From positions 1-36,732 of the IMG/VR virus record IMGVR_UViG_3300048006_000307: a stretch of 36,732 nt of DNA; one strand, 5' to 3'. The translations under genes were made by a program, and so were the position numbers. Each line of letters starts with the position of its first letter. Position 1 is the stretch's first letter. This document shows positions 1 to 36,732 of this stretch, in pieces. The notes under the pieces were generated by a model that saw only the letters and a list, made by a program, of their open reading frames with translations, had not been told where the DNA came from and ran no database searches. Source of the stretch: a virus.

Positions 1-103
1 GATCCGTTTATTTAATATCACAGTAGACAAGGTCGGATCTAACACCCTGTTTTATGTGTTGGTTTCTAATAGATTAACGCGCCAGCACCAATACTATTTG
101 AAT
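1..103. other. Gene-free left edge
   Basis: No open frame with coding character is seen here. The stretch holds late promoter copy 1 and its presumed leader. A short inverted pair GATCCG (1-6) and CGGATC (34-39), and a weak ACAC/GTGT hairpin near 43-60, are visible; both are too small to interpret. Confidence 0.5.
75..103 (-). promoter_or_regulatory. Putative phage late promoter, copy 1 (leftward)
   Basis: On the minus strand this reads ATTCAAA, 15 bases, then CGCGTTA, followed by an A/T-rich stretch. The same two boxes with the same spacer occur at four other places, all in front of late genes. Here the upstream box starts one base after the stop codon of the sigma-like gene (104-631), so the promoter drives genes beyond the left edge. 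The spacer also keeps GGTGCT, as in copies 4 and 5. Confidence 0.7.
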
Positions 104-631
104 TTATTTTAAAAACTTTTCAGCCTTTGCCATTACTGCACTAACACGTGAATTCATAGTGTAGTAAGTTACATCGTAATCTATGGCCAAATGGTTTATT
201 AATTTGCCTTCCCCGTAAACTTGCCAGATTAATTCGAACTCGTCTGCTCTAAGATATTGGCGTAGAGATTCAAGAGCTAAGCGAGTATCTATTGCATCAA
301 ACACATCTTCCTGTGCATCAACCATATAACTGTTCTCGGCTTGATCTTCATCATTGCTGTCTACAAAGTCAACATTTTCCTGGTAAGCTGAATTACGTTT
401 GTAAGTTTTAAGCTTGTTAGACATACTCGTATGTAGATAAGACATCACGGTACGTTCCACGGATCCATTAAGTTCCAATTGATCTAAGTTCATGATCAAG
501 TTGTAGTAGCTGACCTGGAAAGCATCTTCGACGTTATCAGGTTGCCAAGTCTTGAACTTGTGCTTAAGAGTTTCTACCTGCGAATAGTTCTTACTGATGA
601 AGTTATCTACTTCTGTTTTTGTTAGATTCAT
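104..631 (-). CDS. ECF-like RNA polymerase sigma factor
   Basis: The 175-residue protein has the two-domain plan of ECF (group 4) sigma factors. Residues about 10-85 look like region 2: VEDAFQVSYYNL corresponds to the usual DxxQexF helix, and SYLHTSMSNKLKTYKRN to the conserved WLxxiarNxxxDxxR helix. An acidic linker (about 86-112) leads to region 4 (about 115-175), ending in a helix-turn-helix, HLAIDYDVTYYTMNSRVSAV, the place of the family's EIAxxLgxsxgTVksRlxrA. It is the last gene of a leftward early operon starting near 1796, two bases after its neighbour. I infer that it directs host core polymerase to the phage ATTCAAA-N15-CGCGTTA promoters, one of which follows its stop codon. It is divergent, so another HTH regulator is possible but less likely. 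Confidence 0.72.
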   Translation of the reverse strand: MNLTKTEVDNFISKNYSQVETLKHKFKTWQPDNVEDAFQVSYYNLIMNLDQLELNGSVERTVMSYLHTSMSNKLKTYKRNSAYQENVDFVDSNDEDQAENSYMVDAQEDVFDAIDTRLALESLRQYLRADEFELIWQVYGEGKLINHLAIDYDVTYYTMNSRVSAVMAKAEKFLK

Positions 632-632
632 G

Positions 633-851
633 TTAGAGGTTATTTGTGTAGTTTCCTATTGTGCCACGCTTTACGTGGATTGTTATTTTGGCCTTGTCCT
701 GTTTTGTCATTAGACTTAAAAAGTCAAACAGCTTCTGAAATGCAAGTTGTGGGTATTGTCCTTGCAATATGATCTGATCCTTGTATCCTGTGATCACGAT
801 TTCAGTATACAGATTATTTGTTTTCTCGAATGTTGTATTCATAGTCGTCAT
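633..851 (-). CDS. Hypothetical small protein (72 aa)
   Basis: A short soluble protein without recognisable family. Its start lies inside the 3' end of the upstream 49-residue gene (38-base overlap); a second in-frame ATG three codons on is an alternative start. It ends one base before the sigma-like gene, so the two are probably translated from one early message. No signal peptide, membrane segment or cysteine motif is visible. Confidence 0.6.
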   Translation of the reverse strand: MTTMNTTFEKTNNLYTEIVITGYKDQIILQGQYPQLAFQKLFDFLSLMTKQDKAKITIHVKRGTIGNYTNNL

Positions 852-963
852 CGTTTACTAAGTTAATAATTTCTGAAATATTCAGATTGTCTTCTCCGAG
901 CTTAGCACGTAGATAAGCTACGTCTGCAATAAGCTGTAATGTTTCGGTTGATAATTTGTACAT
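814..963 (-). CDS. Hypothetical small acidic protein (49 aa)
   Basis: I read an ATG at 963 and a TAA at 814-816 on the minus strand. The product begins MYKLSTETLQLIADVAYLRA and ends in an acidic stretch (NDDDYEYNIRENK). Helical, soluble, no family recognised. It fits the operon spacing: 12 bases downstream of the preceding gene and overlapping the next. Codon use matches the neighbours, which favours a real gene over a chance frame. Confidence 0.55.
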   Translation of the reverse strand: MYKLSTETLQLIADVAYLRAKLGEDNLNISEIINLVNDDDYEYNIRENK

Positions 964-975
964 AGCAAATATATA

Positions 976-1215
976 TTAAGATGTTTTTTTATCGAGCATT
1001 CCCGTTACTAATTCATAAATAGGTGATGGTGCGTAGCACAATTCCCATTGATCAAAAGTATCTTCTGTCTCAAAATTAACAATGAAGTTCATTGCATCGT
1101 ATTCATACCAGCTTCCTGTCTCTTCTACGATTCGATATAGTAAACCTTCTACGTATAAATATCCGTCTTGGTATTCCATATCAAAGTTAATGCTTTCTGT
1201 GTCTGTGTATTCCAT
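976..1215 (-). CDS. Hypothetical acidic protein (79 aa)
   Basis: A strongly acidic small protein rich in Asp, Glu and Tyr (for example MEYTDTESINFDMEYQDGYL). Its ATG lies one base after the stop of the 51-residue gene upstream, so the pair is tightly linked in the early operon that ends in the sigma-like gene. Acidic early phage proteins are often DNA mimics or inhibitors of host enzymes, but nothing here proves that. Confidence 0.6.
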   Translation of the reverse strand: MEYTDTESINFDMEYQDGYLYVEGLLYRIVEETGSWYEYDAMNFIVNFETEDTFDQWELCYAPSPIYELVTGMLDKKTS

Positions 1216-1216
1216 A

Positions 1217-1372
1217 TTAGTTTTTGTTTAGTAAGAATTGAACGTGCTTTGTATATACATCCAATTGTAGGTTAATATCTTCTAATTCTTCTGGGTATAT
1301 TTCCAGTTCCTGTTTTAGTTCTGTGATGTCCATTAATAGCTCTGTTACATCATCGAGCATCCAGTTAATCAT
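1217..1372 (-). CDS. Hypothetical helical protein (51 aa)
   Basis: ATG at 1372, TAA at 1217-1219 on the minus strand. The product (MINWMLDDVTELLMDITELK onwards) has heptad-like Leu/Ile spacing, suggesting a short coiled coil. No family recognised. A motif TTTGGCACAATAATTTCACT lies about 20-40 bases upstream (1393-1412), partly inside the end of the upstream gene, and recurs in front of the lipoprotein gene ending at 33395. Confidence 0.55.
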   Translation of the reverse strand: MINWMLDDVTELLMDITELKQELEIYPEELEDINLQLDVYTKHVQFLLNKN

Positions 1373-1392
1373 AGTTTGTTGTTTTGTGTATT

Positions 1393-1412
1393 AGTGAAAT
1401 TATTGTGCCAAA
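1393..1412 (-). promoter_or_regulatory. Repeated motif TTTGGCACAAT-N-ATTTCACT, copy 1
   Basis: The motif overlaps the last codons of gene 1400-1585 and ends 20 bases before the ATG of 1217-1372. A copy with one difference lies at 33427-33446, also before a start codon. The TTTG could serve as a Bacteroidota -33 box, but no clear TAnnTTTG follows, so the role is uncertain. Confidence 0.3.
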
Positions 1413-1585
1413 GGTAGTTGATCTGCATTTAATATTTCGATCTTATGCTCGATCTTGTTGGCGATTAAGTACTTGCGAAATGCTTCCACGTTTCTGATAA
1501 CGTATGTTTCAGTGTGTGGTAGGTAGCACATTGATCCACCTTGTGGGAATGGCTTGGTCGTTGTTAGTCGAATAAATGTTTTCAT
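1400..1585 (-). CDS. Hypothetical small protein (61 aa)
   Basis: A basic small protein starting MKTFIRLTTTKPFPQGGSMC. The second half (VRNVEAFRKYLIANKIEHKI-like) looks like an alpha/beta unit. No family recognised. It is the second gene after the early promoter near 1763-1796, and its ATG lies one base after the stop of the first gene. Confidence 0.6.
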   Translation of the reverse strand: MKTFIRLTTTKPFPQGGSMCYLPHTETYVIRNVEAFRKYLIANKIEHKIEILNADQLPLAQ

Positions 1586-1586
1586 A

Positions 1587-1739
1587 TTATAGTTGTTCTG
1601 CGTATAGCTCTAAGCCGTTATCAAATAAGATTTTGTTGTTCCAAGGGTGTATTGCTACGATTGTAATAACTTCTGTTACTTCTTTACCGAAAGCTAATGT
1701 TCTTGTGATTTCGAATTGCTGACCTTTTGAATATTTCAT
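1587..1739 (-). CDS. Hypothetical small protein, first gene of the sigma operon (50 aa)
   Basis: ATG at 1739, TAA at 1587-1589 on the minus strand. The product begins MKYSKGQQFEITRTLAFGKE and looks like a small beta-strand-rich protein. It follows directly after an early-type promoter and a leader made of repeated ACAA units. No family recognised. Position makes it the first gene of the seven-gene operon that ends with the ECF-like sigma. Confidence 0.6.
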   Translation of the reverse strand: MKYSKGQQFEITRTLAFGKEVTEVITIVAIHPWNNKILFDNGLELYAEQL

Positions 1740-1762
1740 GTGTTTGTTTGTTTGTTACATTG

Positions 1763-1796
1763 CAAATATACAACAAATATTTTAATCGCAAACGAT
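1763..1796 (-). promoter_or_regulatory. Early-type promoter A, in front of the sigma operon
   Basis: Minus strand: ATCGTTTG, 18 bases after the TTG, then TATATTTG, followed by CAATGTAAC. This is an exact fit to the Bacteroidota TTG / TAnnTTTG promoter pattern and the best copy of the eleven-member early family in the window. Confidence 0.75.
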
Positions 1797-1802
1797 AACC
1801 AC

Positions 1803-1835
1803 AAAAAAAATCCCAAACTATTTCTAGCTTGAGAT
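1803..1835 (-). terminator. Intrinsic terminator of the lysis operon
   Basis: On the minus strand a 10-bp stem (ATCTCAAGCT with AGTTTGGGAT, two G-U pairs) with loop AGAAAT is followed by eight T. It ends the leftward lysis operon just before early promoter A, separating the two transcription units. The same loop is used in the terminator at 32642-32675. Confidence 0.8.
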
Positions 1836-1860
1836 CTTAAGTATAAGCGAACGGTAGTGT

Positions 1861-2010
1861 TTACCGGAGTACTATATCGATGTTTTCAAAATCCTTTTCT
1901 GTGAATAACACGTTATCTTCTATCCATGTAACGGAAGTGATTACGTACCACAAAGCAATTATGGTTAGCACGTATTTGGGCGGGAATAAATATAATAGTC
2001 TATCCAACAT
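1861..2010 (-). CDS. Small membrane protein of the lysis operon (49 aa)
   Basis: ATG at 2010, TAA at 1861-1863 on the minus strand. The product begins MLDRLLYLFPPKYVLTIIAL and has one hydrophobic segment (about residues 13-30) followed by an acidic tail. Its ATG shares a base with the stop of the preceding gene (TAATG), a sign of coupled translation. As last gene of the operon that carries the amidase, it could be a holin-like, antiholin or spanin-type accessory protein; no family is recognised. Confidence 0.6.
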   Translation of the reverse strand: MLDRLLYLFPPKYVLTIIALWYVITSVTWIEDNVLFTEKDFENIDIVLR

Positions 2011-2189
2011 TATGAACCACATGCTTCGCAATCGTCACCCTCAAGGTTACAATTTGCATTGTCGTTCTTCTCATCGTTTTCTAACTCTTCAATAAAGCTA
2101 GCAAAGTCGTCCATGACTTGTTCTGATCTCTTGTTAAGATCCTCGTTCGTTAGTGCAGGAATTCCTGCGTGTTCATTTGGTGTTTCCAT
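2010..2189 (-). CDS. Hypothetical small protein with C-terminal Cys cluster (59 aa)
   Basis: ATG at 2189, TAA at 2010-2012 on the minus strand. The acidic product begins METPNEHAGIPALTNEDLNK and ends NCNLEGDDCEACGS, three cysteines within the last 13 residues (C-x6-C-x2-C). The cluster could bind a metal or form disulphides; there is no signal peptide. It sits between the HNH gene and a coupled small membrane protein. A rightward frame over the same bases is only its shadow. Confidence 0.6.
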   Translation of the reverse strand: METPNEHAGIPALTNEDLNKRSEQVMDDFASFIEELENDEKNDNANCNLEGDDCEACGS

Positions 2190-2216
2190 ATTTAATTATT
2201 TAGTTTGTAAATTTAA

Positions 2217-2573
2217 TTAACCCAAATAGAAGTTGTCATAATTCCCGTAAACTTCTGGGTAGTCTAATTTGTCTTGTGCACTCTTCTTGCCGTGGCATTT
2301 GTGACAGAGTGGTTCTAAGTTATCAGGATCAAGACCAAGCGAGTTGTCAACTTCATATGGTACAATGTGATCTACAACATCTGCTAAGATCGGTTTGCTA
2401 TCGATCGAACAATGACTGCATAATGGCTGTTCCTCAATAACTGATTTCCTAACCTTGCGCCATGCGCTTGACAGATAGAACTTCCTGTTATCGATGAGCC
2501 GATCACCTGCCTGCTTCTTACCTGTTTTCTTAGGTGACTTTGCATAAGGTGTTGGGTTGTATTTAATGTTCAC
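2217..2573 (-). CDS. HNH endonuclease
   Basis: The C-terminal half carries a complete HNH motif: CSHC and CHKC zinc-binding pairs, DVVDHIVP with the first catalytic His, the NLEPLC Asn box, and a last His in CHKCHGKK. HNH nucleases next to packaging genes often help the terminase nick or cut DNA, and others are homing enzymes; this one lies in the lysis operon about 3 kb from the terminase genes. I chose the GTG at 2573 (protein starting MNIKYNPTPYAK, 118 aa) because it overlaps the amidase stop by only 11 bases. An ATG at 2645 would lie deep inside the amidase gene. Confidence 0.85.
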   Translation of the reverse strand: MNIKYNPTPYAKSPKKTGKKQAGDRLIDNRKFYLSSAWRKVRKSVIEEQPLCSHCSIDSKPILADVVDHIVPYEVDNSLGLDPDNLEPLCHKCHGKKSAQDKLDYPEVYGNYDNFYLG

Positions 2574-2973
2574 CGTATTCTGATTTAGCGTCGAATGAAG
2601 GACAAGCCTTAGTTGATACATCGCGATGACCAATGATCTTCGCATTTGGAAATTCTTCTTTCAGTGCCCAGAGGAGTTGTCCGAAGGATTGCTTTTGCGC
2701 TGACGTTCTTGTATCTTTAGGTGCCTTCATATCTGAATCCATTCCACCAACATAAACGATACCAATCGAATCATGATTAAAGCCTCGTGCATGAGCACCA
2801 GGGATTTCTACCGATCTGCCTGGCTCGATCGTACCATCGATCTTGATCAAGTAATGGTAACCAATATCAGACCAACCCTTAGCCTTGTGCCAACGTCTAA
2901 TGTCCTCGACATCATGCTCTCTACCTTCTGGAGTTGCAGTACAATGAATAATAATGTAGTTAATTGATCTCAT
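2563..2973 (-). CDS. N-acetylmuramoyl-L-alanine amidase, T7-lysozyme type (endolysin)
   Basis: The 136-residue product closely follows T7 lysozyme (amidase_2 fold, zinc-dependent; cuts the bond between N-acetylmuramic acid and L-Ala in peptidoglycan). Visible signatures are IIIHCTAT, RRWHKAKGW, IGYHYLIK, GRSVEIPGAHA, NHDSIGIVYVGG and GHRDV...KACPSFD. By position the zinc ligands are His10, His116 and Cys124, with Tyr39 and Lys122 at the active site, all present. Starts at 2997 and 3042 exist upstream but overlap the preceding gene; MRSINYII matches the family length. No signal peptide, so it needs a holin. T7 lysozyme also inhibits T7 RNA polymerase, but no such polymerase is seen here. Confidence 0.92.
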   Translation of the reverse strand: MRSINYIIIHCTATPEGREHDVEDIRRWHKAKGWSDIGYHYLIKIDGTIEPGRSVEIPGAHARGFNHDSIGIVYVGGMDSDMKAPKDTRTSAQKQSFGQLLWALKEEFPNAKIIGHRDVSTKACPSFDAKSEYGEH

Positions 2974-2983
2974 GGTTGGGTAT

Positions 2984-3271
2984 TTATCGGGTAACATATA
3001 GTTTGTATATTTCGTCTGATGTTTGGCTAACGTACCTAACAACTACCGAATCTTTCATTGGGGTATAAAACAAAACCAGATCCAAATCACCAAATTGAAC
3101 TCGTTCTTGTGTTGGCGACTTAGCAATAATATTACTGATCATTTCGAATTCATCCACAGTAGATTGTAGCACGGTAGTTTCTAAAACCAACTTATGCGTT
3201 GGTAATATCTCACTTTGGGCTGAAGCAGAAAGTCCAGCGACGAGCAATAGAATAGATAATGTGTTTCTCAT
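2984..3271 (-). CDS. Exported small protein, first gene of the lysis operon
   Basis: The 95-residue product begins with a Sec signal peptide: MRNTLSILLLVAGLSASAQS, with a likely cut after ASA before Gln, the common Bacteroidota pattern. The mature part (about 76 aa) is a soluble periplasmic protein with no recognised domain. It lies about 100 bases downstream of late promoter copy 2 and directly ahead of the amidase, so a role in lysis (for example outer-membrane disruption) is plausible. It has no lipobox and no transmembrane helix besides the signal, so it is not a standard spanin. Confidence 0.65.
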   Translation of the reverse strand: MRNTLSILLLVAGLSASAQSEILPTHKLVLETTVLQSTVDEFEMISNIIAKSPTQERVQFGDLDLVLFYTPMKDSVVVRYVSQTSDEIYKLYVTR

Positions 3272-3373
3272 AGTGTGTGTTTTAAATAAGCCAGTTTTGT
3301 AGAGGTTGCTGGCATACTCTATTAATGCTGATCATGTTTCAACAGAGTGAATTGACCTTAGTGTCCATCTAAA

Positions 3374-3402
3374 TAACGCGTCAGGTCACTATCTATTTGA
3401 AT
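3374..3402 (-). promoter_or_regulatory. Putative phage late promoter, copy 2 (lysis operon)
   Basis: Minus strand: ATTCAAA, 15 bases, CGCGTTA, then TTTAGA. The site lies 102 bases before the exported-protein gene and is the only promoter-like signal I see for the lysis operon. Its spacer departs from the GGGTGCTC of copies 4 and 5, which shows that the two boxes are the conserved core. Confidence 0.7.
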
Positions 3403-3450
3403 AGATCCCAAAATAAATTCTCTCTCTCGTACGTATGTGCTTCGCGGGAT

Positions 3451-3475
3451 TACTAGCATACTACTTATACTAGTA
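3451..3475. repeat. Inverted repeat 1 of the gene-free region
   Basis: TACTAGCATA and TATACTAGTA face each other across CTACT: 10-base arms with one mismatch. The element lies inside the first copy of the direct repeat AGCATACTACTWATACTAGT. Confidence 0.7.
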
Positions 3476-3480
3476 GCAGT

Positions 3481-3566
3481 TATACTCCTAAGGGTTATAA
3501 GGACACTAAGTATCATTACAACTGAAGAAACATTATTATATTTTTTTATATTCCCTTAGGGGTATA
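3481..3566. repeat. Inverted repeat 2: 14-base arms around a 58-base loop
   Basis: TATACTCCTAAGGG (3481-3494) pairs with CCCTTAGGGGTATA (3553-3566), with a single G-U pair. The loop is A/T-rich and contains a run of T at 3541-3547. Confidence 0.7.
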
Positions 3567-3649
3567 GGTGGTAGATAATAAAGTCTTCGCCAAATAAATG
3601 AACACTCATTGCTGATCGGCCTTTTTGAAGAATCAGTTGTAGTAGATAT

Positions 3650-3681
3650 GCTATCCTTACTTTTATTAGTAAGTGGATAGC
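3650..3681. repeat. Inverted repeat 3
   Basis: GCTATCC-TTAC and GTAA-GT-GGATAGC form an 11-bp hairpin with a two-base bulge and loop TTTTATTA. Its right arm runs into the second copy of the direct repeat at 3679-3698. Confidence 0.7.
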
Positions 3682-3938
3682 ATACTACTAATACTAGTTA
3701 TCCCGTACGTATGCGAAGGAATTAATAGCCTTTAAGAGCGGGTTCGATTTGTATTTATTCCAACCCGTATGTGAGTTACTTATTTAGACATATCACTACG
3801 TTCATATCTAGACCTCAACAATACATACATATTAGTGAGGTGGACTAAGTGCGTTAGAATGCAAATAAACATCCTCTACACACAAGAATGCCCAGACGTT
3901 AAGCCTAGGCATTTCATGTAATCTATCGTATGTGACTC

Positions 3939-4100
3939 TTATTTGGCGTCTAACTCCTTCGCCAATAATTTGGTTACGCGATCAAGTTCATCACTTTCCT
4001 TTTCATTCAATTCACGCTTAGACTCCAGTTTATTTAGGTGTTCTATTTTGGCGGTGTAATACATCAAGCGTCCTTTTTTCCAATCGTTTTCTGGGTCCAT
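3939..4100 (-). CDS. Hypothetical coiled-coil protein (53 aa)
   Basis: ATG at 4100, TAA at 3939-3941 on the minus strand. The product (MDPENDWKKGRLMYYTAKIE, then a Lys/Glu-rich helix to the end) is highly charged, with regular Leu spacing typical of a short coiled coil. It follows the 134-residue gene by one base. No family recognised. Confidence 0.6.
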   Translation of the reverse strand: MDPENDWKKGRLMYYTAKIEHLNKLESKRELNEKESDELDRVTKLLAKELDAK

Positions 4101-4101
4101 A

Positions 4102-4506
4102 TTATAGTTGTTTAATTAAGTGATCGATTACTGTTTCTAATTGGCGTAATGTCATTTTGACTTTTACCCATTGCTGAGATTCTAAAGGCGATATGTCATC
4201 TGTCATACGATCAGTTGATATGTGCCATCTTAACCACCCCACATAATGGGAGAGTTCTGCTAGGTCCCCTATATTAAGGCCCCCTGTATATGAGGCCCCA
4301 CCATTATAGGACTCTATTAGTTTATCTGTATATCGATCTAACTCTATATCATACACATGTATATATGATAGCCCCTTATACTTAGGCCTATCGCATAAGG
4401 ACGTATGTAGTACCATATTCTCAGGCAATAGCATGAATGATGTATTAGATATACCACCCTTAGTGTACGCTTTATTAATAGTTAATGCTTTCTCGTAGTA
4501 ATTCAT
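4102..4506 (-). CDS. Hypothetical protein with atypical codon use (134 aa)
   Basis: A soluble protein without recognised domain. Its ATG overlaps the stop of the small membrane protein upstream (ATGA), so the two are coupled. The reading frame uses GGG, AGG, ATA and GCC often, whereas neighbouring phage genes prefer GGT, GGA and ATT/ATC. The codon bias points to a more recent arrival than the rest of the genome. Function unknown. Confidence 0.65.
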   Translation of the reverse strand: MNYYEKALTINKAYTKGGISNTSFMLLPENMVLHTSLCDRPKYKGLSYIHVYDIELDRYTDKLIESYNGGASYTGGLNIGDLAELSHYVGWLRWHISTDRMTDDISPLESQQWVKVKMTLRQLETVIDHLIKQL

Positions 4507-4628
4507 GATGCTAATAGTATAGATGTTAGTATTATAATAGCTGATGGTGTGATGTACATAAGTACCTTAGTGATCACGCTATAAGACGGTGTGTCTGGTG
4601 TGCGTTCGTATTTATCCAATGAAGACAT
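4503..4628 (-). CDS. Small membrane protein (41 aa)
   Basis: ATG at 4628, TGA at 4503-4505 on the minus strand. A polar N-terminus (MSSLDKYERTPDTPSYSV) is followed by one hydrophobic helix to the C-terminus (about residues 22-41). Its stop overlaps the next start as ATGA, so the two are probably translated together. First gene of a three-gene leftward cassette; no family recognised. No clear member of either promoter family precedes it. Confidence 0.55.
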   Translation of the reverse strand: MSSLDKYERTPDTPSYSVITKVLMYITPSAIIILTSILLAS

Positions 4629-4782
4629 AATATATTGTTATTGATTACTCAGCTAAAGTAATACATATATTAATACCATTTGAATATTTAAATAATAAAT
4701 ATGATAATAGAGTACTTAGTACTATCACGTTGATCATCATCATATGCCCTACTATATGACCATATGTTGGCCCTTATATAGG

Positions 4783-4813
4783 TGCTGTGATACTTTATAT
4801 TATCACTGTGATA
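4783..4813. repeat. Operator-like TGTGATAC / TATCAC repeats
   Basis: CTGTGATACT occurs twice with a TATCAC between, giving both a perfect 13-base palindrome (TATCACTGTGATA) and a GTGATA/TATCAC stem. A third TGTGATAC lies near 5179. The spacing of about one to two helical turns suits a dimeric DNA-binding protein. No regulator is identified. Confidence 0.45.
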
Positions 4814-4987
4814 CTCATCTTAACTCATTAATAACTAAGCACTTACGTCATAATAATTCATCAATGGGGAAGGGGCATTTGATCCTTAAACTATAACATC
4901 ACGAGATCATGTCCAACCTTCACTTTTTTGTAATGGGTTACATTCCTCGGGGGGAGTTTCTGCGTTTACTGGTGGTTAATACTCAGT

Positions 4988-5016
4988 ATTCAAACGGAAG
5001 GGGTTCGTACGCGTTA
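4988..5016 (+). promoter_or_regulatory. Putative phage late promoter, copy 3 (packaging genes)
   Basis: ATTCAAA, 15 bases (with GGGGTTC in the spacer), CGCGTTA, then TATAGATATA. It lies 233 bases upstream of the small terminase gene, leaving a long leader that contains the hairpin at 5097-5120. Confidence 0.72.
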
Positions 5017-5096
5017 TATAGATATAGGCCTTTTACATTGATTTAAAGCGTTCACGCACAGTATTAGGCTTAATTCGTTATAAACTAGGAGGTTAT

Positions 5097-5120
5097 GGAG
5101 CCCGTTTTGAAGCCGGCTCC
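5097..5120 (+). repeat. GC-rich hairpin in the late leader
   Basis: GGAGCC and GGCTCC form a perfect 6-bp stem around a 12-base loop, with AGGA/TCCT as possible outer arms. There is no T-run, so it is not a terminator. It may be a leader structure or part of the terminase recognition site. Confidence 0.5.
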
Positions 5121-5249
5121 TCCTCAACTTCACACTCAAAGCACCTGCGACACACTCTGTATTTGGCGAGATATCTATTGTGATACCTCTAAAAACCAGT
5201 AAACGGGGTCGTCAAACTGGCCGCAAACCCGGCTATAATAGGTAAGAAA

Positions 5250-5675
5250 ATGAGCAAAAATGAGCAAAAAACCCAGGGAAATCTAGTACCTAGGGTGACT
5301 AAATCTGTCGATGAACTGAAGTTGTATGACGACTTTGGGACTGTTTTATCAAATCACGGCCAATTATCTGAGCTAGATCTTGTAACACTCAAGATGCTAG
5401 CAGATACTTATGCGCTATATTTAAGAATCAAGAAACAATGGGAGCACGAAGGCAGACCAGTTGTTGAAGAATATGAATCGCGTGGAGATGTGTTAACTCG
5501 CCCCTCCGTTTTGTACAAGGAGATGATTGCACTCCAGAAGGAAGTGCTAACCCTCTTACGTGAAATGCACATGTCGCCTAAATCAAGAGCTTCACTTCAA
5601 GGCTTGATACTACCAGACATAAACAGTGGTACACAAAAGGCTAAATCTACAATTGAAGACTTCTTAGATCTATAA
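5250..5675 (+). CDS. terS: Phage terminase small subunit (P27-like)
   Basis: 141 residues placed directly before the large terminase. The middle (TVLSNHGQLSELDLVTLKMLADTYALYLRIKKQW onwards) and the end (a short conserved stretch before IEDFLDL) resemble the P27-type small terminase family, which forms a ring that recognises phage DNA and hands it to the motor subunit. The first bases contain ATGAGCAAAA twice in a row in different frames; the first ATG gives the open frame. Assignment rests mainly on position and general helical character. Confidence 0.75.
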   Translation: MSKNEQKTQGNLVPRVTKSVDELKLYDDFGTVLSNHGQLSELDLVTLKMLADTYALYLRIKKQWEHEGRPVVEEYESRGDVLTRPSVLYKEMIALQKEVLTLLREMHMSPKSRASLQGLILPDINSGTQKAKSTIEDFLDL

Positions 5676-5679
5676 TATT

Positions 5680-5850
5680 ATGAAACCAGTTTACATATAC
5701 CGCAAGAAATACAATTCAGTAGCTGAGGCTGCAGTTGAGTTAGGATTAGCTAGGTTCGTTATTGTGGCTCGAGTAAGAAGCAAGTCTGAACTTTGGAAAG
5801 ATTGGTCTAATGACGTGCCAAAGCGCAAGGTTAAAAAGAAGACTGACTAA
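5680..5850 (+). CDS. Small basic NUMOD1-like DNA-binding protein (56 aa)
   Basis: ATG at 5680, TAA at 5848-5850, overlapping the large terminase start as TAATG. The product starts MKPVYIYRKKYNSVAEAAVE and has a basic tail (PKRKVKKKTD). The middle fits the NUMOD1-type helix-turn-helix (Y-x-S-x-x-E-A-A-x-x-L-G), usually found attached to homing nucleases or as small phage DNA-binding proteins. Wedged between the two terminase genes, it may assist packaging-site recognition; that is inference. Confidence 0.6.
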   Translation: MKPVYIYRKKYNSVAEAAVELGLARFVIVARVRSKSELWKDWSNDVPKRKVKKKTD

Positions 5851-7532
5851 TGTTGACGCAAAAACAATACGAGACCAAATGGCACGATGAGCTAATGGAG
5901 TTACCTCCATATGCTAAGACTCATGCTGTGGATCGTAGAATAGATTTTGATAAATTTATATTTGATCCGATCGAGGCAAAAAAAGTTTGTGTGTTTATTG
6001 AGCGCTTCTGTACAATTACGAAGGACGCTGAATTGGCCGGTCAACCTCTTAAGCTTGATCCATGGCAATGGCACATGCTTGGAAACATTTACGGCTGGAG
6101 AAGAATAAAGGACGGACATAGAAAATATCGCGATGTGTATATTCAAGGTGGACGGAAATTCGGTAAGACGAGTTTGAGTTCTGCACTTGTACTTTACCAC
6201 ATGATCACGGAGAAGGCAACTGAAGCTTATATCTTGGCGAGTACAGCAGCACAGGCAGCAATCGGTCTCGATATTACCAAGTCAATGGTATTCCAAAAGG
6301 AAGGACTTAAGAAATATATTCGTCCGTACAAGTTCGAGCTTGTGTGTGACAAAACAGGTTCGCGCTTTAAATCAATGTCAGCGAATCCAGATGCTGCTCA
6401 CGGACTTAACCCTTCGTTTGTTATTCTCGATGAGACTCACGTTTATGATTCTTGGGAATTGGTTGAGGTTATGAAAACGGGTATGGTTACACGTGCAAAC
6501 AGACTTATGATTTTGATCTCCACGCCTGGGTATGACGTAAGCAAACCTGGATATGATCATTACTTATATGCCAAAAAAGTCAACAACCTAGAAATCGACA
6601 ATGATGAGTTCTTCGCAATAATATTCGAAGCAGACTACGAAGCCCCAAAAGGAGTTGATCCTGATGAGTGGGACGAATTCTCGATTGAGCAACTTAAGAA
6701 AGCGAACCCTCGCTGGGAGCACTCGCCAACACTACAGGAATATTTGATCAATGCAGCCGACAACGCTAGACAAAATCCAAGTGAGCGTTTTGCATTTAGA
6801 GTACTGCACTTAGGTAAGTGGGTAAACAGTGCAAGCAGTTGGTTAGATCCCGCAATATGGAAATCTGGCGAGACAGAAATTAATATCACAGACAAGTTTA
6901 AAACAATGGATTGTGTTATTGGTGTTGACCTTGCAAACACGCGAGATATCACAGCTGTGACTGTGTTGTTCTGGGAAAACATGAACACTCCTCAGGAAAC
7001 CTATTATGCTATTCCGTTTGCCTGGATGCCAGCAGATCTAATTGCTGAAAATAGCAAGCGTGATAATGTGGATTATCGCAAGTGGGTGGAAATGGGATTC
7101 TTGGAAACCACGCCTGGTAACTTTACTGATTGGAACTTTATTCAGAAACGTATTTACGAGATCGCAGACGAGTACAATGTCATCAGTGTAGCTATTGACC
7201 CATGGAATGGTGGTAAGCTCGCTACCGACCTTTACAACGATGGTATACCAGTTGAAATGATCAAACAGTCAATTCAGTCATTATCCTTTCCTACTAAGAG
7301 TATGGAAAAGGCTATCTACGACAAAAGATTTAATTTTGAACCTAACTCGCTGTACACCTGGCAAGCTGGTAATGTTGTAATATACCAAGATGCTAGCGCA
7401 AACATTCGTATTGACAAGTCAAAGGCCGCTCACAAAATAGATTCCATTGCCGCTACTGTTAACTGCTTTGCATATGTTGAGGCACACAGAGAGGAATTGG
7501 CAGCCGGCGATATTGAAATTTTCATGATCTAA
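5850..7532 (+). CDS. terL: Phage terminase large subunit
   Basis: 560 residues, full length for the Terminase_1 family (HK97-like). The N-terminal ATPase shows an adenine-binding stretch PWQWHMLGNIYGW (71-83), Walker A GGRKFGKTS (about 100-108), and Walker B FVILDETH with Asp194 and Glu195. The C-terminal RNase H-like nuclease has acidic residues in IGVDLANTRD (Asp360), VAIDPWNGG (Asp450) and HKIDSIAA (Asp531). It packs DNA into the procapsid and cuts it. Late promoter copy 4 starts five bases after its stop codon. Confidence 0.97.
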   Translation: MLTQKQYETKWHDELMELPPYAKTHAVDRRIDFDKFIFDPIEAKKVCVFIERFCTITKDAELAGQPLKLDPWQWHMLGNIYGWRRIKDGHRKYRDVYIQGGRKFGKTSLSSALVLYHMITEKATEAYILASTAAQAAIGLDITKSMVFQKEGLKKYIRPYKFELVCDKTGSRFKSMSANPDAAHGLNPSFVILDETHVYDSWELVEVMKTGMVTRANRLMILISTPGYDVSKPGYDHYLYAKKVNNLEIDNDEFFAIIFEADYEAPKGVDPDEWDEFSIEQLKKANPRWEHSPTLQEYLINAADNARQNPSERFAFRVLHLGKWVNSASSWLDPAIWKSGETEINITDKFKTMDCVIGVDLANTRDITAVTVLFWENMNTPQETYYAIPFAWMPADLIAENSKRDNVDYRKWVEMGFLETTPGNFTDWNFIQKRIYEIADEYNVISVAIDPWNGGKLATDLYNDGIPVEMIKQSIQSLSFPTKSMEKAIYDKRFNFEPNSLYTWQAGNVVIYQDASANIRIDKSKAAHKIDSIAATVNCFAYVEAHREELAAGDIEIFMI

Positions 7533-7537
7533 GTATC

Positions 7538-7566
7538 ATTCAAATACAAAGGGTGCTCGCGCGTTA
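7538..7566 (+). promoter_or_regulatory. Putative phage late promoter, copy 4 (portal/capsid genes)
   Basis: ATTCAAA, 15 bases including GGGTGCTCG, CGCGTTA, then TAATAATA. It lies in the 69-base gap between large terminase and portal, 35 bases before the portal ATG. Together with copy 5 it shares a near-identical spacer, so these two may be the strongest versions. Confidence 0.8.
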
Positions 7567-7601
7567 TAATAATATAAACGTTTACTAATCAACACATTTT
7601 T

Positions 7602-8876
7602 ATGGGACTCCTAGATAATCTAGCAAAACGCTTCAATGCAACTGTACCAGCTACAGATCAAGAAGCAATTGCAGCATACAAGGAGAGAGCCTATTCATTC
7701 GAAGATGATTTCACAAGCGCAGACAAACTAACTAAGAAGAAGGCACTTAAGTCTTCTGCAGTCTACGCATCAGTTCGTGTTATCTCTCAAGCAATTTCTG
7801 GTCTTCCACTATCTGTAAAGAAGTACGAAGGATCAAATCAAGTTATTGACTACAACCACCCTGTCTATAAGTTATTTAATTATGCTCCCAACAGCGTACA
7901 AACGTGCGTAGAATTTAAGGAGCTTATGTTAACTGATTTGTTACTAGACGGGAATTTTTATGCGGTAATAAAAAGAGACCGCAGAATGAACCCAACCGCT
8001 CTCTATCGTTTACCAGCTGAATCAATGACCATTATAAAAACAGGTCTTGATAAAGTTGAGTACACTTACATGCCACCAGCAGAAGAAGGAAAGGCAATGA
8101 AGCCAATCCTTTACAAGTCTGATGACATCTTACATATTAAAGGACAATCATTGGACGGATACATTGGTATTAGTCCATTATTTTTTGGCGAAGCAATGAT
8201 CAAGACTGACATAGAAACACGTCAGTACTCTCTTAGCTTTATCGAAAATGGTGCTCACTTCAATGGTTACCTTCAAGCTAATGCTCCTCTTAAGAAAGAG
8301 CAAATTGATTCTATTGCTAGAGCTTGGCAAAAGTCTTACTCTGGATCTAAGAAGACCAACAAGACTCCAATCATTCCTTCTAACTTAGAATTCAAACAAC
8401 GTTCGCTTACTCCTGCTCAGGCTCAACTTATCGAGTCTGCTCAATTTGGTATTGGCGACATCGCTCGTTTGTTCGGAGTACCTCCACACTTAATTGGTGA
8501 CTTGGAGAGATCAACGAATAACAACATCGAGCAACAATCACGAGAATTTTTGCAGTACACACTAGGTCCTTGGTTAAGTAAAATCGAGGCAGAAGTATGT
8601 CGCAAGCTTCTTCGTGAAAGAGAAAAAACAACTACTGTTGTAGATTTCGACACACGTTCTTATTTAAGAGCGACTGCTGCCGATCGCGCACAGTACTATA
8701 ATACACTATTTAATTTGGGAGCTTTAACGCCAAATGAGATTCGTTCTCAAGAAGGTCTTAACCCAGTAGAAAATGGTGATACTCCTTTTGTACAGGTTAA
8801 TCTTGCTCGTCTTGATCAAGCAGGTATTGTAGAGGAAACGGAAGTTAACGACAGCGAGGAAAATCTGTCTAACTAA
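7602..8876 (+). CDS. Phage portal protein, HK97 family
   Basis: 424 residues. Family signatures: SAVYASVRVISQAISGLPLS near residue 50, the stem/clip region LLLDGNFYAVIKRD, DDILHIKGQSLDGYIGISPL, and the C-terminal IARLFGVPPHLIGDLERSTNNN block. The portal forms the 12-subunit ring at one capsid vertex through which DNA enters and to which the tail attaches. First gene after late promoter copy 4, followed after eight bases by the head protease. Confidence 0.96.
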   Translation: MGLLDNLAKRFNATVPATDQEAIAAYKERAYSFEDDFTSADKLTKKKALKSSAVYASVRVISQAISGLPLSVKKYEGSNQVIDYNHPVYKLFNYAPNSVQTCVEFKELMLTDLLLDGNFYAVIKRDRRMNPTALYRLPAESMTIIKTGLDKVEYTYMPPAEEGKAMKPILYKSDDILHIKGQSLDGYIGISPLFFGEAMIKTDIETRQYSLSFIENGAHFNGYLQANAPLKKEQIDSIARAWQKSYSGSKKTNKTPIIPSNLEFKQRSLTPAQAQLIESAQFGIGDIARLFGVPPHLIGDLERSTNNNIEQQSREFLQYTLGPWLSKIEAEVCRKLLREREKTTTVVDFDTRSYLRATAADRAQYYNTLFNLGALTPNEIRSQEGLNPVENGDTPFVQVNLARLDQAGIVEETEVNDSEENLSN

Positions 8877-8884
8877 TTAAAATT

Positions 8885-9502
8885 ATGAACATGCAAGAAA
8901 ACATGGAAAAGCGCTCTTACCAGGGTGGAGAAACCAGAGTCGGAGCAGATGCAATGGTCGTTGAAGGCTATGCTGCTGTATTCAATTCTTGGTCGAACGA
9001 TCTTGGTGGATTTGTAGAGCGAATTGATCCTAGCGCATTCGAAGGAGTTATCGGAAAGCGTGATGTTAGAGCATTAGTAGATCACGATTGGTCTAAGTTA
9101 TTGGCGAGAGAATCTGCTGGTACTTTAGAGCTTAGTGTTGATGAAAGAGGTCTTAAGTACAAGATCGATCTTCCTGAAACAAGTCTTGGTCGTGACTTAA
9201 ATGTTTTGATAGCACGTGGTGATATCCAAGAAAATTCATTTGCCTTTACCGTTGGTGAGGATAAATGGACTGAGCGTCAGGATGGGACATACGAAAGAAC
9301 AATCACGAAGGTTGAAGACCTTTTTGAAGTTTCTATCGTTTCATTACCTGCTTACAACGATGCTAAAATTGCTCAGCGTACACTTGAGAATATCAAGTCA
9401 GAGACTGCTGCACAACTTGAGGCTGCTAAGAAGGAAACAGAAGAACGTAAAGTTATGCTCGATGAATATTCAAATTTTATTAACACTCTAAAAGAAATCT
9501 AA
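8885..9502 (+). CDS. HK97-type prohead protease (peptidase U35)
   Basis: 205 residues. VEGYAAVFN, FVERIDPSAFEG, VRALVDHD and DLFEVSIVSLPAYNDA are the usual family blocks. By position the catalytic pair is His67 (VDHD) and Ser118 (ENSFAFTV). It removes the scaffold part of the capsid protein during maturation. The C-terminus is a charged helix. The start at 8885 and an ATG two codons later are equally possible. Confidence 0.94.
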   Translation: MNMQENMEKRSYQGGETRVGADAMVVEGYAAVFNSWSNDLGGFVERIDPSAFEGVIGKRDVRALVDHDWSKLLARESAGTLELSVDERGLKYKIDLPETSLGRDLNVLIARGDIQENSFAFTVGEDKWTERQDGTYERTITKVEDLFEVSIVSLPAYNDAKIAQRTLENIKSETAAQLEAAKKETEERKVMLDEYSNFINTLKEI

Positions 9503-9503
9503 G

Positions 9504-10820
9504 ATGGAAATCAAAGGTCTATTAGAAGAACGCGCAGACATCCTTGCACAAATGGAAGGAATGATCGAGACTGCTAAAGGAGAAGAGCGTAAGCTTACTT
9601 CTGAAGAGGTTGAGGCATTCAATGCATTGAAAGCAACTGAGGAAGAAGTTCGTTCTAACATCGCTGTGATGGAGACGATGGAAAACACTCCAGAAGTCAA
9701 GGAGGAGCCTATCCAGGAGGTTCGTTCTGAAGTAATTGAAAACCCTGTAATTGAAACAAAACAAATGGACAAGAAAACAATTTTCCGTAGCTACATCAAG
9801 CGCGGATGGAACAACATGAACGCTGAAGAGCGTGCTGCTCTAGCTGTAGGTGCTAACCAAGGCGAGCCAATGGACGGATCAGCTGATCTAGGTTACACTG
9901 TATTAGACGAGTGGGATTCTATCATAGAAGATACTCGTGCTCGTAACGCTGTACGTGGTTACGTTAATGTTTTACAAACTGCTAAGGCTAACACTATCCG
10001 TGTTCCTATGTTCACGTTTGAAGACAACGTTGCTGCTGATGCTGCTGGTGGTGGTCTTAGCTTGATCTCTGAAGCTGCTGCAGTTGGTTCTGCTAACGGT
10101 ATCAAATTCCGTGAAGTTGAATTGAACGCACGTAAGTACACAACTGGTGAGATGAAATTATCTTACGAGATTTTGGAAGACAGTGACTTCGACATTGAAG
10201 GTTACGTTATGAAGACGTTGATGGAAAGAGCTGAGCGTAGCTTAGACTGGATGCTTCTTAATGGTACTGTAGCTGGTGGTCACGGATTCGATGGTATCAT
10301 TCCTTCTATGGCGGCTGTATTAGGTGCTGAGGATGCTGCTATCTACAAGAAAGCAACTACTTTGTTCTCTCTTGAGCAAGATACTATTTATGCTATCGAT
10401 GCTGCTTACCGTAACGGTTCTAAATTCTACATGCACACTGCAACTTACTTACAACTTCAAGCTCTTAGTGATGCTGATGGTCGTTCGTTAATGGTCCCTG
10501 ATTTCTCTAAAGGTGGCGTACCAACTTTCCGTGGTTACGAAATCGTATTGAATGACAATATGCCGATCATGAACGAAGTAGCTACTTCAGGTACTGCTGA
10601 TGCTGCTGAGTCTGTTCCTGCTATCCTTTTCGGTCAGTTGGACAAAGTGTTTACTCTTCGTGAAGTTAAAGGAATGCGTGTTAAGAGATTGAACGAGCTT
10701 TATGCTTTGAACGACCAAGTTGGTGTGTTCGGTCTTCGTCGTATGGACTTCAAATTCATGGGTGATGCTGCTGAAAAGCTTTACATCCCAGTTGTTGGAT
10801 TGAATGGTACAATCGCCTAA
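9504..10820 (+). CDS. Major capsid protein, HK97 fold, with N-terminal scaffold (delta) domain
   Basis: 438 residues. The first about 65 are a charged coiled coil (LLEERADILAQMEG...), followed by a Glu/Pro/Val-rich linker, the layout of the HK97 delta domain that acts as built-in scaffold and is removed by the protease. The mature part begins near residue 90 and carries the family's N-arm, E-loop and P-domain order, with SLDWMLLNGT and FYMHTATYLQLQALSDADGR as recognisable blocks. No separate scaffold gene exists, in line with this. The codons are strongly biased, as expected for the most abundant protein, and a terminator follows. Confidence 0.95.
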   Translation: MEIKGLLEERADILAQMEGMIETAKGEERKLTSEEVEAFNALKATEEEVRSNIAVMETMENTPEVKEEPIQEVRSEVIENPVIETKQMDKKTIFRSYIKRGWNNMNAEERAALAVGANQGEPMDGSADLGYTVLDEWDSIIEDTRARNAVRGYVNVLQTAKANTIRVPMFTFEDNVAADAAGGGLSLISEAAAVGSANGIKFREVELNARKYTTGEMKLSYEILEDSDFDIEGYVMKTLMERAERSLDWMLLNGTVAGGHGFDGIIPSMAAVLGAEDAAIYKKATTLFSLEQDTIYAIDAAYRNGSKFYMHTATYLQLQALSDADGRSLMVPDFSKGGVPTFRGYEIVLNDNMPIMNEVATSGTADAAESVPAILFGQLDKVFTLREVKGMRVKRLNELYALNDQVGVFGLRRMDFKFMGDAAEKLYIPVVGLNGTIA

Positions 10821-10843
10821 TTCATAGATCACAAATAGAGAAT

Positions 10844-10870
10844 GCTCGGGGCTTCGGCCTCGGGCTTTTT
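10844..10870 (+). terminator. Intrinsic terminator behind the capsid gene
   Basis: GCTCGGGGC, a TTCG tetraloop, GCCTCGGGC, then five T: a 9-bp stem with two G-U pairs. Placed between capsid and connector genes, it would make capsid message more abundant than that of the following genes. Confidence 0.85.
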
Positions 10871-10888
10871 CACTTTAATTAAACTAAT

Positions 10889-11518
10889 ATGGCTCGCACA
10901 AAATTAATATCAAGATCAACCTATGCTGCAGACTACATCACGTTGGCTGAGGTAAAGGAATATCTACGTGTTGAGCATACTGCAGAAGATGTATTGATAA
11001 CATCGCTTATTGATGCGGCATTTGATGAGGCTGAGGTTTACCTTGGTCTTGATCTAACGAAAAAGGTATACGAATACCAGATCGATTATTTGCCACGTCA
11101 GATAGAGATTATTAATGCACCCTTCATTTCAGTTGACTCAATTAAGTTCACTTATGGTGAATGGATTGATTCGACTTCTGTTGATGGAATTTCAGAATTT
11201 GACGGTGCAATTGTCAGAGATGAAGTTAAGAATGGTTCCCCAATCGAACGCACACTATCGAGCAATAACTTTCGTGTGTTTGAAGAGGAGTATGGAGCTA
11301 CTATTGACATACTTATTTCTGATGAAAGAGTTACCGACTTATTTGATGTCAAAGTGAGATATCAGGCAGGACATGAAGTGGTTGAATTTCCACCTATTGT
11401 AAAGTCTGCGATTCTTCTTAAGGTTGCGTCATTGTATGACACTCGTGAGGATGCAAACTCCAGGTTTTTAAAGCAATCAAATCATTTGTTGAACCATTAC
11501 AAAAATACTCATATCTAA
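10889..11518 (+). CDS. Head-tail connector protein (gp6-like adaptor)
   Basis: 209 residues, starting MARTKLISRSTYAADYITLA. The stretch TLAEVKEYLRVEHTAEDVLITSLIDAAFDEAEVYLG is the hallmark of the gp6-like connector family, whose members form the ring below the portal. It is longer than the common 100-residue members because of a beta-rich middle part. The translation leader (TTAATTAAACTAAT before ATGGCTC) recurs exactly in front of the fibre gene at 22591. It ends one base before the next start. Confidence 0.85.
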   Translation: MARTKLISRSTYAADYITLAEVKEYLRVEHTAEDVLITSLIDAAFDEAEVYLGLDLTKKVYEYQIDYLPRQIEIINAPFISVDSIKFTYGEWIDSTSVDGISEFDGAIVRDEVKNGSPIERTLSSNNFRVFEEEYGATIDILISDERVTDLFDVKVRYQAGHEVVEFPPIVKSAILLKVASLYDTREDANSRFLKQSNHLLNHYKNTHI

Positions 11519-11850
11519 TGCAAGCTGGAAAACTAGATAGACGGATAACGATCGAAAGCAAGACCTCAACGCGTAACAGTGTTGGTGGGAAAGTTGAGTC
11601 GTGGTCTACCTTGGCTGAACGCTGGGCTTCTCATAGAGAGCTTGGTGCAAAAGCTGCTATTTCTGGTAACGAAAAGGATAGACTATTTTATGGAGAAGGC
11701 GACACAATATTTGTGATTCGCTATGACGGTTTGGTTGATGCCAACATGAGAATAACTTACAATGGTAAGATTTATGCTATCGAAGCAGTCCGTGAATTCG
11801 GAGCTGGTCGTCAAGTATTTATGGAGATCATTGCCAACAGCAAGAACTAA
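11518..11850 (+). CDS. Head-closure protein (phage head-tail joining family)
   Basis: 110 residues. LDRRITIESKTSTRNSVGGKVESWSTLAERWASHRELGAK is the typical beginning of the head-tail joining family (SPP1 gp16 relatives), with the IRYDGLVDANMRITYNGKIYAIEAV beta-barrel strands after it. It plugs the connector after packaging. Start and stop codons overlap or touch those of both neighbours, so it is translated as part of a tight cluster. Confidence 0.88.
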   Translation: MQAGKLDRRITIESKTSTRNSVGGKVESWSTLAERWASHRELGAKAAISGNEKDRLFYGEGDTIFVIRYDGLVDANMRITYNGKIYAIEAVREFGAGRQVFMEIIANSKN

Positions 11851-12311
11851 TGGCTGTTACTATATCTATTGATCAAGTTGAGATTAATGCGTTGATGAAG
11901 GAGTTTCAAAAGCTTCCCGATTCTATTAGGCGTACTCACTTGCTTAGGGCTGAGAGATCGGCTGCCGCTCCTCTTCGTAAGAAGATCAAAACGGCTATAG
12001 GAACTGACCATAAAGGACCTACTGGAAACCTCGAGAAATCGATCGGTAATAAGACTGGTAAGTCTAAGGAGAATCCCAATATTTTTGTTGGGGCTCGAAT
12101 TGGTAAAGGCTACAAGGGTCACCACGCACATTGGATTGAATTAGGAACTGATGATCGTATTCAGAAATCTACTGGCCGTCGTGTTGGTAAGATCAAAGCT
12201 GATCCGATCGTAAAACGTAGTTACGAATCAACCCATGAATTGGTGGCTAAGAATCTACAAAAGGAAGTGCAGATTCAGCTTGGCAAGGCAATTAAAAAAC
12301 ACTTTGGATAA
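11850..12311 (+). CDS. HK97 gp10-like head-tail connector / tail component
   Basis: 153 residues, basic. LRAERSAAAPLRKKIKTAIGTDHKGPTGNLEKSI and the GHHAHWIELGT motif are the family's marks. The family bridges head and tail in long-tailed phages. It overlaps the next gene by one base (TAATG). Confidence 0.85.
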   Translation: MAVTISIDQVEINALMKEFQKLPDSIRRTHLLRAERSAAAPLRKKIKTAIGTDHKGPTGNLEKSIGNKTGKSKENPNIFVGARIGKGYKGHHAHWIELGTDDRIQKSTGRRVGKIKADPIVKRSYESTHELVAKNLQKEVQIQLGKAIKKHFG

Positions 12312-12709
12312 TGAAAGTACTAGAGGAAATATACACGATCTTATCAGGAGATTCAGCTCTCGACGCTTTAGTTGGCGAGAACATTTTTCCTGTAATCGTA
12401 CCCGAAGGTCACTCGGTTCCGGCTATCGTATTTACGGTACTGGAAGAAGTTCCACACAACACTAAATCTGAACACTCAGACACTGACGAATTTGTTGTTG
12501 AATTCTATTCAATATCAACGGACGTGTTGGAAGCTATTCAGATAAATGACGCTGTCAGGAATGCAATGGAGGACGGTGAGACTGGAAACATAGCTAAGAT
12601 TTTCTATCGTGAAGGTATTAGTCATGCTTTTGATTTCATTGATCCACAAGATGCTTCTGCAATAGCTTACTCATTTATTAGTAGGTACAAAATTTTTTAT
12701 AATCGATAA
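12311..12709 (+). CDS. Tail completion protein (DUF3168-like)
   Basis: 132 residues. The beginning (MKVLEEIYTILSGDSALDAL, then VGENIFPVIVPEGHSVPAIVFTV) is the standard DUF3168 layout: N-terminal helix, a short strand ending in a proline-rich stretch, then strands. In siphoviruses this protein caps the head-proximal end of the tail tube. Position between gp10-like and tail-tube genes agrees. Confidence 0.85.
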   Translation: MKVLEEIYTILSGDSALDALVGENIFPVIVPEGHSVPAIVFTVLEEVPHNTKSEHSDTDEFVVEFYSISTDVLEAIQINDAVRNAMEDGETGNIAKIFYREGISHAFDFIDPQDASAIAYSFISRYKIFYNR

Positions 12710-12721
12710 AAGCAAATTAAA

Positions 12722-13120
12722 ATGGCTGCAATCAAAGGTAATGACCTAGAGGTCTACATCGGTGGTACATTAGTAGGTAAAGCTACTTCTGCTACCCTAA
12801 ACATCAACTCAAACTTGCTTGACGCTTCAACGAAGGAGTCAGCTGGTTGGTTGGATCAAATCGCAGGACAAAAGTCTTGGGACGTAAGTTCAGAAATGCT
12901 CGTTGACTTTTCATTAAGTTATGGCGTATCTGAATTGTATACAGCATTCGTTGCTGGTACAGAAGTAGTATTGGTATTTGGTGAAGGTACTGGTGCAGTA
13001 GCAAAATTTGAAGGTAACGCTCTTGTTAGCTCTATCTCGATCAATGCTGCAAACGAGGAGCTTGCTACAGTTTCTGCTTCGTTCAACGGAACAGGATCAC
13101 TTACTGCATCTAACTTATAA
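12722..13120 (+). CDS. Major tail tube protein, short paralogue
   Basis: 132 residues, starting MAAIKGNDLEVYIGGTLVGK. It fits the TP901-1-type tail tube proteins: ATSATLNINSNLLDASTKES, AGWLDQIAGQKSWDVSSEML, and an ending FEGNALVSSISINAANEELA. It is homologous throughout to the next gene, which has the same blocks plus about 105 extra residues near the N-terminus. The tube lies around the tape measure. The A-rich leader without Shine-Dalgarno sequence suits Bacteroidota. Confidence 0.85.
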   Translation: MAAIKGNDLEVYIGGTLVGKATSATLNINSNLLDASTKESAGWLDQIAGQKSWDVSSEMLVDFSLSYGVSELYTAFVAGTEVVLVFGEGTGAVAKFEGNALVSSISINAANEELATVSASFNGTGSLTASNL

Positions 13121-13139
13121 TATTTAAACCACAGAAATT

Positions 13140-13850
13140 ATGGCTACAATTAAAGGTCACGACCTACTACTTAAGAAAGTTACTGTAGCCTCTGCGGAAG
13201 TTATTAAAATGACATTCGGCGGTGTTACCTCTACTGGAGGTGACATCGTTTTGTCAAACTTAGTTGGAGGCGAAAGCGACCAAACTATTGACACCACTGG
13301 TTTAACTCCAAGTGGCTTAGCGTCAGCAGTTCAGGTTGCTATGGATGCCCTTACGAATTATAGTGCTGTTTTAAATGGTGCTAACGTAACTATCACCTCA
13401 TTAGTCAATGGTGAACAAGAGATCAATGTGTCTAATGCGTCTAACGAGCTTACAAACGTGAATTACACGATCGTAGCTGGTACTGATGCTGGTACATCTG
13501 ATGTTGCGTTCGCTGTATCAACGACTTTAAATGTTAATGCTAACTTGTTAGATGGTTCTGTTAAACAGACCGCAGGTTGGTTATCACAATGTGCTGCTCA
13601 GCGTAACTGGGATATCAGTGCAGAACACCTCGTGTCACTTGATCCAACTGGATCAGATGCGAACATCTCTTACCTTTTCGAAATGATGGAAGTAGGAGAA
13701 CCGGTAGCTTTTGAATTTGAAGAGCAAGTCTCTGGTCAGAAGTTTGCTGGTAATGGAATAGTTTCCTCGCTGTCGGTTAATGCCCCTAACGAAGAACTTA
13801 GTACACTCAGCATCACGATAAGTGGTACTGATGGTCTTAGCTTCTCTTAA
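13140..13850 (+). CDS. Tail tube protein, long paralogue with inserted domain
   Basis: 236 residues. The first 11 residues (MATIKGHDLLL) and residues from about 117 (VSTTLNVNANLLDGSVKQTA and onwards) match the previous gene. Residues about 12-116 are an insertion with a beta/alpha pattern: TIDTTGLTPSGLASAVQVAM, then NGANVTITSLVNGEQEINVS. Similar units are attached to tail tube and sheath proteins in other phages. The protein may be a decorated minor tube subunit, or the two may alternate in the tube. A strong terminator follows. Confidence 0.8.
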   Translation: MATIKGHDLLLKKVTVASAEVIKMTFGGVTSTGGDIVLSNLVGGESDQTIDTTGLTPSGLASAVQVAMDALTNYSAVLNGANVTITSLVNGEQEINVSNASNELTNVNYTIVAGTDAGTSDVAFAVSTTLNVNANLLDGSVKQTAGWLSQCAAQRNWDISAEHLVSLDPTGSDANISYLFEMMEVGEPVAFEFEEQVSGQKFAGNGIVSSLSVNAPNEELSTLSITISGTDGLSFS

Positions 13851-13867
13851 GCTTACCCACAGTTTAT

Positions 13868-13904
13868 AAACCCCAACAGGCTTAGTTGCTTGCTGGGGTT
13901 TTTT
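13868..13904. terminator. Terminator between converging genes (probably bidirectional)
   Basis: A 13-bp stem (13869-13881 with 13888-13900, one mismatch, one G-U) closes loop TTAGTT and is followed by TTTTTT on the plus strand. The minus strand reads the same hairpin followed by TTTATAA. It stops the rightward head/tail-tube transcript and probably also the leftward gene 13909-14232. Confidence 0.85.
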
Positions 13905-13908
13905 GTGT

Positions 13909-14232
13909 TTAGTGGTTTGGCTCGATCATTTCAAGTAGCGTATCATCTACCCAAAAACGATCTATAACTTTTGCGAGTGCATCAAACTTACCTTCCAATA
14001 CAATAAAGAAGCAATTGTGCGAAGCAACTACTGAAGTCATGCTAATTCCATTATCGAATAAGTGGTTCATGAATTCTGAGCCATGTGGATTAAGAGCGTC
14101 TAATTCTACTCTAAAGTTATCGTTGATCAATAGATCGATCATGTCCATTTGCTGGATGTGGCTGCAAGTGCTAAATCCAAATTCTCCGTGTTGTGAATTA
14201 GCGAGGATGTTTAATTTTGTTTCGGTTTTCAT
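13909..14232 (-). CDS. Hypothetical protein, leftward gene inside the late block (107 aa)
   Basis: A soluble, Asp- and His-containing protein beginning MKTETKLNILANSQHGEFGF; no recognised family. It runs against the surrounding structural genes and has its own early-type promoter (14255-14289). With its upstream neighbour it forms a two-gene early insertion in the late operon. It is probably made early, unlike everything around it. Confidence 0.65.
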   Translation of the reverse strand: MKTETKLNILANSQHGEFGFSTCSHIQQMDMIDLLINDNFRVELDALNPHGSEFMNHLFDNGISMTSVVASHNCFFIVLEGKFDALAKVIDRFWVDDTLLEMIEPNH

Positions 14233-14254
14233 AATGTTTGTTTTTAATTACATC

Positions 14255-14289
14255 GTAAATATAAGAACTCCCGCCCGATCTATAACGAT
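14255..14289 (-). promoter_or_regulatory. Early-type promoter B
   Basis: Minus strand: ATCGTTA, 19 bases, TATATTTA, then CGATGTAAT and a leader AAAAACAAACATT before ATG. The -33 box has TTA instead of TTG. The spacer contains half of the inverted repeat at 14268-14300. Confidence 0.65.
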
Positions 14290-14306
14290 CGAGCAGGAAG
14301 TTTTTT
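14268..14306. repeat. Inverted repeat overlapping promoter B
   Basis: CTCCCGCCCGATC (14268-14280) faces GATCGAGCAGGAAG (14287-14300) across TATAAC, and the plus strand continues with six T. Read in the plus direction it looks like an imperfect terminator that would guard against leftover rightward transcription. In the minus direction the stem is more stable but lacks a T-run. Confidence 0.5.
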
Positions 14307-14309
14307 AGA

Positions 14310-14885
14310 TTATTTTTTTACTAATGTAATACCGTAGTAGCGAGCGGTTGTGCGAGGAGACTTAATAAATTTGTTAAGTGCTGTTTTGGCGTTCTTAATA
14401 TCTGTTACCTTAAGAGCTTGAATGATAGCAGACTCACGACCTAAGATGTTGTTGACGTTGTATTCTCCTTCTTGCATTGGTGTAAGTTGTCCACGTGGTC
14501 CAGTTGGTGTAACTACATTCTCTGTTGCTTCCTCTGTGGTGAATTCGAATTGTACCTCCTCGATGTCACTGTCGCCGTAGTAGTTTTTGTCCCAATCTAC
14601 CATGTGGTAAATAGCTTCGCTTAGGTAGATAATTTTGTATTTTACGTTTCTGTATCCACGCTCTGTGTATTGGTAGTCTTCAAATGAGTCTGTAAAGAAT
14701 AGACCTGTTTTGTATAGGCTTGTAAGTGTACGCTTAACTGTTGTGGCGTCCAATTGATCCTTTACCATTTTGATTACTTCTTCTGGACCTACGTCGCTGA
14801 ATCCTGGTTCTGCGTAGAAGTTTGTTGTGTTAACCAATGCCTTTACGATGATTGATTGGTTGTTGTTTAGTTTGATCGTTTTCAT
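14310..14885 (-). CDS. Putative winged-helix DNA-binding protein (191 aa)
   Basis: Residues about 8-100 look like a winged helix: an N-terminal helix, LDATTVKRTLTSLYKTGLFF in the place of the recognition helix and start of the wing, and a second strand (RGYRNVKYKIIYLSEAIYHM). After an acidic linker, the C-terminus (DIKNAKTALNKFIKSPRTTA...) resembles the C-terminus of the product of 31612-32001. It has early promoter C. A role as early regulator is plausible but unproved. Confidence 0.6.
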   Translation of the reverse strand: MKTIKLNNNQSIIVKALVNTTNFYAEPGFSDVGPEEVIKMVKDQLDATTVKRTLTSLYKTGLFFTDSFEDYQYTERGYRNVKYKIIYLSEAIYHMVDWDKNYYGDSDIEEVQFEFTTEEATENVVTPTGPRGQLTPMQEGEYNVNNILGRESAIIQALKVTDIKNAKTALNKFIKSPRTTARYYGITLVKK

Positions 14886-14916
14886 AATGTTTGTTTGTTT
14901 GTTGTTTAATTACACT

Positions 14917-14950
14917 GTAAATATACGGGGCTTTTTTAAACTACAACGAT
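14917..14950 (-). promoter_or_regulatory. Early-type promoter C
   Basis: Minus strand: ATCGTTG, 18 bases, TATATTTA, then CAGTGTAAT, followed by a leader of repeated ACAA units. It drives 14310-14885 leftward; late promoter copy 5 starts only 32 bases away on the other strand, so the two are nearly back to back. Confidence 0.75.
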
Positions 14951-14981
14951 AATATTAAAAAAAGTTTCGGAAAATTTTCAC

Positions 14982-15010
14982 ATTCAAATAGAAGGGGTGC
15001 TCGCGCGTTA
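14982..15010 (+). promoter_or_regulatory. Putative phage late promoter, copy 5 (tail genes)
   Basis: ATTCAAA, 15 bases including GGGGTGCTCG, CGCGTTA, then TACTAATAA. It lies right after the leftward two-gene insertion and restarts rightward late transcription for the tail genes. The first gene begins 133 bases on, with an intrinsic terminator in between. Confidence 0.8.
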
Positions 15011-15058
15011 TACTAATAACGGCTCCTCTATGGAGTTGTTGCTTTGTGTTTTGGTGTG

Positions 15059-15099
15059 GTGGTGTCAGTGGCTTGGTTGTTGCTGACACCCACTTTTTT
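15059..15099 (+). terminator. Terminator or attenuator in the tail-gene leader
   Basis: GTGGTGTCAG pairs with CTGACACCCAC (one bulged C) around a 14-base loop and is followed by six T. It lies between late promoter copy 5 and the first tail gene, so transcripts starting near 15018 would end here as an RNA of about 80 bases unless termination is prevented. Confidence 0.75.
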
Positions 15100-15143
15100 A
15101 GACCACCAAGACAAATATACTAAAACATTTTTAAATACACACG

Positions 15144-15434
15144 ATGAATTCACTAAACATCAACGGCAAGGAATATCCATTCCGATTCTCATTTATTGCT
15201 ATTCGCAAGTTCTCTAAGTTAACAGGTATCGCACTTGAAGATTTAGGTAATATGAGTTCAACTCACATCCTCGAAATTTTATACTCTGGTTTATACGGTG
15301 GAAGTCGTAAGGCTAAACTAGAATGGGATCTTCACATTGATGATCTAGAACTTTGGTTGGATGATAACTTTGACAAGATCGAATCCATTATGGAAATGGT
15401 CTCATCAGACTTAAGCGACGACGAGGGAAAGTAA
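15144..15434 (+). CDS. Tail assembly chaperone (G-type)
   Basis: 96 residues (MNSLNINGKEYPFRFSFIAI...), small and acidic at the end, like the G proteins and tail assembly chaperones that load the tape measure. The last codons are gaG GGA AAG TAA, so the canonical slippery heptamer GGGAAAG sits immediately before the stop codon. A -1 shift there opens the next frame. The gene lies directly ahead of the tape measure gene, as in lambda and most siphoviruses. Confidence 0.88.
   Translation: MNSLNINGKEYPFRFSFIAIRKFSKLTGIALEDLGNMSSTHILEILYSGLYGGSRKAKLEWDLHIDDLELWLDDNFDKIESIMEMVSSDLSDDEGK
15425..15431 (+). other. Programmed -1 frameshift site GGGAAAG
   Basis: The heptamer is in the right phase (G GGA AAG) and is the same one used by phage lambda for G/GT. 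The stop codon of the zero frame follows directly. A GGAAGGCA / TGCTTTCC hairpin at 15460-15478 may assist, though it is about 28 bases downstream, farther than usual. Confidence 0.85.
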
Positions 15435-15796
15435 GTACCTCAGATGACGAATCGGGCTCGGAAGGCAAAGTGCTTTCCTGGTCTGATATCTACAAAATTG
15501 GATTAGGATATCTTGGTCTGTCTGAGGAAGAACTCGAAAATAGCACTTTTGTAACATTCAACTATCGCTATGATGGTTACATGGAAAGAGAGTACATCGA
15601 GTGGGATAGAACAAGAACACTTGCATTATTTCTATTGCAACCGCACTTAGGCAAAAACAGTAAGCTCACACCACGTGACTTATTACCTTTGCCAATCGAT
15701 AATAAGCCGGACACACAATCCACTCCAGACTTCACAGAGGAACAACGTAAGATTATAGAGGAAGCTAGACAACGTTACGAACAATCTAGAAAATAA
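15431..15796 (+). CDS. Tail assembly chaperone T domain (made by frameshift as G-T fusion)
   Basis: This frame is open from the slippery site onward; reading GTA AGT ACC after the shift adds 121 residues to the 96 of the G part, giving a 217-residue fusion. The T part starts with a Ser/Asp/Glu-rich linker, then VLSWSDIYKIGLGYLGLSEE and a charged C-terminal helix. No good independent start exists ahead of the first Met, which lies well inside. In lambda the T part contacts the tape measure and the tube protein. Confidence 0.85.
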   Translation, partial: VSTSDDESGSEGKVLSWSDIYKIGLGYLGLSEEELENSTFVTFNYRYDGYMEREYIEWDRTRTLALFLLQPHLGKNSKLTPRDLLPLPIDNKPDTQSTPDFTEEQRKIIEEARQRYEQSRK

Positions 15797-15802
15797 AACA
15801 AA

Positions 15803-18475
15803 ATGGCATATAAAAACGTTTCCGTACGGGTAGCAGTTGATATGAAGAAGTTCCGTTCTTCTATGAACAATGCTTCTCGTGAATTCGGAAAGTTTGGAAA
15901 GAAGATGGGACGAGCAGCTGCTGGTCTCTCTGCTGCTATTACACTCCCTGCAACTATAATCGGTAAAGCGGCATTCGAAGAATTCCGTGCATTTGAAAAA
16001 CAAATGGCCAGAGTTAAAGCTATCTCTGGTGCAACTGCAGAGGAGTTCAAATCTCTACAAGACTCAGCTAGATCACTTGGTGGTTCTACTGCATTTACTG
16101 CAACTGAAGTCGCAAGCTTACAAGAAGAATATGCTAAGCTTGGTTTCTCTACTGATGAGATTTTAAAAGCACAAGACTCCACTCTTAAATTGGCGTTCGC
16201 CACAGGTACAGATCTAGCCGAAGCGGCTATGATTTCTGGTAATGCTCTTAGGGCATTCGGTGTAGATGCTTCTCGTACAGCAGATGTACAAGATGTATTT
16301 GCAGCCGCTACTACAAACTCCGCACTCGATATGGAGAAACTACGTGACTCATTTAGTTATGTAGCTCCTGTTGCTGCCTCAGCTGGATTATCTATTCAAG
16401 ATACTTCGGCTGCTTTAGGTGTCTTAGCAGATCGTGGTATTTCAGGATCTAAAGCTGGTACAGCTATGAGAAGGATCCTTTTGGAGATGTCGAAAGCTGG
16501 TTTAAAAGGAGCAGAAGGATTTAAAGAATTTGCCAAACGTGGTATGACAGTAACAGACTCTTATGATGCTGTTGGTCGTTCTGCTGTGTCGGCATTAAAT
16601 ATACTCGCTAAGAATGGCGATGCACTAGATGATCTTAGTGCTAAAATGTTCGGAGCTGCTGGATCTCTTACTGAGATGGAGAAGACTATGATGAACACTG
16701 CAGAAGGTGCTATGAAGCTCTTCGAGAGTTCTATGTCAGAAGCCAAAATGCAAGTTGGTCAATTAGTTGCTCAAGCGTTAGTTCCTTTGATCAAAAAGGT
16801 AACTCACTTTATTGATGTAATGAACAATAGCGATTCTCCTCTAAAAGGAATGATCGTTAAGTTTGTTGGTATTGCGGCAGCAGCTGGTCCTGTATTAGGT
16901 ATCTTATCTGCAGTGTCAATGGTATTGGCAGCATTAACTGGTCCTGTGATTGGCGTTGTAGCAGCAATAGCTAGCTTGATCGCTGTATTTAGTATGACCA
17001 AAGACGAGTGGAAAGGACTAGATGAAATGTTTGGTACTTCTATATTTGCTCAGTTAGGTGAAGACGCCATGATGATCAAGGAGGAATTAATCTCCGCATT
17101 CACTGAGCTTGGTACAGAATTATGGGATGCACTTAAAGCTATTGGTGCTGGTTTAGTTGTCATTTGGGATAAAGCAATACGTCCTTTGTTTCCAGTATTC
17201 AAATTGATCTTTAACCAGATACTAAAAAATCTCAAAACAGTATTTAGCTTATTTAGTAAAATCTTCTCCTCGTTTGAATTAATATTCAATGGAACATGGG
17301 AAGGATTCTTCAAGGGTCTTGCTAGAATAATGCTTGCTCCCTTACAATTTATACAAGAGCTTTTCTTCGGTTCAGTCTCAGGCTTACTAGATATAGTAGG
17401 TGAGTTTGCTGGTGTATTGGGAATGGAAAGTATTTCTACTGGCCTACAATCTTGGGCAGATGGTGTTTCTAATTTTAGTGAACAAGCATCAGCAGCAATA
17501 GATAATCTTACTGGCTACACTAAAGCGGCTAAGGAAGCTGCCGAAGTAACTGGTGGACAATTAACAGAAGAAACAGTAACAACTAACACATCAGATCCTT
17601 TATTAGGCTCTGGTGGTACTGGTGGAGGAAGTGGCTCTGGTGCTGAAGGTGCTGCTAAAGCTCTTTCAGATGCTTACAATAAAGCCTTAGCTAAGATTAA
17701 AACAGATTTCAATAATACATATACTTCTATCCGTGAAGCTCAATTAGAAGGTACTTATTCAGCCGAAGAAGCGGCAGACCTTATACGTGAGGCAGAAGAA
17801 AAAATGCTCCAGGACAAAATTGATCTAAATACAAAATACGGTAAGGATGTATCTGCTCTATACAAACAACAAGCAGATAATGCTATTGCTGAACAAGATA
17901 GAATTAAAGACGCAGAGGATTTAGTAAATCAAGCTAAGAAGGATGCAAGACAACGTAACTTAGAAGCGGCAGCAGATGCTGTTAGTTCGATCAAAAGTTT
18001 GTTAGATACCCAGATGCAAAATGAGCTTAATTCTGTTGGTGACAACGAAGCTGCTCAACAGGAAATTAGAAAAAAATATGCTAAGAAGCGTAAGGCAATG
18101 GCTTTACTAGAAGTTGCTATGAACACTGCTTTGGCTTTATCTAAGATCACAGCTCAGACTGGTGTTGGTGCTCTTGCATTATATGGACCAACTATTGCGG
18201 CAGGAGCTGCACAAGCGGCTGCTATTCAGGCTACTCCATTTGCAAATGGTGGTATCGTTTCAGGACCTACATTATCCCTTACAGGGGAATACCCAGGTGC
18301 TAAATCTAACCCGGAAGTTATTGCTCCATTGAGTAAGCTTAAAGGAATGATTGGTGACGTAGCTGGTAATGGCGGTGGATCAACACATGTCACAGGACAA
18401 TTTAAGGTAGAAGGTCAGGACTTAGTCTTGGCGTTAGACCGTGCACAGGTTAACAAATCAAGACGTAGAAGATAA
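15803..18475 (+). CDS. Tail tape measure protein
   Basis: 890 residues. The N-terminal about 60-330 region is the TP901-type tape measure core: ARVKAISGATAEEFKSLQDS, SLGGSTAFTATEVASLQEEY, SGNALRAFGVDA, and LGVLADRGISGSKAGTAMRR. Hydrophobic segments follow (about 345-400 and 440-520), then a Gly/Ser linker (about 605-620) and a coiled coil. The C-terminus ANGGIVSGPTLSLTGEYPGA is typical of tape measures. At about 0.15 nm per residue a tail of roughly 130 nm is expected. It overlaps the next gene by one base. Confidence 0.95.
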   Translation: MAYKNVSVRVAVDMKKFRSSMNNASREFGKFGKKMGRAAAGLSAAITLPATIIGKAAFEEFRAFEKQMARVKAISGATAEEFKSLQDSARSLGGSTAFTATEVASLQEEYAKLGFSTDEILKAQDSTLKLAFATGTDLAEAAMISGNALRAFGVDASRTADVQDVFAAATTNSALDMEKLRDSFSYVAPVAASAGLSIQDTSAALGVLADRGISGSKAGTAMRRILLEMSKAGLKGAEGFKEFAKRGMTVTDSYDAVGRSAVSALNILAKNGDALDDLSAKMFGAAGSLTEMEKTMMNTAEGAMKLFESSMSEAKMQVGQLVAQALVPLIKKVTHFIDVMNNSDSPLKGMIVKFVGIAAAAGPVLGILSAVSMVLAALTGPVIGVVAAIASLIAVFSMTKDEWKGLDEMFGTSIFAQLGEDAMMIKEELISAFTELGTELWDALKAIGAGLVVIWDKAIRPLFPVFKLIFNQILKNLKTVFSLFSKIFSSFELIFNGTWEGFFKGLARIMLAPLQFIQELFFGSVSGLLDIVGEFAGVLGMESISTGLQSWADGVSNFSEQASAAIDNLTGYTKAAKEAAEVTGGQLTEETVTTNTSDPLLGSGGTGGGSGSGAEGAAKALSDAYNKALAKIKTDFNNTYTSIREAQLEGTYSAEEAADLIREAEEKMLQDKIDLNTKYGKDVSALYKQQADNAIAEQDRIKDAEDLVNQAKKDARQRNLEAAADAVSSIKSLLDTQMQNELNSVGDNEAAQQEIRKKYAKKRKAMALLEVAMNTALALSKITAQTGVGALALYGPTIAAGAAQAAAIQATPFANGGIVSGPTLSLTGEYPGAKSNPEVIAPLSKLKGMIGDVAGNGGGSTHVTGQFKVEGQDLVLALDRAQVNKSRRRR

Positions 18476-20709
18476 TGGCACGTACGATATATTCAGAGTT
18501 TATTACTGACCTTGGTGTAAGATACCGCATTTCCTTAATGGGATCTGCAGTAGGTTACCTTGTGACGGAGGACAATGATGTTATCACTTCAGAGGCCGCT
18601 GACTTATTAGGCTTTAATGGTCTTGCAGAATTTACACAAGAGGTAACTGCAGACGGGAATGGTTTCACACTTAGCTATGAAGGTGACGACAATAACAGAT
18701 TCGAAGAGTTTAAGGAAAGCTCAGTCGCGTGGGGATTTTATGTTCCTAATGCGGCAGTAGAAAACTTCCTTTTTGATCTAGAAGACGACGACAACAATTC
18801 TTACTATGTGATCATAGAAGAACAGGTTTCCGGTAACTGGGAACGCAGATGGGTTGGACCTTTAGAACTTGGTAATGCTACATGGGAAGATGCTGGTTAC
18901 CCTTACAGATATGAGTTGGTTGCAACAGACGGACTTGCTCAGCTTGGTGACGTAATGTACAACGAACCAATAAACAACCCAACCCTACAAGAACCAAATA
19001 GCCGTACTTTCTCTGCTATGAATTATATCATTGATGCTTTAAACGAGATCAAAGGTTCAGCTGAGTTTGACGGACAGGATATGCTTGCCACATACTTAAA
19101 TGTATATGAGCAAAACATATTACCAACTAGCGTTACAAATAGCAACTTAATTCAGACTGACATTTTGGGTCAGATCTTTATAGATCATTTGGCATTTACA
19201 GAGATCAAACTAGAAGATAGTTCTGCACTAGAGGTAGTTAAAGCACCAGAGAAAAATCAACTTGAAGCAATAACTCAATTGGAAGTATTGCGTAACATCA
19301 TGAGAGTGTTTGGTTGTCGATTATATCTCGACTTTGAAACAGGTCTCTGGACAATGGATGAGATTGGTGCTTGGGCAAGCAGAGCAACAGGTCAATGGCT
19401 TGTATATGACTTTGAAGGTACTCTTACTGGTTCAGACTCAATGCCTGCTCAATTGGACTTTAATAATTTACAAGCTTTATCTGGCGGGAATACTTTCTAC
19501 GCGGAAAAATATAATAGCTACTCTATAAACTACAAGCACAATATTTCTGGAATTCATATGCCAGACTACGCACAACACAACGGCGTAGATCTAAGAAATA
19601 TGGGATCTTCTAGAACGGCAGCCCTAGACTTTTACAATACAGAATACACGATTGGAAGTGTAGCGTATGGCAATGGACAGAACACATTTAGTTTACAGCT
19701 TAATCTAAAATCTGCAGCAAGCTTAGCTAGCTCGATCGGAGACACTGCTTGGTTAACAGTTCTATGTTATATCGAAGACACAATCGGAGGTCAAGATTAC
19801 TATCTAGAGAATTCACAAGGAGTTCTTAAGTGGTCAACAGATCCATTGGCTAGGTGTAACACATCACAAAAATTCCCACAGCCTGTAGCTCCTGTAGCTC
19901 CTTCTGTTTTGGATTTCAATATGAATTTAATTTGTCCTCCTATTCCTACAAGCGGGATTCTTAAGTTTAAGATTAACGTCAACAACTTTAAGAATGACGT
20001 AAGAGGTTTATATGTTTCTGGAATTAAAGCGGTAACATATAGCGATGGTGAGCAATTCGATTATACTGAATTTAAAGCCTCTAAGGTAACTAGCAACAAC
20101 AGAGAGGTTAATTATATAGCTGGTGAAGTTGTTATTGGCGATGGTCCATTCTGGTTTAGTCCTTCCTCAATGCTTTGGCATGATGGAACAAACTATATAC
20201 AAACGCGTGATTGGATAGATCGTAAACAAGCGACTCAAGGTAGCACAGACTATTATCCGATTTTAAATATCATGTCGCAGTATGCTTTAGATGCTTTCAG
20301 CAACAACAGAAGAGTAATGGAAATTTCGTTTAGAGATTTCTTTGGTCCTTCTAGATTGCTAAACAGAAGCACAAGAGTTTACCGCCCAACAAGTTTATCA
20401 TTTAGTGCAACTGCACACATTTGGTCTACTACCCAAAACCATATTGGATTGGCTTCGGCTACCGGTACAGACTTAGGAGATATTCCAGTCGACACAGGTT
20501 TTATTGGTGGTAGTTCAACAACTGTTGTAAGCTTTGCCCCAAGTGATTTATCAGACGAAAAAACAAACATAGTTAGCTTAGACGGTGGATCTATCGGAAT
20601 AAGCTTCAATGGAGGAAACGATAATCGTGGTGGAGCAGAAGGTTACCGCCCAGAAGGAGACAACCCTGTAAGTCTTATCGATCCTAATTACGGAACATCA
20701 ACTAACTAA
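18475..20709 (+). CDS. Putative distal tail / baseplate protein (744 aa)
   Basis: It directly follows the tape measure, where siphoviruses encode the distal tail and tail-associated proteins. No enzymatic motif is seen. Residues about 1-180 are beta-rich and acidic (LSYEGDDNNRFEEFKESSVA), with FLFDLEDDDNNSYYVIIEEQ likely part of a galectin-like strand set; the rest alternates helical and beta parts and ends in a Gly/Asn-rich tail. I could not name the family. A combined Dit/Tal function is the likeliest role. Confidence 0.65.
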   Translation: MARTIYSEFITDLGVRYRISLMGSAVGYLVTEDNDVITSEAADLLGFNGLAEFTQEVTADGNGFTLSYEGDDNNRFEEFKESSVAWGFYVPNAAVENFLFDLEDDDNNSYYVIIEEQVSGNWERRWVGPLELGNATWEDAGYPYRYELVATDGLAQLGDVMYNEPINNPTLQEPNSRTFSAMNYIIDALNEIKGSAEFDGQDMLATYLNVYEQNILPTSVTNSNLIQTDILGQIFIDHLAFTEIKLEDSSALEVVKAPEKNQLEAITQLEVLRNIMRVFGCRLYLDFETGLWTMDEIGAWASRATGQWLVYDFEGTLTGSDSMPAQLDFNNLQALSGGNTFYAEKYNSYSINYKHNISGIHMPDYAQHNGVDLRNMGSSRTAALDFYNTEYTIGSVAYGNGQNTFSLQLNLKSAASLASSIGDTAWLTVLCYIEDTIGGQDYYLENSQGVLKWSTDPLARCNTSQKFPQPVAPVAPSVLDFNMNLICPPIPTSGILKFKINVNNFKNDVRGLYVSGIKAVTYSDGEQFDYTEFKASKVTSNNREVNYIAGEVVIGDGPFWFSPSSMLWHDGTNYIQTRDWIDRKQATQGSTDYYPILNIMSQYALDAFSNNRRVMEISFRDFFGPSRLLNRSTRVYRPTSLSFSATAHIWSTTQNHIGLASATGTDLGDIPVDTGFIGGSSTTVVSFAPSDLSDEKTNIVSLDGGSIGISFNGGNDNRGGAEGYRPEGDNPVSLIDPNYGTSTN

Positions 20710-20714
20710 TTACC

Positions 20715-21347
20715 ATGAGCACAATTATAAAAATACAACACCTTAGAGGTACGGCTGCTCAATGGACTTCTAGAAACCCAGTTCTTCCGGAAGGAGAATT
20801 TGGTATAGAAACCGACACACTTTATGTGAAGGTAGGTGATGGTATTGCTCCTTGGAATAATCTTCCTTATATTCATGATCATGCTGGTGGTGGTACTGGT
20901 GGTGGCGGAAGTTTAACTCTTAGCACAACACAAACAACACAGGCATTTACAACAACGTTAGCTAGTGGCGTATATACATATGTATGGAATCACGCTCAAG
21001 GTCAATATCCGATAATAAAGGTATTGGATTCTAATGGTGAAGAGGTTGAGGTACAGGTCACACATCCTACCGTAAACCAAACCGTGATAGAAACAGTTGG
21101 TACTTTTACAGGAACACTATTAGCAACGGTAACACAAACCGCACAAGTAGGAATAACAGTTACCACATCGGCAACGGCAAATGGAGATTACTCATACACC
21201 AAAGTCCACAGCGCAGGCCAATTCCCAATAGTTAGATTACTAGATTCAACAGGTGAGGAAGTAGAGATTCAGATCGTACATACTTCATCTAATGAATTTA
21301 CAATATACACAACAAGCACAATAACGGGTACCCTTTTAATTAATTAA
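20715..21347 (+). CDS. Fibre/adhesin protein with Mtd-like N-terminal domain
   Basis: 210 residues. The first about 55 (IIKIQHLRGTAAQWTSRNPV, LPEGEFGIETDTLYVKVGDG) match the N-terminal domain of phage tropism determinant and hyaluronidase-type fibre proteins, which forms trimer knobs at the tail. A Gly linker (HAGGGTGGGG) follows. Residues about 70-210 are two copies of a beta domain containing IIKVLDSNGEEVEVQV and IVRLLDSTGEEVEIQI; a third copy ends the next protein. Probably part of the tail tip that binds the host. Confidence 0.75.
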   Translation: MSTIIKIQHLRGTAAQWTSRNPVLPEGEFGIETDTLYVKVGDGIAPWNNLPYIHDHAGGGTGGGGSLTLSTTQTTQAFTTTLASGVYTYVWNHAQGQYPIIKVLDSNGEEVEVQVTHPTVNQTVIETVGTFTGTLLATVTQTAQVGITVTTSATANGDYSYTKVHSAGQFPIVRLLDSTGEEVEIQIVHTSSNEFTIYTTSTITGTLLIN

Positions 21348-21365
21348 TCTTAAAGCTTTAAAAAA

Positions 21366-22580
21366 ATGGCAAGTAAGAAATTTTATGCAGACTTAGAACT
21401 GCAAACTAATGTCAGGATCTCTGGAGACGGAGTAGATACCACAAATGGTGGTACCTCAGGTTCTGACAAGCTTATTACTTCTGGTGCTGTAAAGGCAGCA
21501 TTGGGGTCAAAAGCAAACATTAATGGTGCAGCTGCACAGGACTTCTCTACGAAGGACTTAACAGTTAACGGAGATCTTACCATAACTGGTAGCATCAACC
21601 AAGAAACCGTAAATGATCTTAACGTATCAGATCGCACGATCACGTTAAACAATGGTGGTACATTAGGTACTAACGAGTCTGGATTTATCATCGATGGTTC
21701 AGGTGTATCTACTGACGCTGAGCTTTACTATGATGGTGGCGACAATACTTGGTACATTAAAGAGTCTGATGTTGCTGCTGTAGCAATCTCTACTTTTGAT
21801 GGTGCTTATTCTAGTTTGACTGGAGCGCCTACTACATTTGCTCCTAGTGCTCACACTCACTCTGCTTCAGAGATCGACAGTGGTACATTTGCTAATGCAC
21901 GTATTTCAGAAGGTAGTGTAACTCAGCACGAAGCTGCACTAAGTGTTGCTTATTCTCAGTTGACTTCTGTTCCAACTACGTTTGCTCCTTCAGCTCACAA
22001 CCATGCTGCTGCAGATATTAATTCTGGAACTTTTGCTGATGCTCGTATAGCTCAATCTAACGTTACTCAGCACGAGGCAGCTTTAGGTATTGACTGGTCT
22101 CAGTTATCTAGTGTTCCTACTTCGTTTGTTGCTGCTGCACACAACCATGCCGCTTCAGATATCAACAGTGGTACATTTAGTGATGCTCGTATAGCTCAGT
22201 CTAACGTTACTCAATATCAGGCTGCATTATTGATCGAGGCTTCTCAGATCAATTCAGGAAGTATGGCTGATGCTCGTATAGCTCAGTCTAACGTTACTCA
22301 GCACGAAGCTGCACTAAGCATCGGTTGGTCTCAGTTAACTTCTGTTCCTAACTTCCACAAGACGTACACTAAAGCTATTGCTGCTGCTACTTCTGCTACT
22401 GCTACATTGGCAAATGCTACTGAGGTAACAAACGCATTGGTTCAGGTTATCGACAGCAATGGTGCTTTGATCGATTGTCAGGTCGTTAAAAATGGTTCAG
22501 ACGTTGAGGTAAGTCTTGATGTTGCTGTAACTGGAACTATCGTAATTACTACATTCACTGCAGCTGCTACAGCTCTTTAA
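21366..22580 (+). CDS. Tail fibre protein with H-x-H repeats
   Basis: 404 residues. The N-terminal part is beta-rich (DLTVNGDLTITGSINQETVN, then ISDRTITLNNGG-like stretch). Residues about 145-330 hold three full and one shortened copy of a roughly 48-residue unit: SSLTGAPTTFAPSAHTHSAS, EIDSGTFANARISEGSVTQH, EAAL. The AHTHS/AHNHA pairs are typical of metal-binding trimeric fibre shafts (as in T4 gp37). The C-terminal about 75 residues repeat the domain of the previous protein (ALVQVIDSNGALIDCQVV). Probable trimeric fibre. Confidence 0.8.
   Translation: MASKKFYADLELQTNVRISGDGVDTTNGGTSGSDKLITSGAVKAALGSKANINGAAAQDFSTKDLTVNGDLTITGSINQETVNDLNVSDRTITLNNGGTLGTNESGFIIDGSGVSTDAELYYDGGDNTWYIKESDVAAVAISTFDGAYSSLTGAPTTFAPSAHTHSASEIDSGTFANARISEGSVTQHEAALSVAYSQLTSVPTTFAPSAHNHAAADINSGTFADARIAQSNVTQHEAALGIDWSQLSSVPTSFVAAAHNHAASDINSGTFSDARIAQSNVTQYQAALLIEASQINSGSMADARIAQSNVTQHEAALSIGWSQLTSVPNFHKTYTKAIAAATSATATLANATEVTNALVQVIDSNGALIDCQVVKNGSDVEVSLDVAVTGTIVITTFTAAATAL
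21804..22350 (+). repeat. Coding tandem repeats of the fibre gene
   Basis: Three units of about 144 bases and a shortened fourth, encoding the PTTFAPSAHNHA - SDINSGTFADARIAQSNVTQ pattern. Several stretches are near identical in DNA (GCTCGTATAGCTCARTCTAA four times), so unit number may vary by recombination. Confidence 0.8.
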
Positions 22581-22590
22581 TTAAACTAAT

Positions 22591-23907
22591 ATGGCTCTTA
22601 AAAAATCATACGTAAAAGAACAGTTTGATACTAAGGATGTTTCGCAGACTGTTGACAATCCTTCTAATGGATTTTACACGACCTTCCTTTCTAAGGATGG
22701 TTCAAACAATCACGACTTCATTCTTCGGTACACAGACTCGTCTACTACATACGATGAGAATTTAGCTACTGAGTCATATGTCACATCGGCAGTTTCGGCT
22801 GCTGGAGGTTTTGATGGTGCATACTCGTCATTGACGGGTGTGCCCACTACCTTCGATCCAGGTTGGAATAATCACAATCAGGAAGGTTATCTTAAGGATG
22901 GTGGTCAGGTAAATACGGACTACATAATTACGAGATCTACTTTGGCGGCTGACGTAGTTGGCTATGCAACAAATGCAGATCTTACTACATTCTCAGATGG
23001 TTCAGAATTAGCAATCTCGGATAAATCTTACGCGAATCTTAGCACAGGTGGTAATGATCTATTCTTCGTAAACCCTAAAGGTACTGCACGTGCAGTTGTT
23101 AGTGGTGGTACAGAAATAATGGGTATTAAATCTAGTGAGGCAGCAGATACTGCTGTTGCGTTTAGGAATGCAAATGGTACTGGATATGATATGGATCTTA
23201 TGATCAGATCAGGAAAGGATGCCGCCGTTAGATTCTGGAATGGAAACTCAAATTTTGGTACATATGAAACAGGGCGTATACGCTCAGTCGATACAGGTAA
23301 CAGATTAGACATTCAAAACCTTGATCATGGAAACATTAGAATTGCAGCTGCCGATGCAGATGCCGCTATAGATTTCTTCTTTGGTAATGGTACAGGAACT
23401 ACTGGTTCACACACAAGCATGGTTACTAATCAGGCGGTAAGAATTAAGGACAATAACATTCAGGTAGCAGGTACAAATCAGACAGCTCCTAACTATTCGT
23501 TCTTGGATGACAATGACACAGGTATGTATTTAGTATCTGCTGGCAATATTGGTTTTAAGTCTGGCGGTACGAAAGTATTTTCAATTCCTAATTCAGCAGG
23601 AACCAACGGTCAAGTGCTTACTACAAATGGTTCAGGAACAACTTCTTGGACTACCGTCTCTGGTGGTTCATCTTACTCTGCAGGTACCGGCTTAGATCTA
23701 AGTGGTACGACCTTTAGTATAGAGGCAGATCTTCGTGGTGATGTTGATGCAATTGGAGAAAGTGTAGACAACGCCATTATATTTAGTTCAGAAGATAACG
23801 CAATTGACTTCTACTCAAATGGAACTTGGAATGCTCGCTTGCAATCAAACGGAGAGTTTCATGTTAAAGGTGACATTGTAGCATTCTCTGATATATTTAC
23901 TTCTTAA
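22591..23907 (+). CDS. Tail fibre / receptor-binding protein (438 aa)
   Basis: The N-terminus (MALKKSYVKEQFDTKDVSQT) and the stretch FDGAYSSLTGVPTTFDPGWN, which recurs in the previous fibre, indicate a shared shaft module. The middle is a long beta-rich region with many Gly, Asn and Asp residues. The C-terminal part (VLTTNGSGTTSWTTVSGGSS, then AGTGLDLSGTTFSIEADLRG) is the head-stem type found in many marine phage fibres. Leader identical to that of 10889. No chaperone-like auto-cleaving domain is obvious. Confidence 0.7.
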   Translation: MALKKSYVKEQFDTKDVSQTVDNPSNGFYTTFLSKDGSNNHDFILRYTDSSTTYDENLATESYVTSAVSAAGGFDGAYSSLTGVPTTFDPGWNNHNQEGYLKDGGQVNTDYIITRSTLAADVVGYATNADLTTFSDGSELAISDKSYANLSTGGNDLFFVNPKGTARAVVSGGTEIMGIKSSEAADTAVAFRNANGTGYDMDLMIRSGKDAAVRFWNGNSNFGTYETGRIRSVDTGNRLDIQNLDHGNIRIAAADADAAIDFFFGNGTGTTGSHTSMVTNQAVRIKDNNIQVAGTNQTAPNYSFLDDNDTGMYLVSAGNIGFKSGGTKVFSIPNSAGTNGQVLTTNGSGTTSWTTVSGGSSYSAGTGLDLSGTTFSIEADLRGDVDAIGESVDNAIIFSSEDNAIDFYSNGTWNARLQSNGEFHVKGDIVAFSDIFTS

Positions 23908-23911
23908 TATT

Positions 23912-24868
23912 ATGGCTTTACAATCTTCAGGACAAATAAAATTTTCCGAGCTCAATACAGAGCTTGGTAGAACATCAACTGATCTAATTGGTTTGGGTGC
24001 TGCCGAAAATGGTAACTATGCCGCAATCAATTCAGCATCTAGTTCTAAGCCCGATGGTTCTGCTCCCTCTAAAATTAGTGAGTGGTTTAGTTATGATCAT
24101 GGTGCAGCTTCAAACGTAAACGATTACTATTACGATATGAGCTACGACGCACTTAGAAGAACTGCTATTGCCTCTCCGTTTAATCTTAGTGGATCTCAAG
24201 ATCTATCTATTTCATTTTGGGTAAAACAAAGTGCTACAACGGCAAACGAAATTATGTGGGATTTATCTAATACTTCTAGCAACTCGGCTAATAGATTTTT
24301 CATGCAATACCACAAGTCTTTAAATAGATTGGTCGTTCGTCACAGAACAGGTAGCACTAACTATGATCGTCAGTTTGCTTTGCATAGTAACAACTCAGTT
24401 ACAGGAACAGGAACCAATTCAGGAACGCCTTGGAGTAACACAAACCGAGGTAATGCCAACGCTGATGGTTGGACAATGCTTACTGTTACATACGACGCTT
24501 CTCAGTCTAACTCTTCTAATGGTATTAAGTTATATTGGAATGCTAATGAAGTAACAACGCAAGCTGCCAATGCCTCAGGATCTAGATCTACTTCTGCGGT
24601 AAACGATATTACGATCGGAAATAATAACCACAACTCTACTACTACTGCAGGAGGAATGAATGCCTCTGTCGACGAATTTAAAATCTTCGATAGTGTACTA
24701 AGTTCTAGTAATATAACTACCCTATATAATTCTGGAGTTCCTGCAAACGCTTCAGCCACATACAACACTAACCTAGTAACTGAATTCACATGGGAAACTA
24801 ACTCATTAGATTCTGCACAAATATTTAACGTTCAACAGAGAGATACTGGAACTAGAACTGCTTACTAA
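23912..24868 (+). CDS. Tail protein with LamG/concanavalin-like lectin domain
   Basis: 318 residues. The N-terminus MALQSSGQIKFSELNTELGR is a module common at the start of phage tail-tip proteins from marine bacteria. Residues about 88-295 form a LamG/concanavalin A-like jelly roll: LSISFWVKQS, MLTVTYDAS, NGIKLYWNANEV, ITIGNN and ASVDEFKIFDSVLS are the canonical strands. Such domains bind glycans, here presumably on the host surface. Ends overlapping the next start (TAATG). Confidence 0.78.
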   Translation: MALQSSGQIKFSELNTELGRTSTDLIGLGAAENGNYAAINSASSSKPDGSAPSKISEWFSYDHGAASNVNDYYYDMSYDALRRTAIASPFNLSGSQDLSISFWVKQSATTANEIMWDLSNTSSNSANRFFMQYHKSLNRLVVRHRTGSTNYDRQFALHSNNSVTGTGTNSGTPWSNTNRGNANADGWTMLTVTYDASQSNSSNGIKLYWNANEVTTQAANASGSRSTSAVNDITIGNNNHNSTTTAGGMNASVDEFKIFDSVLSSSNITTLYNSGVPANASATYNTNLVTEFTWETNSLDSAQIFNVQQRDTGTRTAY

Positions 24869-25077
24869 TGTATGGACTAAACAAAAATTGGATAGAGTCG
24901 TTAGGTTGGACTCACTATGCTACGGCCTTCTTGGCCATTGAGGTTGGTGTGATCAATGAATGGCTTAAAGCCTTCGCCACAGTGATAGCATCTGTGTTGG
25001 CGATATACACTATTATCTATAAGCATATGGAGATAGTTAAGATGCGCGACAAATTTTACAAGAACAATAAAAAATAA
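24868..25077 (+). CDS. Small membrane protein (69 aa), holin-like
   Basis: MYGLNKNWIESLGWTHYATA, then a hydrophobic segment AFATVIASVLAIYTIIYKHM (about 35-54) and a basic tail KMRDKFYKNNKK. Class III-type holins and small tail-region membrane proteins look alike at this size. It lies between two adhesin genes, in the same message. It could be a second holin, an antiholin or an unrelated membrane protein. Confidence 0.5.
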   Translation: MYGLNKNWIESLGWTHYATAFLAIEVGVINEWLKAFATVIASVLAIYTIIYKHMEIVKMRDKFYKNNKK

Positions 25078-25082
25078 AACAA

Positions 25083-25856
25083 ATGGCAAACGTAAAAATT
25101 ACCCAGCTAGCAGACGTTGGTAATACTTCGGGTCAAGGAATGATACTTCCTATTGTAGACACGAATGATCCAACTCAGGCTACATCAGGTACAACCAAGC
25201 GTGCAGATTTGGACATGGTGATTAACTCATCAGGTTACGAATTCACGGGTGGGTTTGCTGCTAAGACTGACCTTACGGGTTATGTTTGGGATTCAACAAG
25301 TGGTGTCCAATATACAGGAGCAAATGCTTCTGCAGGAGATTACCTTAAGTTTGGTCTCGATCGTTCGGTTCACTTGGCAGTAGATAATCCTTATTGGACT
25401 AACCCCACACCAAATACTAATATCGCGGACTTTGGTATGTTTGCAGGAGATCACTTGCCAGCAGGTAAGTCTACTTCATTGATCAATTACACACAAGCAT
25501 GGGATGATTCAAGCACAGTAGGATCAATTGCACTAGATGGTCTTAGTGTTGGCGATTTGGTTTCTGTTCGTTTTGATTATAACATATTGCCTCAGGTTCA
25601 GAACACTACCGTAGAAACTGGACTTCAGTGGGCAACTCGTGATGCTTCTGACAACATCACTTTTCAGTTCTTCTTACAAGGAGCTACAACATTCTTCGGT
25701 CAAGGTTCAGTTGGTATCTCAAGACTCCAGCGTGTAACTTCCACTGCATATTTAGCATCTGCAGAGGATGTGAATGCCATTGCATTGCCTGCTATTAAAG
25801 CGGACAATCCGGTAATCATACAACCACTTTCGATGCTTGTCACAATTACAAAATAA
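25083..25856 (+). CDS. Tail fibre / tail-tip protein (257 aa)
   Basis: The start MANVKITQLADVGNTSGQGM followed by LPIVDTNDPTQATSGTTKRA is the typical N-terminal module of marine phage fibre proteins (attachment to the tail). The rest is a beta-rich domain (DYLKFGLDRSVHLAVDNPYW; VGDLVSVRFDYNILPQV) that could be a receptor-binding head. No enzymatic residues recognised. Confidence 0.6.
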   Translation: MANVKITQLADVGNTSGQGMILPIVDTNDPTQATSGTTKRADLDMVINSSGYEFTGGFAAKTDLTGYVWDSTSGVQYTGANASAGDYLKFGLDRSVHLAVDNPYWTNPTPNTNIADFGMFAGDHLPAGKSTSLINYTQAWDDSSTVGSIALDGLSVGDLVSVRFDYNILPQVQNTTVETGLQWATRDASDNITFQFFLQGATTFFGQGSVGISRLQRVTSTAYLASAEDVNAIALPAIKADNPVIIQPLSMLVTITK

Positions 25857-25861
25857 TAGAT

Positions 25862-28800
25862 ATGGCTATTAGAGTAACAAGAAATGAAGCAGGAAACTGT
25901 GTTACCTTTATCGGGAGTACAAACCCCGTATATTGGAACAGTTGTTTATCTGCTCAAATTAATGCTGACAACGATAACAATATTGATGTCATCAACGACA
26001 TTCGTTCTGAGGAATCAGGTACGACTATTTACGAATTTTACAATTTGCCTTTTACTGATTTCCAGGATGCTGATGGTAACGATTTTGATTCTCCTTCTGC
26101 TGCTGCAGCTTACATTACTGCGGAAGCTAATGTTGCTACAAACACAGGAACGTTTACCCTTAACCAAGAAGATGCTCTTGACTTTTATCGTGATGCTACA
26201 AACACAACCGTTCTATTTGGGAATGGTGATATCTATGCTGTCAATTCTATTGTCGCGGTAGAGAATGCTGATGGTACGATTAACATCCAAACTGCTAGAT
26301 CTAACAAGGTTTTATATGCTGGACTTAGATATTATAACACGACAGCTAGCGACGGGGCTATTACATTCAACAATGTAACAACTGCAGTCAATACTCTTAA
26401 TGAAGTATTCTCAGGAACTACTATTGGTACTGGTGGTGGTACTGGTCCTTCTACCTTTATAACAAACTCTGGCTTAACTGCATTCACTGTTTATGGCGAC
26501 AGAATTAGCGAGAGTGGTACAGCAGGATATACATCCACTGCAGATGTAACAAACGGAGTTACTAACTTCGATACATCTAATGGAATATATTCAAATCAGC
26601 TGATCAGTCAACCAGGTGAATTCTTCGAGTTCGACAATGGTGGTGATTGGACTAGCACACAAGGTTTAACCTTTGGTCTATTTGATGAAACCACATACGA
26701 TGCAAACTCTGCAGATCTACAAACTGATGTTGCTGGTAATGCTATAAAAATGGCATTGAGTTTACGCGTTAAGAATAGTCCATTCGGATTTACAGATCCT
26801 GATGCTGCACACAGTAAAGTTAACGAGTCTGGTATATCCAACGACCCAGGAACAAAAAGTGTATTCCGTGTAGGTCTTGATCAAGACAATAGAGGTTACA
26901 TTGCACATCAATTGGCGGATGGTTCATTTGAAACTATTGTACGTACCGATGTTGCTCTTGCTTCAGGAACAGATTTTAGATTTGTAATGGTTATGCCGTT
27001 GGCTAACTCGATCGAAGGTATTCGTAGCATGACTACAAACCTGCTCGATACAACGAGTGCTTTAAACTGGTATTATATTGAGTCTCCGGACACTAATTTC
27101 TACTATCCATTATTCCAAACGGAAGCAGAAGCTATTGCAGTAGACGAAGCGTATGGTACAGCTACGATCGGGAATGGTGCTGCTCACCAACATACTTTTG
27201 TTGATGAATTACCTACTTCTCAAATTTGGTATATGCCAAGCACGTATATGTTCCACAATCAATCTGTTGCACCTACTCCTCCTGCAAACGTAACATACAA
27301 TGTTATTGTAACTGGAGCGGATTCAAATTATGTCCCAAGCCCATTCTCAGGATCAGACATAACGGTAAACGAAGGTGACTCTGTAAACTTACAGGTTGTG
27401 CCTGCCGGCAACGCCAATACATTTGCAGTCTCTGGCTTACCAACTGGTCTTGCTTTTAATGGAAGCAATATTGTAGGTACAGCTCCTGGAGTTGGTGGTT
27501 TTACAAGCACGAACCCGAGTGACACATATACAATAACTGTTACGATCGCAAACTCATACGGTGGATCTACAGGATCATTTGATCTAATTGTAAACAACAC
27601 ATCTGTGCCTGCAGTTGCAATATCTGGATGGACTCACATCACAGGAAGTACGGCATTGATCGATTCTGATACTTTAGATGATCAATCTGCTGTAACCTTA
27701 GATGATGTTGTACAAGATGGATACAGATTTAAAATGACCGATGCTTATGTTACTGCAAACATTCTTCCTGCACTTCAAGCTACAGGAGACAAGGTTTATG
27801 TTGGATTTAGTCCTACTCCTACTACTGGTTGGGGTGGTGCTACAGTTGGTGATTTCAATTGTGGATTCCGATTCCAATACAATAGCGCGAACTCTGTTCA
27901 GGTTCAGGCAATGCTTGGTGGAACTTCAATGGGTAGTGCGGTAGTTCACACATACTCTACAAACATCGGAAAGGACTTCTATATTTCAAATGATGGTGGT
28001 GTACTAGAAGCTAATTATCATTCAAGCTCTCAGAGCAAGGATCTAGAACCTACTGCTGCAAACGGAGGAACTTGGGATTACACAGAAACTCAGGACACGG
28101 GAATAACAGGAGACAAGGTAATTGTTATTGCTACAAATGGAACATCTGCTGACATCAGCACTACTGGTATTAGCGAGCACGCTTTACCGGCTGCAGTTAC
28201 TATTTTAACCAGTTGGAATAAAGCTTTAGATTTTAGTGGTGGAAACGAGTATGCTAAACAAGTGTCTAACTCATACCTTGGTAATCCTCTTAGTATGGGC
28301 TTTACAGGAATAACAGTACCTGCTCATAATTCATTTCCAAATAAAACATCTAACCATACTTACTCAAGACCTTGGGCAACTGCAATAGTATTCAAAATAG
28401 ATGGTAACAATTCTAACCAACATATTTGGAATTATGGTGAAGGTGCTAGTTCAGGCAATGATAACATTTATGTTAGATTATCAGCTAGTAAAAATCTTTA
28501 CTTCGGATGGGGTAGAGAAGGAACTGGAGTTAATGAATGTCAGATCGTTTCGGGTGGAACATTAGCAACTAATCAATGGTATGGACTTTATATAGCTCAC
28601 AAAGGTACACGTCTTAATGCTTCGAACGCAACAGCTGCTAATTTAGGTAATGCATTTGATATTAGATTAATGAGTTCTATAGATAGTTTTAATGCTGTTG
28701 GAAGCAACTTATCAAGTAGCACTACTTGGTTAAATACGGGAGACAGAATGGATAGAGCATTTGGTGGTAACTTGACTATCGGTGGTAGAAGTTCTAACAG

Positions 28801-29161
28801 AAACTTCCACGGAAAGGTGGCTAGTATGGTTGTTACTACTCTTCTTACTGATACTAATATGCCTAGTGACGCTGAGATTCAAACTATGATTACTGATCCT
28901 GTTAAATGGTTAAGTGACTACAAGGTGGGAACATCTTACAGGGCACCTAATATGCAGAACGCTCAATATATTTTTACTGCCAATGGAAGTAATGAAGGTA
29001 GGGCTACTCAAGTATGGTTAATGGGAGACGGGACTTCAGACTCTTATGCTAACGGAATGAGGAATTATGTATATCCTGCTGACCAAAACTACACTAAGTT
29101 GCAGTTGAATAGTATGCAGTCTAATGACATCGAGACTGTTAATATAAATGGATTGACATAA
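25862..29161 (+). CDS. Large adhesin with Ig-like and LamG domains (1099 aa)
   Basis: The largest gene of the window. N-terminal part (about 1-150) is a tail-attachment module, starting MAIRVTRNEAGNCVTFIGST. Residues about 480-578 form an Ig-like (putative Ig, He_PIG type) domain with FAVSGLPTGLAFNGSNIVGT and SDTYTITVTIANSYGGS. Residues about 825-1020 form a LamG-type lectin domain (ATAIVFKIDG, YVRLSASKNLYFGW, FHGKVASMVV). This is the probable main host-recognition protein. It touches the holin-like gene that follows. Confidence 0.72.
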   Translation: MAIRVTRNEAGNCVTFIGSTNPVYWNSCLSAQINADNDNNIDVINDIRSEESGTTIYEFYNLPFTDFQDADGNDFDSPSAAAAYITAEANVATNTGTFTLNQEDALDFYRDATNTTVLFGNGDIYAVNSIVAVENADGTINIQTARSNKVLYAGLRYYNTTASDGAITFNNVTTAVNTLNEVFSGTTIGTGGGTGPSTFITNSGLTAFTVYGDRISESGTAGYTSTADVTNGVTNFDTSNGIYSNQLISQPGEFFEFDNGGDWTSTQGLTFGLFDETTYDANSADLQTDVAGNAIKMALSLRVKNSPFGFTDPDAAHSKVNESGISNDPGTKSVFRVGLDQDNRGYIAHQLADGSFETIVRTDVALASGTDFRFVMVMPLANSIEGIRSMTTNLLDTTSALNWYYIESPDTNFYYPLFQTEAEAIAVDEAYGTATIGNGAAHQHTFVDELPTSQIWYMPSTYMFHNQSVAPTPPANVTYNVIVTGADSNYVPSPFSGSDITVNEGDSVNLQVVPAGNANTFAVSGLPTGLAFNGSNIVGTAPGVGGFTSTNPSDTYTITVTIANSYGGSTGSFDLIVNNTSVPAVAISGWTHITGSTALIDSDTLDDQSAVTLDDVVQDGYRFKMTDAYVTANILPALQATGDKVYVGFSPTPTTGWGGATVGDFNCGFRFQYNSANSVQVQAMLGGTSMGSAVVHTYSTNIGKDFYISNDGGVLEANYHSSSQSKDLEPTAANGGTWDYTETQDTGITGDKVIVIATNGTSADISTTGISEHALPAAVTILTSWNKALDFSGGNEYAKQVSNSYLGNPLSMGFTGITVPAHNSFPNKTSNHTYSRPWATAIVFKIDGNNSNQHIWNYGEGASSGNDNIYVRLSASKNLYFGWGREGTGVNECQIVSGGTLATNQWYGLYIAHKGTRLNASNATAANLGNAFDIRLMSSIDSFNAVGSNLSSSTTWLNTGDRMDRAFGGNLTIGGRSSNRNFHGKVASMVVTTLLTDTNMPSDAEIQTMITDPVKWLSDYKVGTSYRAPNMQNAQYIFTANGSNEGRATQVWLMGDGTSDSYANGMRNYVYPADQNYTKLQLNSMQSNDIETVNINGLT

Positions 29162-29628
29162 TGAAAAAAGGAACTAAAATTAAGGATACTAAACTAGGAA
29201 AGTTTCTGATGAAGAAGTCACCCGCACTGTTACACACAGTCGGGGACCTTCTCCCAGATGCTGGCCTCACAGGAATAATCAAACGTGGAATTGATCTATT
29301 GCCTGAACCTTTATCTCCAGAAGAGAAGCAAGAGCTTGAGCGTATGCTTCATGATATGGAAGTTGAATTCTACAAATTGGAAGTGCTTGATCGAGACAGT
29401 GCGCGGAAACGTGAAGCTGCCATGGTTCAGTACGGAGCTAAGGACTGGTTGTTTACTCTGACTGGTCTGGTTGGACTCGGAGCTTTTATTGCTATTGTGG
29501 CGGCAATAATATTTCTACCGCAAGTCCAAAATGAGTCTATGTTTAATCACCTAATTGGTATGGTGGAAGGTATAGCGTTAACCATATTTGCTTACTACTT
29601 CGGCACTTCTGCCAAGCGTGATAAGTAA
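29161..29628 (+). CDS. Putative holin (3TM / GTA-type holin family)
   Basis: 155 residues. An amphipathic N-terminal half, the block EFYKLEVLDRDSARKREAAM and two hydrophobic helices (about 95-118 and 128-149) fit the phage and gene-transfer-agent holin family annotated as Holin_3TMs. Holins open the inner membrane to let the amidase out. Here the holin closes the rightward late operon, while the amidase is in a leftward one over 26 kb away, so the two are linked only through the shared late promoter type. Confidence 0.72.
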   Translation: MKKGTKIKDTKLGKFLMKKSPALLHTVGDLLPDAGLTGIIKRGIDLLPEPLSPEEKQELERMLHDMEVEFYKLEVLDRDSARKREAAMVQYGAKDWLFTLTGLVGLGAFIAIVAAIIFLPQVQNESMFNHLIGMVEGIALTIFAYYFGTSAKRDK

Positions 29629-29907
29629 CTAGACTCAGGTATCGGTTCCACCAACGGGCCAACATAGTAAGGATCGGTGTTTAGGCATCGGTCCTTTTTT
29701 GTGCGTACAACCTTCATACGTGCGTTCTAATGGACTTTATAAGAGATTCAATACTAATACATACAACACAGAAAAGGAAGGTAACAACACCTTCCTAATC
29801 CAGAGCTTAAGCGCTCGTGTAACAACAAACATAAGAACGAATCCGTTCTCAACCAGAAACCCCCACTCCGTTTCTGAAGTGAGGTTCTGATGTTATAACC
29901 TTTTGGC
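29629..29907. other. Gene-free convergent region with hairpins
   Basis: After the terminator (29669-29701) I see no credible gene. The stretch has three consecutive short perfect hairpins: GGAAGGT/ACCTTCC (near 29776-29795), AGAACG/CGTTCT (near 29834-29849) and CAGAAAC/GTTTCTG (near 29854-29876). The third can also form a longer, imperfect alternative with GAAGTGAGGTTCTG. A rightward frame at 29699-29890 exists but lies behind the terminator and does not look coding. Confidence 0.5.
29669..29701 (+). terminator. Terminator of the late rightward operon
   Basis: AGGATCGGTG pairs with CATCGGTCCT (two G-U pairs) across TTTAGG, followed by seven T. It lies 40 bases after the holin-like gene, the end of the structural block. 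Confidence 0.88.
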
Positions 29908-30195
29908 TTATTCGAACCAGTAAGTCATTTTAGAGATTGTCATGTTTCTGTCTTGGCGAATCTCGTTTACTACTGCAGGAAGATCCTTTGAGTAGTTGTC
30001 CTTTCCTTCCTTTCCGTTTGTTAGGATATTAAGGACGTGCTTTTGATGGTATGTCATACTTCCAAATGATCTGCCCATTTCTGAAGCTAATTCTCTCTTG
30101 GCTAATGTTACATCCATTCTGGTTACTTTGTTGAGGTAACCGTTTACGAAGTAGTTAAGTTCTTCGATACTGAAATTTTGATTTGCGTTTTCCAT
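29908..30195 (-). CDS. Hypothetical early protein (95 aa)
   Basis: A helical soluble protein (MENANQNFSIEELNYFVNGY...), with many basic residues in the C-terminal half. No recognised family. Expressed from early promoter D; the leader is unusually long (about 55 bases) and contains five ACAA-type units. Last gene of the leftward early cluster. Confidence 0.62.
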   Translation of the reverse strand: MENANQNFSIEELNYFVNGYLNKVTRMDVTLAKRELASEMGRSFGSMTYHQKHVLNILTNGKEGKDNYSKDLPAVVNEIRQDRNMTISKMTYWFE

Positions 30196-30254
30196 TTTGT
30201 TTGTTTGTTTGTTTGTTAATGAAAGAAGTAAAGTACGTTGTAATTAATTACATT

Positions 30255-30289
30255 GTAAATATACGGAATCTATTTTTAATAACAACGAT
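30255..30289 (-). promoter_or_regulatory. Early-type promoter D
   Basis: Minus strand: ATCGTTG, 19 bases, TATATTTA, CAATGTAAT. It drives 29908-30195 and lies directly behind the stop of the gene 30296-30604. Confidence 0.75.
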
Positions 30290-30295
30290 GTTTTT

Positions 30296-30604
30296 TTATT
30301 TAATCCAAATTAATTTTCCTTCGTCTGAAATAGACTGACGTAACGCCAAACCAGAGTCTAAGCGATCGCCCCATCCTTTCTCGATCATGATTTCCTTTGA
30401 AGCCGTTCTGGTTCTGCTAAATAGATCTAGTAGGTCTCCTACCGTTCCTGTCCAGCCGTTGTCGCTTAGCACCCAAGTACCTTCGTGAAGATTCCAAAGT
30501 GTTTGTTGTTCTGTTGTTGTTAGGAATTTAAGTCTTCCTAATCCTGTGCCTCCGAAGAATGTTACTCCTAAGCTAAGTCCTGTTTCTGTTTCGAATCGTG
30601 TCAT
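30296..30604 (-). CDS. Hypothetical early protein (102 aa)
   Basis: Starts MTRFETETGLSLGVTFFGGT. The frame is open ten codons further upstream to a TTG at 30634, but that part overlaps the promoter (-7 box), so the ATG at 30604 is the likely start. The product has Trp- and Leu-rich parts (WNLHEGTWVLSDNGWTGTVG). No family recognised. Confidence 0.65.
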   Translation of the reverse strand: MTRFETETGLSLGVTFFGGTGLGRLKFLTTTEQQTLWNLHEGTWVLSDNGWTGTVGDLLDLFSRTRTASKEIMIEKGWGDRLDSGLALRQSISDEGKLIWIK

Positions 30605-30630
30605 AATAGTTTTTGTTTGTTTGTTACATG

Positions 30631-30665
30631 GCAAATATACGGACTCCGTTTATATCTGCAACGAT
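30631..30665 (-). promoter_or_regulatory. Early-type promoter E
   Basis: Minus strand: ATCGTTG, 19 bases, TATATTTG, CCATGTAAC. An exact TAnnTTTG -7 box; drives 30296-30604. Confidence 0.78.
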
Positions 30666-30685
30666 TATTTGAAAAAAAGTTTAAA

Positions 30686-31105
30686 TTATTTTTTGATCTT
30701 AAAAACTGAGATAATTCTCTTGCGACCAGAAAAGTTTCTGGAATCGCTAATGCCTTCGTTGTCGACTCCAATTGCGTGACCTTTTACTAGGACGTAGTAG
30801 TTGTATCCTGTGTTTGCACCAACGTGTGCATTGATAAAACTTTCTGCTGTGTATCTACCTTTGCGAGAGTTGTTTGGATTAATTAATTCCTCGTCAGTTA
30901 ATTTTTCAAATCCTAATTCTGGTAGCATTTCCTTTTCTAGTGTCCAAAGGTTCATACCTCTTGAAGATTGTCTTCCGTATTGGCTACACCAAACGTGTGC
31001 ATCTTCGTAGTTACCTGTTAGTGTTTGTGCCAATGCTCTGACTGTACAGTCGTTGTATTCTGTAATTGCTAGGTTACTGTCGCAGATGTAGTTTAAGTTT
31101 TTCAT
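30686..31105 (-). CDS. Putative papain-like cysteine peptidase fold protein (139 aa)
   Basis: The pattern EYNDCTVRALAQTLTGNYED near the N-terminus and LVKGHAIGVDNEGISDS near the C-terminus recur in a family of small phage proteins of papain-like fold. Cys20 and His110 would be the catalytic pair. GYNYYVLVKGHAIGV places the His on the expected strand. Whether it is an active peptidase or other transferase is unknown. Driven by early promoter F, it could act on a host target early in infection. Confidence 0.6.
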   Translation of the reverse strand: MKNLNYICDSNLAITEYNDCTVRALAQTLTGNYEDAHVWCSQYGRQSSRGMNLWTLEKEMLPELGFEKLTDEELINPNNSRKGRYTAESFINAHVGANTGYNYYVLVKGHAIGVDNEGISDSRNFSGRKRIISVFKIKK

Positions 31106-31127
31106 TGTAGTTGTTGTTTGTTACACT

Positions 31128-31161
31128 GTAAATGTACGACAACTTTTCTTTCCACAACGAT
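31128..31161 (-). promoter_or_regulatory. Early-type promoter F
   Basis: Minus strand: ATCGTTG, about 18 bases, TACATTTA, CAGTGTAAC, then a leader ACAAACAACAACTACA before ATG of 30686-31105. Confidence 0.75.
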
Positions 31162-31176
31162 AATTTGAAAAAAAAT

Positions 31177-31419
31177 TTAAAATATTTTCATCTGGCCTTC
31201 TACGTACACGGTATCGTTATGAAAGCTTGCGATAGAATCTGTGTATCGATCTATGCTTAGTGCCTGCACGTTGTATAGTGTGTCCTTATACATCCAAACC
31301 GAATCTAATGCGTAAACATCATAGTCCATTCTTATTTGTGCGTCGTAGGTCTCTATTGTGATTTCAGGAATCTCGCATGCGGTTAATGCAAGTAGACTCA
31401 ATGCGATTAGCTTCTTCAT
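31177..31419 (-). CDS. Small early lipoprotein (80 aa)
   Basis: The start MKKLIALSLLALTACEIPEI is a lipoprotein signal peptide with lipobox LTAC, so Cys15 would be lipidated. The mature part (about 65 aa) is acidic and Tyr-rich, with no recognised domain. Its ATG overlaps the previous stop (ATGA). It belongs to a three-gene early operon from promoter G. Phage lipoproteins made early often block superinfection (as Llp of T5 or Ltp of TP-J34), a reasonable guess here. Confidence 0.65.
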   Translation of the reverse strand: MKKLIALSLLALTACEIPEITIETYDAQIRMDYDVYALDSVWMYKDTLYNVQALSIDRYTDSIASFHNDTVYVEGQMKIF

Positions 31420-31610
31420 ACTTTGTCTTCTTTATAGATCCAAGCCTTGTTGTCCTTGATCATGAATCTGGTTTTGTAAATTTTAATTGTTGAGCCTTCA
31501 CTTGCAGACTTAAGAGATTTGCTTAAGCTTGTGTTGGCGTTCCGTAGATCCTTGCAACTGGTGTTGCTTACTATATAGTCTAGGACCTGTTGTTTGTTTT
31601 CTATTTTCAT
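31416..31610 (-). CDS. Hypothetical early basic protein (64 aa)
   Basis: A small Lys/Ser-rich protein (MKIENKQQVLDYIVSNTSCK...) with a predicted helix followed by two strands. Middle gene of the operon from promoter G: one base after its upstream neighbour and with an ATGA overlap to the lipoprotein gene. No family recognised. Confidence 0.6.
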   Translation of the reverse strand: MKIENKQQVLDYIVSNTSCKDLRNANTSLSKSLKSASEGSTIKIYKTRFMIKDNKAWIYKEDKV

Positions 31611-31611
31611 A

Positions 31612-32001
31612 TTAGTCTTCGATTGAGTGATTAAGTGAGTCTAAGATGATACGGTAACCGTAGATGTGAGACATAAAGCGTTTTGACTTAATGAACTTAC
31701 CTACTGATACACGAGCGTTCTTGCGATCAGGAGCAATGCCATTTTCTACGAAGTAGTCTACTAATTCAGAACCAGAGTAGTTAGCTTTGTAACCTTCTAA
31801 GTTAGCTACGAAAATAGTATCGTAGTTAATACGGGTACGCTTTTGTTTAGCAGGAGTAGGTTGAATTTTTGTGTACATTGTTTGTTTGCCAAACTTAGAG
31901 GTAATGAATTCGCCTTGTGCTGTTAATTTGTTTAGGCGGTAGCGAGCTTGATCGTAAGTTAGTTCGTTAGCTGCTGCGTAAAGTTTAATTGAAGTTGTCA
32001 T
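31612..32001 (-). CDS. Putative DNA-binding early protein (129 aa)
   Basis: The N-terminus (LYAAANELTYDQARYRLNKL, TAQGEFITSKFGKQ) has the look of a helix-turn-helix with wing. The C-terminal stretch DRKNARVSVGKFIKSKRFMS resembles that of the product of 14310-14885 (DIKNAKTALNKFIKSPRTTA); the two share KNA, KFIKS, and a following Tyr-Gly. The first codons (MTTSIK) are identical with those of 32355-32567 at the DNA level, as part of a copied promoter block. Function unknown. Confidence 0.62.
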   Translation of the reverse strand: MTTSIKLYAAANELTYDQARYRLNKLTAQGEFITSKFGKQTMYTKIQPTPAKQKRTRINYDTIFVANLEGYKANYSGSELVDYFVENGIAPDRKNARVSVGKFIKSKRFMSHIYGYRIILDSLNHSIED

Positions 32002-32023
32002 AATGTTTGTTTTTAATTACTTT

Positions 32024-32058
32024 GCTAATGTACGGGATCCGTTTTTAATAGCAACGAT
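32024..32058 (-). promoter_or_regulatory. Early-type promoter G
   Basis: Minus strand: ATCGTTG, 19 bases with GGATCCCG, TACATTAG, CAAAGTAAT. The -7 box departs from consensus in its second half (TTAG for TTTR). Confidence 0.65.
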
Positions 32059-32072
32059 TTATTTTTATTTTT

Positions 32073-32297
32073 TTACCAGACAAAGTTTTGTAGGTCGCTG
32101 AGGTTGATGATTGTTTCTTCGACCATTGGATCTACTGATTCCATCCAGATCATACCTTCTGCCTGTGTTCCAAATGCTTCGTGATCATAAACCATTCCTG
32201 TTTTTTGGTGAATGCCTTTTACGGTGAATGTAATAGCTGCTCCGGTTTTTGATGTTTCTAGTGTTAGTCCGTAGAAGGTGTTGTTTGAAGTTGTCAT
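32073..32297 (-). CDS. Hypothetical early protein (74 aa)
   Basis: MTTSNNTFYGLTLETSKTGA, followed by beta-strand-like parts and an acidic C-terminus. No family recognised. Single-gene unit from promoter H. Confidence 0.62.
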   Translation of the reverse strand: MTTSNNTFYGLTLETSKTGAAITFTVKGIHQKTGMVYDHEAFGTQAEGMIWMESVDPMVEETIINLSDLQNFVW

Positions 32298-32319
32298 AAT
32301 GTTTGTTTTTTGTTACACT

Positions 32320-32354
32320 GTAAATGTACGGGATCCGTTTTAATCTACAACGAT
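32320..32354 (-). promoter_or_regulatory. Early-type promoter H
   Basis: Minus strand: ATCGTTG, 19 bases ending GGATCCCG, TACATTTA, CAGTGTAAC. Nearly identical to promoter J over more than 40 bases, including the spacer. Confidence 0.78.
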
Positions 32355-32567
32355 TTATTTTAATTTAATTCGAACGATGTTATCAAAGTCTCCGTCGATA
32401 ATGCAGTTGGCAAATACGCCGTCACTTGAGTCTATAATTACTCGCTTACGGTTTATGTTGTGTCCTGTTAGGTTTAGGTCCTTAGCAATGTCTCTTGCTA
32501 GTTGTGCTCTTCTTGTAGCTCCTGAGACGATTTGATTTTGGATTGTGCGTTTAATTGAAGTTGTCAT
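32355..32567 (-). CDS. Hypothetical early basic protein (70 aa)
   Basis: MTTSIKRTIQNQIVSGATRR, followed by AQLARDIAKDLNLTGHNINR, which could be a helix-turn-helix, and a beta tail. Basic N-terminus suggests nucleic-acid binding; no family recognised. Single-gene unit from promoter I. Confidence 0.6.
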   Translation of the reverse strand: MTTSIKRTIQNQIVSGATRRAQLARDIAKDLNLTGHNINRKRVIIDSSDGVFANCIIDGDFDNIVRIKLK

Positions 32568-32589
32568 AATGTTTGTTTTTTGTTACACT

Positions 32590-32624
32590 GTAAATGTAAG
32601 ACACTTCCCGTTAGGTACAACGAT
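32590..32624 (-). promoter_or_regulatory. Early-type promoter I
   Basis: Minus strand: ATCGTTG, 19 bases, TACATTTA, CAGTGTAAC. The spacer differs from that of H and J, so only the boxes are conserved here. Confidence 0.75.
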
Positions 32625-32641
32625 GTTTTTAAAATTATTTC

Positions 32642-32675
32642 AAAAAAAATTCCGATACCATTTCTGATACCGGAA
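32642..32675 (-). terminator. Intrinsic terminator
   Basis: Minus strand: TTCCGGTATC, loop AGAAAT, GGTATCGGAA, then eight T (10-bp stem with two G-U pairs). It closes the leftward unit 34001-32716. Confidence 0.85.
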
Positions 32676-32715
32676 CTTGCCTGATCCTGACGGACTTGTC
32701 TAAGCAGGAACTCGT

Positions 32716-32970
32716 TTATCTAACTAAGCCTGTTGCTTCGTCAGTTGTAAATTCATCGCCGTGAGCTCTGATCTGAGCTTCCATTGATTTGTAGATCGGT
32801 ATGACCTTAGCCACATACTCACTCCATTGTTCGCGATACCATTCTGACTCTAGATCGTTATTGGATTCGCTTCTTGCTTTTTGACCTAGAACTTTTAAAG
32901 CGTTCAACATAGTCATAGCCTCTTCGTGATCTAAAGCGATCAGGATTTCGTTGCCTGTTAATGGGATCAT
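32716..32970 (-). CDS. Hypothetical protein (84 aa)
   Basis: An alpha-helical protein (MIPLTGNEILIALDHEEAMT, then MLNALKVLGQKARSESNNDL). Its ATG overlaps the stop of the lipoprotein gene (ATGA), so the two are coupled. No family recognised. Last gene before the terminator at 32642-32675. Confidence 0.62.
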   Translation of the reverse strand: MIPLTGNEILIALDHEEAMTMLNALKVLGQKARSESNNDLESEWYREQWSEYVAKVIPIYKSMEAQIRAHGDEFTTDEATGLVR

Positions 32971-33395
32971 AGTTCTGTTAGTATTAAAGTTTGAATATCC
33001 ATACCCATTCCGTGGTAGTTGGTTACTCGTGTTAAATTGATCTGGCCATTGTTATCGAGCAGGATCCATTCCTCAGTACCAATACTTAAAGCGGTATCGT
33101 TTTCGTTTGTGTAGAACTTAAACTGAGTTTCGAAGTTAACACCTAAGGTTGGAATTTGTGTGATCACAGAATCCATATTTAGCGTCCACATCATACCATT
33201 GTCAAATGCGAAGTAGCATAAATCGTCGAAGGTTTCCGAGGAGTTAATTCCACCTGCCCAGCCTGCGGTTGAAGCCGATAGCATATCTACTTTGTAGAAG
33301 CCGTTTGTGTTGTTTACTACGCCGAGGGTAGTGATTTCGTCTGTGCAGCTAAATAGAGTTAGTGCGGCAGCGATTGATAAGATTAGTTTTTTCAT
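32967..33395 (-). CDS. Early lipoprotein (142 aa)
   Basis: Signal peptide with lipobox: MKKLILSIAAALTLFSCTDE, lipidated Cys17. The mature part of about 125 residues is beta-rich with an acidic character and contains no recognised domain. Second lipoprotein of the early region. A motif TTTGGCACAAT-N-ATTTCACT lies 32-51 bases upstream of the start. Candidate for superinfection exclusion or envelope change; not proved. Confidence 0.68.
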   Translation of the reverse strand: MKKLILSIAAALTLFSCTDEITTLGVVNNTNGFYKVDMLSASTAGWAGGINSSETFDDLCYFAFDNGMMWTLNMDSVITQIPTLGVNFETQFKFYTNENDTALSIGTEEWILLDNNGQINLTRVTNYHGMGMDIQTLILTEL

Positions 33396-33426
33396 AATGT
33401 TTGTGTTTTTAGTTTATAGTATATAT

Positions 33427-33446
33427 AGTGAAATAATTGTGCCAAA
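33427..33446 (-). promoter_or_regulatory. Repeated motif TTTGGCACAAT-N-ATTTCACT, copy 2
   Basis: Lies between the 30-residue membrane protein gene and the lipoprotein gene, followed by an A/T-rich stretch (TATATATACTATAA). Differs in one base from the copy at 1393-1412. It could be an additional promoter of the lipoprotein gene. Confidence 0.35.
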
Positions 33447-33449
33447 GTT

Positions 33450-33542
33450 CTATTTGTTAGAATTTTTTTTCATTGTGTAGATCAGGTATCCGTTCCAGAG
33501 ACCGACGACTAATATGGCGATTACAATATCGATCTGGGTCAT
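33450..33542 (-). CDS. Very small membrane protein (30 aa)
   Basis: ATG at 33542, TAG at 33450-33452 on the minus strand. The product begins MTQIDIVIAILVVGLWNGYL: one membrane helix with a short basic tail (KKNSNK). Its start overlaps the stop of the previous gene as ATGA, which favours real translation despite the small size. Confidence 0.5.
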   Translation of the reverse strand: MTQIDIVIAILVVGLWNGYLIYTMKKNSNK

Positions 33543-33850
33543 GACTCTGTGTTTAGGATTTCTTCTATCTCTGCTAGGAATTCATCAACCTTAGACCAGT
33601 GTGCTACACGTTGAGCATCCATTTGCCAGTTACCATCCAAGTCGGTGTAGACTGTGAATGTTAAACTCTTGAATTCGAATACCCAAGTTAAAGCTGGGCC
33701 GAAGGTATAATCGGAGAATACTGGTTCGCCGAACACATAAGGAATGGTCTTAAGCATATCCTGTTGCTTGTCTGTTAGTGTGATGAGCTTCAATGGTACG
33801 CCAATTAAAGCATTCTGTGCATCACCTTTTACTCTTAGATTTCTGATCAT
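33539..33850 (-). CDS. Hypothetical protein (103 aa)
   Basis: MIRNLRVKGDAQNALIGVPL, with beta-rich middle (LTWVFEFKSLTFTVYTDLDG) and an acidic helix at the end. No family recognised. Second gene from promoter J, four bases after the 48-residue gene. Confidence 0.62.
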   Translation of the reverse strand: MIRNLRVKGDAQNALIGVPLKLITLTDKQQDMLKTIPYVFGEPVFSDYTFGPALTWVFEFKSLTFTVYTDLDGNWQMDAQRVAHWSKVDEFLAEIEEILNTES

Positions 33851-33854
33851 TTTC

Positions 33855-34001
33855 TTAGTTTTGAGAGTTAGTAAATACTTTTACCTTAGTTGGATCTACA
33901 AATGCGATTGTGTCCTCGATTTCCTTGGCAGTAAGACTACCGTAAAACCATTCGTTTCCTGTTGCTAAGATTCTGAAGTAAGTATCATATTTAGTTTCCA
34001 T
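33855..34001 (-). CDS. Hypothetical small protein (48 aa)
   Basis: ATG at 34001, TAA at 33855-33857 on the minus strand. The product begins METKYDTYFRILATGNEWFY and has an alpha/beta look. First gene of the unit from promoter J. No family recognised; spacing to promoter and to the next gene supports it. Confidence 0.6.
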   Translation of the reverse strand: METKYDTYFRILATGNEWFYGSLTAKEIEDTIAFVDPTKVKVFTNSQN

Positions 34002-34027
34002 TTGATCTATTTGTTTTTTGTTACACT

Positions 34028-34062
34028 GTAAATGTACGGGATCCGTTTTAATCTACAACGAT
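34028..34062 (-). promoter_or_regulatory. Early-type promoter J
   Basis: Minus strand: ATCGTTG, 19 bases ending GGATCCCG, TACATTTA, CAGTGTAAC. Near copy of promoter H, including the spacer. Confidence 0.78.
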
Positions 34063-34078
34063 AAAATAAAATATTTTT

Positions 34079-34360
34079 TTAGTTGTATTTGCGACCCCAA
34101 CCATCTACGTAATTGTAACCAGTTACTTCGTGATCGTCTTGAACTACCGGCTCACCATACTGCTTCTTAGTTTTACTTAGAGCAACTTGGAAGTTTTTCT
34201 TGTCCTTGTATTGATTGCCAATACCATTGTAACCGTCTGTCTTAAACATCCCGTACTCCTGAGTTCCATCTTCGTAGTAATAAACGTATAGGACTTTAAC
34301 GTACCAGCCTGCGTCGAAGCTGAAGTATTGTTGTCTGGTGATGTAGTTGGTTGTTGCCAT
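34079..34360 (-). CDS. Hypothetical protein (93 aa)
   Basis: Tyr- and Lys-rich (MATTNYITRQQYFSFDAGWY, YVYYYEDGTQEYGMFKTDGY). Repeated aromatic strands suggest a small beta protein. No family recognised. Single-gene unit from promoter K. Confidence 0.62.
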   Translation of the reverse strand: MATTNYITRQQYFSFDAGWYVKVLYVYYYEDGTQEYGMFKTDGYNGIGNQYKDKKNFQVALSKTKKQYGEPVVQDDHEVTGYNYVDGWGRKYN

Positions 34361-34383
34361 TTTGTTTGTTGTTTAATTACACT

Positions 34384-34417
34384 GCTAATATACGGGGCTT
34401 TTTTAAACTACAACGAT
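34384..34417 (-). promoter_or_regulatory. Early-type promoter K
   Basis: Minus strand: ATCGTTG, 18 bases, TATATTAG, CAGTGTAAT. The spacer (TAGTTTAAAAAAGCCCCG) is identical to that of promoter C in front of 14310-14885, 19 kb away. Confidence 0.7.
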
Positions 34418-34452
34418 GTTTCTGAAAAAAGTTTCAAATTTTTTTACAACAC

Positions 34453-34494
34453 AAAAAACCCATGGAACTACGGAGTGATCCATAGAACCATGAG
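34453..34494 (-). terminator. Terminator of the replication/repair operon
   Basis: Minus strand: CTCATGG, TT, CTATGGA, loop TCAC, TCCGTAG, TT, CCATGGG, then six T: two stacked 7-bp stems. It separates the replication operon from early promoter K. Confidence 0.88.
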
Positions 34495-34515
34495 TGTTCC
34501 CATTCCCGTGGGATA

Positions 34516-34704
34516 TTATGCACCAACCGAATCAGGTCCTAGTGCTAAGCCTGTTGATGGCGATGCTTGGCTTTCAATAAAATTCTTAAGTCCTTCTATT
34601 GCAGGAATGATCTGCTTAAGCTCAGAAATAGTGAATGCTCCTTTGGCTACTGCATGATCCATTGCACCAGCGATGACGTTAAAGTCTGAAATTGTTTTTT
34701 CCAT
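34516..34704 (-). CDS. Hypothetical small protein (62 aa)
   Basis: MEKTISDFNVIAGAMDHAVA, helical with Ala-rich stretches, ending in a flexible Ser/Pro/Gly tail. Last gene of the replication/repair operon before the terminator. No family recognised. Confidence 0.6.
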   Translation of the reverse strand: MEKTISDFNVIAGAMDHAVAKGAFTISELKQIIPAIEGLKNFIESQASPSTGLALGPDSVGA

Positions 34705-34709
34705 TTAGT

Positions 34710-34952
34710 TTATTTTTTATTAGTACTTACATATGTGCCAATATAGTTTCCTGCGAGGTAAGCCAGGATAATTGGTACGTTTCCTTCCTCTATAGCTTTG
34801 ATACCCATAAATACCATTGCCATGTTTATTAAGCCCAAGACTACTGAAATTCCAGCGGTCTTATGCTTTTCTCCGTTCATAGTTGTGTATATGATCAAGG
34901 TCTTAAATACACAGAAAACTACTTGCGAGAAAAATACGATAATCATTTCCAT
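34710..34952 (-). CDS. Small integral membrane protein (80 aa)
   Basis: Three hydrophobic segments (about 3-22, 32-50, 58-75), with AYLAGNYIGTYVSTNKK at the end. The ending and size recall the DUF5698/UPF0316 membrane family, a weak resemblance. Coupled to the DenV-like gene by TAATG. Function unknown. Confidence 0.55.
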   Translation of the reverse strand: MEMIIVFFSQVVFCVFKTLIIYTTMNGEKHKTAGISVVLGLINMAMVFMGIKAIEEGNVPIILAYLAGNYIGTYVSTNKK

Positions 34953-35470
34953 TAGATAGAAGCTTTGTCGTCGTCAGATAGATCTGCAGTGTCGATCGTA
35001 ATATGCTTGCCGAATATATCCAGAGACATAGCGTTAACTAAATTGGCTGCATCAACTGGCTCAGACATATAACGTGGCTGCTGGAGAGATAAGCTAAGTC
35101 GCTTACTAATACGTAGCATTAATAGCATACGTGTACGATCCATAGTACGAGCGTCAGGGTTATAGTTGCCAACTGACTCGGCAGGTAGATTATCTAATGC
35201 GTCAGACATATCGGTAACGTTGAAACCACGTTCAGTACACTCGGCGTAGAGTGCAAGATAACGATCAGCAACCCAATCCAATTTGTCATAGAAGAAATTG
35301 ACGTGGCCTTTACCTAACTTAAATTCAGCAGGAATGGTAGAACGCTTTTTAGGGTCACGTGCCCAATAGTCCTTACCTAATTTAAATAAGCGAATGATCT
35401 CGCGGTGCTCAGCAAGTAAGTGTGAGTCCGATAAGAGGATTGGCTTCATGTGAATGTTTACTCTAGTCAT
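34952..35470 (-). CDS. denV: Pyrimidine-dimer DNA glycosylase / AP lyase, T4 endonuclease V-like
   Basis: The first about 115 residues follow T4 DenV closely: MTRVNI, LLAEHREIIRLF, KLGKGHVNFFYDKL, AECTERGFNV. By alignment the nucleophile is the alpha-amino group of Thr2 (after Met removal), the catalytic acid is Glu24 (Glu23 in T4), and Arg23 and Arg27 match the T4 binding residues. It would repair UV damage in phage DNA. The protein is 172 residues against 138 in T4; the extra C-terminal part (about 125-172) is acidic and not part of the known fold. Confidence 0.9.
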   Translation of the reverse strand: MTRVNIHMKPILLSDSHLLAEHREIIRLFKLGKDYWARDPKKRSTIPAEFKLGKGHVNFFYDKLDWVADRYLALYAECTERGFNVTDMSDALDNLPAESVGNYNPDARTMDRTRMLLMLRISKRLSLSLQQPRYMSEPVDAANLVNAMSLDIFGKHITIDTADLSDDDKASI

Positions 35471-35669
35471 CTTGTCTTGTTTTATTAAAGCCTTCGATTA
35501 CGTTATCATCCGGCTTGTTCATAAATGTATGTAATATCTGTGCCAATTGTAACGACTCAGAGTCGATGCGTTTGATTGACAGGTACAAATATACGACAAA
35601 TCCAGTTAGGATCAACGAATAAAATGATAAAAATATTAAGGCTAAATCTAATAGAATTCTAAGGGTCAT
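35463..35669 (-). CDS. Small single-helix membrane protein (68 aa)
   Basis: MTLRILLDLALIFLSFYSLI continues into a long hydrophobic N-terminal stretch (about 4-31), followed by a polar cytoplasmic-type tail. Eight-base overlap with the DenV-like gene. No family recognised. Confidence 0.6.
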   Translation of the reverse strand: MTLRILLDLALIFLSFYSLILTGFVVYLYLSIKRIDSESLQLAQILHTFMNKPDDNVIEGFNKTRQDD

Positions 35670-35670
35670 G

Positions 35671-35973
35671 TTACTTTACTTTAGAGATTAAAAAATCATC
35701 GGCTGCTAATTCAAATATGGCGAGTTCAACTAAGTCCTTCCAATTCTTAGGTAGACCTGTTTTGTCGGTTAGATCTCTAAGCCAATCCGTAGGGACCATT
35801 TTCATACTGTAATGTTCACACAACAGCATTGTCATCTTGCGTTTAAATGCACGTTCGTCTCTGCAGTTAACACCAACCTTATATGCCTTACCTCGTGCGG
35901 CTACGGCAATATAATCCAGTTGTTCTTCAAGTGTGTTGTGATAGTATCTCATTAGGGTGTTGTAATGCGTCAT
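35671..35973 (-). CDS. Hypothetical protein of the replication operon (100 aa)
   Basis: A helical, mildly basic protein (MTHYNTLMRYYHNTLEEQLD). No family recognised. Located between the DNA polymerase and the small membrane protein, with a gap of 17 bases to the polymerase gene. Confidence 0.62.
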   Translation of the reverse strand: MTHYNTLMRYYHNTLEEQLDYIAVAARGKAYKVGVNCRDERAFKRKMTMLLCEHYSMKMVPTDWLRDLTDKTGLPKNWKDLVELAIFELAADDFLISKVK

Positions 35974-35990
35974 CTGTTTAAGTTTTTGTT

Positions 35991-36732
35991 TTAATTGTTT
36001 AACACGTCAAATATATCCATTTGAAAGGTAGGATCGTTGGATTTCCGATAACTTCTGATAATATTTTTGACTTCTGGTATCTTATTGAATTCGTCTAACT
36101 GCTCCAGGACCTGCTTAGAGAAGTAACGTTGCCAGTCGATCGAAACCTGTCCTGATCTTGTTTCAAGCAAGCGTAAATCTTCCTGTCGTAGACATATCAC
36201 TTCTGCACGATCACGTGGGCGTTTCTCTACTTCCATATTATTCTTGATGTAAAATAAGTAAGGATTGTCAAAGTGTGTGATCTGAGTTCCTAAATATTTG
36301 TTGGCGAGTAGTGCTCCTTTTACATGGTAAGGTATAGTCTTGTTGTAGCTATCAAACGGCTTAGAGAATGCCTTGGCTACACCAATCTCTTCCAGTGGTC
36401 TGGTTTCGATATCGGCTTTTAGATCTTCCAACCAATCCTTGTCCAATGTACCACGTAACATTTTCTCCGCCATATCATCAAGCTTGCGCTTAAGGAATTC
36501 AGGAGTGTCCTTACGAATAACGTTCATACCACGGATGTACTTTTTACCGCTTCCACGAACGATCGAGTAATACCTTTTCTTCACATCGCCAAAATAGATA
36601 TACTCTAAGTCCTTTTCTACTTCCAGACTTGAGAATACAAATTCGTCGTCTCTGCTGTCATGGAATCGATCTATGTATGTTTTGGTAAGTACCTCTGAAT
36701 TGAACTCGTCTACGGTCTCCTCAAATGCCTTC
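35991..36732 (-). CDS. Family B DNA polymerase, C-terminal part (partial)
   Basis: The frame is open to the right edge, so the gene continues beyond the window; about 247 C-terminal residues are present. SSLEVEKDLEYIYFGDVKKR followed by YIRGMNVIRKDTPEFLKRKL is the typical thumb-domain entry of family B polymerases (KKRY, then G-x-x-x-R-x-D-T-P). An apparent start with GTG at 36584 is inside this conserved stretch and is not the true start. The operon it opens carries the DenV-like repair enzyme, so the region to the right is probably the replication module. Confidence 0.85.
   Translation of the reverse strand, partial: KAFEETVDEFNSEVLTKTYIDRFHDSRDDEFVFSSLEVEKDLEYIYFGDVKKRYYSIVRGSGKKYIRGMNVIRKDTPEFLKRKLDDMAEKMLRGTLDKDWLEDLKADIETRPLEEIGVAKAFSKPFDSYNKTIPYHVKGALLANKYLGTQITHFDNPYLFYIKNNMEVEKRPRDRAEVICLRQEDLRLLETRSGQVSIDWQRYFSKQVLEQLDEFNKIPEVKNIIRSYRKSNDPTFQMDIFDVLNN

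Follow-up and report, generated by a model that had tools for sequence, protein, structure and literature searches.

A predicted ECF-type sigma factor and its putative late promoters in a tailed phage that probably infects Bacteroidota

The IMG/VR virus record IMGVR_UViG_3300048006_000307, analysed over its entire length of 36,732 bases (hereafter the window), carries near its left end a minus-strand gene that probably encodes an ECF-type phage late sigma factor directing the host RNA polymerase to five late promoters (Table 1). The pairing of protein and promoters is inferred from a single genome that holds one sigma factor and one orphan promoter class, because its relatives show no second sigma-box set.

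Table 1. Coordinates of the predicted sigma operon and of the putative late promoters in the window.
Feature	Position	Strand	Remarks
ECF-type sigma factor gene (predicted)	104..631	-	TIGR02937, phrog_1740; 175 aa
Six small ORFs upstream of sigma, same operon	633..1739	-	no significant families
Host-type (TTTG / TAnnTTTG) promoter of sigma operon	1755..1800	-	matrix scan, leave-one-out rank 1
Late box 1	75..103	-	abuts sigma stop codon, reads off contig end
Late box 2	3374..3402	-	96 nt upstream of lysis unit
Late box 3	4988..5016	+	227 nt upstream of small terminase gene (5250), large terminase next
Late box 4	7538..7566	+	29 nt upstream of portal gene (7602)
Late box 5	14982..15010	+	127 nt upstream of tail unit

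Genome organization

Family matches to terminases, portal, protease, major head, major tail and tape measure proteins identify a tailed phage. The plus-strand region 5250-29628 contains the virion genes, the lysis unit lies on the minus strand (3271-2217), small genes are abundant on the minus strand and 9.8% of the window is non-coding. The genome is incomplete, as the right contig end truncates a gene for a family B DNA polymerase. The host is probably a member of Bacteroidota, judging from the type of the early promoters. No tRNA gene or Rfam match was found across the window.

Several other features were observed. A minus-strand gene (34952-35470) encodes a pyrimidine dimer DNA glycosylase of the endonuclease V type (Pfam E 7.9e-14, phrog_1183 E 1.4e-28). 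The tail-unit gene 21366-22580 (+) contains 144-nt tandem repeats (21800-22350) that are perhaps a repeated fibre module, and an extended non-coding region rich in TACTA/TAGTA (3410-3930) is a possible replication origin.

The sigma gene and its protein

The ORF starts with an ATG at 631 and ends with a TAA at 106-104, and the plus strand is interrupted by stops there; the ORF of the preliminary description thus exists, but its strand, which had not been named, is the minus strand. Its product is very probably a sigma factor. It matches TIGR02937 (sigma70-ECF) with an E value of 3.9e-8, residues 9-173 aligning on model positions 4-164/165, although at 33.1 bits it falls short of the curated cut-off of 42.9; none of six other proteins of the window scanned alongside matches this model. 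The sole PHROG recovered is phrog_1740 (RNA polymerase sigma factor), with an E value of 2.9e-5 over residues 6-174. The preliminary description had reported features of sigma regions 2 and 4 and had proposed a search against sigma families: the two profiles bear out the former, and the latter gave a nearly end-to-end, if sub-cut-off, TIGR02937 match and zero matches in Pfam, whose sigma models were included.

Domain limits read off the sequence delineate a sigma2 domain (about residues 9-80, with the stretch DAFQVSYYNL...SNKLKTYKRN), a linker of about 33 residues and a sigma4 domain (about residues 113-174) with the helix-turn-helix LAIDYDVTYYTMNSRVSAVMAKAEKFL. AlphaFold, run on the single sequence, gave a helical but poor model (pLDDT 49.6). 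Eight of its nine best fold matches in the PDB are ECF sigma factors, with E values of 0.66 or worse, none of which is significant. As the model is poor and these matches are insignificant, the identification is based on sequence profiles.

A probable early operon behind a host-type promoter

The sigma gene is the last of seven minus-strand ORFs (1739-1587, 1585-1400, 1372-1217, 1215-976, 963-814, 851-633 and 631-104) that overlap or are separated by small gaps. The promoters used by the primary sigma factor of Bacteroidota have TTTG at -33 and TAnnTTTG at -7 (PMC7366714), and a sequence of this type, GTTTG-N18-TATATTTG, precedes the operon. A matrix built from eleven such promoters of the window places all eleven on the minus strand, each in front of non-structural genes; no other contig carrying the early-promoter motif was found. 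Since a Bacteroidota-type promoter drives the operon, sigma would be made early, by the host holoenzyme, and the host would be a bacteroidote.

Other observations concern the early genes. Two early-promoted genes (13909-14885, -) lie within the plus-strand late cluster, between the head and tail units, and an apparent terminator, a hairpin with a T run, is located directly before them (about 13865-13910). A weaker match to the early matrix (11.6 bits; 15149-15104, -) points leftward to 14885 and overlaps the start of the tail unit. In the run of small genes at 30195-34422 (-), many have their own nearly identical promoter and leader; 32302-32354 and 34010-34062 are identical across 53 nt, as if a promoter cassette had spread by duplication.

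Five putative late promoters

The sequence ATTCAAA-N15-CGCGTTA occurs five times in the window, and both of its blocks are invariant in all copies. Chance would give 0.21 occurrences, a figure to be read knowing that the pattern was derived from these very sites. With a leave-one-out matrix, each held-out box ranks first among 73,394 positions, scoring 29-49 bits where no non-site exceeds about 9 bits, and a matrix scan found no sixth copy in the window. The family was also recovered by a repeat search that made no use of prior knowledge. The spacer is partly conserved (G and C columns).

All five boxes are in non-coding DNA. The four that can be tested have a co-directional late unit within 230 nt downstream, a position that a randomly placed site would take with a probability of 0.029. 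The lysis unit (-) comprises 3271-2984, an Amidase_2 endolysin (2967-2563; amidase E 1.5e-16, phrog_822 E 3e-59) and an HNH gene (2645-2217), while the tail unit (+) begins with a tail chaperone-like gene (15144) and continues with the tape measure gene from 15803 onward. No TAnnTTTG was found upstream of the terminase, portal, tail and lysis units. Late units carry late boxes only and early units host-type promoters only (Fisher P 7e-4, for units defined by the analysts). Between box 5 and gene 15144, a terminator-like hairpin of 12 pairs is followed by a T run (15061-15096, +), which could attenuate the tail unit or create a need for antitermination.

The preliminary description had proposed a sigma gene closing an operon with a host-type promoter, its early production, a late promoter right after its stop codon and a set of five late promoter sites. 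The operon and the abutting box are found as described; the five sites hold through their leave-one-out ranks and their positions before the packaging, portal, tail and lysis units, and early production agrees with the promoter type.

Fit to the ECF class

ECF sigma factors typically recognize AAC at -35 and CGT at -10 and consist of two domains joined by a linker of less than 50 residues; they also commonly have an anti-sigma partner and are autoregulated, with known exceptions to autoregulation (PMC8103513). The protein has the ECF layout, that is, sigma2 and sigma4 alone with a short linker. If the boxes are its promoters, CGT is present in the -10 block CGCGTTA of all five, whereas the -35 block is ATTCAAA in all five and lacks AAC. 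This lowers the case for ECF membership but does not exclude it, because the hallmark derives from few studied ECF sigma factors (PMC8103513). No anti-sigma family was recognized among the neighbours in the operon, such a partner not being strictly required of an ECF sigma factor. Autoregulation is absent: the promoter upstream is of host type and the nearest late box is located downstream and points away. The features of a late sigma factor of the phrog_1740 type, namely the family match and shared bipartite boxes before late units, are both found.

Search for relatives

Among 50,697 phage records, no sigma homologue was found up to an E value of 10 except a Bacillus phage sigma factor (E 0.2). 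Peptide patterns retrieved none from viral contigs, and 398 genomes of the order to which a Cryomorphaceae genome belongs gave no convincing one. The sole match among genome contigs (L103) was discarded as spurious, being a 19-residue stretch of an unrelated large protein. At the DNA level, the only relatives are two fragments (L002/L005 and L003; 99.5-99.7% identical), and L002 and L003 cover one box, 7538..7566, which is unchanged. Other box matches in viral contigs were set aside as chance occurrences by their appearance: nearly all are within ORFs, with no sigma gene nearby.

Relatives of the large terminase (at most 36% identity) and of the DNA polymerase (about 50% identity) encode no sigma homologue within their fragments. 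An ECF-like gene does occur in two terminase relatives (G020 and G005), but both are GC-rich, have no comparable box set and were rejected. Another GC-rich, terminase-related phage contig, L175, carries an ECF-like sigma gene (6948-7877, +; phrog_1740 E 5.8e-8) that adjoins a replication-initiation-like gene and is a candidate for another phage sigma factor.

Proposed mechanism and alternatives

Taken together, the data suggest the following scheme, in which we infer the role of sigma as box reader, its timing, the assignment of domains to blocks and the bacteroidote host. The host holoenzyme would transcribe the sigma operon early from 1800-1755 (-). The sigma factor would then bind the host core RNA polymerase and steer it to the five promoters TCAAAT-N16-CGTTAT, ATTCAAA (-35) being read by sigma4 and CGCGTTA (-10) by sigma2. 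Packaging and head genes would be activated from 4988, with a boost at 7538, tail genes from 14982 and lysis genes, leftward, from 3402. The box at 103 would drive a unit that is not seen, leftward beyond the left contig end.

Several points count against this scheme: the -35 without AAC, the TIGR02937 score under its cut-off together with the negative Pfam result, the poor structure model, the absence of autoregulation and of a recognized anti-sigma partner, the finding of no homologous phage in which sigma and boxes vary in concert, and the partly conserved spacer, which a plain sigma promoter would not need. The spacer could reflect contact with an additional protein, as would be expected if the boxes were late promoters or operators of another phage regulator working with the host polymerase while sigma acts otherwise. 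Many early proteins match no family, three products (14885-14310, 32001-31612 and 30195-29908, all -) look helix-turn-helix-like by eye, and genes are missing, as the truncated DNA polymerase gene shows, so that another regulator may lie outside the contig. The preliminary description had stated that no other regulator is visible. This stands insofar as no known transcription-regulator family was matched among the other proteins scanned, but the argument is weak because so many early proteins are without family and the genome is incomplete. Known activator families are likewise absent from the scanned proteins, and an activator of the Firmicutes late type was rejected, since no Pfam or PHROG match was obtained. 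The two blocks with 16-17 nt spacing and a CGTT -10 have the very form of an ECF sigma target, and the boxes have no host-type -7 element beside them that an activator could assist. Another regulator is thus unlikely to be the reader, though it is the most serious competitor of the phage sigma factor.

It is less likely still that sigma retargets the polymerase to genes of the host, such as those of one of its ECF regulons, and that a host alternative sigma factor reads the late boxes. Bacillus phage sigma factors acting on host regulons do exist (PMC9429907), and Bacteroidota hosts are rich in ECF sigma factors (PMC7366714). However, a search of 2.9 million viral contigs found the exact box placed like a promoter nowhere but here and in the two nearly identical fragments, which argues against a host sigma factor because its promoter would be expected in other phages too; it would also be unusual for virion genes to depend on a host stress sigma factor. 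Finally, it is very improbable that the boxes are another kind of repeat (serving replication, packaging or transposition) or promoters that face the opposite way: most copies have on the opposite strand a TATTTG-like sequence resembling the host -7 element, but both ideas were rejected given the placement before late genes, as every testable copy points toward a late gene that lies downstream on its own strand, a sixth copy is lacking and, once reversed, at least three boxes would be antisense or without a gene ahead.

Comparison with known sigma systems

The phage sigma factor proposed here is most comparable to SaPh711_gp47 of Salmonella phage 7-11, a late sigma factor proven in vitro with the host core enzyme, whose late promoters, GTAAtg-(16)-aCTA, are without AAC (PMC8948821). 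Both are small ECF-type sigma factors (185 aa for gp47, 175 aa here) that match phrog_1740; used as a yardstick, gp47 scores E 1.1e-38 with this family and 54.8 bits with TIGR02937. The late promoters of both are bipartite with a 16-nt spacer (here TCAAAT-N16-CGTT), and in both phages early genes lie behind promoters of the host primary sigma factor. By contrast, the two proteins are about 20% identical when crudely aligned, the boxes differ (GTAAtg and aCTA against ATTCAAA and CGCGTTA), no further relation to this 90-kb Salmonella phage was seen, and the activity is proven for gp47 but predicted here. Gp36 of phiEco32 is alike in that it is a phage sigma factor using the host core enzyme for middle and late genes, but it recognizes a single element, tAATGTAtA, and has no homology to region 4 (PMC8948821), whereas two elements and a predicted region 4 are found here.

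With bacterial ECF sigma factors such as EcfG (PMC8103513), the protein has in common sigma2 and sigma4 only, the short linker and the CGTT -10. It differs by a -35 with AAA instead of AAC, by the lack of a visible anti-sigma factor and of autoregulation, and because its targets would be virion genes, not stress genes.

The phage sigma factors T4 gp55 and SPO1 gp28 and gp33-34 redirect the host polymerase to later (late or middle) genes, and they belong to other sequence groups and use other promoter elements than this sigma factor. In T4, the sliding clamp gp45 acts as the activator of late transcription (PMC2988020).

Novelty and significance

The mechanism itself is not new, because it is known from phages 7-11 and phiEco32. 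The novelty claimed by the preliminary description must be narrowed accordingly: an ECF-type late phage sigma factor has already been proven in 7-11 (PMC8948821), while the phylum of the host and the sequence of the promoters seem new. A search of the open-access literature, with subscription papers mostly outside it, turned up no ECF-type late sigma factor from a Bacteroidota phage, and this is apparently the first such factor described, together with its probable regulon. On balance, and by a modest preference, we regard this as the first Bacteroidota phage in which a two-step promoter switch is contained in one contig, with early promoters of host type, an ECF-type sigma factor that is made early and lacks close relatives, and a late promoter of its own. 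The partial conservation of the spacer in that promoter and the absence of AAC from its -35 would point to a new ECF specificity class.

The prediction is directly testable, as it involves one small protein and five short DNA sites, and the sigma-promoter pair could be used in Flavobacterium or Bacteroides as an orthogonal expression switch. The control of late genes is little described in the phages of Bacteroidota, whose hosts depend on a primary sigma factor and a promoter that are both unusual. If the proposed pairing is true, a self-contained sigma-promoter pair would show how early and late genes are divided in such phages.
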